This document shows, piece after piece, positions 1 through 64,000 of a stretch of DNA of 64,000 nucleotides; position 1 is the stretch's first letter; every line of letters begins with the position of its first letter. The translations under genes and the position numbers were made by a program. The notes below the pieces were generated by a model. It had not been told where the DNA came from, searched no databases, and worked only from the letters and a program-made list of their open reading frames with translations. This DNA comes from Chryseobacterium panacisoli. Its GTDB lineage: Bacteria > Bacteroidota > Bacteroidia > Flavobacteriales > Weeksellaceae. Where the stretch lies: positions 1 through 64,000 of the forward strand of contig NZ_VTRU01000001.1 in NCBI RefSeq assembly GCF_008274625.1, given 5' to 3'.

Positions 1-582
1 GATGTCAGAAAATTTTCAATCGATGAAATAATGGAGCTTCCTGAGAACAGGATTGTTCTGCCTATAAGGGTTGATCAGGATGGAAACAATCAAATTGAGA
101 TTATTCCCCAAAAAGCTTCTATGGGCTACCTGAATGGCTATGGAGATCCGGAATACATAGAAAGTCTGGAGACCATATCATTACCTTTTTTAAAAGGTGG
201 TAAGTTCAGGGCATTTCCAGCCGATGGAGATTCAATGCCTCCTTATAAGAACGGAACCTATATTGTAGGAAAATATGTAGAAAATCTTTCGGATTTGAAA
301 ACGGACAGAACGTATGTTTTCATTACCACCAATGATGGTATCAGTTATAAAAGATTTCAGTTTCATGAAGCTGATGGTATATGGGTTAAGGCTGACAATC
401 AATTTTATGAGCCTTATAAAATTCCATTGCCTGAAATTAAAGAAATCTGGGAATTTGCCTGTAGTATTAATACCAAAGAATATGAGCCTGATGAATTTTC
501 AGAACATCATATTCAAAATTTTATCACAGAAATTAAAACCGATATCAAACAGATCAAAGAAAAAATGGGAGATAGGAATTGA
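1..582 (+). CDS. S24/LexA-like repressor, C-terminal part (5' end outside window)
   Basis: The frame is open from base 1 (it reads DVRKFSIDEI before the first ATG at 31), so the gene begins outside the window and that ATG is probably internal. The visible part is an S24 peptidase domain: Ser in GDSMPP (residue 68 counted from the ATG at 31) and Lys in ISYKRF (residue 107) form the expected Ser-Lys dyad. Family members are XRE-type repressors that self-cleave when RecA is activated, as LexA and phage CI do. The N-terminal HTH domain is presumed from the family and is not visible. Next to an alkB-like gene, a role in DNA-damage or element control is plausible but inferred. Confidence 0.75.
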   Translation, partial: DVRKFSIDEIMELPENRIVLPIRVDQDGNNQIEIIPQKASMGYLNGYGDPEYIESLETISLPFLKGGKFRAFPADGDSMPPYKNGTYIVGKYVENLSDLKTDRTYVFITTNDGISYKRFQFHEADGIWVKADNQFYEPYKIPLPEIKEIWEFACSINTKEYEPDEFSEHHIQNFITEIKTDIKQIKEKMGDRN

Positions 583-651
583 AACTATTTTGAGTACATG
601 GCATAATTAAAAAACTTCTCCGAAGGGAAGTAAAAAACACAAATGATGAAA

Positions 652-677
652 AAACATCCCGAAGTAACGGGATGTTT
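652..677 (+). terminator. Hairpin between the S24 gene and alkB
   Basis: The 10-bp arms AAACATCCCG and CGGGATGTTT are separated by six bases. A weaker hairpin (ACTTC/GAAGT, 614-631) lies just upstream. The following T-run is short, so this is a likely terminator for the S24 gene but not a strong one. Confidence 0.5.
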
Positions 678-706
678 CTAAGATAAATATTTTAATTTAA
701 AGTTAA

Positions 707-1312
707 ATGACCCAGCTGAGTTTATTTGATGCAGAAGAGTTGTATGAGTTTCCAAAAGACCTTTTGGAATACAAAGAGAATTTCCTGAACAGGGAAGAAG
801 CAGATTTGCTAAAAAATAAATTATTGGATACTGCTCCCTGGGAACAGCGTACACAGAAGATGTACGATAAGATGGTGCTAACTCCACGGTTGACCGCTTG
901 GTATGGAGATTCAAAATATAACGATTCAGAAGAAGATAAAAAGCCAACGAATCCATGGACTCCTGAATTGTTTACATTAAAACAAAGAATCGAAAAGGAA
1001 TTTGGCTGTCAATTCAATGGTGTTTTATTAAACTTATACCGAGACCATAATGACTCCGTCGCCTGGCACCGAGATAAAGAAAGCAGATATGGCAAACGTC
1101 CTGTCATTGCATCCATCAGTCTTGGACAAACCAGAAACTTTGATTTCAGGAAGAAAGATCATCATTCAAGCAAATACAGTCTTCCGCTTCCTCACGGTTC
1201 CTTACTTATTATGAAAGGCGATTTACAGGAGCATTGGGAACACAGGATTGCGAAATCAACTATACCAATGAAAGAACGAATTAATCTGACTTTTCGATTA
1301 ATAAAGTCTTAA
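707..1312 (+). CDS. alkB: AlkB-family alpha-ketoglutarate-dependent DNA repair dioxygenase
   Basis: AlkB-family enzymes use Fe(II), oxygen and 2-oxoglutarate to remove alkyl groups from bases such as 1-methyladenine and 3-methylcytosine. The sequence shows the iron ligands HRD (H121, D123) and H179 in HWEHRI, followed by the 2-oxoglutarate-binding arginines in RINLTFR (R191, R197). At 201 residues it is the usual length of bacterial AlkB homologues of the 2OG-FeII_Oxy_2 type. The start follows the hairpin at 652-677, so it is probably transcribed separately from the S24 gene. Whether it belongs to the ICE or to the flanking chromosome cannot be decided here. Confidence 0.9.
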   Translation: MTQLSLFDAEELYEFPKDLLEYKENFLNREEADLLKNKLLDTAPWEQRTQKMYDKMVLTPRLTAWYGDSKYNDSEEDKKPTNPWTPELFTLKQRIEKEFGCQFNGVLLNLYRDHNDSVAWHRDKESRYGKRPVIASISLGQTRNFDFRKKDHHSSKYSLPLPHGSLLIMKGDLQEHWEHRIAKSTIPMKERINLTFRLIKS

Positions 1313-1335
1313 GAATAGACCTGCTTGAGGGCATG

Positions 1336-1602
1336 CTATAATTTTTGCAAATGCTTTTCGGCGCATTCATGTAAAATCCTATCAATTTCCGAATCAATCT
1401 CAGGGGAGATATCTTGTGTCCTGCCAAATCCGAGGCTACCGCTTCCAGACTGTCCGAACGTAATCATATACGCTGTTGAAAGATCGATTTTTTCTTCATA
1501 AAGAAAATCTTTATGTTTTTCATTAAGTTCTGCTATTTTAATTTCAACACAGTCTGAAAATCTTTCAGCACCATTTCCAAAAAGCTTTTCAGTTAAGCCC
1601 AT
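1336..1602 (-). CDS. Hypothetical protein, 88 aa
   Basis: No family is recognised. The protein is small, soluble and mildly acidic, with no signal peptide or membrane segment. It has a Gly/Ser-rich centre (GQSGSGSLGFGRTQD) and a C-terminal stretch that should be helical. It converges on alkB and diverges from the HTH gene at 1755. The start MGLTEKLF is the first ATG and follows an A/T-rich leader. A real gene is likely because the frame is uninterrupted and has normal composition, but no function can be given. Confidence 0.5.
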   Translation of the reverse strand: MGLTEKLFGNGAERFSDCVEIKIAELNEKHKDFLYEEKIDLSTAYMITFGQSGSGSLGFGRTQDISPEIDSEIDRILHECAEKHLQKL

Positions 1603-1754
1603 AGTCTTTCATATTTTATTGTAAATATCGATATTTTCTAAGTAAATATTTATCACTTAAAGCAAAATTCTTTTCATTACTACGAAAAAGTAGTGATTTT
1701 ATATGATTTCTGTTGTCCAATTTTACATCACCAATAATCATAAAAATCACAGTT

Positions 1755-2036
1755 ATGAATATCGAAAGAACAGAATTTATAGCCTGGATGGAGAGAATCA
1801 TGGAAAGATTTGACCTACTGAAAGAGCAAATGCTTAAGAACCAGTCCAGATTTATAGAAGTAGACGGGGAACAGCTTCTGGATAACCAGGATGTTTTGCA
1901 GCTTTTAAAAATAAGTTCCCGATCATTACAGCGGTATAGGACTGATAAAAAGCTGCCTTACTATACCATCAGCGGAAAGCTGTACTATAAGCTTTCTGAT
2001 GTCCATCAATTGATCAGAGAATGTTTAAATTCTTGA
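1755..2036 (+). CDS. Small helix-turn-helix (HTH_17, excisionase-like) protein
   Basis: The ATG at 1755 (MNIERTEF) is chosen over an upstream in-frame ATG at 1713 because this start is typical of the family and the upstream stretch looks like leader. The 93-residue product has a coiled N-terminal half followed by a MerR-like winged HTH: LLDNQDVLQLLKISSRSLQR, then YRTDKKLPYY and KLYYKLSDV. Proteins of this type sit beside the DUF3945 and topoisomerase genes of Bacteroidetes conjugative elements and are thought to act as DNA-bending or regulatory factors. It is the first clearly ICE-core gene in the window. Confidence 0.8.
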   Translation: MNIERTEFIAWMERIMERFDLLKEQMLKNQSRFIEVDGEQLLDNQDVLQLLKISSRSLQRYRTDKKLPYYTISGKLYYKLSDVHQLIRECLNS

Positions 2037-2134
2037 TAGTAACAAGACATCCACAGCCAAATCATTCATCACCATTCCAATCTTTTAGAGCATCATAATT
2101 GAGCTTATACCTTGGTTCCATTAAATGAAATACA

Positions 2135-3586
2135 ATGGAAAATGAATTGATAAACCATCAGGAACCCAATGAACTTAAACCGGCAACAGATACACTCCTT
2201 GTCCTGAACATTCATACCAATCAGGTTGAGATGGTCAAAGGAATTGATCAAGATGGGAATCTTCAAAAGGTTCCTCCAAAAGAAAAAAAGGATAATGAAC
2301 AGCTGATCAGGGTAGATAAACATGGCGATATTTTCTCCAACTTCTTTTCTAATTTCTACCGACAGCTTAAAAATCCCACGCATTTCAACTTTTTCAAAGT
2401 ATCGGAATACAATGCCATCAATACCGCCAAGGATCTTCAGAAATATGTCGATCAGGCATCACCTGAAGAAAAAGAAAAGCTGAAAGACTACGAAGTTTTA
2501 CCTCAACATAACAACAATCCAAAAAATAAAAATACAATGGACAACAACACAGACAATCAGGAGTACCGTTTTCAGCCGGAACAAATCGACTGGAAAACGA
2601 TGGAAAAATTCGGACTTAATCAGGAGAAGCTTGAAAAAATGAATGCGATGGATGCATTACTCAGAGGTTTTAAAACCAATACACTAATTCCCATCACTAT
2701 TAATCTGGGAACGGCGGTCAGTAAGATGGATGTCCGATTATCCCTTCAGACAGGGGATACAGGACAGGTTGCCGTTCACCTGCATGGTATCCGAAAGGAA
2801 CCCAACCTCAATAATACATTCTTAGGTCACCAGTTCACGGATGAAGACAAAAAGAATCTGAAAGAAACCGGGAATATGGGTCGGGTAGTAGATCTTGTCA
2901 ATCCTAAAACTGATGAAATCATTCCATCAGTGATCAGCCGTGACCGTTTAACCAATGAATTGGTTGCTTACAGGGCGGAGTACATGAAAATCCCTGATGA
3001 AATCAAAGGAATTAGGCTTGATGAACATCAGAAACAAACCTTATTGGAAGGAGGACCATTGTATCTTGAAGGGATGACTTCTAAAAAAGGAGAATTGTTC
3101 AATGCTACCGTACAGTTCAATGCGGATAAGCGGTATGTGGAATTTCTGTTCAATAATAATCAGAATCAACAACAAAGTCAATATCATCATAACCAACAGC
3201 AAACTCAGCATACGGATAAAGAAGCACCCAAAATATTCAGAGGAAAAGAACTGGACGATTCACAGTATGAAAAATTCAAAGTCGGGCAAACCGTGTATGT
3301 TGATGGTCTTACTGATGCTAAAGGTAAAGCCTATCAAGGTTATATTACCTTCAATAAAGAGACTTCCAAAACCGATTTCTCCTTCAATCATCCTAATAAG
3401 CTCAAAGAAGAGGCAAAGCCTACAGAAGATCATAAAACCCAAACTGCGGTTAATACGCAGGGTAAAACCAATGAAGCTACTAAAAATGTGAAGGAGCCTT
3501 TAGAATCCAAACAGCAGCAGCCTGCCAGTCAACAGCAGGAACACCAGCAAAAAAAGATTAGAAAACCAAGAGGACGAAAACTATAG
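2135..3586 (+). CDS. DUF4099/DUF3945 domain protein of Bacteroidetes conjugative elements
   Basis: The 483-residue protein opens with a DUF4099-like region (LLVLNIHTNQVEMVKGIDQDGN) and continues with DUF3945-type repeats, seen twice as a GxxLYLEGM...GE pattern around residue 310 and a GQTVYVDGL...GK pattern around 388. A Gln/His-rich linker lies near residue 345 and the C-terminus is Gln- and Lys/Arg-rich (ends KKIRKPRGRKL), suggesting nucleic-acid contact. The family is a constant neighbour of topB in these elements, but its biochemical role is unknown. topB begins 20 bp downstream, so the two are probably cotranscribed. Confidence 0.85.
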   Translation: MENELINHQEPNELKPATDTLLVLNIHTNQVEMVKGIDQDGNLQKVPPKEKKDNEQLIRVDKHGDIFSNFFSNFYRQLKNPTHFNFFKVSEYNAINTAKDLQKYVDQASPEEKEKLKDYEVLPQHNNNPKNKNTMDNNTDNQEYRFQPEQIDWKTMEKFGLNQEKLEKMNAMDALLRGFKTNTLIPITINLGTAVSKMDVRLSLQTGDTGQVAVHLHGIRKEPNLNNTFLGHQFTDEDKKNLKETGNMGRVVDLVNPKTDEIIPSVISRDRLTNELVAYRAEYMKIPDEIKGIRLDEHQKQTLLEGGPLYLEGMTSKKGELFNATVQFNADKRYVEFLFNNNQNQQQSQYHHNQQQTQHTDKEAPKIFRGKELDDSQYEKFKVGQTVYVDGLTDAKGKAYQGYITFNKETSKTDFSFNHPNKLKEEAKPTEDHKTQTAVNTQGKTNEATKNVKEPLESKQQQPASQQQEHQQKKIRKPRGRKL

Positions 3587-3606
3587 TAATCATCTAAATC
3601 CATCAT

Positions 3607-5691
3607 ATGAAAGCAATCATCGCAGAAAAACCGAGTGTCGCAAGAGAAATTGCACAATTATTAGGAGTCCATGAAAAAAAAGACGGCTATCTGTGCGGTA
3701 ACGGATACTGTGTCACCTGGGCATTGGGACATTTGATCGCGCTAGGAATGCCGGAAGATTATGGTATAAGAGGCTTTAACAAAGCCTCTTTGCCTATCTT
3801 TCCCAAGCCCTTTATTCTGACTCCCAAAAAGCTAAAGAAAACAAAAGGCTATGAGCCTGATCCTCTCGCTTTAAAACAGCTCAACACCATACAACAAGTC
3901 ATCAATCAATGCAGCAGTATTATTGTCGCCACAGATGCAGGAAGGGAAGGAGAGCTGATCTTCCGTTATATCTATCATTACCTACAATGCAACAAACCTT
4001 TTGAAAGACTCTGGATCAGTTCCCTGACAGAAAAAGCAATACAGGACGGTTTTAAAAGCCTTCAGCCAGGCGATGCCTTTGACGGTTTGTATCAAGCTGC
4101 TAAAGCCAGAAGTGAAGCGGACTGGCTGGTAGGAATCAATGCTACTCAGGCATTAACCATCGCAGGGAACCAAGATGTTTATTCATTAGGCAGAGTGCAG
4201 ACGCCAACCCTGGCTTTAATCTGTCAACGGTTTCTTCAGCATCAAAACTTCACCAAGCAAAAATACTTTCAGATTCAGCTGAGCCACAGAAAAGAATATA
4301 CAGACTTCACCAGTCTTTCGCTATTACAATGGGAAGAAAAAAAGCAGGCAGAACAAATCCAAAAGATTATAGAGCGAGAGGGAAGAGCTATTGTAGAAGA
4401 TGTATCTGTTAAAACAGTACAGGAGCAATCTCCCTTACTTTTCGACCTCACTGAATTACAGAAAGAAGCCAACAGAAAACTGGGGCTTTCTGCTGATGAG
4501 GTTTTACAAACAGCCCAAAGCCTCTATGAGAAACAGTTCATCACTTACCCCAGAACCGGCAGCAAGTATATTCCTGAAGATGTATGGAGTGATATTCCTG
4601 AGCTGGTCAGAATACTGAATCAGACCGAACCCTTCAAAACAGCCATAACCCATTTAAAATTCGGAAACTTCAACAAGCGGATCGTTAATGATCTAAAAGT
4701 TACCGACCATCACGGATTACTCATAACAACCAAAACACCTTCTGCACTTAGCGCTACGGAAAAAGCCATTTACCAGATGATTGCTTACCGCTTATTGGAA
4801 TCCCTATCCCATACCTGTATAAAACAAGTCACCCAAATCCAGATAAAAGTACATCATTATGAATTCCAGATCAAGGGATCAAAAATACTTAATCAAGGCT
4901 GGCGAGCCATCAAAGGGATTCTTTCTGACAATGAAAATTCTAATAATAAAAATGAAGTCCTTACTGAACTTCCAGAATTCAAAATAGGGGATGAACTGAA
5001 AATATCAAAAATAGAATTATTGGAAAAAGTAACGCAACCTCCCAAGCTTTATACAGAAGCTGACCTCTTATCAGCGATGGAAAATGCTGGCAGATCTATG
5101 GAGAACAAAGATGAACAGAAAGCGCTATCCAATATCGGTATCGGAACCCCAGCCACCAGAGCTTCTATTATCGAAACGCTGCTCAGCAGAAACTATATCG
5201 TCAGAAAAAGCAAAACCCTGCATCCCACTGATAAAGGCTTACAGGTTTACAACCTGGTCAAAGACAAAAAAATAGCCAATGTCCAAATGACCGCAGAATG
5301 GGAAATAGCACTGGATAGAATTGAAAGAGGTGAACTCAATAAAACTCAATTCATCAACGACATCCAACACTACACAGCAGAAATCACCAGCGAACTTTTA
5401 TCACTCCATATTCCTCAAGAAAATATTCCCCAACTCAAATGCCCCAAATGCCAACAACATAATGTTATTATCAAGGATAAAATTGTCAAATGCCCAGATG
5501 AGCAATGCAACTGGATCCTCTTTAGAACCATATGCGGAATACAACTTAGCATAAAAGATCTTACTTTACTATTAACTCAAAATAAAACATCACTCATCAA
5601 AAACATGAAAAGCAAAAACGGTAAAAAGTTTGATACTTACTTATTGTTGAAAGATAATTTCACTACAACATTTGAATTTTCAAAACATTAA
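3607..5691 (+). CDS. topB: DNA topoisomerase III (type IA), ICE-encoded
   Basis: Type IA topoisomerases cut one strand through a 5'-phosphotyrosine and decatenate or relax DNA; ICE copies probably help process transferred strands. The Toprim domain starts at residue 1 (IIAEKPSV, Glu7) with the acidic motif ATDAGREGELIFR near residue 117. The catalytic tyrosine is Y314 in FITYPRTGS. The C-terminus carries a zinc-ribbon-like CPKC...CPDEQC around residues 615-640. At 694 residues it has the full family length. A hairpin terminator follows at 5700-5728, closing this transcription unit before the defence island. Confidence 0.95.
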   Translation: MKAIIAEKPSVAREIAQLLGVHEKKDGYLCGNGYCVTWALGHLIALGMPEDYGIRGFNKASLPIFPKPFILTPKKLKKTKGYEPDPLALKQLNTIQQVINQCSSIIVATDAGREGELIFRYIYHYLQCNKPFERLWISSLTEKAIQDGFKSLQPGDAFDGLYQAAKARSEADWLVGINATQALTIAGNQDVYSLGRVQTPTLALICQRFLQHQNFTKQKYFQIQLSHRKEYTDFTSLSLLQWEEKKQAEQIQKIIEREGRAIVEDVSVKTVQEQSPLLFDLTELQKEANRKLGLSADEVLQTAQSLYEKQFITYPRTGSKYIPEDVWSDIPELVRILNQTEPFKTAITHLKFGNFNKRIVNDLKVTDHHGLLITTKTPSALSATEKAIYQMIAYRLLESLSHTCIKQVTQIQIKVHHYEFQIKGSKILNQGWRAIKGILSDNENSNNKNEVLTELPEFKIGDELKISKIELLEKVTQPPKLYTEADLLSAMENAGRSMENKDEQKALSNIGIGTPATRASIIETLLSRNYIVRKSKTLHPTDKGLQVYNLVKDKKIANVQMTAEWEIALDRIERGELNKTQFINDIQHYTAEITSELLSLHIPQENIPQLKCPKCQQHNVIIKDKIVKCPDEQCNWILFRTICGIQLSIKDLTLLLTQNKTSLIKNMKSKNGKKFDTYLLLKDNFTTTFEFSKH

Positions 5692-5699
5692 TATAAAAG

Positions 5700-5728
5700 A
5701 AAGACTGTAGCCAATTGATACAGTCTTT
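5700..5728 (+). terminator. Rho-independent terminator after topB
   Basis: AAAGACTGTA and TACAGTCTTT form a 10-bp stem with a nine-base loop, followed by TACTTTTG. It starts nine bases after the topB stop codon. Confidence 0.8.
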
Positions 5729-5843
5729 TACTTTTGTTGTAATAAAATTGATTATTTTTTATATCCAAAGTTGTAATATTTAAGATTTTTGAACGTTTCA
5801 AATTAAACTTCTAATTGAATAGAATGGTAAATTAAGAAAGTAA

Positions 5844-6461
5844 TTAATACGCATAAATGTCATCTAGGTCATCAATAAAATAACCTTCATTATGAATCTC
5901 TTTAATTGGATTGTCGTAAAGTAAGAATGCTTTGATTTCGGGCTCAAGAATAATGCTATCTTTTGTGATAATATTTAATTTAACTTGTTCTCTTAATTGC
6001 ATAAGAAGTCTACCTAAAGCATTTTTACCTTTTAAAACATTAGGTGCTACTGGTGAAGCTCCCCAAACGGTATCTTTTTTTGAAAACTCTACAATAGTCT
6101 TGTCTCCCGTACTCAATAACAACTTAGAAAATGCATCAAAGTTTTGAATGAGTTTAACTTCAAGACACCACTTCATCACTTTGAACTTTACTTGATCCCA
6201 ATCCTGTCGACTGTATTGCTGGTATTTTCTACTTACAGCTTTTGCGTCCATGGGATTTTTGGTTTCAATGATTTCCTTTTGTATTAAGGGAAATAATGGA
6301 AATCTACAAGCCTGATAAATAATTTCGGAACTTTGAATATTGACTTCATTAATAAACAAAGAATAACCTGGGGCCATATTGGAAAGTCCTCCAAACTTAT
6401 TCTCAGTTTTAGCAAAAGTTACAATTTCTTTTGTATTATATTCTCTAATGCTTGTATTCAT
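5844..6461 (-). CDS. NADAR-domain protein (YbiA-like N-glycosidase family)
   Basis: The 205 residues match the NADAR/DUF1768 pattern throughout: FGGLSNMAPG near the N-terminus, SEIIYQACRF, the DAKAVSRKY helix, DWDQVKFKVMKWCLEVK, LLSTGDKTIVE, DTVWGASP and LGRLLMQLR. Family members cleave N-glycosidic bonds in riboflavin precursors, ADP-ribose-type substrates or ADP-ribosylated guanine. The conserved Glu in SSEIIYQ and the Trp in VWG are the likely active-site residues. It is last in a minus-strand run, 23 bp after the first PRTase-like gene, and no DarT-like toxin is nearby. Acting on a product of the two PRTase-like neighbours is an inference. Confidence 0.85.
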   Translation of the reverse strand: MNTSIREYNTKEIVTFAKTENKFGGLSNMAPGYSLFINEVNIQSSEIIYQACRFPLFPLIQKEIIETKNPMDAKAVSRKYQQYSRQDWDQVKFKVMKWCLEVKLIQNFDAFSKLLLSTGDKTIVEFSKKDTVWGASPVAPNVLKGKNALGRLLMQLREQVKLNIITKDSIILEPEIKAFLLYDNPIKEIHNEGYFIDDLDDIYAY

Positions 6462-6484
6462 ATTGCTAAATTAAGTATTTTTTT

Positions 6485-7528
6485 TTATCCTCTATTGGTT
6501 ACAGGAAAAAGTGGTTTCCATTTGTGACCTGGAACTTCCCACCAATATACTAATGGACAGTTATTGGGAATATTCCTCCAGGTGAAAAAATGAGTTCCCA
6601 GACCAAAAATTTTATAAGCTGGATTAATAAGTCCCAGTGGCCTCAGATTTGGCTTGATTACTCCGTCTATCCTATTGATAATATCGATTCCTGTTTCAGT
6701 AATAATATTTTCATATTTGATTCTATTACTCGGATTTGTAAAAAAAGTTTCGTCTGCCGGATCCGTTTTGCTTCTGTATGCATAATCCTCGTACTTAGTA
6801 GCCTTAAGATTCTCCAGATAGCTGTTGATCTTAATATTATTGCCTTTAATAGGTTTAGCAATGTTGAGTTTTTGGTCAGCAAATTTTGCGTGATTTTCAA
6901 TATCATAATTAGAGTACCAGTTAACTTTTTTACTCACTTTATCTCCAAACGTTTTAATAATTCTAAAATTCTGAAAAGAAAAGCCCCATTGGTGCAGGCA
7001 AAAAACACTTATAGATAAGGTTATCTCGTTTAACGAAACTTTCTCAGCGAACGTTTTATCATGGGCATCCTTTTGCCCTAAAAATTCTAAAATATGTCGT
7101 CCAATTGTACTTCCTGAAGCTAAAATGTCATCGAAGTAGATGTAGTGTTTCTTAGGGAAAGTCAGGTAATCTCTGTAGGACACAGAAAAGTTTTCATCAA
7201 GTATTTCATCAAGCAACTCCAAGATAGCTGGCTGGCTCTTATGGGACTGTTGAAGATCCAAAAACTCAGTGTCCATTAAAAACTGTGTCACATTGGAATA
7301 GCCAAATAATTTGATGTATTTTCCAATATGACCTTTAACATATTTTTTAGCCTTATCCCGAGAGATATATACTTCAGAAATAAAATTGTCAAGTTCCGTC
7401 AGTATTAGGGCACTGTTATCCTCAAATTGCTCCGCCCATTCCAAAATTTTTTTCGGAGTGATATTAATATCATCGTGATTTCGATAATCTTTTACAACTT
7501 CATAAATTCGATCTGCGACCTCTTGCAT
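6485..7528 (-). CDS. Phosphoribosyltransferase-like protein (PRTase-CE type), copy A
   Basis: The 347-residue protein has an N-terminal helical part (DYRNHDDINITP...ILEWAEQFED), then the PRPP-binding loop signature YFDDILASGSTI at residues 131-142, where the DD pair and the S-G-S/T loop match type I phosphoribosyltransferases. This layout fits the family called PRTase-CE, phosphoribosyltransferases found in biological-conflict loci (family assignment from memory). The C-terminus carries LRPLG..NP....GLGTHFFTWRN and CPLVYWW, shared with the downstream-coordinate paralogue at 7645-8730. The substrate base is unknown. It lies 116 bp after the paralogue and 23 bp before the NADAR gene. Confidence 0.75.
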   Translation of the reverse strand: MQEVADRIYEVVKDYRNHDDINITPKKILEWAEQFEDNSALILTELDNFISEVYISRDKAKKYVKGHIGKYIKLFGYSNVTQFLMDTEFLDLQQSHKSQPAILELLDEILDENFSVSYRDYLTFPKKHYIYFDDILASGSTIGRHILEFLGQKDAHDKTFAEKVSLNEITLSISVFCLHQWGFSFQNFRIIKTFGDKVSKKVNWYSNYDIENHAKFADQKLNIAKPIKGNNIKINSYLENLKATKYEDYAYRSKTDPADETFFTNPSNRIKYENIITETGIDIINRIDGVIKPNLRPLGLINPAYKIFGLGTHFFTWRNIPNNCPLVYWWEVPGHKWKPLFPVTNRG

Positions 7529-7644
7529 ATACTGAAATTTCTTTTGTCCAAAAATAAATAAAAAAGTAATAACTAAAATTCTTTTGATTCTTTAAAATTT
7601 CTAATCTAGCCAATGTGTTAATTGAAACTATTATGCAACATTCC

Positions 7645-8730
7645 CTAGTCAAAGTCAGAGGCGGCACTGTTATTTCTTATTGCTGGAAATAATGGATACC
7701 AATCATTTGAACCCCACCAAAATACTAGTGGGCAGGTATTAGAGACATTCCGCCAAGTAAAAAAATGCGTTCCCGTTCCAAGGGTCTTATTGGTAGGATT
7801 TGTCATTCCGAGTGGACGAAGACCATAAGCGGAAATGTGATCGATCGATTTCATAATTTCAAACCCTTTTCCGAGCAATATTTGCTCGTATCGCATTCTA
7901 TTTTCAGCAGATGAAAAGAAATCTTCTTTTTTGGGATAGTTTGCATCTCTAAAAGCAAAATCTTCATTGTAATAGTCGTAATCGTTATTGAGATTATCCT
8001 CTACGAATTGAAGTACTTGCTCACCAACTTCTGAGCGAAGAGGATAGATGTGGTTAAACTTGGGGTTGGGATTATAGTAGTTGATCTTTGGATTATTTTC
8101 TATTTCCGAAACACGGTAAAATTTAAATCTATTCTGAAGGTCTGCTCCCAGCTTTTTACCTATAGAGTAACTCACATTTTTAGATGCCCAATTGTGTAAA
8201 ATAACGAATGAGCCAATTATTTTGATATTACTTTCTATAAACTCTTCGTTTCCGTAGTCAGCTATCTTTTCAAGAATATCACTTTTGAACGTTCCACCTG
8301 AAGCAAGGACATCATCGGCATAGTACCATTGTTTGATATTCTTGGTACCGCAGTCTTCAAGCGATCTTCCATATTTCTCTTTCAAAAGTTCATCGATAAA
8401 ACCCAAAAAAACTTTTTGACTTTTACCTGAAGGTTGACAATCTAAAAATTCCGTTTCATCAAAAAATTGACCGATATCATCATATCCAAGATGCTTACTG
8501 ATGATATCAAATTCTGTGGAAATCATTTCCAAGGTGTAATCTTTGGTAAGGTAAGATTTTGGGATCAAATGTAACAATTCATCAACCAAAAATTCTCTGT
8601 CTGATTCTTCGAATTGTTCCAACCATTTGTTGAAATGATCAGCATCAATTTTCGTGCGGTAACCTCTTCCAATATCTTCATTTCTATATCCACCGATTAT
8701 CGAAATGATCTTATCAATTTTTTCTTCCAT
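7645..8730 (-). CDS. Phosphoribosyltransferase-like protein (PRTase-CE type), copy B
   Basis: This 361-residue paralogue of the protein at 6485-7528 has the same layout: GYRNEDIGRG and FNKWLEQFEESD at the N-terminus, FLDCQPSGKSQ, the PRPP-loop-like YYADDVLASGGTF at residues 136-148, and the C-terminal LRPLGMTNP, GTGTHFFTWRN and CPLVFWW. The two copies look strongly diverged outside these motifs, so they are an established pair and not a recent duplication; they may form a heterodimer or act on different substrates (inference). The gene follows the HEPN-like gene by 82 bp in the same orientation. Confidence 0.75.
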   Translation of the reverse strand: MEEKIDKIISIIGGYRNEDIGRGYRTKIDADHFNKWLEQFEESDREFLVDELLHLIPKSYLTKDYTLEMISTEFDIISKHLGYDDIGQFFDETEFLDCQPSGKSQKVFLGFIDELLKEKYGRSLEDCGTKNIKQWYYADDVLASGGTFKSDILEKIADYGNEEFIESNIKIIGSFVILHNWASKNVSYSIGKKLGADLQNRFKFYRVSEIENNPKINYYNPNPKFNHIYPLRSEVGEQVLQFVEDNLNNDYDYYNEDFAFRDANYPKKEDFFSSAENRMRYEQILLGKGFEIMKSIDHISAYGLRPLGMTNPTNKTLGTGTHFFTWRNVSNTCPLVFWWGSNDWYPLFPAIRNNSAASDFD

Positions 8731-8812
8731 CTGTCAATAAATTATTTTATTATTTGATAAATTCAAATATATAAATGTTCATACATAGTGTATTCAGTAT
8801 TTTTACGGAAAA

Positions 8813-9958
8813 CTAATGTTTAGAAATGAGATTACTATAATCGATAGTTTTCAATTCTTCAGCGACTTGTTCAAGACTCTGAATATAACTGATTGCTTTA
8901 TCCATAAAGGTATCATAATCCAATCTTCCAATATAGTCTGGATATGGCAGTTCCGGATAACAGGACTTCCAAATTACAAGAGCCACTTCGAGGGCCAGTC
9001 TTGAAAATTGTTCTGCCTTTTCAATCCAATCGGCAGGCTTTAGCCAAATCTGCTCCTTCGTTGGAGAGAAATGAACAGCCGAGTTCCTGATATTCTCATA
9101 AATATTGAAAAAAGAAACAAAAGGCTCCTGGATCTGACTCTCATCAGATGTAATGATGACGGTTTTTCTATCATTTCTTATCAATTGATGAAATCGTTCA
9201 ATCTTCGATTTTAACTGTAAAAATCTACCATTCTTCTTGCCATAAAGTATTTCAGAGTCAGATTCAGATAATGTTTCAGCATTTCTTTTGGCATGACTGA
9301 AACCGAGGCTGTTGACGAAGCATTCAACAAATGCATAAAATGAAATCACAGCTAATCTGGAATTAGCAGACACTTCATATTTCAAATCGGTTATTTTTCG
9401 GACGGTTTCATGGTCAAAATCCTTTGTTCCTTCCTGCTGAATAACCTTTTGTTTGAAATCTCCGTATTCCTTTAGCTGATCGTAAGCTTTTTGGGCTTTG
9501 ACAAGACAATTAAATGAATCTTTAATCAGAAATTCTTCTTCAATTCCCAAATTTCCTCTGTGTACATACAATCCAATTCTAAAGTGATACGGAATATGAT
9601 TATATGGTATAAACCCCTGAATATTTATTCTATCCTCCAGCCATCCGTATTCCAGTCCATAGGAATAAATTTCAGAATCATCTTTGAAAAACTGATCCCA
9701 ATCAGCAACAATTTCATCCAAACTTTTCCTGACTGGAAATCTTTTTAAGAGAGGAGCTGCCATTTGTTCCAAATTTGACTTTATGTAAGGAAGTTTTTCC
9801 AGTATTTCCTCCCTATCGGAAAATTTAAAAAAATCATGAATATTTCCGACCATCTTGCTCACCTGCTCAAAATCCGCATCTGGTATAAATGAAGCCATCA
9901 GCTTTAAATAGACCGCGATATTAAAAACCGAATTGACTTCTCTTTCTTTATCATTCAT
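8813..9958 (-). CDS. Hypothetical protein with HEPN-like RNxxxH motif
   Basis: The 381-residue protein is mostly helical and has no signal peptide or membrane segment. The C-terminal half contains a helix rich in aromatic and aliphatic residues (RLAVISFYAFVECFVNSLG), a basic stretch, and IYENIRNSAVHF near residue 290. RNSAVH fits the RN-x3-H (Rx4-6H) signature of HEPN ribonucleases, set in a helical context with a second long helix after it, as HEPN domains require. HEPN proteins are common metal-independent RNases in antiviral systems. The N-terminal 180 residues match nothing I know. Position between the PLD-like and PRTase-like genes supports a defence role. Confidence 0.6.
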   Translation of the reverse strand: MNDKEREVNSVFNIAVYLKLMASFIPDADFEQVSKMVGNIHDFFKFSDREEILEKLPYIKSNLEQMAAPLLKRFPVRKSLDEIVADWDQFFKDDSEIYSYGLEYGWLEDRINIQGFIPYNHIPYHFRIGLYVHRGNLGIEEEFLIKDSFNCLVKAQKAYDQLKEYGDFKQKVIQQEGTKDFDHETVRKITDLKYEVSANSRLAVISFYAFVECFVNSLGFSHAKRNAETLSESDSEILYGKKNGRFLQLKSKIERFHQLIRNDRKTVIITSDESQIQEPFVSFFNIYENIRNSAVHFSPTKEQIWLKPADWIEKAEQFSRLALEVALVIWKSCYPELPYPDYIGRLDYDTFMDKAISYIQSLEQVAEELKTIDYSNLISKH

Positions 9959-10000
9959 TTCTTCAAATTTTCTATTAACAAATAGTTTGAGAACAAAGTT

Positions 10001-11203
10001 TTAAGCGTTATAACACAAACTGTCAAGAAAAGCGGAACGCGCCATACTGATCTTCCTTTCCATTTCATCTTTGGGATCTGGTTTCTGGTACCATTCACTA
10101 TCCATAATTCGCAGAATGATCTCATTCCAGTATCTCTCGTGGTCCATATCATTTCTGATGATCCCAAAATCTCTGCAGAGCGCGTCTTTGTTCTTGTTGT
10201 CGTAACAAATAAAAACATCCGGTCTTTTCATGGCAAGCAACCTTGTACTCGTCGCTAGATAATTTCCTGGCAAGACCATTTTAAAATGATCTAGAAAACA
10301 ATCATAGTTTGTTTTTGTAACTGGTCCATTAAGAGGAATTTCATCTAAGGCAAATGATATTAGTTCATTATTGTCATTTATCAATTTGCTAAACTTACCG
10401 GCACCTCTCATGCTGCCAAAAAAAGCCCAATCTTTAGCTCCTGGAATTGTACGCTCCAGATCAGTGGGTAGACCGGCGATAAATTTTCTTTCACTTTTGT
10501 CAAGTTCTTTAAAGTGTCGTACCTTTTGAAATAGTTCTTTAGCGATTTCAATTACTCTGATTCTTCTTTCAATAATGCTTTTACCTTCACCGAAGACATC
10601 ATCCATAAATTCGTCCCAAGATTTTATTTGCAGTTCAATTTTATGTGAAGGGATGGACATACCTTTTGTACTTCCGTACTGGCCAGATAAACTCTGAATC
10701 TTTGGCTGCTGAATATCCCATATCTTTCTATAGTTCTCCCAGTCTGATTCAGTAAAAGTCTTTCCCAATTCGAAAGATGATCTGATAATTTCTAGTGTAG
10801 ACTCGTACACTTCTTTGGAATTAATGTCTTTGGCATTCATAAGAATGCAAACTTCAGTATTTTTCGTAAATGCACTTGCTGTAAAATTGGCGCTACCTAT
10901 GATGAGTTCCCAATAATTTTCATCATTGGTAAACAAATAAACTTTTGGATGAAAAGTTCCTTTAGGCTGCTCTATGAAACGAACATTTTCATCATCAATA
11001 AACTCTTTGATAAAATCAGGATGAGTTTGATAAAAATGTATTCCAACCGTTATGTTATGAATTTTGTATCTATTTTCAATCAACTCTCCAAAAACTTCAT
11101 TTCCTGCACTTGCCCATGCCGTTGCCCAATGGAAATTGCTATATTGTTTTATCAACCTTTTAAATTCTTTTGTAAGGTCTGACTGTTTAATCAATAATTT
11201 CAT
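10001..11203 (-). CDS. PLD-like nuclease-superfamily protein with C-terminal helical domain
   Basis: The N-terminal half of this 400-residue protein has one phospholipase-D-type motif: H85 and K87 in FHPKVYLF followed by GSANFT (N106). One HxK per chain means the enzyme would work as a dimer, as in NucC-type and BfiI-type PLD nucleases. The C-terminal half is a separate helical domain with GSMRGAGKFSKLI, ATSTRLLAMKRPDVFICYD and a late WNEIILRIMDSEWY, which I cannot name. The gene is 41 bp after kwaB and 42 bp before the HEPN-like gene, all in one direction. A nucleic-acid phosphodiesterase effector is the best guess. Confidence 0.75.
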   Translation of the reverse strand: MKLLIKQSDLTKEFKRLIKQYSNFHWATAWASAGNEVFGELIENRYKIHNITVGIHFYQTHPDFIKEFIDDENVRFIEQPKGTFHPKVYLFTNDENYWELIIGSANFTASAFTKNTEVCILMNAKDINSKEVYESTLEIIRSSFELGKTFTESDWENYRKIWDIQQPKIQSLSGQYGSTKGMSIPSHKIELQIKSWDEFMDDVFGEGKSIIERRIRVIEIAKELFQKVRHFKELDKSERKFIAGLPTDLERTIPGAKDWAFFGSMRGAGKFSKLINDNNELISFALDEIPLNGPVTKTNYDCFLDHFKMVLPGNYLATSTRLLAMKRPDVFICYDNKNKDALCRDFGIIRNDMDHERYWNEIILRIMDSEWYQKPDPKDEMERKISMARSAFLDSLCYNA

Positions 11204-11244
11204 TGAAAAATATTATGTTTTTGAACAAGTATATTAGCTCTTAA

Positions 11245-12087
11245 TTACACATCTCTTTTAGAATTGGTAATAAATTTTTTACCGGAAATAAGACCAAAGT
11301 AATACTGTTCATTTAAAAAGCTTAAGATATTCTTACAAGCTTTTTTATCATTAGGTAATTTTAGTTTACCGTTTTCCATTTCAATATCAAGATTGAATTT
11401 TTTGGCTGAGGCCTTAATTTTTCTAGGAGAAGCAGAGACTATGATCTGACTTTTTTGAATCAATGTGATTTGCTTTCTGATCATGGTATCACTATTTTCT
11501 TTAAGCCAATCTAAATCTAATTCAAAGATCGTATTGCCAGCGAACTCTTCAATTGTTTCATTGGATGCCTCTTCGAAGAAATCGCTTAAGGAAATAATTT
11601 TGTTAGCGTTAGCGTACGATTTAAAATAAAATTTACCGTCCTGGTAGATGGCATTAACCATATTTTCTACAATGAGCGCATCTTCCTTTAATTTGTGATA
11701 AGTTGTTCCACTGTAAAAAATAACATTTTTGTTCTGAAGTAATTTTCTTTTATCAAAATTTTGAAAATAATAAATGTCATCTTCAATCCAAAAAAGAGTT
11801 TTAATATCATCTTTGGTAATATCCAAAACTTCCAAACCGATTGCATTAGAATTCGCTTCAATGACATTTTCGGGCAAATCCATTTCTACATATAACACTT
11901 CGTCCCCATCGATCTTAAAGTTTCCGTCAAATAGAATCTCCTCCGTATCAGAAGTCATTATTGAACTTGCATTGTTGATAAAAACGTTTTTAATATTTTC
12001 GGTAATAGATTGTAATAAGTCAATCTTTCTTACGGAATCATCTTTAAGAATTGCAAAAAAATTGCAAGGTGTAGCGTTTCTAGCCAT
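11245..12087 (-). CDS. kwaB: KwaB (DUF4868), Kiwa anti-phage system
   Basis: The 280-residue protein matches DUF4868: an N-terminal region around FFAILKDDSVRKIDLLQSI, a central FYSGTTYHKLKEDALIVE, and the characteristic C-terminal block QIIVSASPRKIKASAKKF...LKLPNDKKACKNILSFLNEQ ending FGLISGKKFITNSKR. In Kiwa the membrane protein KwaA senses phage entry and KwaB is the DNA-binding partner that blocks phage replication and late transcription. The gene starts four bases after kwaA stops, the expected two-gene arrangement. The adjacent PLD-like gene continues in the same direction after 41 bp, so it could share the transcript. Confidence 0.85.
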   Translation of the reverse strand: MARNATPCNFFAILKDDSVRKIDLLQSITENIKNVFINNASSIMTSDTEEILFDGNFKIDGDEVLYVEMDLPENVIEANSNAIGLEVLDITKDDIKTLFWIEDDIYYFQNFDKRKLLQNKNVIFYSGTTYHKLKEDALIVENMVNAIYQDGKFYFKSYANANKIISLSDFFEEASNETIEEFAGNTIFELDLDWLKENSDTMIRKQITLIQKSQIIVSASPRKIKASAKKFNLDIEMENGKLKLPNDKKACKNILSFLNEQYYFGLISGKKFITNSKRDV

Positions 12088-12091
12088 AATT

Positions 12092-12643
12092 TTAGTTTTT
12101 AATAATCACGTAATCCGTCAATTGAGAATAAGTACTTATTTGATTAGCATTGATCAATTTATTTTTAGATATCATGGTATAGGTCACATCCTTCTTGGTC
12201 GAAATCTCATAATATCGGTATCCAAAAATTTTCAGACACGGATTGTAGAAATAAGTTTTTAAATTAATTAAAACAATGACCGCCAATATGATGCACCATA
12301 CTGTTAAATATGTTGAGTCCTTCTTGACCAGCTCAATACAGGGTAAAAAATAACTTAATATGAAAGTAGGCAAATTAAAATCAGCACTTTTGATTGCCTT
12401 GATATCAATCTTATTTTTAGTCAGATTATTTTCTGCCCATTTTATAATTAGGATACTGAATGGAAATGCAATCAAAAAGCAGAAAATAAAGTTGATACGA
12501 TTGAAAACTTCTTTCCAAGAATCCACGAACGTAATTGAATATCCTTCTTTATTAAGGTTAAGTATTTCAACCACTCCAACAATTAGAAGGACTGGAGAAT
12601 AAGCAGAAATAACAAATAAAATTTTTATAAAATTTGAAAACAT
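12092..12643 (-). CDS. kwaA: KwaA, membrane protein of the Kiwa anti-phage system
   Basis: The 183 residues have four predicted membrane spans (about residues 5-27, 46-68, 91-105 and 113-132) and a soluble C-terminal tail. The start FIKILFVISAYSPVLLI and the mixed span/tail layout are typical of KwaA, and the downstream partner is a DUF4868 protein. KwaA oligomers in the inner membrane respond to phage attachment or injection and recruit KwaB. A TATATTTG box on the minus strand (12671-12678) sits 28 bp upstream, and this is the first gene of the minus-strand run, so it probably carries the promoter for the defence operon. Confidence 0.8.
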   Translation of the reverse strand: MFSNFIKILFVISAYSPVLLIVGVVEILNLNKEGYSITFVDSWKEVFNRINFIFCFLIAFPFSILIIKWAENNLTKNKIDIKAIKSADFNLPTFILSYFLPCIELVKKDSTYLTVWCIILAVIVLINLKTYFYNPCLKIFGYRYYEISTKKDVTYTMISKNKLINANQISTYSQLTDYVIIKN

Positions 12644-12670
12644 TAAGTTGTTGGTTATCAGTTTTAATTA

Positions 12671-12678
12671 CAAATATA
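12671..12678 (-). promoter_or_regulatory. Candidate -7 box for kwaA and downstream defence genes
   Basis: On the minus strand the octamer reads TATATTTG, an exact match to the Bacteroidota TAnnTTTG -7 element, 28 bp before the kwaA start. No TTG lies at the usual 17-23 bp upstream, so the assignment rests on the -7 box and position only. Confidence 0.4.
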
Positions 12679-12695
12679 AAATTTAATTCTATAAA

Positions 12696-13068
12696 ATGTT
12701 GTTAGTGCAATTTTCAAATGAATCATATCTAAAAATTACGAAAAGTAAAGCTATATTAAATAACACTTTGATAAATACGGTTATCCGTAAAAGTATCTTT
12801 TTTTTAATAATATTTGAGCTAAAATATAATCGGGAAAAACCTGATTTTAATAATTCTATTCTTGATGAAACTACTATTTTACTGGAAGAATATGAAGATA
12901 CAATTCTAGAGTTTTTCCGCTATTGAAGAAAATGAATTTAATATTTTAGAAAAGGATCATCATAAATATCTGATCTATTTAGTCTATTATCATTTAAACT
13001 GCTATGCCAAAACCATCAAACATAATATTTCTAGTAAAAAAATAATTTGGAGACTGGGTCCTTCCTGA
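12696..13068 (+). pseudogene. Remnant of an unidentified gene, frameshifted
   Basis: A 76-codon frame (12696-12926) ends in ...LEEYEDTILEFF, and the +2-shifted frame continues at once with SAIEENEFNILEKDHHKYL...YHLNCYAKTIKH to a stop at 13066-13068. Continuity of composition across the shift suggests one broken gene and not two unrelated short frames. No family is recognised. The stretch is AT-rich like the neighbouring restriction-modification genes. Confidence 0.35.
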
Positions 13069-13197
13069 TAAGATAGGATGATATTATCAAATGGAAGGCT
13101 GGAAGCAAGAGATTAATGAATTCATGCTGTTGTTGTGAATTCATTTGTTTTTATATTCATTCGAAATCAAAATGAGTTTAGCTTGACCTTAATGATC

Positions 13198-13364
13198 TAC
13201 ATTCTTCATACATCATTATTCTTGAGAAATATGAGAAGAGCCTAGATTTTTAAAACCATGAAAAAATTGGCAATGATTTTAAGGAATTTATTGAAAACGT
13301 TGAAATTGATTAAACTAATAAAAAAGAATATGATATTGTTGGAAAAATTGAGAATTTGAAGTAG
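13198..13364 (+). pseudogene. Second decayed ORF remnant
   Basis: One frame reads coding-like peptide segments (HSSYIIILEKYEKSLDF, then NHEKIGNDFKEFIENVEID, then NKKEYDIVGKIENLK) separated by in-frame stops. This is the pattern of a gene dying by point mutation. Together with the remnant just upstream it fills the 740-bp gap between kwaA and the restriction gene, where nothing intact is seen. Confidence 0.3.
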
Positions 13365-13437
13365 TAATATCTATAAGAGTTTGTAATTCACTATCATTTT
13401 ATATAATCAAATTTCTATTATAATGTCCCTTAAGTAT

Positions 13438-14061
13438 TTAAAATAATGGTATCCAGAAATGATGCATTTCAAATATACCTTTGCTTTCATCATCGTACTT
13501 ATGCGTCGATATAAATTCATGCTCGTTATCACATTTTAGTAGCAGTGAATCATCTGGGTAGAATTTTGAAATTTTGTCATTTACAAGCTTTAGCCATTCA
13601 ATAATTGACTGATTTTCTACAAACGCAATCATACCATTTTTTTTTATATCATCCCTACCATGAATTGCAACTTTATATCGCTCTATTCCCCCGGAAGTTT
13701 TATTATTAGGACCCAAGTTATCACTTATAACGTACTCCTCATCTTTCAATGTTTTATATTTCGGAAGTCTCTTAGCTTCAGCGTAAAATATCCTAGTGTA
13801 GTTATCGTCATTTAGATAAAAATATATATCTTCTCTGGCAGTACTACTAATATTTTCATGTTCTTTTTGAACTCCAATCCATTTTTTATTATCAAGTCTA
13901 CTAGTTCCAATTATATTAAAAGTATCAACTAATGTTTGAGTGTTAAGTCCTTCACGTAAACCTTTCTTTAAATGTGTTTTTTTTTCAGTGATACCTTGAC
14001 GTATTATGTATAATACGTCATTTAAATATTTATGACTAGGTGAAATAAAATCAAATTTCAT
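13438..14061 (-). CDS. Probable restriction endonuclease subunit (PD-(D/E)xK type)
   Basis: The 207-residue protein follows the methylase gene with a one-base TAATG overlap, implying translational coupling. A PD-(D/E)xK-like core is visible as EDIYFYL (D78), then IFYAEAKRL with E95 and K97 in the ExK position, followed by a conserved-looking GGIERYK segment. No other domain is evident. The pairing with an Eco57I-like N6-adenine methylase makes a restriction endonuclease the most likely role, but no named family is recognised and the target sequence cannot be predicted. Confidence 0.6.
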   Translation of the reverse strand: MKFDFISPSHKYLNDVLYIIRQGITEKKTHLKKGLREGLNTQTLVDTFNIIGTSRLDNKKWIGVQKEHENISSTAREDIYFYLNDDNYTRIFYAEAKRLPKYKTLKDEEYVISDNLGPNNKTSGGIERYKVAIHGRDDIKKNGMIAFVENQSIIEWLKLVNDKISKFYPDDSLLLKCDNEHEFISTHKYDDESKGIFEMHHFWIPLF

Positions 14062-17036
14062 TAATAACCATTTTTAAACATTTCACTTTTAACATTTTCA
14101 GCGTCTCGAAAAGCAATACTTCTCATCCAATATTTTAACTTATTAGGTTTTATAAAACTAATCTGATTATTAAATCCAAAGTAGACAATAACATTATTAA
14201 TTATTAAAGCGTTGTCCGATGAATTGTCTTGTAATATTTGATTAAATAATAAACCTGTAGCTGTAGTTAGATTATTCTGTATTGACTTATTTTTGTCTGA
14301 ATGCTCAAAAGTCACCCAAATATAAGACTCATTGATAATTTGCCTAACTGTTCTAAACATAAAGTCTTCTTGTTGGTAGGTGAAATTTAAAATTTCACAA
14401 AATATTTTTGCATAACTAGTAACTTTTTCTTGATCAATTTTACTATATATTATGCTATCAGACTTATACAATGAATCGGCTATTAATTCAGAATCTTCTA
14501 TCAATATTTTGTCGAAATCATCTAAAATTTTAAATGATTTTAAGTTATTATTTTGATCAAAAATTAAAGGTAATCTTAAAATATCTTGTCTATTAATGGA
14601 GTATGCACCACCTTGTTGTATATATGCTTTTGGTGATAGTATTTTTATTAAAAATATATATAATTCTCTGTTAGCCTTAAAAATCTGAACGAAATTTTTC
14701 ATTACATCCAAATTTTCTGATTTCAGATTCAAGACTCCATTAGGAATCATTATATCAGATGTGTTAAGTACTATCGGTAAATTTACATTTACATTTAGAC
14801 GTATAAGAATGTTGGGAGGGTAAAAACCATTTTTAGGTATTCTTACCCAATCTTCCTTGTCTACTACTGTTATTGCTTCTGCAATGCTGTCACTAGAAAA
14901 TGCTGTTGAATCTAGGTTTTTCTTTCCTGCTAGATTTACAACTTTTCCAGCGGCGCGATGTTCTGGATTGTCGATTACATCATTATCACGGGTATATCCT
15001 ATATTTGCTGTGAAATTGTGATGTTTTAAATAGTCTTCTATAGATGAATAATTGTTAAATTTTTCAACAAATGAATGAAGTCTTCCTCCTCCTAATAAAT
15101 TTAATTTCCAAATATTTTTTTTTGTAAAAATCAAACTGTACGGGATTCGAAATTTGTCGTATTTGTCAACTTGAAAGCGTATAGCACCTTTTTCGTTAGC
15201 TGACGAATTTCTTATAATTATATGTTCTACAGTTTTCTGCTTATTATGACTAGAATTATTTAATTTAACAGCTACTGTCGCAACTTTTGTTTTTCCCCAT
15301 AGATGTTCGCGTAAAGGAGTGAAGTCGTACACTCTTTCTAAGTTCCATCTGGTCATTAATGATTTTCTATATTCAAAAGATTTTGTTGTATGTAGAAATG
15401 TAGCCGCAGGCATAATCATGTAAATTATTCCTTCTGGTTTCAATAGTTTTTCTAAGCTTTTATGTAAGAAAATTATAGCAGGGTTGCTATCAGGAAAAGG
15501 TTGTTTTTTATTTTTATAGTCAATGAAAGTTTCTTTTGCAAAATCATCATCTATATTTTTTTTAACATTTTTAAGCATTTCTGACTTTGAAATGTTAAAA
15601 GGTGGATTGCCTGCAATAATATCAAATTTATTATCATTTATTTTGTACCATTTTGCAAAACCTTGATTTGTTAAATTTCCTAAAGACTCTAAACTATCAA
15701 ATGTCAAATTTTCCCAAATCTCTTTAGGCCTAATATGACTTGATAATTCGATTTGAAGTGAGGTAGCTGTAATTGATAACGCATCTTCATTAATGTCTAC
15801 ACCAAAAATACAATTTGAAAGAATGGATTTGATAGCAGTTATGTCTCTTTCACCTCGAATAGATGATTTTTTATTTTTTATCATCCACAAGGTTATTAGC
15901 CTTTTGTATGCTAAAACCAAAAAAATTCCAGAACCACATGACGGATCTAATAACTTAAATGTATTGAAGTCTAAATCTTTATCAAATGGCAATAATTCAT
16001 TAATAAGGAGTCTAGCTAAATGTGGTGGGGTATAAAATGCTCCAGTACTTTTTTGCTTGTCATCTATTGCTACAACAAATCTTTCATATAGACGGCTTAT
16101 AAATTCAATCGGTAGCAGATTAAAGTCATAATATCTCCATATAGACATTTGGCCGTTTAATTCCTTATTGCCATCTAATGCATCGGCAATAATATTAAAA
16201 TCAGCTTTTTTAAGAGTATCTAACTCCTTTTCAGAAAGATTAAAAATTCCGCCTTTAAATTTGTCATTTAGAAAATTCAGTAGTCCTATTATGTCATTAC
16301 CACGTAGAACATCACAAAAATTATTTTTCTCAACAGTGCTCTTCGTAGAACTAATAATATATGTGTCAAAGAAATTTTTTTCAAATACACTATTTCCAAA
16401 TTCGTCAAGTTGCTCCTCTAAATATTTGATTAGTATAAATTTGACAAGAATTTTTTTTAAAAGTGTTAACTCGCAGCCAATTGCTGTGTGCCTATTTAAA
16501 ATCTGCACTTCAATATGGTTTAAAAGTTTTTGATAGGGTGAAACACTTACATAATCCGCAGGAGATTCCTCTAAAATATATCCTTCAAAAATTCTTTTTT
16601 TAAGTTTATTGTCAATGTACTTTATCGTATGTGTAAGGCCGTCAAGGTAATATGGCTGTTTTTCATTAACTATTGGATTTCTAGTATCTATAATTTTGAA
16701 TCCATCAGAATAAATTATTATAGCTAAAGCTATCTCGCCCATTGTCCATAGTTGCCTATTAACTTCAACTAAATCTATTGTTTTTTTGTCTGTAGCATAT
16801 CGCTGATCGTAAATATATATAAATGGAACTGGCTTGCTTTCTACCGTATCGCTAAAACAATAGAAATAATCTGCATTGACAACTTCTGCTTGTTTTCTGT
16901 AATATTCTAAAAGGTTGTCAGTGAATAAAATACTTACAGAATATAAATTATTTTTATATTCTGTTAAGTCAAGATTATCAAATATAGAAATGTCTTTATC
17001 TATGGGCATCTGTTGTACTAAAGCGATATGATACAA
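14061..17036 (-). CDS. N6-adenine DNA methyltransferase, large (Eco57I-like)
   Basis: The 991-residue protein carries the N6-adenine methylase motifs in order: FYTPPHLARLLI (motif X region, residues 334-345), LLDPSCGSGIF (motif I, AdoMet binding, 362-372), FGVDINEDAL, and FDIIAGNPPFNIS (motif IV, catalytic NPPF at 477-480). About 330 residues precede the methylase core and about 450 follow, the latter expected to hold target recognition. Size and layout resemble type IIG or type ISP-like enzymes, but I see no clear nuclease motif in the N-terminus, and a separate nuclease-like gene is coupled downstream. Codon use is notably AT-rich, consistent with transfer. Confidence 0.85.
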   Translation of the reverse strand: MYHIALVQQMPIDKDISIFDNLDLTEYKNNLYSVSILFTDNLLEYYRKQAEVVNADYFYCFSDTVESKPVPFIYIYDQRYATDKKTIDLVEVNRQLWTMGEIALAIIIYSDGFKIIDTRNPIVNEKQPYYLDGLTHTIKYIDNKLKKRIFEGYILEESPADYVSVSPYQKLLNHIEVQILNRHTAIGCELTLLKKILVKFILIKYLEEQLDEFGNSVFEKNFFDTYIISSTKSTVEKNNFCDVLRGNDIIGLLNFLNDKFKGGIFNLSEKELDTLKKADFNIIADALDGNKELNGQMSIWRYYDFNLLPIEFISRLYERFVVAIDDKQKSTGAFYTPPHLARLLINELLPFDKDLDFNTFKLLDPSCGSGIFLVLAYKRLITLWMIKNKKSSIRGERDITAIKSILSNCIFGVDINEDALSITATSLQIELSSHIRPKEIWENLTFDSLESLGNLTNQGFAKWYKINDNKFDIIAGNPPFNISKSEMLKNVKKNIDDDFAKETFIDYKNKKQPFPDSNPAIIFLHKSLEKLLKPEGIIYMIMPAATFLHTTKSFEYRKSLMTRWNLERVYDFTPLREHLWGKTKVATVAVKLNNSSHNKQKTVEHIIIRNSSANEKGAIRFQVDKYDKFRIPYSLIFTKKNIWKLNLLGGGRLHSFVEKFNNYSSIEDYLKHHNFTANIGYTRDNDVIDNPEHRAAGKVVNLAGKKNLDSTAFSSDSIAEAITVVDKEDWVRIPKNGFYPPNILIRLNVNVNLPIVLNTSDIMIPNGVLNLKSENLDVMKNFVQIFKANRELYIFLIKILSPKAYIQQGGAYSINRQDILRLPLIFDQNNNLKSFKILDDFDKILIEDSELIADSLYKSDSIIYSKIDQEKVTSYAKIFCEILNFTYQQEDFMFRTVRQIINESYIWVTFEHSDKNKSIQNNLTTATGLLFNQILQDNSSDNALIINNVIVYFGFNNQISFIKPNKLKYWMRSIAFRDAENVKSEMFKNGY

Positions 17037-17062
17037 ATTTAATCAAATATCTCAATAATTCG

Positions 17063-17079
17063 AACACTATTCTCGTGTT
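17063..17079. promoter_or_regulatory. Operator-like inverted repeat upstream of the methylase
   Basis: AACAC-N7-GTGTT (within GAACAC...GTGTTC) lies 27 bp upstream of the methylase start at 17036. The same half-sites occur at 17469-17484 upstream of the XRE gene, so it is a candidate binding site for that regulator. Confidence 0.45.
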
Positions 17080-17105
17080 CTGTTTGATAAATTGAAAAGT
17101 AAAAT

Positions 17106-17135
17106 AAAATCCTAATTCTTTTGAATTAGGATTTT
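17106..17135 (-). terminator. Hairpin overlapping the XRE gene's 3' end
   Basis: AAAATCCTAATTC and GAATTAGGATTTT form a long A/T-flanked stem with a short loop. The XRE stop codon lies in the stem. The A/T flanks allow termination on either strand; on the minus strand it would separate the XRE gene from the methylase promoter. Confidence 0.65.
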
Positions 17136-17434
17136 CTTCTATTATGATTTTTAAATTCTTTTTGTAACTCTATAATTTCAATTTGAAGTTTTTCATATTC
17201 AATGTCAGTCAACTTAGTAAATAAAATCAAGATGTCAATTTTGAAGTAATTACAAAATTTGACGATACTTTCTATTGTTGGATTAGTTTCTGCTCTTTCA
17301 ATTCTACCAACTTGATTACTTGAAAGATTAATCTCATTGCCAAGTTGTAATTGCGAAAGTTTACCCTTCAATCTATGAAATTGAAATATTTTTCCAATTT
17401 GAAATTTTAATTCGTCTACTTCCCATATATACAT
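17126..17434 (-). CDS. XRE-family HTH regulator, probable controller of the restriction-modification genes
   Basis: The 102-residue protein has a central XRE helix-turn-helix: IFQFHRLKGKLSQLQLGNEI, LSSNQVGRIERAETNPTIES and IVKFCNYFKIDI, followed by a short coiled tail (EKLQIEIIELQKEFKNH). Small XRE proteins upstream of methylase genes are usually controller proteins that delay restriction until DNA is methylated. Two AACAC/GTGTT inverted repeats, one 35 bp upstream of this gene and one upstream of the methylase, fit that role. The methylase begins 90 bp after this gene's stop and is separated by a hairpin. Confidence 0.8.
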   Translation of the reverse strand: MYIWEVDELKFQIGKIFQFHRLKGKLSQLQLGNEINLSSNQVGRIERAETNPTIESIVKFCNYFKIDILILFTKLTDIEYEKLQIEIIELQKEFKNHNRRKS

Positions 17435-17468
17435 TTAGTAAATTTTGGGCTTTCTTAGATTTTTCATA

Positions 17469-17484
17469 AACACATATATGTGTT
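17469..17484. promoter_or_regulatory. Perfect 16-bp palindrome upstream of the XRE gene
   Basis: AACACATATATGTGTT is a perfect palindrome (AACAC-N6-GTGTT) 35 bp upstream of the XRE start. It shares both half-sites with 17063-17079 and is the best operator candidate for autoregulation. Confidence 0.5.
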
Positions 17485-17500
17485 ATTGTTATTTTTTTAC

Positions 17501-17508
17501 TATATTTG
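17501..17508 (+). promoter_or_regulatory. Candidate -7 box for the susC leader
   Basis: TATATTTG on the plus strand matches TAnnTTTG exactly and points to susC, 570 bp downstream. No TTG is seen at the canonical distance, so it is only a candidate. If it is used, the leader RNA would be about 560 nt long. Confidence 0.35.
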
Positions 17509-17586
17509 TAAAATAGGTTACAGAAAATGTAACTTTGCGATACTTCAAAAAAAATAGAAGCTATTGCTTAGAATCTTGTATTAGAA

Positions 17587-17676
17587 AACTGGTAATTTTA
17601 GAATGCACAAGACGATAAGCAGAAAGCTCACGACCTAGGCGTGGGCTCTCTTATCTTGTGCAAAGGTATACCAGTA
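17587..17676 (+). ncRNA. Nested hairpin in the susC leader, candidate structured RNA
   Basis: Three nested stems can form: ACTGGTA/TACCAGT (17587-17593 with 17670-17676), GCACAAG-ATAAG/CTTAT-CTTGTGC with a three-base bulge (17605-17661), and a 7-bp apical stem GCTCACG/CGTGGGC around the loop ACCTAGG. Farther on lie smaller hairpins: GTATC/GATAC (17773-17788) and CAATAGG/CCTATTG (17788-17810). The remaining leader to 18077 holds no convincing ORF. Strand is assumed from the downstream gene. It matches no riboswitch class I recognise. Confidence 0.4.
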
Positions 17677-18077
17677 CCCCTAATACGGATAATGTAGAGT
17701 CCCATGCCGTTTTTTTTCAATGCAGTTCGCTTTATCTCTACCTAATAAATCTAAGCCCGCTTCCTAAAAATAGTATCAGACACGATACAATAGGAGGGTA
17801 CAACCTATTGCGGCTTTAAAAAGCTTACACGGGAACACAGATTTCATTCATATTAAATTCTTTCCGGTGCCTTGCGGTCACTGCTTACAGAACCTCACCA
17901 GTCCTTTTTCATACCAAAGGGCATCAGGAAAGTCTTTATCTAAAAAATGAATCAAAAAACTACTCAACTTAAAATCAGAAGAAAGAAAAAAGCCCCTTCC
18001 CATGCAGTTTGGAGACCAACGGGAAAGAGCGTAGTTCAGTAATTAATCTTTAAAAATTAAAAAACCTTTACAAATCT

Positions 18078-21068
18078 ATGAAAAATTCCTATTACCATAT
18101 AGGAGGCATTTTCTTTGGGCTCATGTTTACCGCTGTAAGCATTGGTACAAAAGCACAAACAGGCACCATTTCCGGTACCGTAACCTCATTCGACAAACCT
18201 TTACAGGGAGTCATCATCTCCCAAGAGGGCAGTGACCAGGTAACCATGACCGGCAACAACGGAACCTATACCTTACAGGTTTCAGAAGAAAATCCCATCC
18301 TATTGTTCAGACACACTGATTATACAGAAAAGAAATTCACAGTCACTAATCAGACCGTCGTTAATATTAGCTTAGAACAAAAAGTAAAGGGAATCGAAGA
18401 AGTTATTCTCAACGCTGGCTACTACAAGGTTAAAGACAAAGAAAGAACCGGTAGTATCGCCAAAGTTTCAGCAAAAGATATAGAAAACCAGCCTGTCACC
18501 AATGTTTTATCAACCGTGCAGGGAAGAATGGCAGGAGTCAGTATCACCCAGAATTCAGGAGTTCCGGGAGGCGGCTACAGCATCCAGATCCGAGGGCGTA
18601 ACAGTCTGAGAACTTATGCCAACAGTGAAATTGATGGAAGCCAGCCCTTATATATAGTGGATGGTGTACCAGCGGGAAGCGGAATGACTGCTACTTATGG
18701 TGCCAATATCTTGTCAGATGCCAACCTAAATCCTTTAAGCAATATCAGCCCCAATGATATCGAAAGCATTGAAGTATTAAAAGATGCAGATGCCACCGCT
18801 ATTTATGGTTCAAGAGGAGCTAACGGAGTTGTACTGGTAACGACTAAACGGGCTAGGAAAGGAACTTTAGGACTTTCTATCAATACATCCTATGCTTTAA
18901 GCAACAGCCTTTCCAATCTTACCATGATGAATACGGAGCAATATCTGGGAATGCGAAGACAGGCTTATGCGAATGATGGAATTACCGTATATCCGGCCAC
19001 TGCGTATGATATCAACGGAACATGGGACCAAGGCCGTTATACGGATTGGTTCAAAACACTTCTCGGTAATACATCGGTTAGCTCCAATGTCCAGCTGTCT
19101 TTATCGGGAGGCGGGGAGAAGACCTCTTTTCTGGTAAGTTACGGACACAATGAGCAGACTACGGTCTTTGCCAAAGATTTCCGGTATAAAACCAATACCT
19201 TACTGGGTAACCTGTCACACCGCTCAGCAGACAACCGTCTGAACTTTACCATGTCAACACTCTTTTCAAAGCTGGAACATAATGTAATCAGTCTTGACAA
19301 TACCAGCAGCGCTTTGTTTCTGGCTCCCAATGCTCCCGCTCTGTACGATTCAGGAGGAAATATCAACTGGCAGAACAATACTTTTGATAATCCTTTGGCT
19401 GCCTATAACAGTACCTATTCCAACAACAATATTCAGTTCATGAATAATTTCACGGCGGGTTACGAATTGTTGAAAAATGTACAGATCAGACTCAATGGAG
19501 GAATCAGTTATCAGACCTTTGATGAACTTTCCTTACAGCCCAGTACGATCTATAATCCGTCATTAGGGATAGGTCCTGCCAATTCCAGGGCGCTACAAAG
19601 CAATAAAAGCAGGCTGTCCTATACTTTGGAACCACAATTGAACTGGAGCTTTAAAAAAGGTAGTCATCAGGTGGATGTCCTGGCAGGAGGTACCTATCAG
19701 AGCGATCTGAATACTCAGGCTGCCATACAGGGATATGGTTTTACCAGTAATGCATTTATTGAAAATATTTCCGCAGCTACTACCAAGCTGATTTCGGACC
19801 AGATCAAAACAGAATATAAGTATACAGCCGTCTTCGGAAGACTTAATTATCAGTTTGACCATCGCTATATCATTAATATTACGGGCAGAAGAGACGGAAG
19901 CAGCCGTTTGGGAACCAACCGTAAGTTTGCGAACTTCGGTGCGGTGGGAGCGGCCTGGCTGTTCTCCAACGAAAGCTTTATGAAAGAACTGTCCTGGCTC
20001 TCCTTTGGAAAGCTGAGAGGAAGTTATGGCTCATCCGGAACTGATAATATTGGGAACTACCAGTATAACGATACGTTTATCACTTCTACCTTAGGATATA
20101 ATAATGTAACAGGACTGGTTCCTTCCAAACTGTTCAATCCTAATTTCAGCTGGGAGAAAACCATAAAATTAGAAGCCGCACTGGAAATGGGATTCTTTAA
20201 GGATAGATTTCATGTTACGGCATCCCATTACCGCAACCGTTCATCGAATCAACTGGTAGGCTATCAGCTTCCATCAGTAACAGGGTTTACTTCAGTGCTG
20301 GCCAATCTGGATGCCACCATTCAAAATACGGGTTGGGAATTTGAGATCGTAGGGCGTCCGTTTAACGGAGCTTTTAAATGGGAAACATCAGCCAATGTAA
20401 GCTTTCCGAAGAATAAACTTCTGTCTTTCCCAGGACTGGAAGGATCAACCTATGCCAACTCTTACGCAATAGGGCAATCCGTTAATATTATAAAATTGTA
20501 TCATCTGGAAGGTATCAATCCTCAGAACGGTCAGTATATCTTTACGGATTACAATGGTGACGGCAGGATCAGTTCCCCTGATGATAGGCAGATTATTAAA
20601 AATATAGGCGTAGAGTTTTTCGGGGGCTGGAGCAATAATTTCAGCTATAAAAACTGGTCATTGTCAATGCTTGTTCAGTTTGTCAAACAGCAAAGCCGCA
20701 ATTTTAATTACCAGATGTCTTCCCCCGGACTGATGCGGAATCTTCCGGTAGAGGCCCTTAATGTGTGGTCACCGGATAATCCGAATGGACTGTATATGCC
20801 GTATCACGCTGCCGCATCACCACTGCATAGTTTATTTCAGATGAGTGATGCGACGGTGTCCGATGGATCGTTCATCCGGTTGAAAAATATTCAGCTTAGC
20901 TATCGGATTCCTCTGCAGGGGAAGCTCATCAGAGAAGCCAAGATCTATTTTCAGGGTCAGAATCTCTATACCTGGACCAAGTATTTCGGGCTGGATCCGG
21001 AGTTTTCATCTTTAGGATTTCTGCCGCCTCTAAAAACGTATTCTTTCGGCATGCAGATTAACTTTTAA
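18078..21068 (+). CDS. SusC/RagA-family TonB-linked outer-membrane transporter
   Basis: This 996-residue TonB-dependent transporter has a signal peptide, an N-terminal carboxypeptidase-regulatory-like domain (GTISGTVTSFDKPLQGVIIS), a plug domain (VLSTVQGRMAGVSI, IQIRGRNSLR, YIVDGVPAG, ESIEVLKDADATAIYGSRG, NGVVLVTTK) and a beta-barrel ending in an aromatic residue (SFGMQINF). SusC proteins import ligands captured by the SusD lid lipoprotein. susD follows after 10 bp. With a peptidase and no glycosidase in the operon, a peptide or protein-derived ligand is more likely than a glycan (inference). The region looks more GC-rich than the AT-rich defence genes to its left. Confidence 0.93.
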   Translation: MKNSYYHIGGIFFGLMFTAVSIGTKAQTGTISGTVTSFDKPLQGVIISQEGSDQVTMTGNNGTYTLQVSEENPILLFRHTDYTEKKFTVTNQTVVNISLEQKVKGIEEVILNAGYYKVKDKERTGSIAKVSAKDIENQPVTNVLSTVQGRMAGVSITQNSGVPGGGYSIQIRGRNSLRTYANSEIDGSQPLYIVDGVPAGSGMTATYGANILSDANLNPLSNISPNDIESIEVLKDADATAIYGSRGANGVVLVTTKRARKGTLGLSINTSYALSNSLSNLTMMNTEQYLGMRRQAYANDGITVYPATAYDINGTWDQGRYTDWFKTLLGNTSVSSNVQLSLSGGGEKTSFLVSYGHNEQTTVFAKDFRYKTNTLLGNLSHRSADNRLNFTMSTLFSKLEHNVISLDNTSSALFLAPNAPALYDSGGNINWQNNTFDNPLAAYNSTYSNNNIQFMNNFTAGYELLKNVQIRLNGGISYQTFDELSLQPSTIYNPSLGIGPANSRALQSNKSRLSYTLEPQLNWSFKKGSHQVDVLAGGTYQSDLNTQAAIQGYGFTSNAFIENISAATTKLISDQIKTEYKYTAVFGRLNYQFDHRYIINITGRRDGSSRLGTNRKFANFGAVGAAWLFSNESFMKELSWLSFGKLRGSYGSSGTDNIGNYQYNDTFITSTLGYNNVTGLVPSKLFNPNFSWEKTIKLEAALEMGFFKDRFHVTASHYRNRSSNQLVGYQLPSVTGFTSVLANLDATIQNTGWEFEIVGRPFNGAFKWETSANVSFPKNKLLSFPGLEGSTYANSYAIGQSVNIIKLYHLEGINPQNGQYIFTDYNGDGRISSPDDRQIIKNIGVEFFGGWSNNFSYKNWSLSMLVQFVKQQSRNFNYQMSSPGLMRNLPVEALNVWSPDNPNGLYMPYHAAASPLHSLFQMSDATVSDGSFIRLKNIQLSYRIPLQGKLIREAKIYFQGQNLYTWTKYFGLDPEFSSLGFLPPLKTYSFGMQINF

Positions 21069-21078
21069 AACCAGTACA

Positions 21079-22452
21079 ATGAAACTTTATAAACAATTCT
21101 ATATCATAACAGGATTTTTAATACTAAACAATATGAGTTCCTGTGAAAAACTGATCGAAGTAGAACTGCCTTCCAATCAGATTGCTTCAGATCAGGTATT
21201 TGTAGATGTACAGACGGCAGATGCTGCTCTGGCTGGATTATATTCAGGACTGCGCGACAACTCGCCGTTTGCAGGAGATCAATCGGGCAGACTGTTAGGG
21301 CTTTACACCGATGACCTGGATTTTTATTCCACTACGGCAACCAATGGACTACCGGAGATATCCCAAAACCTTCAGAACGATTCCAATGCCAGTATTTATA
21401 CAGACTGGTCAACTTCATATAAGCAGATCTATGTGGCCAATGCCATACTGGAAGGCATTGAAAAGTCAAAGTCCATTTCCCAGGCAGACCGCAACCGAAT
21501 CAAAGGAGAGGCATTAATGGTCAGATCCATGCTGCTGTTATACCTTCAGCAGGTATATGGAGATATTCCTTATCCGACAACGACCGATTATCAGGTTAAC
21601 CAGACAATTTCAAAAACTGATAAGGCACAGGTACTTAAACAGCTGAGTGAAGATCTTAAAGAATCCATCAGCCTGCTTCAGGACAGCTACAGAAATACGG
21701 AGAGGATTTTCCCTAACCGTAAAATGGCGGAACTGCTATTGGCTAAAGTCTATCTGCTAGAGGGAAGATGGGTAGAGGCTGAGCTTCTGTTAAAGGGCAT
21801 TATTCAAAGTCCTATGTACCAGTTTCAGAATGATATTACCAAGGTCTTTATCAAATCCGGCACGCATATTCTCTGGCAGCTGAAACCTAAAAATTCCGGT
21901 GACGGCACCAAAGAGTCCGGAATCTATTATTTTAACAACTCAGCACCTTCGATGACGGCTCTCAGTACTGGCCTTGTCAATGCATTTTATCCCGCAGATC
22001 TCAGAAAACAATACTGGATGGCACCGGTAACATTTAACGGAACAACCTGGTACAGAGCTGAGAAATATAAAAACAGGACAGCCAATACAACGGAGTATTC
22101 AATTATTGCCCGGCTGGAAGAAGTCTATCTTCTTTTAGCCGAGACTTTGGTACAGCAAAATAAAATAGATGAAGCCCTTTTTTACCTCAATAAAACCAGA
22201 CAGAGGGCAGGAATGGCACCATTAGCTTTGCCTTCATCAAAAGAAGAAGCACTCAGTGAGATCACACGGGAAAACCGACGAGAGTTTTTTACAGAAATGG
22301 GACATCGTTTCTTCGATTTGAAAAGAGTCGGAAAGCTGGATACATCTATACAGGGAAAGCCTAACTGGAAGTTTTTTCATAAACTATGGCCAATTCCCCA
22401 GCAGGATATTTTGTTAAATCCCAATTTAAAACCTCAAAATGAAGGCTATTAA
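21079..22452 (+). CDS. SusD/RagB-family surface lipoprotein
   Basis: The 457-residue partner of the SusC transporter has a lipoprotein signal ending at a cysteine (NNMSSCEK, about residue 22), an N-terminal SusD-like domain (AALAGLYSGLRD...LYTDDLDFYS) and a C-terminal RagB/SusD domain (RLEEVYLLLAETLVQ, ALFYLNKTRQRAGM, REFFTEMGHRFFDLKRVGKL). SusD proteins are helical TPR-like lids that hand ligand to the transporter. The last 14 bases overlap the S9 peptidase start, which indicates translational coupling. Confidence 0.92.
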   Translation: MKLYKQFYIITGFLILNNMSSCEKLIEVELPSNQIASDQVFVDVQTADAALAGLYSGLRDNSPFAGDQSGRLLGLYTDDLDFYSTTATNGLPEISQNLQNDSNASIYTDWSTSYKQIYVANAILEGIEKSKSISQADRNRIKGEALMVRSMLLLYLQQVYGDIPYPTTTDYQVNQTISKTDKAQVLKQLSEDLKESISLLQDSYRNTERIFPNRKMAELLLAKVYLLEGRWVEAELLLKGIIQSPMYQFQNDITKVFIKSGTHILWQLKPKNSGDGTKESGIYYFNNSAPSMTALSTGLVNAFYPADLRKQYWMAPVTFNGTTWYRAEKYKNRTANTTEYSIIARLEEVYLLLAETLVQQNKIDEALFYLNKTRQRAGMAPLALPSSKEEALSEITRENRREFFTEMGHRFFDLKRVGKLDTSIQGKPNWKFFHKLWPIPQQDILLNPNLKPQNEGY

Positions 22453-24931
22453 AATCAAAGCGCTATTATGCATAATGATTATCTGTATGTGCAGCCAAGG
22501 ATTGTTGGGACAATATAATATTGATTCTATACAACAGAGATATGCTGCATTCTATACTATTGCTCATTTAAAAGTATCAGATGATAACCGATGGGTTTCT
22601 TTTTCTAAGATTTACAAGAAAAATGCAGATACCACCATTATTGCCACTACTGACAAACAGCAATCTGTCAAAGCTGTTTTGACTGGTGTTTCTGAAAGCT
22701 ACTTTTTGAAGGATAATCATTTTTTCTGGCTGGGTAGTGGCAAGGCACAACTTATCAATCTTCGAAACGGAGATAAGAAAGATTTTAAGGAAGTCAGCAA
22801 AATAGAAATACTGCCCGCTCTGGGATATTATGCTGTTTGGTACAAAAACCGTTTTCTGGAAGTATTTGACAGCAAAAACAAACTTGTTGCCTCAGTTTCT
22901 GATGTGACACAGTTGGTCAGTAATAAACAGGATAAATTATATGTAATGGTTAATCGAAACAATCTCTCATCGGTTTGGTCTTTGCAATCCAAAGAATTTA
23001 ATAAAGTCTATACCTCTGAACAGAATATAAAAAAAATCATGCTCGCACCCTCACAGAAATATCTTGCAGTTACAGAGCAGGAGAAATCTTCTGATGGATT
23101 ACAGCTTGTATTACTCGATACCAAATCACTCAAAGTTTCAAGAGTTGGCAATGGTTTTATTAAGTCTGATTATATTGAGGTGCGTGAGATCAAAAACGGA
23201 CTTGCTTTTTTTCTGGATTTTAATAGCCGGCCAAAACCTGCTCCTACCGCCCAGCCGGAAGTAAAATATGGTACCGATCCCGATTTATGGCTTTATAGAA
23301 TGGGAGAGCAGTATCATGAGTACTGGGTGTATGATATAAAGTCAGAGCAGTCTCAAAAGGTAGATACTGGTTTTGCGTTTATGGCTGCTATGGATCATGA
23401 ACGATATTTTCTGAGCTTTGACCGAAAGGAAAGGAATGCCTACGTCAGTTCTGTTTCTTGGTTTGACATTTATTTGTATGACCGCCATAGTAAAACTTCA
23501 AAAAAGATACTCTCTCAGATCTCCAACCTTGTAGTTAGCCGACAGGGTAAATATATAGTAGGATTCAGTGAAGAAGAAAAGCGATGGATTCTGTATAATA
23601 CTTTATTATCCGGAAAAATGACGATTGAAAACCCTCATATTGGGAGGCCAACTTTTAGTGATGACAATCATTATGTTTTTTTTGAGAGCGAGAATGGAAT
23701 ATACAGGTTTAATGTACGGACGAAAAATTTGGAAGAACTGCCCTTAACAGCGAATAAAAAAGTTACTATTCTCAATGTTAAAGAAGATGTGATCTACGGA
23801 ACGTTAGGCGCAGACTTTAGAATCCGCAGTATTAATGCCAAGAAGCCTATTATCCTTGAGCAGTATGATCAAAACAACAATGAAACATCATATGTTCAAT
23901 GGTTTCATGATAAAATCAAGGTGCTTCTTCCGGCCACTAAAAACAAGGTAAGTGATTTCAAAATAAATCTCCTGAGCCAGGCGGTTTTCAGTCTGGAAGA
24001 GAATTTTAACAGCCCTCAGACAATTTATCAATATCATAGCGGTCATAAGAAAGAAGTGTATCAAAGCAATAGGCATGATCATGAGATCACTACGGCCAGG
24101 CAGGAAATACTTTCATACAAGAATAGTTTGGGAGTACAAATCAAAGGTGTATTGTATTATCCCCTTAACTTTGATGTCCGAAAGAGATATCCCTTGATTT
24201 TGTCGATCTATGAAGTTCAGAATAAAAGGGCATCGGTATATCCCTATCCTTATTTTTCGGGGATAGGGATTAATATCCGGTCACTCATTGATAATGGCTA
24301 TTTTGTTTTTCTTCCCGATGTGGTTTTGGATAGCCGGGGACCTGGGTTTGCTGCGTTGGATTGTGTGCACTCAGGACTGGATGCCCTAAAAGGATATGCC
24401 AATATTGACAGCAATAGAGTAGGACTCATGGGGCATTCATTTGGCGGGTTCGGAACCAGTTTTATAGCGACCCGTTCCCATCGTTTTGCGGCCTATATAT
24501 CCGGAGCAGCCGTTACCGACCTTGTTAAATTTTATTTTTCCTTCAGTCAGGAAAGAAATCTTCCCAATTATCCGCGCTTTGAAAACGGACAGTTTGATAT
24601 GAAGGTGCCGTTTTCTAAGAATAAAATGCTTTACTATGATAACAGCCCTATTGCCAATGTAGAGAAAGTTAATAAGCCGATCCTTCTCTGGACAGGACTG
24701 AAAGACGGAAACGTTCCTTATACTCATACCGAAGAATTGTATACGGGTTTGCTGCGGAATCAAAAAAAGGCGGTAGTACTGTATTATAAAAATCAGGATC
24801 ATGACCTGGCAAAAAACAGTGCTGAGAGCATAGATCTGCATTTGAGAATCCTGGAATGGTGGGATTACTTTCTGAAAGATAAAAAAGATATTCCCTGGAT
24901 TGATAAAGAAATGAAAAAGGATGCCCTGTAA
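22439..24931 (+). CDS. S9-family (prolyl oligopeptidase-like) exported peptidase
   Basis: The 830-residue protein has a hydrophobic N-terminus (ALLCIMIICMCSQGLLGQ) consistent with export, a long beta-propeller region, and a C-terminal alpha/beta hydrolase domain. The nucleophile motif is GHSFGGFG (Ser about 667), with Asp in GLKDGNVPY (about 754) and His in NQDHDLAK (about 786). S9 enzymes hydrolyse short peptides. It overlaps susD by 14 bp and ends in a terminator, closing the three-gene operon. Such peptidases recur next to SusCD pairs in Bacteroidota that are not polysaccharide loci. Confidence 0.88.
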   Translation: MKAIKIKALLCIMIICMCSQGLLGQYNIDSIQQRYAAFYTIAHLKVSDDNRWVSFSKIYKKNADTTIIATTDKQQSVKAVLTGVSESYFLKDNHFFWLGSGKAQLINLRNGDKKDFKEVSKIEILPALGYYAVWYKNRFLEVFDSKNKLVASVSDVTQLVSNKQDKLYVMVNRNNLSSVWSLQSKEFNKVYTSEQNIKKIMLAPSQKYLAVTEQEKSSDGLQLVLLDTKSLKVSRVGNGFIKSDYIEVREIKNGLAFFLDFNSRPKPAPTAQPEVKYGTDPDLWLYRMGEQYHEYWVYDIKSEQSQKVDTGFAFMAAMDHERYFLSFDRKERNAYVSSVSWFDIYLYDRHSKTSKKILSQISNLVVSRQGKYIVGFSEEEKRWILYNTLLSGKMTIENPHIGRPTFSDDNHYVFFESENGIYRFNVRTKNLEELPLTANKKVTILNVKEDVIYGTLGADFRIRSINAKKPIILEQYDQNNNETSYVQWFHDKIKVLLPATKNKVSDFKINLLSQAVFSLEENFNSPQTIYQYHSGHKKEVYQSNRHDHEITTARQEILSYKNSLGVQIKGVLYYPLNFDVRKRYPLILSIYEVQNKRASVYPYPYFSGIGINIRSLIDNGYFVFLPDVVLDSRGPGFAALDCVHSGLDALKGYANIDSNRVGLMGHSFGGFGTSFIATRSHRFAAYISGAAVTDLVKFYFSFSQERNLPNYPRFENGQFDMKVPFSKNKMLYYDNSPIANVEKVNKPILLWTGLKDGNVPYTHTEELYTGLLRNQKKAVVLYYKNQDHDLAKNSAESIDLHLRILEWWDYFLKDKKDIPWIDKEMKKDAL

Positions 24932-24939
24932 GGCATCCT
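24918..24939. terminator. Terminator at the convergent S9 peptidase/DUF6520 ends
   Basis: AGGATGCC and GGCATCCT form an 8-bp stem around the S9 peptidase stop codon, followed by TCTTCTTTT on the plus strand and preceded by an A-run that would serve the minus strand. It separates the two converging operons. Confidence 0.75.
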
Positions 24940-24945
24940 CTTCTT

Positions 24946-25215
24946 TTACTGTGGAATTTCTCTGAGAACATTATCGCAGAAGGTTTCCGAGACCTGTTCT
25001 TTCAGCTGGGTGCCGTCTGACAGTTCACAGATCGGTCCTGTCGGAATGTCACTACAGTTTTTACCTGCTTGCTCACAAGTGAAATTTCCATTACCATCCG
25101 GAACCATTACGTATCCCGGTACAATAGCTTTGTTTGTCTGATTTGCCATCTTAGTGGCAAATGCTGTTCCTGTTCCTAGTACCACTAGTAAAGCAGGGAA
25201 AAGGATTTTTTTCAT
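24946..25215 (-). CDS. Small exported four-cysteine protein (DUF6520-like)
   Basis: The 89-residue precursor has a clear signal peptide (MKKILFPALLVVLGTGTAFA, cleavage near residue 20). The mature part of about 69 residues has four cysteines: FTCEQAGKNCSD, GPICELSDG and ETFCDN. It resembles the DUF6520/NVEALA-like small secreted proteins of Bacteroidota, whose function is unknown. Even cysteine number and export suggest two disulfides. It is the last gene of a four-gene operon, 12 bp after the MauE-type gene, whose family is linked to disulfide chemistry. Confidence 0.6.
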   Translation of the reverse strand: MKKILFPALLVVLGTGTAFATKMANQTNKAIVPGYVMVPDGNGNFTCEQAGKNCSDIPTGPICELSDGTQLKEQVSETFCDNVLREIPQ

Positions 25216-25227
25216 AAAATGAAATAT

Positions 25228-26748
25228 TTAGTGCTGCCTACTCTGTTGATCGGTTTTCGGCTTCCCCGATTTAATATATTGAGATAATGCTTTTGTCATT
25301 TTATATTGGGTGAGTTCATTATTATGGATGGTATACAGATATTTTTCGGTTACAATGATATCATTGAGTGTATGATCATCTTTCTTGAAAATATAGACGC
25401 TGCCTACATAACTTTGGGAATCAATGTCGTAGACATCCAATACATCTGATTTTTTCCAGGCTTTTCTCGATTCGTGTCTGCCCATCAGGCTGGATTGGAC
25501 GAAAAGTAAATTTTTGTACACCACGGATCTGATATTGACCTTTAGTGCCGGTGCTTTCATCTTGTAAGTGCCGTCAGAAAGCTTCGTAGTTTTAATCTGG
25601 ACAGTTTTTACGGTATCAATGGTTTTTACAAACTGTTGCACCTGCATACTGCTGTTCATGACAATTGTCTGATTTCTGTAAGTATAGGTATATAACAGTT
25701 TTTTCGTATGCGATTCGTAGGCCATGCTTCCGTCGACGTCGAACAGACCATCGGTCTGTTTCTTTAAAACAGTTGTTTTTAATTGTAATTTCTCAGGACT
25801 GTCAATATCAAGTAGTCCCAGAACCAGATGATTGCTTGGACGTATCTGTGTCCTAATGGCAAAACGGGAAGAGTCAATGACCTTGAGATCATTAAAATAC
25901 GCGTCTTTGTAACTTATTCTTGTAGTAGATTCGGTCCCAAGTTTACCTTTAAATAAGATAGGTACCGACCCGTCATAAATATAGAAATGATTGTCCGATA
26001 CTATTTGCCTGATATTTTTATAAGGATGATCTGTTTCTATTCGGGCAGAGGTAACCGCTGTTCGATGCATTGACGAGTCGATTGTGAGGAGCTGCTGCGG
26101 ATATTTCTGGTTAGACAGATAAATGTTATGATCATCAAACCCAGCAAAATAATAGAAACCATTGTCCAAATGTACTGATTGATGTCGGATGACAGGGTGC
26201 TTGATAAACCGCCTTGTAAAATTATTTTCTTTTTTAATGACATGCTCCGAGGAAAGAAACATACCTATTATCAAAATAATGCTCAGTACGATTGATGTTG
26301 ATACCGTTATAGCAGTTTTTGATTTCCGGACAGGAATATTCTTTTCTATTAAGAATAAGGCAATAATTATAAGTAATACACATATTGCATTAAAAACTAA
26401 ATGTTCAGTCCAGCCCAGTTTTTCGAGAATTCCTCCACAGGAACAGGGAACAAAGTCACTATAGTTGAGAATGATGAAAATATAGGCTGTAAATGCTGAC
26501 ATTAAAAAAAGTGAGAGGTATAAGCCAGATCGTCTGCAGATGGGAACCAACAATAAGATGAAAGCAATCCATTCTATTATAATGACGCTGTAAGAAACAA
26601 AACCTGCATAAGCGCTGAGAAGTGGTGATTGTGCTAATTGAATCTGAAATCTTTCAAATTCAAAAAGTTTACTTACACTCGCGTACACAAATAATACAAT
26701 AAAAAAGTAACTTACAATAGTAGGGAATATGTTGGAAAAATTTTTCAT
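25228..26748 (-). CDS. MauE/DoxX-like membrane protein with extracytoplasmic propeller-like domain
   Basis: The first 160 of 506 residues are a four-span MauE-like domain with the Bacteroidota hallmark FVPCSCGGILEKLGWTEH (C102, C104), in which a CxC pair sits near the membrane surface. The remaining 330 residues resemble a beta-propeller-like repeat protein (FDDHNIYLSN, HFYIYDGSVPILFKG, LLDIDSPEKL, YTIHNNELTQYK). MauE proteins support disulfide formation in exported partners. The gene lies between two small cysteine-containing protein genes (55 aa at 26767-26934 and DUF6520 at 24946), so maturation of these is a reasonable inference. Confidence 0.75.
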   Translation of the reverse strand: MKNFSNIFPTIVSYFFIVLFVYASVSKLFEFERFQIQLAQSPLLSAYAGFVSYSVIIIEWIAFILLLVPICRRSGLYLSLFLMSAFTAYIFIILNYSDFVPCSCGGILEKLGWTEHLVFNAICVLLIIIALFLIEKNIPVRKSKTAITVSTSIVLSIILIIGMFLSSEHVIKKENNFTRRFIKHPVIRHQSVHLDNGFYYFAGFDDHNIYLSNQKYPQQLLTIDSSMHRTAVTSARIETDHPYKNIRQIVSDNHFYIYDGSVPILFKGKLGTESTTRISYKDAYFNDLKVIDSSRFAIRTQIRPSNHLVLGLLDIDSPEKLQLKTTVLKKQTDGLFDVDGSMAYESHTKKLLYTYTYRNQTIVMNSSMQVQQFVKTIDTVKTVQIKTTKLSDGTYKMKAPALKVNIRSVVYKNLLFVQSSLMGRHESRKAWKKSDVLDVYDIDSQSYVGSVYIFKKDDHTLNDIIVTEKYLYTIHNNELTQYKMTKALSQYIKSGKPKTDQQSRQH

Positions 26749-26766
26749 GCTTTGTTGTTATTATGT

Positions 26767-26934
26767 TTAACAGATTTGAACCAGTCTCCATTTAATCTTC
26801 CATCCGCAATATTCAGGCATCGGTTCACCCTTAAAGAGGGTCACAGTTGTTTTGAAATTCCCCATACTTTCCCAGATGCCACTCTTTGGACATGGTAAGC
26901 CTGTAACAACTGATATGGAGATATGGGGAATCAT
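26767..26934 (-). CDS. Small protein with CPxSGxW motif, 55 aa
   Basis: The ATG at 26934 opens a 55-codon frame, 12 bp after the lipoprotein gene and 18 bp before the MauE-type gene. The product contains GLPCPKSGIWE, a central TLFKGEPMPEY, and ends CGWKIKWRLVQIC. The CP-x-SG-x-W start and G-x-xMP...W end are spaced as in small domains I have seen attached to type VI/polymorphic-toxin immunity proteins; that resemblance is from memory. It has three cysteines and no signal peptide. Tight spacing on both sides supports a real gene. Confidence 0.55.
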   Translation of the reverse strand: MIPHISISVVTGLPCPKSGIWESMGNFKTTVTLFKGEPMPEYCGWKIKWRLVQIC

Positions 26935-26946
26935 ATTTTTTTGTTT

Positions 26947-27183
26947 TTAATCCTGAGTAAGCCGCCAATTATCACCGTCTCTGACAGGAGGATCTTTTGT
27001 TCCAGGATCTTCAATGATTTCTATGGATTTAGCAGAATCCTGTTTCATTACTAAACCATTTATTGTGGGCTCTGATTTTTCAATATATTCACTATCTGAA
27101 ATCATATCTTCATCTCGATGGGTGCAGTTTTGTAGACAAACTGCTGCGATGATTATGCTAAAAAATGGGATAAACTTTTTCAT
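26947..27183 (-). CDS. Small lipoprotein, 78 aa
   Basis: A lipoprotein signal (FFSIIIAAVCLQNC, Cys about residue 19) is followed by an acidic, disordered-looking mature region ending DPPVRDGDNWRLTQD. Short lipoproteins with a DPPV-x-DG-x-xWR ending recur beside SusCD/MauE clusters in Chryseobacterium-type genomes (recollection, not checked). It is the first gene of the four-gene operon running to 24946 and is divergent from the AraC-type regulator. No function is known. Confidence 0.6.
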   Translation of the reverse strand: MKKFIPFFSIIIAAVCLQNCTHRDEDMISDSEYIEKSEPTINGLVMKQDSAKSIEIIEDPGTKDPPVRDGDNWRLTQD

Positions 27184-27282
27184 TTTGATAATTTTAATTG
27201 GGTTATCCCGGCCGGATTATATTAGAATTCTGATGTCAAAATTATCCGGCTTATGAGCTAAAAAAAACTGTTATATGGCTCT

Positions 27283-27314
27283 ATTTTAAAATTGTTACGT
27301 CTCAATTTTAAAAT
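27283..27314. promoter_or_regulatory. Perfect 12-bp inverted repeat in the divergent promoter region
   Basis: ATTTTAAAATTG and CAATTTTAAAAT are perfectly complementary arms separated by eight bases. The site lies 100 bp upstream of the lipoprotein operon and about 147 bp upstream of the AraC-type regulator. It could be an operator for that regulator or a terminator-like structure; no T-run follows. Confidence 0.45.
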
Positions 27315-27399
27315 TAATACATAAGAACATCAGAGTTTAAGTGGCTGTATTTGCATGTTTTACAGGATTTTTATGTTTCTATTATTTAATTCATTGAAA

Positions 27400-27433
27400 T
27401 TTGATTTATTTAAAACATAAATGTTTATTTTTG
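27400..27433 (+). promoter_or_regulatory. Promoter of the TPR/AraC regulator gene
   Basis: TTTG at 27400-27403 and TATTTTTG (TAnnTTTG) at 27426-27433 are separated by 22 bp, inside the 17-23 bp range used in flavobacterial promoters. The start codon is 27 bp after the -7 box. Confidence 0.55.
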
Positions 27434-27460
27434 AGATGGTGAGGTTCTAAATATCAGTCT

Positions 27461-29164
27461 ATGAAAAAGTTTTATTGCTTTCTCATCTTATTTCCTGTTT
27501 TTTCACAATTTTTATTTTCACAAAAGAAAGAAGAAAAAACTTTCAGTGAAATTAGAAAGCCTTATGAAAAAATGGCAATAGATGACATTCATGCAATGCC
27601 TTATGTAAAACTGTACATTGAGAAAGCAAAAAACGAAAATAATTTTTCAAAGCTGATTCAAGGGTATAGAGATGCAAGACAGTTTGATTATAAAAACAAG
27701 ATGAAGTATGCTGACAGCGCACTTACTGTCAGTTTGCAGCATGGAAGCCAAGATGACATCAGTAAAGAATATTTAAGCAAGGGAATCATCTATTATTTTT
27801 ATCAAAAAAAAATTAAGCTGGCTTTAAATGAATACATTAAAGCCTATACGCATTCAAAAGGCTCAAAAGATGAGTACCATAGGTATAAAGTCCTTTATCA
27901 TTTAGGAATTGTAAAAAGTCATTTGGGCTATTATGATGATGCCATGAAGCATTTTCTTGAATGTATTTCATTTTATAGGTCAAAGCTGAATGAAAACCAT
28001 CATGAAAATGAACAGTTTAACTATGAGAAGGCGTATCTCAACTGCTTACATCAATTGACTGTACTTAACAGATATCTGCATCATTTTGCCAAGAGTGATA
28101 GTTTAAGCAATTTAGGTTATCGGCTAACTGCCAATAATAGTGATTTTGTACTTGAAAAAAGCTATTTCCTAAAATGCATCGGAATTTCCAGATTTCATCA
28201 TAAAGATTATGTTGGTGCTCAGGATCACTTACAAAAATCTTTACCCAATATTCTAAAGAGAAACGATTTCGCCTGGGCTTCTGTAGTATATTATTATTTG
28301 GGTAAAACGTATGAAGCGCAGGATAGTATAAATAGGGCTGTAGGATGTTATAACAAAATAGACTCTATTTTCAATAGACATGATTTTATACTTCCAGAGG
28401 TCTATAAGAGTTATCACTATCTTATCGATCATTATAAAGATAAGGATGTCAAAAAACAGCTTTATTATACCAATCAGCTTTTAAAATCTGACAGTTTAAT
28501 TAGTAAAGATTTTCCCTATTTATCTTTGAAACTTCATAAAGATTTTGACCGGCGTACACTGATGGATGCAAAAGAAGAAATCGAGAGATCCAGTAGTAAA
28601 AAAATAGTATTGGCTCAGATACTGATTGTTTCAGGAAGTGTAGTTCTTGGTTTTTTTGTTGTCCGGTATCGAAGAGATCAAAAGATAAAAAAACAATATC
28701 AGCTTCTCCAAAAGAGAATTGCTGAAGGAAAATATAATATGAATGATATTTTAAGAGAAGAAATGATACAACTGCCTGTAAGAAAGACTTCTCTTACCCC
28801 GGAAATAGCCTTAGAAATAAAAGAAAAACTTCAGAAGTTTGAGCAGGAGCAACATTTCAAAAAGAAAGGAATTACGCAGAAAAGTATTGCTTTAAAGCTG
28901 GGAACCAATTCCCACTATCTTTCGGTTTACATCAATGAACAAAAAGGGATGAATTTTAATAAATACATGGCTGAACTGAGAATTAATTATATCACTAACC
29001 TACTTAATACCAACAGTAAATATTTAAATTATACCATCGAGGCTCTGGCTGACGAATGCGGTATAGCGGCACGCCAGAACTTTTCAAATCTGTTCTTTGA
29101 TATCAATGGGATCAGACCTACCGATTATATAAAGAATCGGAAAAAGGAGCTGGGTATTAGTTGA
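27461..29164 (+). CDS. Membrane-anchored TPR sensor with C-terminal AraC-type HTH
   Basis: The 567-residue protein has a signal peptide (CFLILFPVFSQFLFS), about 350 residues of periplasmic TPR-like helices (for example YLSKGIIYYFYQKKIKLALNE and HLGIVKSHLGYYDDAMKHF), one membrane span at about 383-403 (IVLAQILIVSGSVVLGFF), and a cytoplasmic AraC-type DNA-binding domain (ITQKSIALKLGTNSHYLSVY, IEALADECGIAARQNFSNLF). This architecture is a one-component transmembrane regulator common in Flavobacteriia. It diverges from the lipoprotein operon across an inverted repeat, so control of the secreted-peptide and SusCD operons is likely. Confidence 0.85.
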   Translation: MKKFYCFLILFPVFSQFLFSQKKEEKTFSEIRKPYEKMAIDDIHAMPYVKLYIEKAKNENNFSKLIQGYRDARQFDYKNKMKYADSALTVSLQHGSQDDISKEYLSKGIIYYFYQKKIKLALNEYIKAYTHSKGSKDEYHRYKVLYHLGIVKSHLGYYDDAMKHFLECISFYRSKLNENHHENEQFNYEKAYLNCLHQLTVLNRYLHHFAKSDSLSNLGYRLTANNSDFVLEKSYFLKCIGISRFHHKDYVGAQDHLQKSLPNILKRNDFAWASVVYYYLGKTYEAQDSINRAVGCYNKIDSIFNRHDFILPEVYKSYHYLIDHYKDKDVKKQLYYTNQLLKSDSLISKDFPYLSLKLHKDFDRRTLMDAKEEIERSSSKKIVLAQILIVSGSVVLGFFVVRYRRDQKIKKQYQLLQKRIAEGKYNMNDILREEMIQLPVRKTSLTPEIALEIKEKLQKFEQEQHFKKKGITQKSIALKLGTNSHYLSVYINEQKGMNFNKYMAELRINYITNLLNTNSKYLNYTIEALADECGIAARQNFSNLFFDINGIRPTDYIKNRKKELGIS

Positions 29165-29210
29165 TTAAGTCATGCTTTAGGTAATTTTTGTAAATTCCTT
29201 AAAAAAGGAC

Positions 29211-30056
29211 ATGGTAACAAAAACTATTTTTAAAAGAACTTCAAAGTTATTGGAGGATCTGGACCTAAAGATTAACGAAGTCAATGCTGACGGAAATAAT
29301 CTGATCAAAATTTCAGAAAAGGCATTACTTATTATTGATGAGTCGATAAGGAAATTAAAACTTCTAGTTTCCAACCACCATTTTGATCATATTGCTGAAG
29401 AAGTATTATTTTTTAAAAAACTGAAACCGCAGTTTATTGCAAAATTTATTTATTATTCTGCAGTACTGGATATTGAATCTCATAAACCGGCTGCCGGAAA
29501 TAAGGCATTGAAAAAATATTATGAGGCAGAGCAGGAGAAGTTAAAAAGCTTTTATGTAGAGCATTCTGAATTTTACAGTTATTATAAACGGGAAGCGACC
29601 TATCTTGATCATAAAATATTTGTTCGCAATTCCTACGACCTAAAAATGAAGTTATCATCCGGATTTTATAATTATGATCCAAGTTTTACAACTTCCCACG
29701 ATCATATGATCGCCAGATTTATTTCCAATGAGCAATTCGATCAGTATTTAAAGATGCAAATCGAAAATTCAAATGATAACTTTACCACAAAAGTATTTTC
29801 TCCTTTGAGCTGGTCGGGATCAAAGGTCGGACTTATAGAGCTTATCTATGCGCTCTACCAGATGCGTTGTTTTAACGGCGGTAATATAGAGTTAAGCGAA
29901 GTCATAAAATTTACAGAAAAGTCATTGGATTGTGATTTAGGTAACTTTCATAAAACCATCTTTGAAATCCGTAACCGAAAACAGGGGCCAACCAAATTCC
30001 TTCAATTGGTGAGTGACAATTTGAATCAATATTTTATGAACAGTGATGCTGAGTAA
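29211..30056 (+). CDS. rteC: RteC-domain regulator of element excision/transfer
   Basis: The 281 residues match the RteC family: the N-terminal KLLEDLDLKINEV, the central LKPQFIAKFIYYSAVLDIE, YLDHKIFVRNSYDLKMKLSSG, and the C-terminal SPLSWSGSKVGLIELIYALYQ and ISEVIKFTEKS-like block with FHKTIFEIRNRKQ. In CTnDOT, RteC activates the excision operon; here it starts 47 bp after the AraC-type regulator and is followed by a terminator. No RteA/RteB two-component pair is present in the window, so input control differs from CTnDOT. Confidence 0.85.
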   Translation: MVTKTIFKRTSKLLEDLDLKINEVNADGNNLIKISEKALLIIDESIRKLKLLVSNHHFDHIAEEVLFFKKLKPQFIAKFIYYSAVLDIESHKPAAGNKALKKYYEAEQEKLKSFYVEHSEFYSYYKREATYLDHKIFVRNSYDLKMKLSSGFYNYDPSFTTSHDHMIARFISNEQFDQYLKMQIENSNDNFTTKVFSPLSWSGSKVGLIELIYALYQMRCFNGGNIELSEVIKFTEKSLDCDLGNFHKTIFEIRNRKQGPTKFLQLVSDNLNQYFMNSDAE

Positions 30057-30070
30057 CATACATATAAATA

Positions 30071-30102
30071 GAAACCTCAATTCGTATGGTATTTGAGGTT
30101 TC
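30071..30102. terminator. Bidirectional terminator between rteC and mobC
   Basis: GAAACCTCAA and TTGAGGTTTC make a 10-bp stem, followed by ATTCTTT. The genes on the two sides converge (rteC plus, mobC minus). Confidence 0.8.
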
Positions 30103-30107
30103 ATTCT

Positions 30108-32150
30108 TTAATCCGATTTCAATAAATGTTGCAAATCAGGATCATTTTTTATTCGATCCATTTCATCTGTGATGATATTTAGAATATCTGACTTAATTTC
30201 TCTGTAATTATCCTGAATCTGCCTGGTCATAGAATCATTCCCGTCTTCATCAATAAAGGATCGGATCGGCGGTATCTGCTGAAAGCTTTTCGTTTCTTCA
30301 GAAAGCTTAGCATTGTCTACGACGATCTCGGAATGAAAAATCTTCTGCTGAATCCTTTCATCAAAGTTATCAGATACAGCACCCACAAAAAATCCCTGGG
30401 TCAGGGTAGAGATCTTCGAAGCAGGAATAAGACTGTCCAATTGAGTAGAAATAGAGGTGGAAGTATCATTCCTGTTGATGGATATACTCTGTCTTTTCTG
30501 CAGTATTTTTCCAAAACGGTCAGATAAGGTTTTGGCTGTTTCCCCAACCACCTGACCGCTGAAAATATTGCCGACCGTATTCTGAATGACTTTACTTTCC
30601 TTATCTCCATAATCTCTTGTCAACTGAGAAAAATCCTGGAATCCGAGACATACGGAAACTTTATTACTTCTGGCGGTAGCAATTAAATTATCCAGTCCTC
30701 TGAAATAAATGGTAGGCAATTCATCAATAATCACTGAACTCTTCAACTGTCCTTTTTTATTGATTAGTTTAACAATTCTCGAATTGTACAGCCCAAGAGC
30801 AGCAGAATAAATATTCTGACGATCAGGATTATTTCCAACACACAGAATTTTAGGCTCATTGGGGTTATTGATATCCAAAGAAAAATCGTCTCCGGTCATT
30901 ACCCAGTATAATTGTGGTGAGATCATTCTTGACAAAGGAATCTTTGCGGAAGCGATTTGCCCCTGCAACTGATCCTGTGCACCGCCTTGCCATGCATCCA
31001 TAAAAGGAGATAGGTAGTTTTCTAATTCAGAATAAGAGGTTAATATCGTAAAGACCTCTTCATATTTTTTGTTCAACAGTTCAATAGCGTGTGGAAAAGT
31101 GCAGTATTTGCCGTTCTTGTATATCTTAAGAAACCATATGATGGCAGCTAGCAGTATGATAGGACTCTCAACAAAGAAATCGCCCTGTTTTTGTATCCAG
31201 CTTCTGTTCAGGTTTAACATAATGGTGTAGGCAGCTTCGTATGCATCCGATATATCCGTCATAAAATCGGGGTTTAAAGGATTACATCGATGGCTTTTTT
31301 CGGGGTCGTCAAAGTTGATGATATAGAATTTCGGCTTTACGGTATAAGCATCAGAATGATTGAGAAGATGGTTGTATGCAATAGTAGACAAATCATCGAA
31401 TTTAAAATCATAGATATACATGGAAAATCCTTTTTCGATATGTTGTCTTATATAGTTGTTGACAACAGCATAGGATTTTCCTGAGCCTGGAGTTCCTAAA
31501 ACAATGGTGGCACGAAAAGGATTAACCACATTAATCCATCCCTGATGCCACTTCCCCTGATAATAGAACTGTGTAGGAAGGTTAACAGAATATTCATTAT
31601 AGAGTAATTGGGTTTCCTGTTGAAAACTTTCATTCTCATTGTTAAAAACATCGGTCATTAAGTTTGTTTTGAGTAAACGGCTTATCCAGACTCCTGCCTG
31701 CATCAAGAAGATGTATCCGGAGCCGGTAGATAGAATATAAAGTAGAGCTGTAAAGCTGGTACTCAGTTGTAAAATAATTGAGTTTAAAAAGAATAATACA
31801 AAACCAATAGAAAAAGCAATACTAATTTTTTTCCAAGTGATCTTTTCATTTTTTACGCCTTTGTTACCAAGACAACTCAAACCCAACAAAACAATTGCGA
31901 AGAGTTTAGAGTAGATGGTATGAGAAAATAACCCTGCTGTTTTGTTAAAATTATAAAGTATCTTATTGATGAGTTCCAGTGTCCATTGTTGCTGTGCAAA
32001 AAATCCATAACAAAACCAATACAAATGCATTAGTACCATAATAATACTGACCGCTCTCATAAATGCCATGATTTTGGCAAGTCCTCTTAAATCGTCTTCA
32101 CCCTGCATATCACATTTTAGAAGCATAAATACAGGATCAGGTATTCTCAA
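30108..32150 (-). CDS. mobC: MobC/TraG-type conjugative coupling protein (T4CP)
   Basis: The 680-residue ATPase links the relaxosome to the transfer channel. The N-terminus has the YWFCY motif (MHLYWFCYGFF, about residues 40-50) and membrane spans typical of Bacteroidetes MobC. Walker A is VLGTPGSGKSYAVVNNY (about 217-233), Walker B is SSVIIDELPTIYF, and the TraG/VirD4 region includes FQDFSQLTRDYG. It is downstream of mobB by 82 bp in the same orientation (mobA-mobB-mobC). Confidence 0.93.
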   Translation of the reverse strand: MRIPDPVFMLLKCDMQGEDDLRGLAKIMAFMRAVSIIMVLMHLYWFCYGFFAQQQWTLELINKILYNFNKTAGLFSHTIYSKLFAIVLLGLSCLGNKGVKNEKITWKKISIAFSIGFVLFFLNSIILQLSTSFTALLYILSTGSGYIFLMQAGVWISRLLKTNLMTDVFNNENESFQQETQLLYNEYSVNLPTQFYYQGKWHQGWINVVNPFRATIVLGTPGSGKSYAVVNNYIRQHIEKGFSMYIYDFKFDDLSTIAYNHLLNHSDAYTVKPKFYIINFDDPEKSHRCNPLNPDFMTDISDAYEAAYTIMLNLNRSWIQKQGDFFVESPIILLAAIIWFLKIYKNGKYCTFPHAIELLNKKYEEVFTILTSYSELENYLSPFMDAWQGGAQDQLQGQIASAKIPLSRMISPQLYWVMTGDDFSLDINNPNEPKILCVGNNPDRQNIYSAALGLYNSRIVKLINKKGQLKSSVIIDELPTIYFRGLDNLIATARSNKVSVCLGFQDFSQLTRDYGDKESKVIQNTVGNIFSGQVVGETAKTLSDRFGKILQKRQSISINRNDTSTSISTQLDSLIPASKISTLTQGFFVGAVSDNFDERIQQKIFHSEIVVDNAKLSEETKSFQQIPPIRSFIDEDGNDSMTRQIQDNYREIKSDILNIITDEMDRIKNDPDLQHLLKSD

Positions 32151-32232
32151 TTATAAATGCGCCGTTGCAGGCATATATTGGCTGACTATGGTTCTGAGAG
32201 TATAATTATAAAGATAGTTTATCAAAACGAGG

Positions 32233-33486
32233 TTATTTTTTTCTTCTTTTTCTTTGTCGCTTTTTCATTTGTGATTCAAAAATTTGTTCCTCCTGATCCC
32301 GCTGGTTATCCGAAGATAATAAACCGCTAAAAAATCCGTCAAATACTTCGTAGCTGTTATTGTTGAAGAAATGTTCTGAAGATTTTTCAAGCGATATATG
32401 ATTGTTAGAACTATTATATGAATTGGTTTCAGGCTTTGTTTCTATCTCATTCCATAGTTTGTTGAATGCGTTGGCTGAAAGCTCTTTACTCAACTGTGAA
32501 CCATTCCAAACAGATTTGGAGTTATGGTCTATGAATGTAATTCCGTATATTCTTCCATCATCATTCTTTCGTATGACTGTAGCGATTCCCTGTTCCAAAA
32601 GTTGAATCTTAAAAGAAGCTTCCGATTTACTTGTGCTGAGGGCGGTTTCTATAGTTCTTTTAAGTATGAGTTTTGAAGCATCATTTTTCATTTTCACTTT
32701 TGACTTCTCAATGAGGACCTGAATATTTTCCAACCCTGCCTGTTTGCCAAAAAGGGATGATTTAAAAGGGGAACTTATTTTTTTTCCATTTTTATCTGTA
32801 GCAAAATAGACCATTCCTTTTCTCATTTTACCATGCAGTTCTCCGTTAATTTCTTCAACGGTGATATTGAATTGAGAGAGTAAAGCGTTATATGCACCTA
32901 TACTTTGAAAGCTGTAGGTTTGAGGCATGTGTCTTATTACTGATGATAATTGTGTTTTGATATTCCCCTTAGTATAATCTACAGGTTTAAAAATAGAGTT
33001 TTGATTTAAACTTCCATTCTCACCAGCAACCTTCAGGTTGTATTGTTTTTCCAATTTCCTGCAGACTTCCATTGATTGGGGGTGATCATATCGATCTGAT
33101 ATTTTCTTTCCATCGATCTGGACGCAGGTGGTAACGATATGAATGTGAGTCCTGTCAATATCAGTATGTTTAAAAACAACATACGGTTGATTTCCATAAC
33201 CCATTTCCTGCATATATTGCTGAGCCATTTCCCGATAATCTTTGTCATTAACCTTATCTTCAGGATCAGGATTAAGTGAGATATGTCTTACCGGTTTTTC
33301 AGTTTTGTTATTGGCAATCAAGTAGGGTTCAAAGTACTGATGAAAAAAATTAACCGAATAAGGTCGATCCCACAAATCAGGAATCTTATTAGTGAATAAA
33401 ACCGTTCCTTTTTCGTTGTCCACCTTCTGTTGATTGTAGATAAGAGCACCCCATAGGTTTTCACCTTTTCCAATTTTAGCGATCAT
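32233..33486 (-). CDS. mobB: MobB relaxase (MOBP-type)
   Basis: The relaxase nicks at oriT and pilots the strand. The N-terminus reads MIAKIGKGENLWGALIYNQQ, with Tyr17 the likely nicking residue; the metal-binding histidines are H107 in VVFKHTDID and H114/H116 in RTHIHIV. The family's RHISLNPDPED motif is at about residue 67. The 417-residue length is normal and the C-terminus is strongly basic (KKRQRKRRKK). It overlaps the mobA stop by four bases (ATGA). Confidence 0.93.
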   Translation of the reverse strand: MIAKIGKGENLWGALIYNQQKVDNEKGTVLFTNKIPDLWDRPYSVNFFHQYFEPYLIANNKTEKPVRHISLNPDPEDKVNDKDYREMAQQYMQEMGYGNQPYVVFKHTDIDRTHIHIVTTCVQIDGKKISDRYDHPQSMEVCRKLEKQYNLKVAGENGSLNQNSIFKPVDYTKGNIKTQLSSVIRHMPQTYSFQSIGAYNALLSQFNITVEEINGELHGKMRKGMVYFATDKNGKKISSPFKSSLFGKQAGLENIQVLIEKSKVKMKNDASKLILKRTIETALSTSKSEASFKIQLLEQGIATVIRKNDDGRIYGITFIDHNSKSVWNGSQLSKELSANAFNKLWNEIETKPETNSYNSSNNHISLEKSSEHFFNNNSYEVFDGFFSGLLSSDNQRDQEEQIFESQMKKRQRKRRKK

Positions 33487-33917
33487 TTTTCATAATTTTT
33501 TTGAATATGGTTTTGTTCAAATTCATTGGTGAGTTCTATAATCTGCTTACAAATTAAAGCTAGTTCTCTGGTATGATTTTCCAGTTTAAAGAGATAGAAA
33601 GACGCTTTTTTCTCAGAAAAGTTTCGGTATAAAATTTTTACAATCTGATTATAATTGTTTCCAATCGACTGGAATTGGTAGAAGAATTTGGTCAATTGGG
33701 TATGATAATCTATTGTTGAAATATCCACTTTTACAATTTTTAATTCTTTCTGAAATAAAATTGTTGTAATAAATTTCGCTTTGTTACTCATTCCGGAAGC
33801 CTCATATAAATTTAAAAACTTTATATTTTCCTCATCCGTAAGTCTAAATACATGCCTGTTTTTACTTGGATTAAGCTTGGGCTTACGCCCGCCTTTGCTT
33901 TTTTTATTTAGGTCCAT
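33483..33917 (-). CDS. mobA: MobA relaxosome accessory protein
   Basis: The 144-residue basic protein starts with a Lys/Arg-rich segment (KSKGGRKPKLNPSKNRHVFRL) leading into a ribbon-helix-helix-like stretch (TDEENIKFLNLYEASGMSNKAKF), typical of MobA/MobC-type relaxosome proteins that bind oriT. The C-terminal helix pair is as in other Bacteroidetes MobA proteins. It is the first gene of the mobABC operon, with the oriT candidate 63 bp upstream. Confidence 0.85.
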   Translation of the reverse strand: MDLNKKSKGGRKPKLNPSKNRHVFRLTDEENIKFLNLYEASGMSNKAKFITTILFQKELKIVKVDISTIDYHTQLTKFFYQFQSIGNNYNQIVKILYRNFSEKKASFYLFKLENHTRELALICKQIIELTNEFEQNHIQKNYEK

Positions 33918-33979
33918 CGCATTTAATTTAATATTAGTAAAATCATGACTTCGGAGTGATTTTTAAAGCCCCAGCCAGG

Positions 33980-34050
33980 GCAAGTTGTTTTGAGGCACGA
34001 AAAAAGTTATGAGGCACTCAAAACATAACTTGCTCCTTTCGGGTGAAAGG
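33980..34050. other. Candidate origin of transfer (oriT)
   Basis: Upstream of mobA, GCAAGTT-GTTTTGAG (33980-33994) pairs with CTCAAAAC-AT-AACTTGC (34017-34033), leaving a two-base bulge. Inside it, TGAGGCAC is directly repeated (33991-33998 and 34010-34017). A second hairpin, CCTTTC/GAAAGG, follows at 34035-34050. Inverted plus direct repeats beside the relaxosome genes are the usual makeup of oriT. The nick site cannot be read. The rest of the 33918-34501 gap holds no convincing gene. Confidence 0.5.
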
Positions 34051-34501
34051 AAATTTCAGCAAGAATATATATTTAATGCTTTAAAGCATTAAAAACAGTC
34101 CAACTCCAAAAAACTCCTTAGTCTTCCAACACAAAGTAAGCTTGTATGATATAGAAAAACAGAATGTTAGACAAAGCCATAGACTGACACTTTACGCCAA
34201 AAACTACCATTAAGAATATTTCGAAGAAGAAATCGTATTCATTTGTATCAGATTGAAAGCGGGACTTCCCAACTGCAGATTTGACAGAAATCTTGAACAG
34301 CAGAACCCCTGCATGCCAGCTTTCCGGAATTCCAGCCGTCATGATAACATTTTTGAGAGGCAGGGATCAGGAAATCCGTTTTTCAGGACGGACGGGCGGT
34401 ATTCAGTGAATGTTGATAGAAGTCAATACAGAAATCAGGAATCCCGGTCGGTATTACTGAGAGCATTGCTGACAGCCTTTTTTCAATCATTCTATCAAAT
34501 T

Positions 34502-35290
34502 ATGTTTAACAATTTAAGCAAAATGAAAACAAAGAACCAACCCACAATTATTGCATTTTCCACTCAAAAAGGAGGGGTAGGAAAAAGTACATTTACCACA
34601 CTTATGGCAAGTCTCCTTCATTACCGGATGGGGTACCAGGTCGCTGTATTTGACTGTGACTTTCCTCAGTACAGTTTACTCCAGATGAGAGAGCGGGATT
34701 TAAAAATGGTGATGCAGAATGAGATTTTAAAAAAGATCGCTCACAAACAATTTACGAGTATTAATAAAAAAGCGTATCCCATTTTCCAGAGTAAAGCCGA
34801 CCAAGTTTTAGAGGATATAGATGCTTATGTTGAAGGATCTGAAACAATTCCTGATGTTATATTTTTAGATCTACCGGGAACTGTGAATACCGCCGGGATT
34901 TTAAAAACTTTGACGAAAGTCCATTATATTTTTTCTCCCATTACTGCGGATCGTGTTGTGCTGGAAAGTACGTTAAGTTTCACCCATGTTCTGACCAATG
35001 TATTGATGAAAGAAACTCAAACGGGAATTCGGGCTGTATATCTATTCTGGAATCAGGTGGATGGAAGAGAACGGACGTTGCTCTACAAAAACTACAGTAA
35101 AGTGATTTCAGATTTAAGACTGCCACTTATGGAAACAAGTATTACAGACAGTAAAAGATTTCGGAAAGAAGGAGAGTCGACATCAAAAACGGTTTTCAGA
35201 TCAACATTACTGCCTGCGGATCTTAAGCTGCTGACTCAATGCAGGCTGGATCAATTTGTAGAAGAATTTTTAAGAATTGTAAAACTATAA
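34502..35290 (+). CDS. traA: TraA, ParA/MinD-type ATPase of the conjugation module
   Basis: The deviant Walker A QKGGVGKSTFT and the motif VIFLDLPGTVNTAG define a ParA-like ATPase. The frame is open from 34253, but the upstream 83 codons look non-coding (Arg/Asn-rich, no family match), so the start is placed at 34502 (MFNNLSK) or, equally likely, 34523 (MKTKNQPTII). The family begins every Bacteroidetes tra operon and may act in element maintenance or transfer. traB follows after three bases. Confidence 0.88.
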   Translation: MFNNLSKMKTKNQPTIIAFSTQKGGVGKSTFTTLMASLLHYRMGYQVAVFDCDFPQYSLLQMRERDLKMVMQNEILKKIAHKQFTSINKKAYPIFQSKADQVLEDIDAYVEGSETIPDVIFLDLPGTVNTAGILKTLTKVHYIFSPITADRVVLESTLSFTHVLTNVLMKETQTGIRAVYLFWNQVDGRERTLLYKNYSKVISDLRLPLMETSITDSKRFRKEGESTSKTVFRSTLLPADLKLLTQCRLDQFVEEFLRIVKL

Positions 35291-35293
35291 ATT

Positions 35294-35686
35294 ATGGAAC
35301 AGGACAATAACAATGAAGATAACGTTATCGATGAACAATATCTGATGTCCATTATGGCAGGAAGTTCCCAGAAAGAAGTTCCTGTTAAAAATGCAGATTC
35401 CCAAAAGCAGAGAGTTGTAACAAAAAATAAGTTGAATACTAAGAAATCCTCAGATATAAGCTATATGGAGCAGTTTCTTACTCATCATACCATGACTAAG
35501 CGGGGTGATAAAAGTATCTATATCCGTCCTGAATATCACGAGCGCCTCTCACGCATTATTCAAATCATTGCCGATGACCAGATTTCTCTGTATGCTTATC
35601 TGGATAATATACTGGCATATCATTTCGAAATGTTTGAAAAAGAAATTACTGATGATTTCAATAAAAAATACCGTCCCATTTTTTAA
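35294..35686 (+). CDS. traB: TraB-type DUF3408 protein
   Basis: The 130-residue protein has an acidic, disordered N-terminus and the DUF3408 C-terminal domain: FLTHHTMTKRGDKSIYIRPEYHERLSRIIQII, then LYAYLDNILAYHFEMFEKEI. DUF3408 proteins occupy the traB or traC place right after the ParA gene and resemble ribbon-helix-helix partition partners. Gene spacing to traA and traD (3 and 9 bases) indicates one operon. Confidence 0.82.
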   Translation: MEQDNNNEDNVIDEQYLMSIMAGSSQKEVPVKNADSQKQRVVTKNKLNTKKSSDISYMEQFLTHHTMTKRGDKSIYIRPEYHERLSRIIQIIADDQISLYAYLDNILAYHFEMFEKEITDDFNKKYRPIF

Positions 35687-35695
35687 TATCATTTT

Positions 35696-36301
35696 ATGGA
35701 AAAAATAATCATTATAGGTTTATTAATCGCTATCATTCTAATTCTTCTCGACAGAAGATTCCCAGTCAATGTCCGTGCGAAAGATAGGGGTAATACTAAG
35801 AAAAATTCTCCATCTATAATGGGAGATAGTAAGCAAACAAAAAGAAAAGGTTTGCCAGTTGAAGCCACTGAAAGCCACCTTGAATTTACTTCATTAGCAG
35901 AAGATAATTTTGAATCAGAAACCAGGAACGGGAAAGCTGAAGATGTAACCGAGAATAAAAATCTTGATGATATTCTAATCATGGATAATTGGGGGCAGGA
36001 GGAAGAAGATTGGAAGTATCAGGACTCTAATATCGAAAGCGGGTTTGCTACAGGGGTTACCTTTCAGGAATTGAGTACTGCGGGTCAGCTGTTACAGCGG
36101 AAAATGCTGGAACCTGATTTAGAACAGCAAGCAGTTGCTATAATTCAAAAAATTCATGGGACGGAGCTTTTTGATCTTTTGGAGAATTCGTTGGGGGAGG
36201 CTTCGAAGCGTATTTCAAATTTGTTAAGTCAGAATGTTGAAGGCATATCTTCCAGTTACAAAGATGGTCTTGAAGGTTTCGATATTGGGGAGTTTGTTTA
36301 G
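35696..36301 (+). CDS. traD: TraD-type conjugal transfer protein
   Basis: A single N-terminal membrane span (IIIIGLLIAIILILLDRRF) is followed by a long, polar, Glu/Lys-rich region and a helical C-terminus (FQELSTAGQLLQRKMLEPDLEQQ, LLENSLGEASKRISNLL). This matches TraD of Bacteroidetes ICEs in length (201 residues), topology and gene position. The role in the apparatus is unknown. A terminator-like hairpin overlaps its stop codon, so the first tra unit ends here. Confidence 0.75.
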   Translation: MEKIIIIGLLIAIILILLDRRFPVNVRAKDRGNTKKNSPSIMGDSKQTKRKGLPVEATESHLEFTSLAEDNFESETRNGKAEDVTENKNLDDILIMDNWGQEEEDWKYQDSNIESGFATGVTFQELSTAGQLLQRKMLEPDLEQQAVAIIQKIHGTELFDLLENSLGEASKRISNLLSQNVEGISSSYKDGLEGFDIGEFV

Positions 36302-36316
36302 GCAAATTCCCCTTTT
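36287..36316 (+). terminator. Terminator overlapping the traD stop codon
   Basis: GGGGAGTTT and AAATTCCCC form a 9-bp stem with one G-T pair, followed by TTTT. It would separate traA-B-D from the inserted DUF1016 gene and from traE onward. Confidence 0.55.
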
Positions 36317-36334
36317 GTTATTAAGAAGTTTAAA

Positions 36335-37309
36335 CTAAGATCTGTTATCAAACAATTCGTGCAGTTTTTTCTGCAGAACCTTTTTGTCGGGAAGCTGCAT
36401 TTTGTATTCAGAAACCATTGTCGGAGAAAGACTTCTACTCAGCGCATATTCTACTACTTCGCTGTCTTTGTCTTTACAAAGCAGTACGCCGATGCTTGGA
36501 TTTTCGTTCTGACGTTTAACATCCCTGTCCAGCGCTTCCAGATAAAAGTTAAGCTGACCCAGATGTTCGGGTTTGAATTTATCTGCTTTCAGTTCAAAAG
36601 CGACAAGGCATTGCAGCCCCCTGTGGAAGAATAAAAGATCGATATAAAAATCAGAGTTTCCTACCTGCACTTTGTACTCTTCGCTGATAAAAAGGAAATC
36701 CCGTCCTAATTCCAGGATAAAATTTTTCATCTGCTCGATCAAACCTTTTTGGAGATCGTTTTCATTGAATGTTTCAGGCAGATTTAAAAAGTCAAATACA
36801 TAGCTGTCTTTAAATGTATTGGCTATATCATCGTTAGTTTCTCTCAACACTGTTGAGAGTTTTGAATTTCCAATCATCGTTCTTTCAAAAAGGCTGCTGG
36901 ATATCTGTCTCTCTAACTCCCGGAAGCTATAATTTTCCTGTTTGGTCAACTTGATATAAAATTCCCTTTCCTCGATTGATTTACATCTGGAGAATATGGA
37001 CAGATTATGAGACCAGCTGATTTCTCTCAACAGTGTTGAGATTCTTGGAAATTCCTTGTAAGTCTCATAAAACTGCTTCATTCTCCAAAGATTCTTATCC
37101 GAAAAACCTTTTAGTTCAGGTTCATGAGTCTGGATAAACTGAGAAAGTTCTTTAACCACAGATTGTCCCCATTCACTCAGCTCTACCTTTTTGCTGATAT
37201 ACTCACCAATATTCCAGTATAGATCGATGAGTTCCTCATTGACTTTTCTTATCGCATTATTACGAGACTGTTTGATGAGCTCAATAATATCTGTGAACCT
37301 TTTATCCAT
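36335..37309 (-). CDS. PDDEXK nuclease-domain protein (DUF1016/YhcG family)
   Basis: The N-terminal DUF1016_N region (AIRKVNEELIDLYWNIGEYIS, KNLWRMKQFYETY, LREISWSHNLSIFSR) is followed by the nuclease domain with D224 in FYIDLLFF and E239/K241 in LVAFELKADKF, then GQLNFYLEALDR. Full family length (324 residues). YhcG-like proteins are predicted nucleases often found with mobile DNA and restriction loci; their target is unknown. It is antisense to the flanking tra genes and splits traD from traE, so it is cargo. A minus-strand TAAATTTG (37335-37342) suits its own promoter. Confidence 0.85.
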   Translation of the reverse strand: MDKRFTDIIELIKQSRNNAIRKVNEELIDLYWNIGEYISKKVELSEWGQSVVKELSQFIQTHEPELKGFSDKNLWRMKQFYETYKEFPRISTLLREISWSHNLSIFSRCKSIEEREFYIKLTKQENYSFRELERQISSSLFERTMIGNSKLSTVLRETNDDIANTFKDSYVFDFLNLPETFNENDLQKGLIEQMKNFILELGRDFLFISEEYKVQVGNSDFYIDLLFFHRGLQCLVAFELKADKFKPEHLGQLNFYLEALDRDVKRQNENPSIGVLLCKDKDSEVVEYALSRSLSPTMVSEYKMQLPDKKVLQKKLHELFDNRS

Positions 37310-37496
37310 GATTTCTTTTTTTTGAAATTCCTTACAAATTTACAATTATTTATACAGGAATTCTGACTGGCGCACGGTTCTTTAACAGCCAAAAGAGTCC
37401 ATCCACTGCCATTCCTGTTACTGAGTACCTAGACTCGGACATCTTTGTCATCAAGCCCGTAAAGTGCGGGTTTCATAATCAAAAAATCTATTCATT

Positions 37497-37802
37497 ATGA
37501 AAAAACAAAGAAAAAAAATTCTGTATGCTGTTTTAACATTGGTAACAATTAATTCGGTATTCGGCCAAGGCAATGGTTCAGCCGGAATTAACGAAGCTAC
37601 ACAGATGGTCACCTCTTATTTTGAGCCGGCTACCCAATTAATTTACGCCATAGGTGCAGTAGTAGGATTGATTGGAGGAGTCAAGGTTTACAACAAGTTC
37701 AGCAGTGGTGATCCTGACACCAGTAAAACCGCTGCAAGCTGGTTTGGAGCATGTATCTTCCTCATTGTTGCAGCGACAATTCTTCGCTCATTCTTCCTTT
37801 AA
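37497..37802 (+). CDS. traE: TraE (DUF4134), conjugation membrane protein
   Basis: The 101-residue protein has a signal-like N-terminus ending at VFGQ, then two membrane spans (LIYAIGAVVGLIGGVKVY and WFGACIFLIVAATILRSFF), as in DUF4134/TraE and functionally like VirB2-type small pilin-like subunits. It starts the long traE-traQ operon; because a terminator follows traD, a separate promoter is expected in 37310-37496, but I cannot point to it. traF begins at the next base. Confidence 0.88.
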   Translation: MKKQRKKILYAVLTLVTINSVFGQGNGSAGINEATQMVTSYFEPATQLIYAIGAVVGLIGGVKVYNKFSSGDPDTSKTAASWFGACIFLIVAATILRSFFL

Positions 37803-38144
37803 ATGAAGACTATGAATACCTATCATATTAATAAAGGAATAGGGAGGACAGTAGAATTTAAAGGGTTAAAAGCGCAATACCTCTTTATCTTCAGTGGAGG
37901 ACTCTTAGGAATATTGATCTGTGTAATGATTATGTATATGGCAGGCGTCAATACGTATCTGTGTTTAATTCTTGGAGGAATCAGCAGTGGACTTCTTACC
38001 TGGCAGACTTTCGCACTGAATAGAAAATACGGTGAGCACGGTCTGATGAAAATAGGTGCTCAAAAAAAGCATCCGAAATATATCATCAGTCGTAAGAGTA
38101 TTTACCGGTATCTGAAAATTAACCGTAAAAGAACAAACATATGA
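37803..38144 (+). CDS. traF: TraF (DUF4133), conjugation membrane protein
   Basis: NTYHINKGIGRTVEFKGLKAQY at the N-terminus and two adjacent membrane spans (LFIFSGGLLGILICVMIMYM, YLCLILGGISSGLLTWQTF) are characteristic of DUF4133, which corresponds to VirB3-like proteins. The ATG at 37812 (MNTYHINKG) is an alternative start. The stop overlaps the traG start by four bases. Confidence 0.88.
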   Translation: MKTMNTYHINKGIGRTVEFKGLKAQYLFIFSGGLLGILICVMIMYMAGVNTYLCLILGGISSGLLTWQTFALNRKYGEHGLMKIGAQKKHPKYIISRKSIYRYLKINRKRTNI

Positions 38145-40651
38145 GAAATTCTTCCAAGGCAGCCACTCTGGAAAGTAAATTTCCACTGTTGGCGATTGAA
38201 AATGATTGTATCATTTCAAAAGACGCTGATGTTACGGTTTGCTTTAAGGTCAGACTCCCCGAACTTTTTACTGTCGCTTCCGCTGAGTATGAAGCCATGC
38301 ATTCCGCTTGGTTCAAAGCCATTAAAACACTCCCGGATTTCACTGTGGTTCACAAACAGGACTGGTTTATCAAAGAAAACTACAATCCTGATTTGTCACA
38401 AGAAGACCAGAGTTTTCTTTCCAAATCATTTGAAAGGCATTTCAATGAGAGGCCCTTTTTAAATCATTACTGCTACCTGTTTATCACAAAAACAAGTAAG
38501 GAGAGAATGCGTATGCAGAGCAACTTTTCATCACTCTGTAAAGGAAAACTGATTCCGAAAGAGATTAAAGACAAAGAAGTCATTAGTCGTTTTCTTGAAG
38601 CGGTCGATCAGCTGGAGCGGATAATGAATGACAGCGGTTATATCCATTTGGAAAGGATGACAGAAGATGAGATATCAGGAACTTCAGAGAGGTCAGGACT
38701 ACTGGAACAGTATCTGACTCTATCCCGTGAAACCAATCCATCATTGCAGGATATTAAGCTGGGATCTGAAGAAATGCGAATCGGTAATAACCGAATCACT
38801 ATGCACACCTTATCGGATACTGAGGATTTACCAAGTACTGTCTCATCACATAGTCGTTATGAGAAGTTAAGCACAGACCGCAGTGACTGTTTACTGTCTT
38901 TTGCTTCTCCGGTGGGACTTCTGCTCAGTTGTAATCACATTTATAACCAATATCTATTCATCGACAACAGTGATGAGAATCTGAACAAGTTTGAAAAATC
39001 TGCTAGGAATATGCATTCTCTGGCAAGGTACAGCAGAGCCAATCAGATCAATAAAGAATGGACTGAAAAGTATTTAAATGAAGCACACTCTTATGGTCTT
39101 CAATCTATCCGCGCTCATTTTAATGTGATGTCATGGTCTGACAATCCTACTGAACTCAAGCAGTTAAAGAATGATACGGGAAGTGCTCTAGCCTTGATGG
39201 AATGTAAACCTCGTCACAATACTACTGATACGGCCACTTTGTATTGGTCAGGAATTCCGGGCAATGCAGGTGATTTTCCGAGTGAAGAAAGCTTCTACAC
39301 ATTCATCGAACCTGCTGTGTGTTTTTTTACAGAGGAAACCAACTACCAGGATTCACCTTCACCTTTTGGGATCAAAATGGCTGACCGTTTGACCGGAAAA
39401 CCGATTCATCTGGATATTTCAGATCTGCCGATGAAACAGGGGATTATCACCAATAGAAATAAGTTTATCCTTGGTCCATCGGGCAGTGGTAAATCATTCT
39501 TTACCAATCATATGGTACGGCAATATTATGAGCAGGGAGCGCATGTATTGTTGGTTGATACTGGAAATTCCTACCAGGGATTATGTGAACTCATTAAAGG
39601 TAAAACCAAAGGAGAGGATGGAGTATATTTCACCTATACAGAAGACAACCCTATTGCTTTCAATCCATTCTATACTGATGACGGCGTTTTTGACATCGAA
39701 AAAAGGGAGAGTATTAAAACCTTGATTCTGACCCTGTGGAAAAGAGATGATGAGCCACCGACCCGTTCAGAGGAAGTGGCCCTGTCCAATGCAGTCAGCG
39801 GATATATCGAAAGGATTAAAACGAATGAACAGCATTCTTCTTTTAATGGGTTCTATGAGTATGTCAAAGAAGATTACCAGAATGTACTGGAGCAGAAGAA
39901 AGTCAGGGAAAAGGACTTTGATATTGCCAACTTTCTTAATGTGCTGGAACCTTATTACAGAGGAGGGGAGTATGATTATCTGCTCAATTCAGAGAAGCAG
40001 CTGGATCTTTTATCCAAGCGTTTCATTGTCTTTGAAATCGATGCCATTAAAGATCATAAAATTCTGTTCCCTATTGTGACCATTATCATAATGGAAGTCT
40101 TCATCAATAAGATGCGAAGACTCAAAGGAATCAGAAAACTGATCCTCATCGAAGAAGCCTGGAAAGCCATTGCCAAAGAGGGGATGGCTGAGTACATCAA
40201 GTATTTGTTCAAAACGGTGAGGAAATTCTTCGGGGAAGCCATCGTAGTAACTCAGGAAGTCGATGATATCATTCAGTCACCGATTGTGAAAGAAAGTATT
40301 ATTAACAATTCAGACTGTAAAATCCTTTTGGACCAGCGAAAGTATATGAATAAGTTCGATGATATTCAGGCGATGCTGGGATTGACTGACAAGGAGAAAT
40401 CTCAGGTACTTTCTATCAATATGAACAACGATCCGCGAAGATTGTATAAAGAAGTATGGATTGGATTGGGTGGAACACACTCTGCAGTCTATGCGACCGA
40501 AGTTTCTACCGAAGAATATCTGGCCTATACCACCGAAGAAACGGAAAAGATGGAAGTGATGAATCTTGCATCGGAACTTGACGGCAATGTCGAACATGCC
40601 ATCAAGAGGATTTCTCTTAAGAGAATCAAATTGAATACAAAAGAAAATTAA
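38141..40651 (+). CDS. traG: TraG, VirB4-type conjugation ATPase
   Basis: This 836-residue protein is the energising ATPase of the Bacteroidetes type IV secretion apparatus. Walker A is ILGPSGSGKSFFTNHM (about 442-457) and Walker B is LILIEEAWKAI (about 667), with VVTQEVDDII downstream. The N-terminal DUF3875 region (AATLESKFPLLAIENDCIIS) is also present. The coding sequence is intact. It is translationally coupled to traF. Confidence 0.95.
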   Translation: MRNSSKAATLESKFPLLAIENDCIISKDADVTVCFKVRLPELFTVASAEYEAMHSAWFKAIKTLPDFTVVHKQDWFIKENYNPDLSQEDQSFLSKSFERHFNERPFLNHYCYLFITKTSKERMRMQSNFSSLCKGKLIPKEIKDKEVISRFLEAVDQLERIMNDSGYIHLERMTEDEISGTSERSGLLEQYLTLSRETNPSLQDIKLGSEEMRIGNNRITMHTLSDTEDLPSTVSSHSRYEKLSTDRSDCLLSFASPVGLLLSCNHIYNQYLFIDNSDENLNKFEKSARNMHSLARYSRANQINKEWTEKYLNEAHSYGLQSIRAHFNVMSWSDNPTELKQLKNDTGSALALMECKPRHNTTDTATLYWSGIPGNAGDFPSEESFYTFIEPAVCFFTEETNYQDSPSPFGIKMADRLTGKPIHLDISDLPMKQGIITNRNKFILGPSGSGKSFFTNHMVRQYYEQGAHVLLVDTGNSYQGLCELIKGKTKGEDGVYFTYTEDNPIAFNPFYTDDGVFDIEKRESIKTLILTLWKRDDEPPTRSEEVALSNAVSGYIERIKTNEQHSSFNGFYEYVKEDYQNVLEQKKVREKDFDIANFLNVLEPYYRGGEYDYLLNSEKQLDLLSKRFIVFEIDAIKDHKILFPIVTIIIMEVFINKMRRLKGIRKLILIEEAWKAIAKEGMAEYIKYLFKTVRKFFGEAIVVTQEVDDIIQSPIVKESIINNSDCKILLDQRKYMNKFDDIQAMLGLTDKEKSQVLSINMNNDPRRLYKEVWIGLGGTHSAVYATEVSTEEYLAYTTEETEKMEVMNLASELDGNVEHAIKRISLKRIKLNTKEN

Positions 40652-40672
40652 ATCATTTAAAAATTGACAACA

Positions 40673-41305
40673 ATGAAAAATTTAATCATTAAAACCTTAA
40701 TGGTAGCATTTTTTGCTGCCGTAACCTATACAAAAGCACAATTTGTCGTAACAGACCCCGCAAACCTGGCTTCAGGAATTTTGAACTCAGCCAATGAAAT
40801 CGTGCAGACTTCATCAACGGTATCTAACGTTGTTAAGAACTTCAATGAAGTTAAGAAAGTATATGAACAAGGTAAAGAGTATTATGACCAGCTGAAAGCT
40901 ATCAATAATCTGGTCAAAGATGCCAGAAAAGTTCAGCAGACTGTTCTTTTGGTAGGTGATGTTTCGGAGATGTATGTGAATAATTTCGGTAAAATGCTGA
41001 ATGACCCCAACTTTAATGCTCAGGAATTAGCTTCTATTGCCAATGGTTATTCTGCGCTTCTTACCGAGAGTACGGAGCTATTGAAAGAGCTCAAAGAGAT
41101 CATCACTTCTAACGGTCTTTCTCTGAATGATAAAGAAAGGATGGATGTTGTTGATCGGGTGTATAAAGAGGTCAAAGCGTATCATAATCTGGTACGATAC
41201 TATACCAATAAAAATATTTCGGTCAGTTATCTCAGAGCAAAAAAACAGAACAACACCCAAAGGGTGTTAGATCTTTACGGAACCTCCAATCAAAAATACT
41301 GGTAA
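40673..41305 (+). CDS. traI: TraI (DUF4141), exported conjugation protein
   Basis: The ATG at 40673 (MKNLIIKTLMVAFFAAVTYTKAQ) is preferred over a TTG at 40664 because it gives a clean signal peptide. The mature part is helical and coiled (FNEVKKVYEQGKEYYDQLKAINNLVKD), fitting DUF4141/TraI, comparable with VirB5-type periplasmic components. It ends with an extended basic tail (SYLRAKKQNNTQRVLDLYG). traJ starts within two bases of its stop. Confidence 0.85.
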   Translation: MKNLIIKTLMVAFFAAVTYTKAQFVVTDPANLASGILNSANEIVQTSSTVSNVVKNFNEVKKVYEQGKEYYDQLKAINNLVKDARKVQQTVLLVGDVSEMYVNNFGKMLNDPNFNAQELASIANGYSALLTESTELLKELKEIITSNGLSLNDKERMDVVDRVYKEVKAYHNLVRYYTNKNISVSYLRAKKQNNTQRVLDLYGTSNQKYW

Positions 41306-41306
41306 G

Positions 41307-42299
41307 ATGGAACCGAATAACTTACACGAAGTACTTCGTTCCGTTTATGAGGAAATGATGCCGATGTGCGCCGATATGGCTGCTGTGGCAAAAGGAGTCG
41401 CAGGATTAGGTGCTTTATTCTATGTAGCACTAAAAGTCTGGCAGTCATTGAGCCGTGCAGAATCGATTGATTTGTTTCCCATGCTGAGACCTTTTGCCAT
41501 AGGTATCTGCATTATGTTTTTTTCGACATTGGTACTAGGAAGTCTTAATGGGGTAATGAGTCCCATCGTTGAGGGAAGTCATTCAATGCTGGAGAATCAG
41601 ATCTTGGATATGAATGAACTGCAGCAGAAAAAGGATCTTTTAGAACGGGAAGCGATGCTCAGGAATCCGGAGATGGCTTACCTGATTTCAAATGAAGAAT
41701 TTGATAAAAAGCTGGAAGAGCTCGGATGGTCACCATCGGATCTGGTCACGATGTCCGGAATGTATATTGAACGAGAGATGTTTGCCATCAAAAAAGATAT
41801 CAGAGATGGTTTCCGGGAGTTTCTTGAAATATTGTTTCAATCGGCAGCCTTGGTTATTGATACGATAAGGACATTCTTTCTGATAGTGCTTTCAATCTTG
41901 GGACCAATAGCATTCGCTATTTCAGTTTGGGATGGATTTCAGACCACTTTAAGTCAATGGCTGACAAGATATATAAGTGTTTACCTATGGCTGCCTGTTG
42001 CTGATATTTTCAGTGCCATTCTTGCCAAGATACAAACCTTGATCTTGGAACGGGATATCGAAATGCTCGCAGATCCCACCTTTATTCCTGATACCTCCAA
42101 TACGGTATACGTCATCTATATGGTGATTGGGATCATAGGTTATTTTACGGTGCCAACGGTGACTGGCTGGGTAATTCAGGCAGGAGGAGCAGGTAATTTC
42201 ATGCGTAATGTGAACCAAACTGCAACGAAATCAGGCAATGTAGCGGGAGCAGCAGTAGGTTCTGCTACAGGGAATATTTCAGGAAGATTATTAAAATAA
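41307..42299 (+). CDS. traJ: TraJ, VirB6-like polytopic conjugation protein
   Basis: The 330-residue protein has several membrane spans (AAVAKGVAGLGALFYVALKVW, FAIGICIMFFSTLVLGSL, IRTFFLIVLSILGPIAFAISVW, YVIYMVIGIIGYFTVPTV) and a Gly/Ala-rich C-terminus. The segment ISVWDGFQTTLSQWLTRYISVYLWLPVAD is the recognisable TraJ block. Functionally it corresponds to VirB6, an inner-membrane channel component. traK follows 12 bp downstream. Confidence 0.9.
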   Translation: MEPNNLHEVLRSVYEEMMPMCADMAAVAKGVAGLGALFYVALKVWQSLSRAESIDLFPMLRPFAIGICIMFFSTLVLGSLNGVMSPIVEGSHSMLENQILDMNELQQKKDLLEREAMLRNPEMAYLISNEEFDKKLEELGWSPSDLVTMSGMYIEREMFAIKKDIRDGFREFLEILFQSAALVIDTIRTFFLIVLSILGPIAFAISVWDGFQTTLSQWLTRYISVYLWLPVADIFSAILAKIQTLILERDIEMLADPTFIPDTSNTVYVIYMVIGIIGYFTVPTVTGWVIQAGGAGNFMRNVNQTATKSGNVAGAAVGSATGNISGRLLK

Positions 42300-42311
42300 A
42301 AATACAGTTCT

Positions 42312-42935
42312 ATGGAATTTAAAACGTTAAGAAATATTGAGAGCAGCTTCAAGCAGATCCGCTTGTTTACATTTGTTTTTGCGGTGTTGTGTTTTGGAGT
42401 TGTAGGGATTGTGGTATTCAAATCCTATCAGTTTGCCGAAGAGCAGCGTCAAAAGATCTATGTGCTGGATAACGGCAAATCATTGATGGTAGCCCTTTCA
42501 CAGGATATGTCGATCAACAGACCTGTAGAAGCAAGAGAGCATGTGAGGCGATTTCATGAATTGTTCTTCACCATTGCCCCTGATAAGAATGCTATTGAAA
42601 GTAATGTAAAAAGGGCTTTTAATTTGGCTGATCAATCCGCATTCAATTACTATAAAGACCTTCAGGAAAAAGGCTACTATAACAGAATCATTTCCGGTAA
42701 TATCCAGCAGAGAGTTGAGATAGACAGTGTCGTTGCCAACTTTGACAGTTATCCTTACGGCGTAAAAACTTATGCGAGACAATTCATTATCAGATCCAGC
42801 AATCTTACCATAAGAAATTTAGTTACCAACTGTTCACTGGTTAATTCTGTAAGGTCTGACAGCAATCCGCAGGGATTTACGATTGAAAAATTCAACGTGA
42901 TTGAAAATAGAGATGTCGACACTGTTGAACGCTAA
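42312..42935 (+). CDS. traK: TraK, VirB8-like conjugation protein
   Basis: One N-terminal membrane span (LFTFVFAVLCFGVVGIVVF) is followed by a soluble periplasmic domain with the TraK features RPVEAREHVRRFHELFF and GYYNRIISGNIQQRVEID. The 207-residue length is standard. The family resembles VirB8 in topology and is a core scaffold protein. traL starts 10 bp after its stop. Confidence 0.9.
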   Translation: MEFKTLRNIESSFKQIRLFTFVFAVLCFGVVGIVVFKSYQFAEEQRQKIYVLDNGKSLMVALSQDMSINRPVEAREHVRRFHELFFTIAPDKNAIESNVKRAFNLADQSAFNYYKDLQEKGYYNRIISGNIQQRVEIDSVVANFDSYPYGVKTYARQFIIRSSNLTIRNLVTNCSLVNSVRSDSNPQGFTIEKFNVIENRDVDTVER

Positions 42936-42945
42936 TAAGACCGAT

Positions 42946-43215
42946 ATGAAAAAACTAAGAGATACACTCGAAAATTATGTTGTAAAGATTGATACACACT
43001 GGAAATCTCTTCCGGTAGAGCAGCAAAAATTCCTGACCAAGGTTCTCTTTGGTAGTTATGTTTTGATAACCGTCATCGTCATTGTCAATATCTGTATTTC
43101 TACAGGTCAAAGAAGTAATACCATGTCTATCAATCATATTGACGGCATTTCTAAGAAACCTACCGAAAAAGGATCGAAGCATAATGAAATAGTAAACTCA
43201 TCCACTAAAAAATAG
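42946..43215 (+). CDS. traL: TraL, small conjugation membrane protein
   Basis: The ATG at 42946 (MKKLRDTLENYVVKI) lies 10 bp after the traK stop and gives an 89-residue protein; the longer frame overlapping traK is unlikely. A single membrane span (VLFGSYVLITVIVIVNICIS) separates a short cytoplasmic head from a polar tail. Size, topology and position between traK and traM identify it as TraL; sequence alone would be weak. Confidence 0.75.
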   Translation: MKKLRDTLENYVVKIDTHWKSLPVEQQKFLTKVLFGSYVLITVIVIVNICISTGQRSNTMSINHIDGISKKPTEKGSKHNEIVNSSTKK

Positions 43216-43218
43216 AAT

Positions 43219-44508
43219 ATGAAAGATTCAGAGAAAATTAGAGTGACAGAAAATGATCTCTCCCAAAATTCTAACGGAGTGAATGATCATCCCAAGGCTA
43301 AATGGGAAAGATTAAAGAAACCTTTCATCTACTTTTTGATGGCTGCTGTATGTGCATCTTGCTTTTATCTCATCTTTAAGCCCAAAACCGATCATACCAT
43401 TATGGAAGAGGCTGGCTTTAATGCAGCTATTCCACAGGCAGAAGACGGTCAATTGCAGTCTGATAAGCAAAAGGCTTATGAGCAGCAGTTATTAGAGCAA
43501 AAGAATGAAGAAAAGAGAAGTTCAATAACAACTTTATCAGATTACTGGAATGACCAGAACTATAATAGCAACGCACCTTCTTCAACATCCACTAGAAGTG
43601 TACTTCAGCAATCCGATCAGAATGCTCTGAACAGTTATCGAAATGCACAGCAGACCTTAAGCTCATTCTATAATCGGGATAATCAGGAGGTCAATAACCT
43701 AAGGAAAGAAATTTCAAGGTTAAAGAATGAGTCAATGCAAAATCATGCTGTTCCTGCGGGTCTGGGAATGAACGACCAGTTAGAGCTCATGGAAAAATCG
43801 TATCAAATGGCTGCTAAGTATCTTCCAACGACGCCAAAGCAGGAAAAACCAGCAGAAAAAGAAGAGGTCGAAAAGTCAACGGAAAAGAAGGTTAAACTGA
43901 CTTCAGCAATACCGGTACGTTCCAATGTTGTTTCCTCATTATACAGAGACCGGTCGGATAGTGCTTTTATCGCAGGTTTGAATCAGAATAGATTTTATGA
44001 CAGTCAAAATGATTCAGAAAACTCAGTTCAAACAAAAAACGCAATAAGAGGTGTGGTCTATGAAACTAAGACTTTGGTCAACGAAAGTACATTATCTATA
44101 AGGCTTTCAGAAGCGATGAAAGTCGGACGAGCTGAAATTCCAATTGGGAGCTTACTGATTGCAGTAAGCAAATTTCAGGGCGGGAGGCTTCAGTTAAAAA
44201 TATCTTCCATTCAATCTCAAGGTAATATCTATCCTGTAGAAATCAATGTTTATGACACTGACGGTCAGATGGGATTGTATGTTCCTTATTCAGCGGAGCA
44301 GAATGCGGTAAGCGATATTGTAGCTAATATTAGCCAGACTTCAGGCACCAATATTATGATGACCCAATCTGCAGGACAGCAGATTGCAGCTGATCTGAGC
44401 AGAGGAGTAGTACAGGGACTGTCGGGTTATTTTCAGAAGAGAGCCAGACAATTGAAAGTAACTGTAAAAGCTGGCCATCAAGTCTTACTCTTACCCAAAA
44501 ATAACTAA
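43219..44508 (+). CDS. traM: TraM, VirB10-like conjugation protein
   Basis: The 429-residue protein has an N-terminal cytoplasmic stretch, one membrane span (FIYFLMAAVCASCFYLIF), a long Gln/Ser-rich coiled linker, and a C-terminal TraM domain (AIRGVVYETKTLVNESTLSIRL, IPIGSLLIAVSKFQGGRLQL, PVEINVYDTDGQMGLYVP). Architecture and the beta-rich C-terminus parallel VirB10, which spans the envelope. It begins three bases after traL. Confidence 0.9.
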   Translation: MKDSEKIRVTENDLSQNSNGVNDHPKAKWERLKKPFIYFLMAAVCASCFYLIFKPKTDHTIMEEAGFNAAIPQAEDGQLQSDKQKAYEQQLLEQKNEEKRSSITTLSDYWNDQNYNSNAPSSTSTRSVLQQSDQNALNSYRNAQQTLSSFYNRDNQEVNNLRKEISRLKNESMQNHAVPAGLGMNDQLELMEKSYQMAAKYLPTTPKQEKPAEKEEVEKSTEKKVKLTSAIPVRSNVVSSLYRDRSDSAFIAGLNQNRFYDSQNDSENSVQTKNAIRGVVYETKTLVNESTLSIRLSEAMKVGRAEIPIGSLLIAVSKFQGGRLQLKISSIQSQGNIYPVEINVYDTDGQMGLYVPYSAEQNAVSDIVANISQTSGTNIMMTQSAGQQIAADLSRGVVQGLSGYFQKRARQLKVTVKAGHQVLLLPKNN

Positions 44509-44523
44509 TCAAAAAAATTAAAA

Positions 44524-45423
44524 ATGAATACACAAAAGAGTCATTATATTCTCATTATGCTATTACTTCTATTAGTAAGCAAGGCATTTGGGCAGGATTC
44601 CGTGACAACCTATTATTCCTTGGAAGAAGGAAAATTAGAGCCTTTCAGGATACAAGTTACCTACAATAAAACCAGCCATTTGATATTTCCTACATCAATA
44701 CGATATGTTGACCTGGGAAGTGACCTGTTGGTTGCCAATAAGGCAGAGCCTATAGGAAACGTTCTTCGGGTTAAGTCAGCTGTCAGGGATTTTGAAGAGG
44801 AAACTAATTTTTCGGTCATTACTGAAGATGGAAAATTTTACAGTTTTGATGCATCCTACAGTTCTTATCCGGAAATACTCAGCTATAATTTAGTAAAACT
44901 TCAGAGAGGTATTGAACGACAGTATGCTGATGTATTATTTGAAGATCTTAAAGGAAGCTCAACTTCTCTAACCTGGCTTATTATGGAAAGTCTTTACAAT
45001 AAAAGCAACAGGACTATTAAACATATTGTTTCAAAAAGCTATGGAATTGAGTTTTCAGTCAGGTCACTGCATGTGAATGACAGCAAGTTTTATTTCACAT
45101 TGCAGGTTAAGAATCAAAGTAATGTGGGGTATGCTATTGAACTGGTCAATTTTAAAATTGTCGATAAAAAGAACTTAAAGCGAACGGTTGTTCAGGATAA
45201 GATTTTAGAGCAGATTCGTACCTATTTCCCGGAAAGGATAGTAGCTGATCATTCAGACAGTAAAGGGATTTATATGCTTGATCAGTTTACGCTCTTAAAA
45301 GATCAGGTTTTGGAAATTGAAATTCTGGAAAAGAATGGGGGAAGGCATCTGAAAGTACAGCTTGAAAATGAAGATCTGGTTCATGCAAGATTGATAAATA
45401 ATTTAACCATTAAAACGGAGTAA
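44524..45423 (+). CDS. traN: TraN (DUF4138), VirB9-like conjugation protein
   Basis: The signal peptide (YILIMLLLLLVSKAFGQ) leads into the DUF4138 beta-rich domain: LEPFRIQVTYNKTSHLIFPTSIRYVDLGS near the N-terminus, AEPIGNVLRVKSAV, and the C-terminal LLKDQVLEIEILEKNGGRHL. At 299 residues it is normal for TraN, which partners TraM at the outer membrane. traO follows with one base between. Confidence 0.9.
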   Translation: MNTQKSHYILIMLLLLLVSKAFGQDSVTTYYSLEEGKLEPFRIQVTYNKTSHLIFPTSIRYVDLGSDLLVANKAEPIGNVLRVKSAVRDFEEETNFSVITEDGKFYSFDASYSSYPEILSYNLVKLQRGIERQYADVLFEDLKGSSTSLTWLIMESLYNKSNRTIKHIVSKSYGIEFSVRSLHVNDSKFYFTLQVKNQSNVGYAIELVNFKIVDKKNLKRTVVQDKILEQIRTYFPERIVADHSDSKGIYMLDQFTLLKDQVLEIEILEKNGGRHLKVQLENEDLVHARLINNLTIKTE

Positions 45424-45424
45424 G

Positions 45425-45985
45425 ATGCACAAAATATTTTTAACAGTCATCTTAACGATGATAATGGGTAGCAAAATATTTGCTCAACAGATGATTCCTA
45501 AGCAAATTGGTGTTGAATTTACCTATTCAGTATTTCCAAAATCTCCAGAAAAGCAAAATTATATGTTTAATACGGGGCTTGTTTCTTACTCGAAGAATGG
45601 TGATTACTTTTTTGGACTGACAGAATTTAGCAGAAAATATTATAAATACACAAGCTGCGATATCCCGATAGATACATTCCTACTGAGTGGTGGTTACAGT
45701 TTTTATGTATGGGGAGACTTCATGCGAAATGTCAATCTTAATCTGGGAATTGGAGGTCTTGTTGGTTATGAACAAGTTAATAGGGGCAATGAATTGTTAT
45801 ATGACAGTTCAATGTTAACAGCAACGGATAATTTTATTTATGGAGCAAATGGTAAGCTATCTATTGAAAGCTATCTGACTGAGTATTTAGTTTTCCTGGT
45901 CAACGGGCAACTTCGCTTTTTGAAAAATAGCCAAATGGCTCAGTTGAGCTCATTATTCGGTGTTGGAATAAGATATAATTTCTAA
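45425..45985 (+). CDS. traO: TraO, conjugal transfer outer-membrane-type protein
   Basis: The 186-residue exported protein (signal IFLTVILTMIMGSKIFAQ) is built of alternating strands with GVEFTYSVFP, YFFGLTEFSRKYY, FLLSGGYSFYVW, NLGIGGLVGYEQV and a C-terminal phenylalanine (GVGIRYNF), as expected for a small outer-membrane beta-barrel. This is the TraO pattern and position. Confidence 0.85.
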   Translation: MHKIFLTVILTMIMGSKIFAQQMIPKQIGVEFTYSVFPKSPEKQNYMFNTGLVSYSKNGDYFFGLTEFSRKYYKYTSCDIPIDTFLLSGGYSFYVWGDFMRNVNLNLGIGGLVGYEQVNRGNELLYDSSMLTATDNFIYGANGKLSIESYLTEYLVFLVNGQLRFLKNSQMAQLSSLFGVGIRYNF

Positions 45986-45997
45986 AAATAATGAAAA

Positions 45998-46444
45998 ATG
46001 AAAAATATAATTAATACAGCTAAAATACAATTAAAGTATTTCTTGCTACTATTTGTGATTGGACTATTTGTACAATCATGTGAAAAAGATGATTTGGAAA
46101 TTCAGCAGAATTATCCTTTTAAGGTGTCGGTTATGCCTGTTCCTAAGGATATAGTTAAAGATGAGTATGTGGAGATTCGTATCAAAATTCTTCCTGAAGG
46201 TAATTTTGCTGACACTAAATATTATCTTCGATATTTTCAGTTTGAGGGAACAGGAAAGCTGCAGTATTATAACACTCAACCCTATTTTCCCAATGATATT
46301 TATCCTCTGTATGAGAAAGAGTTCAGATTGTATTATACTTCAACCTCTGAAGTTTCACAATCATTTACGGTATGGCTCTCAGACAGTTTTGGAAATGAGA
46401 ATAAAATTGAATTTCAATTCAACAACAAAAAGCTAAACGGATAA
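45998..46444 (+). CDS. traQ: TraQ (DUF3872), lipoprotein of the conjugation module
   Basis: The lipoprotein signal (YFLLLFVIGLFVQSCEK) precedes a 120-residue immunoglobulin-like domain matching DUF3872: QQNYPFKVSVMPVPKDIVKDEYVEIRI, YLRYFQFEGTGKL and SFTVWLSDSFGNENKIEFQF. TraP (primase) is missing between traO and traQ, as in many flavobacterial elements. This is the last tra gene; tandem hairpins and a terminator follow. Confidence 0.88.
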   Translation: MKNIINTAKIQLKYFLLLFVIGLFVQSCEKDDLEIQQNYPFKVSVMPVPKDIVKDEYVEIRIKILPEGNFADTKYYLRYFQFEGTGKLQYYNTQPYFPNDIYPLYEKEFRLYYTSTSEVSQSFTVWLSDSFGNENKIEFQFNNKKLNG

Positions 46445-46523
46445 ATACTATTTCTTTAGCTTACATATATATATTTCCACTTCAAATAAAACCATCTAAT
46501 TTGAGAAGCATTGTTTAGTATTT

Positions 46524-46566
46524 GCGGAAAGATGGTTGGCCCCCTAAAGGACAAGCACCTTTCCGC
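46524..46566 (+). other. Hairpin downstream of traQ
   Basis: GCGGAAAG and CTTTCCGC form an 8-bp stem enclosing a 27-base loop rich in G and C. It precedes the terminator at 46575-46614 by eight bases. Together they might form a small structured 3' RNA. Confidence 0.4.
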
Positions 46567-46574
46567 GACGCCAC

Positions 46575-46614
46575 AAGAATCCAGACCGGGAACCGGCTCT
46601 GGATTCTTATTTTT
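46575..46614 (+). terminator. Strong terminator of the traE-traQ operon
   Basis: AAGAATCCAG...CTGGATTCTT forms a long stem (46575-46608) with an inner CCG/CGG, then TATTTTT. It lies between traQ and the convergent radC-like gene and may serve both. Confidence 0.88.
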
Positions 46615-46629
46615 AGAAATTTAAGTCCC

Positions 46630-47073
46630 TTATAAAATACCTTCATCGGAGAAAGAGAAGGAGTCGGTTGAAGTTATTATACAATGATCAAGCAGGTTAA
46701 TATTTAATAGTTGGGCAGCCTCCTTTATTTTTTGTGTGATGCCTATGTCTTCGCGAGAAGGTGTAAGGTTTCCGGAAGGATGGTTATGGGCTATAATAAA
46801 TGATACGGCATTACATAATAAAGCTCCCTGCATGATGATTCTGATATCAATAAGAGAAGAGGTAATTCCAGATTCTGATATTTTTTGTATTCCTAAGACC
46901 TTGTTAGCCTGATTCATATACATTGAGTAAAATGACTCTCTGTAGTCGATCTGATCTGCATCAAAATGTTCCCTGAAAATATCTGTAGCATCCTGGGAGT
47001 TCAGTACTTTTTTTTCAGTATTTCCTTTTCTTGTGTAGATCAATTTGATCTCATTTACGATATTATATTTCAT
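46630..47073 (-). CDS. RadC-like JAB-domain protein
   Basis: The 147-residue protein has the JAB1/MPN metal-binding signature AHNHPSGNLTPSREDI (H96, H98, D109), and the strand-helix pattern ESFYSMYMNQANKVLGIQ typical of RadC. RadC-like JAB proteins are frequent passengers of conjugative elements and phages and lack a clear role; despite the name, a DNA-repair function is not established. It is converging on traQ. Confidence 0.88.
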   Translation of the reverse strand: MKYNIVNEIKLIYTRKGNTEKKVLNSQDATDIFREHFDADQIDYRESFYSMYMNQANKVLGIQKISESGITSSLIDIRIIMQGALLCNAVSFIIAHNHPSGNLTPSREDIGITQKIKEAAQLLNINLLDHCIITSTDSFSFSDEGIL

Positions 47074-47296
47074 TGTTATTGCTCTGAGTACGGCAGAGCC
47101 TTTTGTTTCCCGTACTTAAGTTAAAAAAGCATTTTATTTAAAACATCTTTGAAATGTTATGTATCTTTTTTAGATCAAAAGCCTTTTCAATCTCTTCTCC
47201 GTCCTATTTCTTAAAAGCTTTTCAGGCTTCGCTGAATATTTTTCAAAAGAAAAACCGGAAAAAAGAAAGCAGATATGAAGTGTTGACAATGAAAAA

Positions 47297-47367
47297 AGCC
47301 AAAAGGAAACGGAATAATTGGAGGGTACCTTCAGGGAGGAAACCGTTTATGCCGTAGTCTTTTGGCT
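47297..47367 (+). other. Nested hairpin in the radC-recombinase gap
   Basis: AGCCAAAAG (47297-47305) pairs with CTTTTGGCT (47359-47367), and AAACGG (47307-47312) with CCGTTT (47343-47348). Two further inverted repeats lie at 47520-47545 (TTATTTGG/CCAAATAA) and 47546-47566 (AATCACT/AGTGATT). No convincing gene is seen in 47074-47822; the short basic frame at 47290 is too weak to call. The repeats could be regulatory or recombinase-related. Confidence 0.35.
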
Positions 47368-47822
47368 GAATAAACGATGGCTGGCAACAATACCTTAGCT
47401 GCCTTTTTACCGGTTATTTTTGAAAATGTTATAACTCTCAATAAAAATCCAGTGGGATCAATGAATATAAAGTCTTGTTATAAAAATAAGGTATTGAAAT
47501 ATAAGATCTAAGGTGGGGGTTATTTGGACATGATTTGCCAAATAAAATCACTAAGTATAAGTGATTAACTATGTAATTTTTTCAGGACAATCAAATTGTA
47601 CTGATTTTCCAACATAAATGATAGGAACTTATCAAAATGCGCAACGGTGTTTCGTATATAATTTAAAAGACAGTAACCTGTTATAAGTTTTGGTGGTTTA
47701 AAAGTATTTTGCTTAAACCTGAAAGATATGTCATTTACTGCCAAACAGATGCTTTTACTTTCATAACGACACCTTTTTTAAATTATGTATTCAATTTTAT
47801 GTTCCAAAACAAAAACGTGAAT

Positions 47823-47996
47823 ATGGAAAGATTACAAATAAGTACAATGACAACAGAAGAAACAATCGAGCTCCTTAAAACTGATGGCGTGGACATTACT
47901 CTGGAGGAAGCAAAAATGATTTTAGTATTTTTATATTTAATTGCCGGTCTTGTAACTAGTGAAAAATTCAATTTTGAAATAATACTAGTCGATTAA
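47823..47996 (+). CDS. Small protein preceding the serine recombinase, 57 aa
   Basis: The in-frame ATG at 47823 (MERLQISTMTTEETIELL) gives 57 residues; the longer frame from 47709 is not favoured. The sequence VDITLEEAKMILVFLYLIAGLV is one acidic helix followed by a hydrophobic helix. Similar small proteins recur just upstream of site-specific recombinases in Bacteroidota and are sometimes misnamed as PTS subunits. A recombination-directionality or regulatory role is possible but unproven. The recombinase begins 96 bp after the stop. Confidence 0.55.
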   Translation: MERLQISTMTTEETIELLKTDGVDITLEEAKMILVFLYLIAGLVTSEKFNFEIILVD

Positions 47997-48092
47997 CTTC
48001 TTTAATAAATCTTGTTTTTACTATTAAGTTGATTACAAACCTTGTAAATACTTTTTCGATATCTTTAGGTGAAAATTTTTAAACTAATTATT

Positions 48093-49664
48093 ATGAGTAA
48101 TGTTGCTTTATATATTCGTGTATCAACTGATGAGCAGGCAGATAGAGGTTACTCTCAACGTGATCAGGAAGAACGCTTAAAAAGGTATTGCGAAACTAAT
48201 AATCTTAAAATTGATAATGTTTTTTTTGAAGATCATTCAGCAAAAAATTTTAATCGCCCGTCATGGAATGATCTTTTAATTTATCTAAAGAAAAAAAAAT
48301 CTAAAATTGATAAAGTCTTATTTACTAAATGGGACCGTTTTAGCAGGAATGCAGGTGATGCATATCAAATGATAAGTATCCTTAAGAAACTGGGAGTAGA
48401 AGCCCAAGCTATAGAACAGCCATTGGATCTTTTCATACCAGAAAATAAAATGATGTTAGCAATTTATCTTGCTGCACCAGAGGTAGAGAATGACAGACGA
48501 GCATTGAATACATTTCATGGGATGCGAAGAGCTCGAAAGGAAGGAAGGTGGATGGCTAGCGCTCCTTTCGGATACACAAATAAAATTACAGAAGATGGCA
48601 AATATAAGTTTATTGAGCCTAAAGAACCCGAAGCTTCAATAATACGCTATCTCTTTAATGAAATAGCAAAAGGAATTGAAGCTCCTGAAACTATACGACG
48701 ACAGCTTTCAGAAAAGGGAGTAAAAATTTTGAGTAATCAAGCCTTTCATGTTGCAATAAGAAATCCAGTGTATTGTGGTAAAATATTTATAAAGAAATAT
48801 AGAGATGAAGAAGCTTACTATGTAAAATCTTTACATGTTCCTCTTGTAAGTGAGACCCTATTTAATAAAGTTCAGTTAATTTTAGAAGGCAATAAAAGAA
48901 AAAACCGAAAGTATATAAAATTTAGTTCTGCTGATGTTTTCCCATTGAGAGGTTTTTTGATTTGTCCAAAATGTGGAAAAAATTTAACTGCCAGCGGTTC
49001 AAAAGGAAGTCAGAGAGTATATTATTACTATCATTGTAAATCATCTTGTGGATTTAGGCAAAGTGCTGAACTTACCAATAATCTTTTTGTTGAGGAATTA
49101 AAGAAATATGAGTTTCTTCCTTCAGTTCAAAAAATCTTACAAAATATTCTACTAACAGCCTATAAAAAGTATAATAACAAAGCTGATGATAGAAGAAAAA
49201 GAATAATTTCTGAAATAGAGACTTATAATGCTAAGATAGCTCTTGCACGAGAAAAATTATTAGCGGAAAAGATTGAGGATGACGATTATATGATCATTAA
49301 AGCACAGTCTAAGCAAAAAATTGAAATTCTTGAAAATGAACTTCATACTTGTTTAGTTGCGACTCGTAATCCCAAAAAAGTTGATGATCGCTTAAACAAG
49401 GCTCTATCAGTTATATCTAACTTATCATTATTATACCAATCAAGTAGTGTAGAAGCAAAAAGAAAAATAATTAGTTCGATATATCCAGAAAATCTTGAAT
49501 TTACAGGAATTGAATATCGAACTACCAGAGTAAATTCAGTATTAAGAAGTATATCTCTTGTAACCAATGTGTTAGGTGATGCAAATAATAAAAAAAATGA
49601 TAAGAAAACAGCTTATCCCTGTCTGGTAGCCCCATCAGGGATCGAACCTGAATCTAAAGTTTAG
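48093..49664 (+). CDS. Large serine recombinase (ICE integrase), 3' end read into tRNA-Arg
   Basis: The ATG at 48093 (MSNVALYIRVSTDEQ) places the catalytic serine at residue 11. The N-terminal resolvase domain (LFTKWDRFSRNAGDAY), the recombinase domain (APFGYTNKI...PEASIIRYLFNEIA) and a zinc ribbon (CPKCGKNL...CKSSCGF, about 290-325) identify a large serine recombinase that integrates and, with a directionality factor, excises DNA. The last 14 residues (CLVAPSGIEPESKV) are the antisense translation of the tRNA 3' half, so the functional C-terminus is shaped by the integration site. Length 523 residues. It is the likely integrase of this element. Confidence 0.9.
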   Translation: MSNVALYIRVSTDEQADRGYSQRDQEERLKRYCETNNLKIDNVFFEDHSAKNFNRPSWNDLLIYLKKKKSKIDKVLFTKWDRFSRNAGDAYQMISILKKLGVEAQAIEQPLDLFIPENKMMLAIYLAAPEVENDRRALNTFHGMRRARKEGRWMASAPFGYTNKITEDGKYKFIEPKEPEASIIRYLFNEIAKGIEAPETIRRQLSEKGVKILSNQAFHVAIRNPVYCGKIFIKKYRDEEAYYVKSLHVPLVSETLFNKVQLILEGNKRKNRKYIKFSSADVFPLRGFLICPKCGKNLTASGSKGSQRVYYYYHCKSSCGFRQSAELTNNLFVEELKKYEFLPSVQKILQNILLTAYKKYNNKADDRRKRIISEIETYNAKIALAREKLLAEKIEDDDYMIIKAQSKQKIEILENELHTCLVATRNPKKVDDRLNKALSVISNLSLLYQSSSVEAKRKIISSIYPENLEFTGIEYRTTRVNSVLRSISLVTNVLGDANNKKNDKKTAYPCLVAPSGIEPESKV

Positions 49665-49698
49665 GAAACTTTTATTCTATCCATTGAACTATGGGGCC
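49624..49698 (-). tRNA. tRNA-Arg (anticodon CCT), ICE integration site
   Basis: Reading the minus strand from 49698, all four arms fold: acceptor GGCCCCA/TGGGGCT, D-arm GTTC/GAAT, anticodon stem AAAGT/ACTTT around TTCCTAA (anticodon CCT), and T-arm TCAGG/CCTGA around TTCGATC, ending ACCA with CCA encoded. The first acceptor pair is G-T. The 3' half overlaps the end of the recombinase frame, so the element is integrated at the tRNA 3' end and regenerates a complete gene. Confidence 0.95.
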
Positions 49699-49868
49699 TG
49701 TTTTTGCATCATAAAATTACAAATTATTTTCATGATCAATAGATTACACAGATTGGCTGTATGTGGACACAGATGTTTGAGGATACTTTATATTGTGCTT
49801 ATTTTTGTGCTTTTTAAGAGGGAAAAATTTTAGAAAATTTTATTTAAAAGGGGTATATGGGTAAAAGA

Positions 49869-49889
49869 ATCTGCCCTTTAGAGGCAGAT
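49869..49889 (-). terminator. Weak terminator-like hairpin
   Basis: ATCTGCC and GGCAGAT form a 7-bp stem with a seven-base loop; on the minus strand it is followed by TCTTTTAC. It is a second possible end for the S41 peptidase transcript. Confidence 0.4.
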
Positions 49890-49934
49890 CCAGTAGATAA
49901 ATACATCTCATTTTTTTAATTAGACAACAATAAA

Positions 49935-49959
49935 AAGCACAGCCGACAATGCTGTGCTT
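49935..49959 (-). terminator. Terminator of the S41 peptidase gene
   Basis: AAGCACAG and CTGTGCTT form an 8-bp stem with a nine-base loop; on the minus strand a T-rich run (TTTTTATTG) follows. It lies about 170 bp after the S41 stop. Confidence 0.7.
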
Positions 49960-50095
49960 AAATTTTTATTTCAAATTTAATTGCAATTTCAATAGTAGTA
50001 AGAAAAGCAAATAAAGTTTCCACTTCGATGTTTATTACATAGTAAATGTAGTAATAATTTTAATACGAAATATGAATTTAATGTTAAAATTCACA

Positions 50096-50123
50096 AGTTA
50101 TCCACAATTTGTTGTGGATAACT
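50096..50123. promoter_or_regulatory. Perfect palindrome carrying two DnaA boxes
   Basis: AGTTATCCACAA and TTGTGGATAACT are perfect 12-bp inverted arms around TTTG. Each contains an exact consensus DnaA box (TTATCCACA at 50098-50106, its complement at 50113-50121). It lies just past the S41 peptidase stop codon (50130). No further T-run makes it a standard terminator. The rest of 49699-50129 contains no gene. Confidence 0.6.
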
Positions 50124-50129
50124 TTGTGG

Positions 50130-51560
50130 TCAGTTTAAAATCCAGGTTTTTGCTGCCTCAATATCCATATCCTGTCCTTCTTTGGGCTCTACAGGAATGT
50201 CCGGATCGATCTTTCCATAATATACTTTTCCGTTACGGTCCATTTCGTAAGAAGTTGCTAAAGCAAGGCTTTTACCGTCACTTAATGTATAAGGTCTGTT
50301 TGCTGAAGTATATCCTGCTGAAGGCTGCCCAAATAATTTTACATTGTTCTTTCCAATAAAAGCAATGGTAGTGGCTTCTCCGGAGCTTGCTGTACTTGGA
50401 CCGATGAGTACCGCTATTTTTGACTGACCGCTCTTAAGCTCATAAGGTTCCTCAATTTTATGCGGACCAAATTTTCTGTTTTTATAGATCCATGGACTCT
50501 TTTTACCATTGTAAACAAAATACCCTAATGTTCCTTCACCAATCAGACTGCCAAGTCCACTGATCATAGGATGCATATTTCCTCCGGTATTGGTTCTCAG
50601 GTCTACAATCCAGCCTTTAATCGTATTTTCAGAGTCCAGCTTTTTAATCATATTGTGAATCTCTAAGGCAAAAGTATTCCCAACTTCCGTATTTAAAGAA
50701 GCAAAACCCGGTACTGAAATATACCCGATGTTCTGATCAATCAGTCTGGAATCAGGTTGTGCATCATTAGTATTGGCAATTTTTTGCTTCTCTGTGCGTT
50801 CTTTACCATCAATGAAAGAATGATTATCGCCTGCCTCTCTCAGGTTTTTGAGGATATAATTTAAAGCAGGATCTGTATCATCAACGGTTTTCATCCCTTT
50901 TGAAAGATAGCCCAGGGTTGTTTCAATATTTTGCCAGTCTAATTTATCTGAAACAATAGAATTCTTTTTCACAATATCTTTAAACTCCTGAATGTATTTT
51001 GCAGAAACTTTTGAAGGTTCTTCCTTTGAAAACGCAATTTTATTAAGCTCAAAATGATCAAACCAAACTGTTCCGTTTCCTGTAAACACACCTCCAAGAA
51101 GCAGGCTTTTTACATTTTTATCAACCGTGAAAATTAAAGAATATTTTGTCCATTCTTTATTTACAGCAATAGACTTTTGCTGTGAATCTGAATTTCCGAA
51201 GTCAATCATCTTACCATTTTCATCTTTTACCTGAGTCCATAGATTGATTTTTCCATTGGTATTTTCAGATTTTACATAAGCACTGATTTCTATTTTCTGC
51301 AATTCCTGAATGTCAAGAGGAACTTTTTGGGAAAAAGATTGAAAATCTTTGGAATCATTAGTCTTTCCTGTTAACTGCATCGAGGCTTTTCCTCCGAAGT
51401 ATTGTGTATAATCTACCTTTCCTTCGTATAAATCTGTTTTTTTAATATTCCATTGATTAGGTAATCCATCTGTAATATTTTCAAACCCCGCATTTTGTAT
51501 TTGAGCTTCCACTGAGCAGAACAGAAATGCTGCTATAAGAGTGTAGGTCATTTTTTTCAT
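50130..51560 (-). CDS. S41-family (C-terminal processing-like) exported peptidase
   Basis: The 476-residue protein has a signal peptide (YTLIAAFLFCSVEAQ), an N-terminal carbohydrate-binding-like beta domain (QNAGFENITDGLPNQW...SMQLTG; YSLIFTVDKNVKSLLLGG), and a C-terminal S41 tail-specific protease domain (IGYISVPGF, GWIVDLRTNTGGNM, IAVLIGPSTASSGEATT). The catalytic Ser is in STASSGEA. It lacks an obvious PDZ domain. It is probably secreted or periplasmic; the natural substrate is unknown. It is chromosomal and outside the ICE. Confidence 0.88.
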   Translation of the reverse strand: MKKMTYTLIAAFLFCSVEAQIQNAGFENITDGLPNQWNIKKTDLYEGKVDYTQYFGGKASMQLTGKTNDSKDFQSFSQKVPLDIQELQKIEISAYVKSENTNGKINLWTQVKDENGKMIDFGNSDSQQKSIAVNKEWTKYSLIFTVDKNVKSLLLGGVFTGNGTVWFDHFELNKIAFSKEEPSKVSAKYIQEFKDIVKKNSIVSDKLDWQNIETTLGYLSKGMKTVDDTDPALNYILKNLREAGDNHSFIDGKERTEKQKIANTNDAQPDSRLIDQNIGYISVPGFASLNTEVGNTFALEIHNMIKKLDSENTIKGWIVDLRTNTGGNMHPMISGLGSLIGEGTLGYFVYNGKKSPWIYKNRKFGPHKIEEPYELKSGQSKIAVLIGPSTASSGEATTIAFIGKNNVKLFGQPSAGYTSANRPYTLSDGKSLALATSYEMDRNGKVYYGKIDPDIPVEPKEGQDMDIEAAKTWILN

Positions 51561-51677
51561 AGTTATTAATTTTGGCTAAAATAAAGAACTTGTCAACAAA
51601 TTTATGCGCTGTTAACAAATTTTAGTAATGGTTTAGAAGGATTAACATATTTAGACTTTCTATGCGATTCCTTGAAT

Positions 51678-52448
51678 TTATTGTTCATCAATATATTTTA
51701 AAACAAAATCATTTAAGAATTTTTTCTCTTCATCACTGCCCTTATTGTCCATATGACCATGATTGATGGAGGTTGACTGTACCGTTATAGAATACTTCTT
51801 TTGTTCTGCTTCATCAGGAAGTACACCTTCATCAGCCGGATAATCATTAGAACGTAAAGTATAAATTTTAGGAACAGAAGTTCTTGGCAGAAACATTCTC
51901 CGGTTGTCCATTGTGATCAGTTTATACACCAGATTAGGATGCTGATTACCGAATAGCGCTGCCATATCACCACCATTGGAATGTCCTATTAATGTCAGAT
52001 GTTTATAATCAAGTTCCGGTTTTGTCTTTTTAAGTTCATTAAGTACAAACAGAATGTTATCCGAACCATTTTGCCAGAAAGGTCTTCTCACCATCTGTAA
52101 ATTTCCTTCTGTTGGCAACAGATTATCTGTCGCCAGTTCATGTTGAATACTTACCGTGAAATAGCCCTTTGAAGCCAATTTTTCCGTTAAATAAGAATAC
52201 ACAAAGTAATCTCCGCCTTTATTGAAGCCATATCCATGATTGAAGATAATAACCTGTTGACGGGGGATCTTTTTATCAGTTTTCGGCTCATAAAAAGCTA
52301 CAGGAATCTTACGGTTTCTGCTTTGATCATAAAAGGTTAGAGTATCCAGTTTTACTTCGTAATCATGACTTTCAGTATTTTTATTTTGTACAGCACAGCT
52401 GGTTATAAAAAGAGGAATGATAAAAAGAATAGAAAAGAAGTACCTCAT
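51678..52448 (-). CDS. Alpha/beta-hydrolase-fold lipoprotein
   Basis: A lipoprotein signal (FSILFIIPLFITSCAV) precedes an alpha/beta hydrolase with the oxyanion region IIFNHGYGFNKGGDY and the nucleophile motif LIGHSNGGDMA (Ser about 164), and a late SINHGHMDNKG histidine. Family resemblance is to exported esterases or dienelactone-hydrolase-like enzymes; no substrate can be named. It is 9 bp downstream of the epoxide-hydrolase-like gene, so the two are probably cotranscribed. Confidence 0.8.
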   Translation of the reverse strand: MRYFFSILFIIPLFITSCAVQNKNTESHDYEVKLDTLTFYDQSRNRKIPVAFYEPKTDKKIPRQQVIIFNHGYGFNKGGDYFVYSYLTEKLASKGYFTVSIQHELATDNLLPTEGNLQMVRRPFWQNGSDNILFVLNELKKTKPELDYKHLTLIGHSNGGDMAALFGNQHPNLVYKLITMDNRRMFLPRTSVPKIYTLRSNDYPADEGVLPDEAEQKKYSITVQSTSINHGHMDNKGSDEEKKFLNDFVLKYIDEQ

Positions 52449-52457
52449 GGATTGTTT

Positions 52458-53567
52458 TTATTTGACAGAATAAAAGAATGCTCTTAGTTCATCTGCAAAT
52501 ATATGAGGTAATTCCAGTGCGGCAAAATGACCTCCTTCATTCATCTTTTTAAAGCTGGTTACATTCACGAAACGTTCTGCCCATTCTTTTGGGAACTGAG
52601 CTTCACGCGGAAATACAAGCACTCCGGCCGGAACATTACTTTTTTGATGAACATACGTTCCACTCCATAGAGCTGCAGCGTCTTCTTTGTACATTCTTAC
52701 AGAAGATCCTATGGTCTGAGTTACCCAGTAAATCATAATATTGGTGAGCATTTCATCCCTTCCTCCAAAGGCTGTTTCTATTAATTCCGGTGGCGATCCG
52801 GCGTTGATAAAGCTTATGATCCAGCCTGCAAGTCCGATAGGAGAGTCGTTCAGCCCATAAGCAAGAGACTGGGGTTTGGTAGACTGTACCATTGCATAAG
52901 CTCCTTCACTATACCACCAGTGCTGTACAAACTGTGCAAATTGTTTTTCATCTTCACTCATTGTTGCAGGGTCTTCCTGGCCGGTTGGATATCCTACGTC
53001 TGTAAGATGAACCGCTTCCATGACATCAGGGTACTTTGAAATCAATGATTTTACTACTCCCATCCCAATATCTCCTCCGGCGGCACAGAATTTTTCATAT
53101 CCAAGCACTTCAGTCATCAGTTTTTTCCAAAGATCGGCGACTTTTGCACTGCTGACCGCTGTTTTATCAGAAAAGCCAAATCCGGGAATAGAAGGGATAA
53201 CCAGGTCAAAACTCTGTTCGCCTTCGGTAAGCAAAGGAATAAGCTTATGAAAACGGTAATAACTGTCCGGCCAGCCATGAGTAAGAATCAATGGTTTGGG
53301 ATTGGGACCTTTCCCTCTGATGTATTGAAAATGAATCAGAATTCCGTCGATGCGGGTTGTGTACTGCGGATGTTGATTTAGCTGCTGTTCATGCATTTTC
53401 CAGTCGTAATCGTTTACCCAGTAGCTGGTAAGTTCTTTCAGATAAGTTTCGTTGGTGCCGTAGTTCCAGCCAGAGCCTTCAGGTTCTTCGGGCCATCGGG
53501 TGTTTTGGATACGGTTTTTCAGGTCGGCTATCACCGATTCGGGAATGTTAACAGTAAATGGTTCCAT
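52458..53567 (-). CDS. Epoxide hydrolase-like alpha/beta hydrolase (EHN domain)
   Basis: The N-terminal EHN domain (FTVNIPESVIADLKNRIQNTRWPEEP...ELTSYWVNDYDWKMHE) is followed by an alpha/beta hydrolase core with HGWPDS (oxyanion HGxP), the nucleophile Asp in AAGGDIGMGV, and a C-terminal NEGGHFAALE histidine. This is the microsomal-type epoxide hydrolase layout, full length at 369 residues. It could open epoxides to diols; the physiological substrate is unknown. Confidence 0.88.
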   Translation of the reverse strand: MEPFTVNIPESVIADLKNRIQNTRWPEEPEGSGWNYGTNETYLKELTSYWVNDYDWKMHEQQLNQHPQYTTRIDGILIHFQYIRGKGPNPKPLILTHGWPDSYYRFHKLIPLLTEGEQSFDLVIPSIPGFGFSDKTAVSSAKVADLWKKLMTEVLGYEKFCAAGGDIGMGVVKSLISKYPDVMEAVHLTDVGYPTGQEDPATMSEDEKQFAQFVQHWWYSEGAYAMVQSTKPQSLAYGLNDSPIGLAGWIISFINAGSPPELIETAFGGRDEMLTNIMIYWVTQTIGSSVRMYKEDAAALWSGTYVHQKSNVPAGVLVFPREAQFPKEWAERFVNVTSFKKMNEGGHFAALELPHIFADELRAFFYSVK

Positions 53568-53908
53568 ATCTATATATTATATTGGTGTAAAGTGCTGTTT
53601 TAAAAGTTGTTGATAATAAGATTGTTATCAAAGTTAAGCACTTTCTCTTTTAATAAATGTTGTCAAAATCATAAATTTTTTGATTTTTTTATGGTGAAAA
53701 AATGTAACTTTAATTCATTAAAATCTCGTAATACATAGTACTGATTCAGGAGTCATTCTGAAACCTGAAAATCTTAGGTTCAATTTCTGAACCCAATATC
53801 CTTATTATATAATAACAAAAGCAAAGACAATATGTCATTTGTTGTATCAACAGTCATTAGCGGCTAATCTGCTATTGATTATTGATATTTAATATTAAAA
53901 AAATCATT
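53568..53908. other. Intergenic, no gene seen
   Basis: This 340-bp divergent gap is AT-rich. I see one short hairpin (GGTTCA...TGAACC near 53778-53795) and no open frame or clear promoter. It should hold the promoters of the two flanking genes. Confidence 0.5.
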
Positions 53909-54550
53909 ATGAATACCTATAAAATTGCCGTCATCGGCGGAACAGGAAAATCCGGCCAATATCTGGTACAAAATCTTTTGAAAAAAGGGCATTCCCTTAG
54001 ACTTTTACTAAGACATCCTGAAAATTTCATCCTTCAAAATTCCTTAGTTGAAGTGGTAAAAGGAGATGTAAGAGATAAAACAGATGTCCGTTCATTGATT
54101 GAAGGGACTGATATTGTAATGAGTACTTTAGGCCAGCCAAAAGGAGAAAAATCTATATTCAGTGATGCGGCGAAAAATATCATCAGTGCGATGAATCATC
54201 ATGGGATCAGCCGCTATATTGTAACCACAGGTTTGAGTGTGAATACATTATCTGATCAAAAAAATGAAAAGGTAAAAATGGCTACAGACTGGATGTACCA
54301 AAATTATCCTGAAACTACGGCTGATAAGCAAAAAGAATACGAACTTCTTATGGAAAGCAGCCTGGACTGGACTTTGGTAAGGTTACCATTGATTCATCTT
54401 ACAGAAGAAAGTTTTACAACTGAAGCAAGTCTTACTGATTGCCAAGGTGAAAATATCAGCGCTTCAGATCTGGCAGCATTTTTAGTTTCTCAAATTAATA
54501 ATGCTGAATACCTTAGAAAGAGTCCGTTTTTGTATAATCTAAAAGAATAA
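53909..54550 (+). CDS. NAD(P)-binding (NmrA-like) oxidoreductase-fold protein
   Basis: The ATG at 53909 (MNTYKIAVIGGTGKSG) is preferred to the upstream one because it places the Rossmann motif GGTGKSG at the N-terminus. The 213-residue protein reads as an atypical short-chain dehydrogenase/NmrA fold (LRLLLRHPENF, VVKGDVRDKTDV, IVMSTLGQP, YIVTTGLSV, WTLVRLPLI). Members bind NAD(P)H as sensors or reductases; no substrate is apparent. Confidence 0.82.
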   Translation: MNTYKIAVIGGTGKSGQYLVQNLLKKGHSLRLLLRHPENFILQNSLVEVVKGDVRDKTDVRSLIEGTDIVMSTLGQPKGEKSIFSDAAKNIISAMNHHGISRYIVTTGLSVNTLSDQKNEKVKMATDWMYQNYPETTADKQKEYELLMESSLDWTLVRLPLIHLTEESFTTEASLTDCQGENISASDLAAFLVSQINNAEYLRKSPFLYNLKE

Positions 54551-54570
54551 CTATTTTATTAATAAACAGA

Positions 54571-54702
54571 AGCAGTCGTCTCAGAATTCAAATAGTCTGA
54601 GTTTTGTCATTCTGACGAAGGAAGAATCTCATTGATAACGAATATATGAGATTCTTCACTACATTTCATATCGTTCAGAATGACATATCTGAGACGGCTG
54701 TT
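54571..54702. repeat. 132-bp imperfect palindromic repeat
   Basis: AGCAGTCGTCTCAGA at the left pairs with TCTGAGACGGCTGTT at the right (one mismatch). Inner arms GTCATTCTGACG/GTTCAGAATGAC and GAAGAATCTCAT/ATGAGATTCTTC continue the symmetry. GTCATTCTGACGAAGGAAGA-type sequences are dispersed repeats in flavobacterial genomes (from memory). It sits between convergent genes. Confidence 0.7.
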
Positions 54703-54719
54703 TATGTTTTTAATATCTT

Positions 54720-55487
54720 TTATTTCTTACGGCCATACATCAGTATCCGCTTAAATGCATAGATGGCCGGATATTTTGTAAACCTTTGTGCGATGCGCGA
54801 TTTGAATTCGGTAATGAAACTTTCTTTTTGATTTCCTTCCAGACGCTCCAGATAAGGTACCAGTGCAGTTCCTGAAATAAATTCATATAAGGCCTCATGA
54901 TCATCTGCAATGATGGGATAAACCTTCTGGAAAATTTCTATATCCTGAATTCCGTTATCAAACAGAATCTGAGCATAATCATCCATCGACAGTACTGGTG
55001 AATCACGGTTGAAATGACTCAACTGTGATACATAGGGCTCTTCATTTGCCATTGCTGTCAGAATCTGATTCAGAACATTTTCTTTCTGGACGGGCATCTG
55101 AATAGCCAGCTGTCCTTCAGGTGCTAGCAGTCCAATAATTTTCGGAAATAAAGTTTCATGATCATCCGCCCATTGCAGAGCCGCATTACTGAAAACAAGA
55201 TCCCACTTTTGTTCTGACTGGGCAGTATCTTCAATGCTTTGAAGTTTAAAATGTAGGTTTTCATTTTCATATTTCTTCGATTTTTCAAGCATTTCTGCTG
55301 ATGAATCGATTCCTAAAAATGTGGAACCTGTCAGTTTCTCGGTTAAAATGGAGGTTTGTTCTCCGGTTCCACAGCCTAAGTCAATAGCTTTTATATTGTT
55401 TTCAGGTTGGATTAATGCTGCTAAATCGTAAAAGGGTTTGTAGCGTACATCCTTGTACTGATCATATAATTCAGGATTCCAGGGCAT
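54720..55487 (-). CDS. tam: Trans-aconitate 2-methyltransferase-like
   Basis: The WNPELYDQYKDVR start, the AdoMet motif AIDLGCGTGEQTS, the acidic LGIDSSAEML, and WDLVFSNAALQWADD are typical of the Tam subfamily of class I methyltransferases, and the 255-residue length fits. Tam methylates trans-aconitate, protecting aconitase. Related methyltransferases share this pattern, so the substrate is probable, not proven. Confidence 0.8.
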   Translation of the reverse strand: MPWNPELYDQYKDVRYKPFYDLAALIQPENNIKAIDLGCGTGEQTSILTEKLTGSTFLGIDSSAEMLEKSKKYENENLHFKLQSIEDTAQSEQKWDLVFSNAALQWADDHETLFPKIIGLLAPEGQLAIQMPVQKENVLNQILTAMANEEPYVSQLSHFNRDSPVLSMDDYAQILFDNGIQDIEIFQKVYPIIADDHEALYEFISGTALVPYLERLEGNQKESFITEFKSRIAQRFTKYPAIYAFKRILMYGRKK

Positions 55488-55581
55488 AAAAATAATTTTT
55501 GAATTGATATTATAAAGGTAAAGAATCTATTTTAAAATAGGGTTCAAAATGCTGCCGGTTATTATTGAAAATTGGTATCAA

Positions 55582-55610
55582 AAAAGCGACTGTCAGAAAC
55601 AGTCGCTTTT
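55582..55610 (-). terminator. Terminator of uvrA
   Basis: AAAAGCGACTG and CAGTCGCTTTT are perfect 11-bp arms around seven bases, four bases past the uvrA stop; on the minus strand T-rich sequence follows. Confidence 0.85.
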
Positions 55611-55613
55611 AAT

Positions 55614-58421
55614 TTATTGTTCAAGTTTTTCCTTGATGTATTTTGCGGTATAAGATTTTTTATTTTTTGTGAGGTCTTCAGGGGTTCCTGCAAAAACAAC
55701 TTCGCCCCCGTGTTTTCCTGCTTCCGGACCAATATCAATAATATAATCGGCAGATTTGATGATATCAGGTTGATGCTCAATAACAATCACGGAATGTCCA
55801 AGGTCAATCAATGCCTGCAGTGATTTCAACAGCTTCTGAATATCATGGAAGTGAAGTCCTGTGGAAGGTTCATCAAAGATAAACAAGGTTTTGTCCGTTG
55901 TTACCCCTTTTACAAGGAATGAAGCCAGTTTTACACGCTGTGCCTCACCACCGGATAGGGTAGAAGAGCTTTGCCCTAGCTGCAGATATCCTAAACCGAC
56001 TTCCTGAAGAGGTCTCAGTTTTGTTACAATCTTCTCCTCATTATTATCTTTAAAGAATTCCAGCGCTTCATTTACAGTCATGTGAAGGATATCCGAGATG
56101 TTTTTCTCATCAAATTTTACTTCAAGGATCTCATTTTTGAATCGTGTTCCTTTACAAACTTCGCATTCAAGCTCGATGTCTGCCATAAACTGCATGGAAA
56201 CGTTGATCACACCTTCTCCTTTACATTCATCACATCTTCCGCCATCTACGTTGAAGGAGAAATGTTTAGGTTTGTAGCCCATCATTTTCGCTACTTTCTG
56301 CTTGGCAAAGAGATCACGGATGTCATCATAAGCTTTCAAATAGGTTACCGGGTTTGAGCGTGATGATTTTCCAATCGGATTCTGATCAATAAGTTCAATA
56401 TTTTTGATCAGCTTTTTCGGGAACTCTACGGAATCATAATCTCCTTTTTTACCACCCATTCCAAGTTGGATCTGAATGTCATTGGTAAGGATTTCTTTCA
56501 TCAACGTAGATTTTCCACTCCCCGAAACCCCGGAAATGACAACCAGGCTTTCCAAAGGAACATCTACATCTATATTTTTAAGATTATTCTGACGGGCGCC
56601 TTTAATATGAATCCATTCTTTTCCTTTTCTCCGTTTCTTCGGAACTTCAATTTCCAGTCTTCCTGTAAGATATTCTGAAGTAAGAGTGTTAGCTTTTTTC
56701 AGATCTTTATAATCTCCTGCAAATACCAGTTCACCACCAAGGTAACCTGCTTCCGGACCAATATCAATAATATAATCTGCGGCTCTCATTACATCTTCAT
56801 CGTGTTCTACCACAATTACAGTGTTTCCAAGATCACGGAGATTTTTCAATACTTCAATCAGGTTTTCTGTGTCTTTGGAGTGAAGACCGATAGAAGGTTC
56901 ATCCAGAATATAAATAGAACCTACCAAAGAACTCCCTAAGCTTGTTGCTAGGTTGATTCTCTGACTTTCTCCTCCTGACAGCGTATTGGAAGTCCTGTTT
57001 AATGTTAAATAGCCTAATCCTACCTTTAATAAAAATTCCAGGCGGGTTGTGATCTCATAGATCAGTCTTTTAGCAACTTCTTTGTCATGATCTGAAAGCT
57101 TTAATCCATTGATTACCGGAGCCAGCTCATCCAAGGGAAGTTCTATCATTGACTGGATGTTATGTCCGTCCACTTTTACCCAGCTGGTTTCTTCACGCAG
57201 CCTCAATCCTTCACACGTAGGACAGAGGGTTTTTCCTCTGTACCGTGAAAGCATTACTCTGTACTGGATTTTATATAGGTTTTCTTCAAGCATTTTGAAG
57301 AAATTATTGATGGATGGGAAGCTGCTTTTTCCGTCACCTTTCCAAAGGAAACTTTTCTGTTCTTTTGTTAATTGGTGATAAGGTTTGTGAATAGGGAAGT
57401 CTCCTGCTTTTTTGATGAAATCTTTTTTCCACTCACTCATGGTTTCACCTCTCCAGCTTACAACGGCATCTTCGTAGATGGATAATGTTTTGTTGGGAAC
57501 TACAAGATCTTCATCTATTCCGATTACTTTTCCGTATCCTTCACATGCAGGACATGCTCCGTACGGATTATTAAAACTGAAAAAATGAACATTTGGTTCT
57601 AGAAATTCCATTCCGTCCAGTTCAAACTTATTGGAGAATTCTTTTACTTTTTCAGTATCTGTATTTTTTAATGAACAGTATCCGCGTCCTTCATAAAATG
57701 CCATCTGAATAGAATCCGCAAGTCTCTGCAAAAAGCTTTCGTCTTCTTCATAGGAGAAACGGTCAATGACAAGATTGATCGTCATTCCTTTTTCAGGAGC
57801 AAATCCGAAGCTTTCCAGATCCTCAATTCCTGCTAAGTTTCCGTTGATTTCAAGCCTTGTGAAACCTGCCAGCTTCAAAATATTCAGGGTTTCTTTAAAA
57901 TTATCAGCATCATATTCCAAAGGAGCTGTCAATAAGAAAGACGTATCTTTTTTAGATGCTTTGATAAAATCTACCACATCAGAAACGGAGTCTTTTTTCA
58001 CTTCTTCCCCTGAAACAGGAGAAAACGTTTTCCCGATTCTGGCAAAAAGAAGTTTCATATAATCATAGATCTCCGTAGAGGTTCCTACTGTAGAACGCGG
58101 ATTGGAAGAAATTACTTTCTGCTGGATTGCGATAGACGGCGCAAGTCCTTTGATATCATCTACTTTTGGTTTTTCTAATTTTCCCAAAAACTGACGCGCA
58201 TAAGAACTTAAACTTTCAACATATCTTCTCTGCCCTTCAGCATAAATAGTATCAAAGGCCAGAGATGACTTACCGCTTCCTGAAACTCCTGTAATAACAA
58301 TCAGTTTATTCTTCGGGATCAGGACATCTATATGTTTCAGATTGTTAAGATGTGCATTCTTAACGAAAATCTGTTTTTTTATGTCTATTTCTGTTGTATT
58401 AGCCATATTTTGTTTATTCAT
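55614..58421 (-). CDS. uvrA: UvrA, excinuclease ABC subunit A
   Basis: UvrA recognises DNA lesions in nucleotide excision repair and loads UvrB. Both ABC modules are intact: Walker A GVSGSGKSSLAFDT and GVSGSGKSTLMKEI, signature LSGGESQRIN and LSGGEAQRVK, Walker B IYILDEPSIGLH and LFIFDEPSTGLH. Zinc-finger cysteines are seen in CPACEGYG, CPTCEGLR and CDECKGEG...CEVCKG. The start MANTTE at 58406 is an alternative to MNKQNM. Length 935 is standard. Confidence 0.97.
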   Translation of the reverse strand: MNKQNMANTTEIDIKKQIFVKNAHLNNLKHIDVLIPKNKLIVITGVSGSGKSSLAFDTIYAEGQRRYVESLSSYARQFLGKLEKPKVDDIKGLAPSIAIQQKVISSNPRSTVGTSTEIYDYMKLLFARIGKTFSPVSGEEVKKDSVSDVVDFIKASKKDTSFLLTAPLEYDADNFKETLNILKLAGFTRLEINGNLAGIEDLESFGFAPEKGMTINLVIDRFSYEEDESFLQRLADSIQMAFYEGRGYCSLKNTDTEKVKEFSNKFELDGMEFLEPNVHFFSFNNPYGACPACEGYGKVIGIDEDLVVPNKTLSIYEDAVVSWRGETMSEWKKDFIKKAGDFPIHKPYHQLTKEQKSFLWKGDGKSSFPSINNFFKMLEENLYKIQYRVMLSRYRGKTLCPTCEGLRLREETSWVKVDGHNIQSMIELPLDELAPVINGLKLSDHDKEVAKRLIYEITTRLEFLLKVGLGYLTLNRTSNTLSGGESQRINLATSLGSSLVGSIYILDEPSIGLHSKDTENLIEVLKNLRDLGNTVIVVEHDEDVMRAADYIIDIGPEAGYLGGELVFAGDYKDLKKANTLTSEYLTGRLEIEVPKKRRKGKEWIHIKGARQNNLKNIDVDVPLESLVVISGVSGSGKSTLMKEILTNDIQIQLGMGGKKGDYDSVEFPKKLIKNIELIDQNPIGKSSRSNPVTYLKAYDDIRDLFAKQKVAKMMGYKPKHFSFNVDGGRCDECKGEGVINVSMQFMADIELECEVCKGTRFKNEILEVKFDEKNISDILHMTVNEALEFFKDNNEEKIVTKLRPLQEVGLGYLQLGQSSSTLSGGEAQRVKLASFLVKGVTTDKTLFIFDEPSTGLHFHDIQKLLKSLQALIDLGHSVIVIEHQPDIIKSADYIIDIGPEAGKHGGEVVFAGTPEDLTKNKKSYTAKYIKEKLEQ

Positions 58422-58829
58422 AAAAGTGACTGTACAGCATTAAGGCTGCCAGTATAATGGTGTTTTGCCACAGAATATTCCAAGGCTGTCATCAATTGAA
58501 CTTTTAAATATTTTCCTCAAAAATTACCTTTGAAAAGAATACTTTCATCGTAAAATTAAGACCCACAAAATTACGAATTTTTAGCGAAAATTTTATGCAT
58601 ATATTATTGTTAAAAATTATTATTATAAATGGTAAATCAGGGAAATAAAAATAAAATATAATCAATGAGAAATGGTAAAATGAGGGTGGTTTTGTGATTT
58701 ATTCCTGTTTTACTGTTTATTTCACAGTATTTTATAAAATTTTATAAATTATGTTATATTTTTTTTGCTGAACTATTGTTTTGTATTTTAAAATTATTTA
58801 AAATTGTACCCTTAAATATGTAATAAGAA

Positions 58830-58880
58830 ATGAGAAAATTATTCAGAGATCTGGTTACACATTTAATGAAGAAAAGATAG
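58830..58880 (+). CDS. Candidate 16-aa peptide on a small transcript
   Basis: An ATG after TAATAAGAA opens MRKLFRDLVTHLMKKR, an amphipathic, strongly basic 16-residue peptide ending at a TAG. Just 15 bp later comes a strong terminator. The gene, if real, is too short for standard calling; it may instead be part of a small RNA. The surrounding 58422-58829 is AT-rich and shows no other gene. Confidence 0.35.
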   Translation: MRKLFRDLVTHLMKKR

Positions 58881-58895
58881 AATTAATCCCTCACA

Positions 58896-58925
58896 AAGAT
58901 GCAGCATTACGCTGCATCTTTTTTT
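58896..58925 (+). terminator. Strong terminator with no annotated gene upstream
   Basis: AAGATGCAG and CTGCATCTT make a 9-bp stem with a seven-base loop followed by seven T. The nearest plus-strand unit is the 16-codon frame at 58830, suggesting a short transcript. Confidence 0.8.
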
Positions 58926-59004
58926 ATGACAACTATCATTTGCCTGTCTTGGTGAACTCCCTTACTTTTGGGATCTGTTACAAAAGAAAACTACGGAAAC
59001 GATT

Positions 59005-60816
59005 ATGATCAAAAAGATAGGAAGTGCTTTTTTTCTGGGATCTTTACTTTGGGTAAATGCACAGGAGAAGACAACAGATATTGAAAGCATTGAATTTCAG
59101 GGAAAATTTATCTCTACACCTTATAAAAGTGCCAATCAGAATATCAGCGTTATCAGCAGAGAAGATATTGTAAATTCTCCGGCTAAAAGTATAGACGAAA
59201 TTCTTCAGCAGGTACCCGGAATGGATATCAGAAGGAGGGGCGCCAATGGGGTGCAGAGTGATATAGGTTTCCGCGGAAGTTCTTTTGAACAGGTTCTTCT
59301 GCTCCTGAACGGAATCAGGATGAATGACTCCCAGACCGGGCATAACAATATGAATATCCCGGTTGATCTTGATGATGTGGAAAGGATAGAAATCATAAAA
59401 GGGCCTGCTGCCAGACGTTTTGGGCAGAATGCTTATGCCGGTGTTATTAATATTATTACTAAAACTACTCCCGGAAAGAAAGTAAAGATCAGTGCAGACG
59501 GTGGGGATTTCAGTACGTATGGTCTTGGATTCAATGCTCAGATAGGAAATGAAAAGTTTACCAGCTCCCTTCAGGCCAATTCTGCTTCTTCGGAAGGCTA
59601 TATGTTCAATACTGATTATGAGATCAGGAATGTCTTTTACCAGGGAAAAATGAATATTAAAAACGGAGATGTAAGAGTACAGGCAGGTTTTTCGGGAAAA
59701 AAATTCGGGGCCAATGGTTTTTACGCTTCCAGTGCTGCAACAAAACAATATGAGGAAACACAGGCATCTATTGTAAGTGTGGCTCATCAGCAGACTTTCG
59801 GGAAACTAAAGCTTAATTCAAATGTATACTGGAGAAGAGGGCAGGATATGTATCTTTATGACAGATGGGATCCTGATTTTTACAGAAATATGCATATTGG
59901 AAATAATGTAGGCGGAGAAGTGAATTCCAGCTATCAATGGGGATTGGGTACAACCGGAATTGGAGTGGAGCTTAGAAAAGAATTTTTAGTGAGCAGTAAT
60001 CTGGGTGATAGAAACCGTTTTGTATCTCAGGTTTTCTTTGAGCACCATTTTTCATTACTGGATAAAAAACTGAACATCAGTCCGGGAATTTCATGGGCCA
60101 ACTATTCTAAAGAAGGAAATTTCTTTTATCCTGGTCTGGATGTCGGTTATAACTTTAATCCCAATAGTAAAATCTACGGAAACATTGCAAAAGTACACCG
60201 CATACCCACCTTTACCGAACTTTTTTATGTAAGTAAAACGGAACAGGGAAACCCGGATTTACAGCCTGAAAATGCGCTTTCATCTGAGGTAGGATATCAA
60301 TATCAGAATAACAAAATTTTAGCTAAAATAAGCGGGTTTTTAAGAAACTCCAGCAATTCTATTGACTGGGTTAAGAATGACCCGAGTGACAAAGTATGGT
60401 TTGCCCAAAATGTAGGAGATATCAAAACCAAAGGGATCGAGGCGGAGTGGAGCCACAGGCCGTTAGAATGGCTGAAATACACGGTTGGGTATACGTATAT
60501 CGACAGTAAATATGAAGAAAAAAACGGTTTGGTTTCAAGATATATTCTGGATAATCTGAAGCACCAGCTGGTTTCCAAATTAGAGGTGAAATTTCTGAAA
60601 AACTTTACCAATGAGCTTGTTTACCGTTACAATGAAAGGGTAAATCTGGGAACCTATAATCTTGTTGATGAAAAGCTGAGTTTTGCTAAAAAAGACTATT
60701 CTGTGTATGTTTTAATTAACAACATTACCAATACAAATTATACGGAAGCGTTTGGAGTAGCAATGCCGCAAAGGTGGTTCCACATTGGGTTTTCTTATAC
60801 AATTAATATTAAGTAG
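59005..60816 (+). CDS. TonB-dependent receptor (BtuB-like)
   Basis: The signal peptide (KIGSAFFLGSLLWVNAQ) leads to a plug domain (NISVISREDIVNSPAKSIDEIL, VPGMDIRRRG, GFRGSSFEQVLLLLNGIRM, VERIEIIKGPAARRFG, AGVINIITKT) and a beta-barrel ending WFHIGFSYTINIK. At 603 residues it is BtuB-sized and has no SusC-like N-terminal extension or SusD partner. Substrate could be a corrinoid or metal chelate; no cobalamin riboswitch is seen upstream. The DUF2490 gene follows after 71 bp. Confidence 0.9.
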   Translation: MIKKIGSAFFLGSLLWVNAQEKTTDIESIEFQGKFISTPYKSANQNISVISREDIVNSPAKSIDEILQQVPGMDIRRRGANGVQSDIGFRGSSFEQVLLLLNGIRMNDSQTGHNNMNIPVDLDDVERIEIIKGPAARRFGQNAYAGVINIITKTTPGKKVKISADGGDFSTYGLGFNAQIGNEKFTSSLQANSASSEGYMFNTDYEIRNVFYQGKMNIKNGDVRVQAGFSGKKFGANGFYASSAATKQYEETQASIVSVAHQQTFGKLKLNSNVYWRRGQDMYLYDRWDPDFYRNMHIGNNVGGEVNSSYQWGLGTTGIGVELRKEFLVSSNLGDRNRFVSQVFFEHHFSLLDKKLNISPGISWANYSKEGNFFYPGLDVGYNFNPNSKIYGNIAKVHRIPTFTELFYVSKTEQGNPDLQPENALSSEVGYQYQNNKILAKISGFLRNSSNSIDWVKNDPSDKVWFAQNVGDIKTKGIEAEWSHRPLEWLKYTVGYTYIDSKYEEKNGLVSRYILDNLKHQLVSKLEVKFLKNFTNELVYRYNERVNLGTYNLVDEKLSFAKKDYSVYVLINNITNTNYTEAFGVAMPQRWFHIGFSYTINIK

Positions 60817-60839
60817 GTGTTAATTTAATATTAATGAAA

Positions 60840-60875
60840 GTTAATATTAACAAATTGTTAAAAAATATACATTTG
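60840..60875 (+). promoter_or_regulatory. Palindrome and -7 box upstream of the DUF2490 gene
   Basis: GTTAATATTAAC (60840-60851) is a perfect 12-bp palindrome; TACATTTG (60868-60875) matches the TAnnTTTG -7 element. The start codon used below lies 13 bp after it, giving a very short leader. No TTG at standard distance is seen. Confidence 0.4.
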
Positions 60876-60887
60876 CAAAAATTTTTT

Positions 60888-61604
60888 ATGAAACGTCTTA
60901 TAGGCCTAGGTTTACTACTTGGAATTTCTTTTTTTAAAGCACAGGAACATATTTCCAGCTTCAATGCAGTGACTCTGACCTATAAGTTTCATCCAAAATT
61001 TTTCCTTTATGCAGAAGGACAGATGCGTGGTAATGAAGATTATACCTATCCTGATTATTATGAGATAAAAGGGGGTTTAGGATATAATCTTACCAAAAAC
61101 CACAAGCCTTTCGTAGGATTGGGAAGATATGTCAACTATAAAGAACACAGCTTAAGCAGAGAGGAGTTCAGAGTATGGCTTCAGGATGTCATTGATATTA
61201 AAAAAGGCATCGTAAAGTTTGAAAACCGTTTTCGTGTTGAAAAAAGCTGGTTCTATGAGCCTAAAACAGATCTTACTTCCCAGAGAATGCGTTACAGATA
61301 CCGTCTGAACGTAAGTGTTCCTTTAAATGCCAAAACCATTAAAAAAGGGACTGTCTTCGCTAATGCATATGACGAAGTTTTCTTTGTCTCGCCAATGAAG
61401 CCCAGTTTTGCCAGAAACAGAGTCTATGGCGGTTTTGGCTATCAGATCGATGATTACTTTGGAATCGTGAGCGGATATCTCTGGCAGCGTGAATTTGAAG
61501 CAAAAGGAAATAAAAACCTACATTTTATTTACCTTGCGTTAAACATCAATATCGACGGGACAGATCATCACACGAAGACCTACGATTTTCCAGGTGCAGA
61601 TTAA
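60888..61604 (+). CDS. DUF2490 outer-membrane-type protein
   Basis: The ATG at 60888 (MKRLIGLGLLLGISFFKAQEH) is chosen because it gives a proper signal peptide and follows a -7 box; the frame is open from 60834. The 238-residue product is rich in alternating aromatic residues (FHPKFFLYAEGQMRGNEDYTYPDYYEIKGGLGY, KFENRFRVEKSWF, RYRLNVSVPLN) and fits the DUF2490 family of predicted small outer-membrane barrels of unknown function. It overlaps by four bases the convergent end of the broken M48 gene. Confidence 0.8.
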   Translation: MKRLIGLGLLLGISFFKAQEHISSFNAVTLTYKFHPKFFLYAEGQMRGNEDYTYPDYYEIKGGLGYNLTKNHKPFVGLGRYVNYKEHSLSREEFRVWLQDVIDIKKGIVKFENRFRVEKSWFYEPKTDLTSQRMRYRYRLNVSVPLNAKTIKKGTVFANAYDEVFFVSPMKPSFARNRVYGGFGYQIDDYFGIVSGYLWQREFEAKGNKNLHFIYLALNINIDGTDHHTKTYDFPGAD

Positions 61605-63033
61605 TTCTTACTTAAGCTTGACTGAAAATTTAATAAATCCAGCTTAGAATGAAGATAGTGATCGCTGAGTAATGCCCGGTATTTTTCAATCAGCAAAGAT
61701 ACAGCACTTACTTCATGCTCAAGATATTTGTCTTTGTTGAAATAGATATATTCAGAATTTACAAATTCCTGTAAAAGATTTTTATCTTCATCAGTTAAGG
61801 CCTCCTTATACGCTGAGTTTTCGAGAAGTTCCCTGGTTTTTTGTTTAAAAGGTTCTTCTGCCTTTAATAGCTTGGCTCTGTGTTTATGGATTTCTTCAAA
61901 AGGTAAAGTGACTGCCATAAACTGCAGGTATACCGTAAACTCATTAAGACTTTTCTGAAAATCGTCAAATTCTCTGTCTATGACTGCCAGTTTTTTATAC
62001 TTGGCAAGCAGGTCTTTTTTCAGATCCTCATTAGAAGTATGGTAATAATGCTGAAAGATAGCTTTATCATTTTCCAGAAGTTCTTCTTGTACTTTTTTCA
62101 GTTCATTTTCAAGATCAGGAATAAGTCTTCCGGCATCTTTTGCTTTGTAAAGGTTGCCATCGAATCTGAAGGTTTTTATTTCTTTCGGATAGGAAGCCAG
62201 GTATTGCAGAGTCTGTATATCACTCTCTATTCCGGATTTCTCGTAGACTAAAGATACTTTTTTGTCACTGAAAAAATCGGTAGTTTGATGAGATGATTTT
62301 TGAAAAGAAAATTTGAAATACTTTTAAGTACTGATTGAAATGCATTGATGAAACTGACCGATATCAGGCCAAAAATTTTAAAAACAGCATTGCCTCCCGA
62401 AAATTCCAATATAAAATTTTCATATTCTTTATTATTGTAAACGGTTTCAAATATTATTTTTTCAGCCTGATTCACATATCCGCCTACCTTCATGCTTTTT
62501 TGAGAGAAATGCCCAAACTCATGGGCTAAAATGGATCTTAATTCTCCTATACTGGTTGAATTGATAAGTCCAACCCCAATCGTCAGATTTTTCTTTACCG
62601 GCAAAAACATACTCCAGAAAACAGAATTATAGCTTACACTGGCATTCACATCAGGTGAAAGAAAAACTTTTTGTGGAGCTTTTACGCTGGTTTCTGCTAC
62701 AATTTCATCAATAATGGCAAATAGCTCAGGCTGGTGGGATCTGTTGACTTCTATCAGATGCCGCGTGCTGTAATGTGTCTTTTTGAAAATGAATTTAACA
62801 AGAAATATAAATACAAAAACTCCAACACTCAATAATCCTGCTGCACCAAACACTGTAAAGTAATTGAGAGAAATACTTAAGAGTTTTATTGCTCCGTATC
62901 CCAATAAGAATATCATCAGGAGAGAAGCGAGTATAAGTACCAGATAGATCAGAAAAAAAACTGAAATAGATACAATAGCAGAGATCAGCTTGGATTGATA
63001 AGCTGATGAAATTTTAGGCAGGTTATTAGTCAT
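61601..63033 (-). pseudogene. Broken M48-family metallopeptidase gene
   Basis: The first part (63033-62248) encodes membrane spans and the zinc motif ILAHEFGHF (H171, E172, H175), then goes out of frame after NFLFKNHLIKLP and stops. A second frame on the same strand runs from about 62270 to the stop at 61601, reading SDKKVSLVYEKSGIESD and continuing with coiled C-terminal sequence typical of large Bacteroidota M48 proteins. The downstream third zinc-ligand region (an E-F-H-A-D type motif) is absent, so an internal deletion plus frameshift is likely. An inactive enzyme is expected; a sequencing error cannot explain the missing segment. Confidence 0.7.
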
Positions 63034-63044
63034 GTGTTTTTTTA

Positions 63045-63491
63045 TTAATATTTCTCTATCAGATAACGATACGCTTTCAGATATTTGTTGAATCTTTTAA
63101 TATCCTTTGGTGTAAGTTCTCTGTTTACTCTTCTGAGATCCATATTGTCACGAAGGTCGTTCAGCTTTACGGCAACAGAGAGCAGAGATCTTTCTGTTCT
63201 TTTAATGAAATCATCGTAATCTTCTTCCGGATCAAATTTGGTAAGACAGCTGATGGCAAAAATGATATATTCAGGAAACCCTTCAGACCTTAAATAATCC
63301 AGACTGAATTCTTCCGGATGGTCTTCTACTACATCATGCAGTACTCCAACGATTTTTTCGTCCAATGTTTTACCATAATTCATCACACGCATGACGTGTC
63401 CAATATAGGGAGCATGGTATTTATCGGTTTGTCCTTTATGGGCTTTGTCAGCAATTTTGATTGCTCTGTTCAGTAATTCTTCTTTTGTCAT
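63045..63491 (-). CDS. HD-domain phosphohydrolase (small RelA/SpoT-like)
   Basis: The ATG at 63491 (MTKEELLNRAIKIADKAHKG) is chosen; the upstream in-frame ATG adds a spurious hydrophobic lead. HD-domain features are APYIGHVMRVM, VGVLHDVVEDH and VAVKLNDLRDNMDL, as in the hydrolase half of SpoT/MESH1. The 148-residue protein has no synthetase domain. It may hydrolyse (p)ppGpp or another nucleotide. The gene begins 12 bp upstream of the M48 remnant's start. Confidence 0.82.
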   Translation of the reverse strand: MTKEELLNRAIKIADKAHKGQTDKYHAPYIGHVMRVMNYGKTLDEKIVGVLHDVVEDHPEEFSLDYLRSEGFPEYIIFAISCLTKFDPEEDYDDFIKRTERSLLSVAVKLNDLRDNMDLRRVNRELTPKDIKRFNKYLKAYRYLIEKY

Positions 63492-63571
63492 TTCTAATGA
63501 AAAATAGAGTACAAAAATAAAAAATGCCTTAAAAAAATAAGACATTTTTATTAAGATTATTTCAATGTATT

Positions 63572-63907
63572 TTAAATACTTGTTTCATCTTCTACGTGAG
63601 CGTGTGGAGCATTGTTTTTTACAGATTCTATTCCGTTTTCCATGCCGTTATCAGATTCATACATCTGGCTGGTTCCTATGATCTGTCCGTTTCCTGCCTT
63701 AAGATTGAAATAACATCTGCCGTCTTTGGCTGTATTTCTTTCAAATTTTGAATCTTCCTGTGAGTAGGTTTTTACAGATCCTATTCCGTTTTCGCAGGAT
63801 GGCTTTGTGCTGTAGCCCTGGCTGGTTAAAATAACCTGTCCGTTTCCTGCTTTGAGGTTAAACTGAAAGTCTCCGTTTGTTCTTTTAGAGATAATAAATT
63901 TTCCCAT
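63572..63907 (-). CDS. DUF1508 (YegP-like) tandem-repeat protein
   Basis: Two copies of the DUF1508 repeat are seen: FIISKRTNGDFQFNLKAGNG, QVILTSQGYSTKPSCENGIGSV, and then RCYFNLKAGNGQIIGTSQMY, NGMENGIESVK. The 111-residue protein matches YegP-like proteins, small and of unknown function. The last 17 residues form a disordered acidic tail. The remaining bases to the window end (63908-64000) hold no feature I can support. Confidence 0.88.
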   Translation of the reverse strand: MGKFIISKRTNGDFQFNLKAGNGQVILTSQGYSTKPSCENGIGSVKTYSQEDSKFERNTAKDGRCYFNLKAGNGQIIGTSQMYESDNGMENGIESVKNNAPHAHVEDETSI

Positions 63908-64000
63908 GTTTTATTGTTTTTTTGATTTGTGTTATATTATTTAGATGGTATGAGCTTCTTTGAACTTACCTGAAGCTTGTCAGGTGTGATAGCGTTTAGA

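Follow-up and report, generated by a model that had tools for sequence, protein, structure and literature searches.

Few proteins of Bacteroidota are as abundant as the SusCD transporters, and almost all of those studied import nutrients. In agr or pyoverdine loci, the genes for maturation, ligand and receptor diverge and are swapped together, and the flanking regulator stays conserved. MauE has been speculated to form disulfides in methylamine dehydrogenase, and its homologues are encoded beside cysteine-rich precursors in candidate RiPP clusters of Streptomyces (PMC7794033). RteC controls the excision and transfer of CTnDOT (PMC1976400). In the window, i.e., the whole 64,000-nucleotide stretch of Chryseobacterium panacisoli DNA analyzed here (NZ_VTRU01000001.1), relatives of SusCD, MauE and RteC are brought together in a single locus. 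We found that this locus consists of two modules: RteC, an AraC-type regulator, a small lipoprotein and the short protein p55 travel with an ICE, and MauE, DUF6520, an S9 peptidase, SusD and SusC evolve separately and have been repeatedly exchanged.

The initial annotation described a susC-susD-S9 operon (18078–24931, plus strand) that converges on a lipoprotein-p55-MauE-DUF6520 operon (27183–24946, minus strand), and this layout was confirmed gene by gene. The susC/ragA gene (18078–21068, plus strand) encodes a TonB-linked outer-membrane protein of 996 aa (TIGR04056, 678.6 bits at a cut-off of 368). It is followed in tandem by susD/ragB (21079–22452, plus strand) for a lid lipoprotein of 457 aa, in which both SusD family domains, PF14322 and PF07980, score over their cut-offs, and the pair thus has the composition of a SusC/SusD importer. 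The third gene (22439–24931, plus strand) encodes an exported protein of 830 aa which is identified as an S9 peptidase by its PF00326 domain (Peptidase_S9, 84.3 bits) together with the catalytic triad Ser667/Asp756/His788, conserved in 120/120, 117/120 and 119/120 homologues, respectively. As had been noted earlier, there is no glycosidase: none of the scanned proteins from 17.1 to 30.1 kb belongs to such a family.

The opposite operon starts with the gene of a 78 aa lipoprotein (26947–27183, minus strand) with an LQNC lipobox and the C-terminal motif DPPVRDGxxWR. It is followed by p55 (26767–26934, minus strand), a protein of 55 aa without a signal peptide and with the pattern CPxSGxWxxxGxxxTT....MPxYCGxKxxWxL. 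Neither of them has a Pfam match, and we consider both to be real genes because they are conserved, with clear motifs, in 62 (p55) and 40 (lipoprotein) loci. The next gene (25228–26748, minus strand) encodes a 506 aa protein with a MauE-type membrane domain (PF07291, 101.9 bits, cut-off 27), so its assignment to the MauE family holds, with the addition that a beta-propeller is fused behind the membrane domain. The last gene (24946–25215, minus strand) encodes the DUF6520 protein, an 89 aa exported four-cysteine mini-protein (PF20130, 28.9 bits, cut-off 25.4). The regulator gene (27461–29164, plus strand) had been described as diverging from DUF6520; in fact it diverges from the lipoprotein gene. 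Its product of 567 aa combines a signal peptide, a periplasmic TPR part, a transmembrane segment at residues 380–403 and an AraC-type HTH domain (TPR and HTH_18 matches, hydropathy). Next to it lies the gene of RteC, a homologue of the ICE excision/transfer regulator (29211–30056, plus strand; PF09357, 209.4 bits), which was found at usable length in 68 loci.

Besides RteC, the window contains a relaxase, a T4SS-DNA_transf coupling protein, MobC_2, P-loop_TraG, CtnDOT_TraJ and TraM, the set of a CTnDOT-like ICE; RteA and RteB were not found among the proteins scanned. The view that the cassette is ICE cargo is therefore correct for the window genes, but many relatives of the cassette occupy loci without RteC, which adjoins the cassette in about half of the loci. 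No plasmid-borne copies were found when they were looked for. It should be mentioned that the region to the left of the cassette (5844–12643 and 13438–17434) is a putative defence or restriction island with genes for a NADAR protein, two PRTase-CE proteins, a PLD/NgoFVII-type nuclease, an Eco57I-type methylase and an XRE regulator, and that the conjugation region holds a YhcG/DUF1016 PDDEXK nuclease gene (36335–37309). The gene of a large serine recombinase of 531 aa (48069–49698) ends inside or beside tRNA-Arg(cct), which may mark the boundary of an integrated mobile element.

To describe the distribution of the cassette, loci were collected from the MauE protein in 246 genomes of the family, 117 of which were positive, and in contigs of named species. 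After the removal of duplicates 138 independent loci remained, the window being excluded. The complete convergent order (MauE and DUF6520 facing S9, susD and susC) is kept in 115 of them, so the arrangement is far from chance; SusCD faces MauE in 125 loci, and in 132 a small ORF follows the MauE gene at a distance of not more than 130 nt. These loci come from five families of Bacteroidota: Weeksellaceae, Flavobacteriaceae, Sphingobacteriaceae, Chitinophagaceae and Prolixibacteraceae. The survey of co-location proposed in the initial annotation thus supports their being a single unit: both operons are linked in 125/138 loci. They were not found to be generally unlinked in related genomes, and several of the unlinked cases are contig ends, insertions or split forms.

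The remaining 23 loci without the full order comprise about ten that are split-MauE or fragment forms, as well as several others at contig ends or with insertions. A recognisable S9 gene is missing from about ten loci with a split MauE, and thioredoxin-like proteins are encoded near some of them. In the distant Flavobacteriaceae loci L184, L188 and L190 two adjoining genes encode the MauE domain and the propeller separately, and in L184 and L190 redoxin/thioredoxin-like proteins occupy the usual place of S9. Cassettes lacking SusCD were considered as possible "producer only" variants, and this idea was weakened on inspection: in L067 a transposase-like ORF directly follows DUF6520 and S9 is located about 21 kb away, and further examples are contig ends or fragments.

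A reverse search with the DUF6520 profile was positive in 99 of the 246 family genomes, all 99 of which also encode the MauE protein, and in 30 of 30 loci retrieved with this profile MauE lies within 1.5 kb of DUF6520. By inspection, S9 homologues at E<1e-60 occur only in genomes that also contain MauE. Taken together, the forward and reverse co-occurrence counts indicate that the gene set of the cassette is close to obligate.

DUF6520 had been described as a small exported protein with four cysteines, and its sequence agrees with this. The window protein has a signal peptide at about residues 1–20 with an AFA|T site. Among 136 homologues, 121 have an AxA motif at the signal and 123 have exactly four cysteines. 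In an alignment of 38 sequences the sole invariant residues are Ala18 and these cysteines. The prediction of export, which could have failed here, is thus supported by the signal peptide; the locus encodes no route that would take DUF6520 across the outer membrane. The mature part was modelled as a beta mini-protein with pLDDT >90 over most of residues 31–89. Searches of the PDB with the model gave no match, either by Foldseek (E<=0.001) or by VIA (Z>=2), which is no proof of a new fold. Four genomes (G132, G068, G127 and G037) have a second copy of DUF6520 in tandem, a few hundred bases away. NVEALA was rejected as a sister system: its Pfam model matches in only 2 of 198 genomes of the phylum, and below the cut-off.

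The MauE membrane domain covers residues 6–132 and the propeller approximately residues 178–490 of the protein, whose model has a pLDDT of 87.8. An alignment of the membrane domain revealed the invariant stretch PCSCGG..EK.GWTEH, and the placement of basic residues suggests a periplasmic orientation for both the PCSCGG loop and the propeller. By analogy with the mau literature (PMC7794033), a MauE-type membrane protein beside the cysteine-rich exported DUF6520 would fit a disulfide link. The window proteins scanned around the cassette include no methylamine dehydrogenase and no other mau proteins, so the mau maturation system as such was not recognised.

To compare the histories of the genes, pairwise distances were computed over 45 loci having eight genes. 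The distances correlate at 0.80–0.89 within module A (RteC, AraC, p55) and at 0.75–0.92 within module B (MauE, DUF6520, S9, susD, susC), and between the modules only at 0.28–0.57. DUF6520 thus coevolves with SusCD, S9 and MauE, and it is exchanged together with them. At the same time, linked genes share their history without any contact between the products, so the correlations within module B alone are no proof of a ligand relation.

The exchanged module of 8.2 kb (18540–26760) was delimited by the drop of identity at its edges and by the AU test; it comprises susC from about codon 155, susD, S9, DUF6520 and MauE. In comparison with loci L038, L039 and L121, identity falls from 95–98% to 64% at the left breakpoint (about 18.54 kb, within susC) and from 91–99% to 66–71% at the right one (about 26.76 kb, between p55 and the MauE start). 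The susC gene is thus itself split, codons 1 to about 155 belonging to the ICE-bound module and the remainder to the exchanged one. At least three types of module B are found on backbones whose RteC and AraC share at least 95% and 92% identity, respectively, with those of the window: type 1 (the window, L032, L033 and L206), type 2 (L038, L039, L042, L202, L203, L205 and L207) and type 3 (L204). Identity of type 2 to the window is 49–50% for MauE, 46–48% for DUF6520, 33–35% for S9, 59–60% for SusD and 68–69% for SusC. The pattern recurs on another backbone (L208 and L209), and genome G242 contains types 1 and 2 on two near-identical elements (L033 and L039).

The phylogenies give the same picture. 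The tree of RteC and AraC unites 12 backbones with a support of 99, and the module-B tree rejects this single clade (AU test, p = 1.4e-61). On the module-A tree, no fewer than 11 changes are required to account for the module-B types that have two or more members, of which there are at least seven. The exchange of a matched set as a block between near-identical elements points to an undescribed type-specific exchange system. The best evidence that the mini-protein, importer, peptidase and propeller are functionally matched is that they are exchanged as a set and the sensor is not. Within module B, variation is greatest in the hypervariable N-terminal propeller of S9, with a median identity of 18%, followed by mature DUF6520 at 27% and the propeller of MauE at 38%; the membrane part of MauE (59%) and the catalytic domain of S9 (44%) vary less. 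The greatest diversity is therefore concentrated in those parts that could touch a ligand.

What the importer takes up is less readily read from its sequence. The nearest solved SusC is 8aa4 (306.9 bits), RagA (6sli) scores 214.1 bits and the entry 5t3r 212.1 bits; because 8aa4 outscores the peptide importer RagA, the "peptide-type importer" of the initial annotation is not established by sequence, which cannot tell the ligand. The S9 fold normally admits only short peptides. A lasso-peptide isopeptidase of the Atxe2 family was considered for the S9 protein and rejected, since NF033523 gives 62.4 bits at a cut-off of 400.

We prefer the reading that DUF6520 is a self-made, type-specific mini-protein recognised or handled by the cognate SusCD/S9, and we give it slightly less than an even chance. 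The mini-protein would be exported by Sec; the MauE domain, with its periplasmic PCSCGG loop, would oxidise or hold it, and the propeller would recognise it. The mini-protein or its fragments would then be the type-specific ligand of the lineage's own SusCD pair, and S9 would process the material arriving in the periplasm. The AraC sensor may turn the cassette on in response to a cue independent of the type, and in the chromosomal versions an extended SusC, FecR and an ECF sigma factor would fill the control role, like classical ligand-triggered surface signalling. The complete cycle would be an undescribed system widespread in Bacteroidota: every lineage would produce a disulfide-bonded mini-protein of its own, release it and retake it via the matching SusCD and peptidase, as a currency private to that lineage, and the type would be switched by an 8-kb block swap between mobile elements. 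This full version is possible but rather doubtful.

Besides the conserved gene order, the co-occurrence, the block exchange and the pattern of variation described above, a self-made ligand is favored by the position of MauE homologues beside cysteine-rich precursors in Streptomyces (PMC7794033) and by 27 loci where the cassette is accompanied by an ECF sigma factor and a FecR anti-sigma factor, and where SusC carries an additional N-terminal segment. This segment is taken for a signalling (STN-like) domain, with no Pfam call. Such an arrangement reports ligand binding at the cell surface in FecIRA-type systems. Counted against it are the lack of an encoded outer-membrane export route for DUF6520, the nearest solved SusC, which is not the peptide importer RagA, the short-peptide limit of the S9 fold and the split-MauE loci without a recognisable S9.

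The main alternative is ordinary uptake. SusCD-S9 would import and digest an outside peptide or glycopeptide, DUF6520 and the MauE-propeller protein would be periplasmic accessory or assembly factors of the complex and DUF6520 no transported ligand, and the types would follow the substrates. Loci for nutrient uptake commonly combine SusCD with a peptidase, the solved SusC entries closest to the window protein transport nutrients, and horizontal exchange is also seen for the rag alleles of the peptide importer RagAB (PMC11817032). However, DUF6520 sits in the opposite operon with MauE, its variability is about that of a ligand, it matches no known accessory fold, and the single S9 is the sole degradative enzyme present. 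We regard ordinary uptake as unlikely, yet as a serious alternative.

An improbable alternative is competition, in which a bacteriocin-like mini-protein toxin would enter rivals via their SusCD, and the cognate importer, S9 or the propeller would protect the producer. The repeated swapping of matched blocks between mobile elements and the presence of two types in G242 do resemble a toxin-immunity polymorphism, but we found neither a dedicated immunity gene nor a secretion apparatus, and the cassette also occurs at RteC-less loci under ECF/FecR control. Moreover, the importer is encoded by the producer, whereas classic bacteriocins use a nutrient receptor of the target.

The regulator bears on a further reading, namely that DUF6520 is a pheromone sensed by the AraC protein through its periplasmic TPR, and that this protein would act on RteC and ICE transfer. 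The proximity of RteC, which governs CTnDOT excision and transfer (PMC1976400), and a 12-bp element common to both operons, kept in 15 loci with similar AraC proteins, are consistent with it. The element, AGAACCTCACCA, is located at 17889–17900 (plus strand, position -189 of susC) and at 27437–27448, between araC and the lipoprotein gene, 12 bp before araC and on the minus strand, to which the lipoprotein operon belongs. Among 54 ICE-type loci examined, 15 have it at both places with not more than one mismatch, all with a window-like AraC, and it is missing from both places in nearly all the rest. By length alone the shared 12-mer of a single locus is not significant against shuffles, and we treat it as a lead only because its place is conserved in 15 loci; it is a candidate operator joining both operons. 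However, the TPR part is 97% identical between types 1 and 2, whose mature DUF6520 proteins share only 38%, and a sensor of a type-specific pheromone is expected to diversify with the peptide. AraC homologues elsewhere accompany RND pumps, and chromosomal cassettes lack RteC. The sensor is thus no type-specific peptide receptor, given its conservation and its homologues at 43–45% identity beside RND pumps. Signalling through it, as suggested in the initial annotation, is disfavored, and pheromone control of conjugation has a low probability. These homologues, TPR/TM/AraC regulators adjoining an RND efflux pump, were found in L255–L259, with a weakly similar small lipoprotein in L258 and L259. 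In L147 and L149 (Bacteroidia) AraC is replaced by a NusG-like antiterminator and a Crp-like regulator that precede the cassette. Finally, export rather than import of the mini-protein by SusC, as by Oar for PopC in Myxococcus, is very improbable: a TonB-dependent transporter is needed for PopC secretion (PMC6434023) and no other export route is encoded here, but import is what a SusD lid and an S9 peptidase normally go with.

The library searched held no paper describing the assembled cassette, its block exchange or the role of DUF6520; the combination of SusC, SusD and MauE gave nothing relevant, and searches by family name (DUF6520, NVEALA, DUF4221) found no papers. We conclude that the assembled cassette and its block exchange are probably new, and that the families of its parts and SusCD allele exchange, in RagAB, are known (PMC11817032). 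DUF6520, a Pfam family without a described function, gains a defined genetic context and testable partners. A conserved, block-exchanged SusCD locus with an exported cysteine-rich mini-protein would add a self-made ligand to the nutrient-import picture, and types that differ on nearly the same element offer a natural experiment for what the importer recognises.

Among described systems, the peptide-importing RagAB of Porphyromonas gingivalis shares with the cassette a SusC/SusD pair without a glycosidase and several exchangeable alleles with corresponding barrel and lid (PMC11817032). However, no MauE-propeller, DUF6520 or S9 partner is reported for RagAB, and the window SusC is nearer to 8aa4 than to RagA. 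The MauE/MauD system of methylamine utilisation resembles it in the MauE domain over the Pfam cut-off and the cysteine-rich exported partner, but here MauE is fused to a beta-propeller and no methylamine dehydrogenase gene occurs among the scanned proteins. The Streptomyces MauE candidate RiPP clusters likewise have a MauE homologue beside a small cysteine-rich precursor, but they are Gram-positive, their precursors have at least eight cysteines, and SusCD and S9 are absent (PMC7794033). The best fold match of the propeller half is the DUF4221 propeller 3s9j from Bacteroides vulgatus (Z 19.6, rmsd 3.7 over 292 residues), which differs in being a stand-alone protein with 10% identity. CTnDOT-type ICEs (RteABC) have RteC, TraG, TraJ, TraM, relaxase and MobC in common with the element described here, in which, unlike in them, a TPR-AraC protein adjoins RteC. 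Lastly, the block exchange of agr and pyoverdine loci resembles the swap of the cassette, although the proteins differ and the role of ligand is here a putative one.
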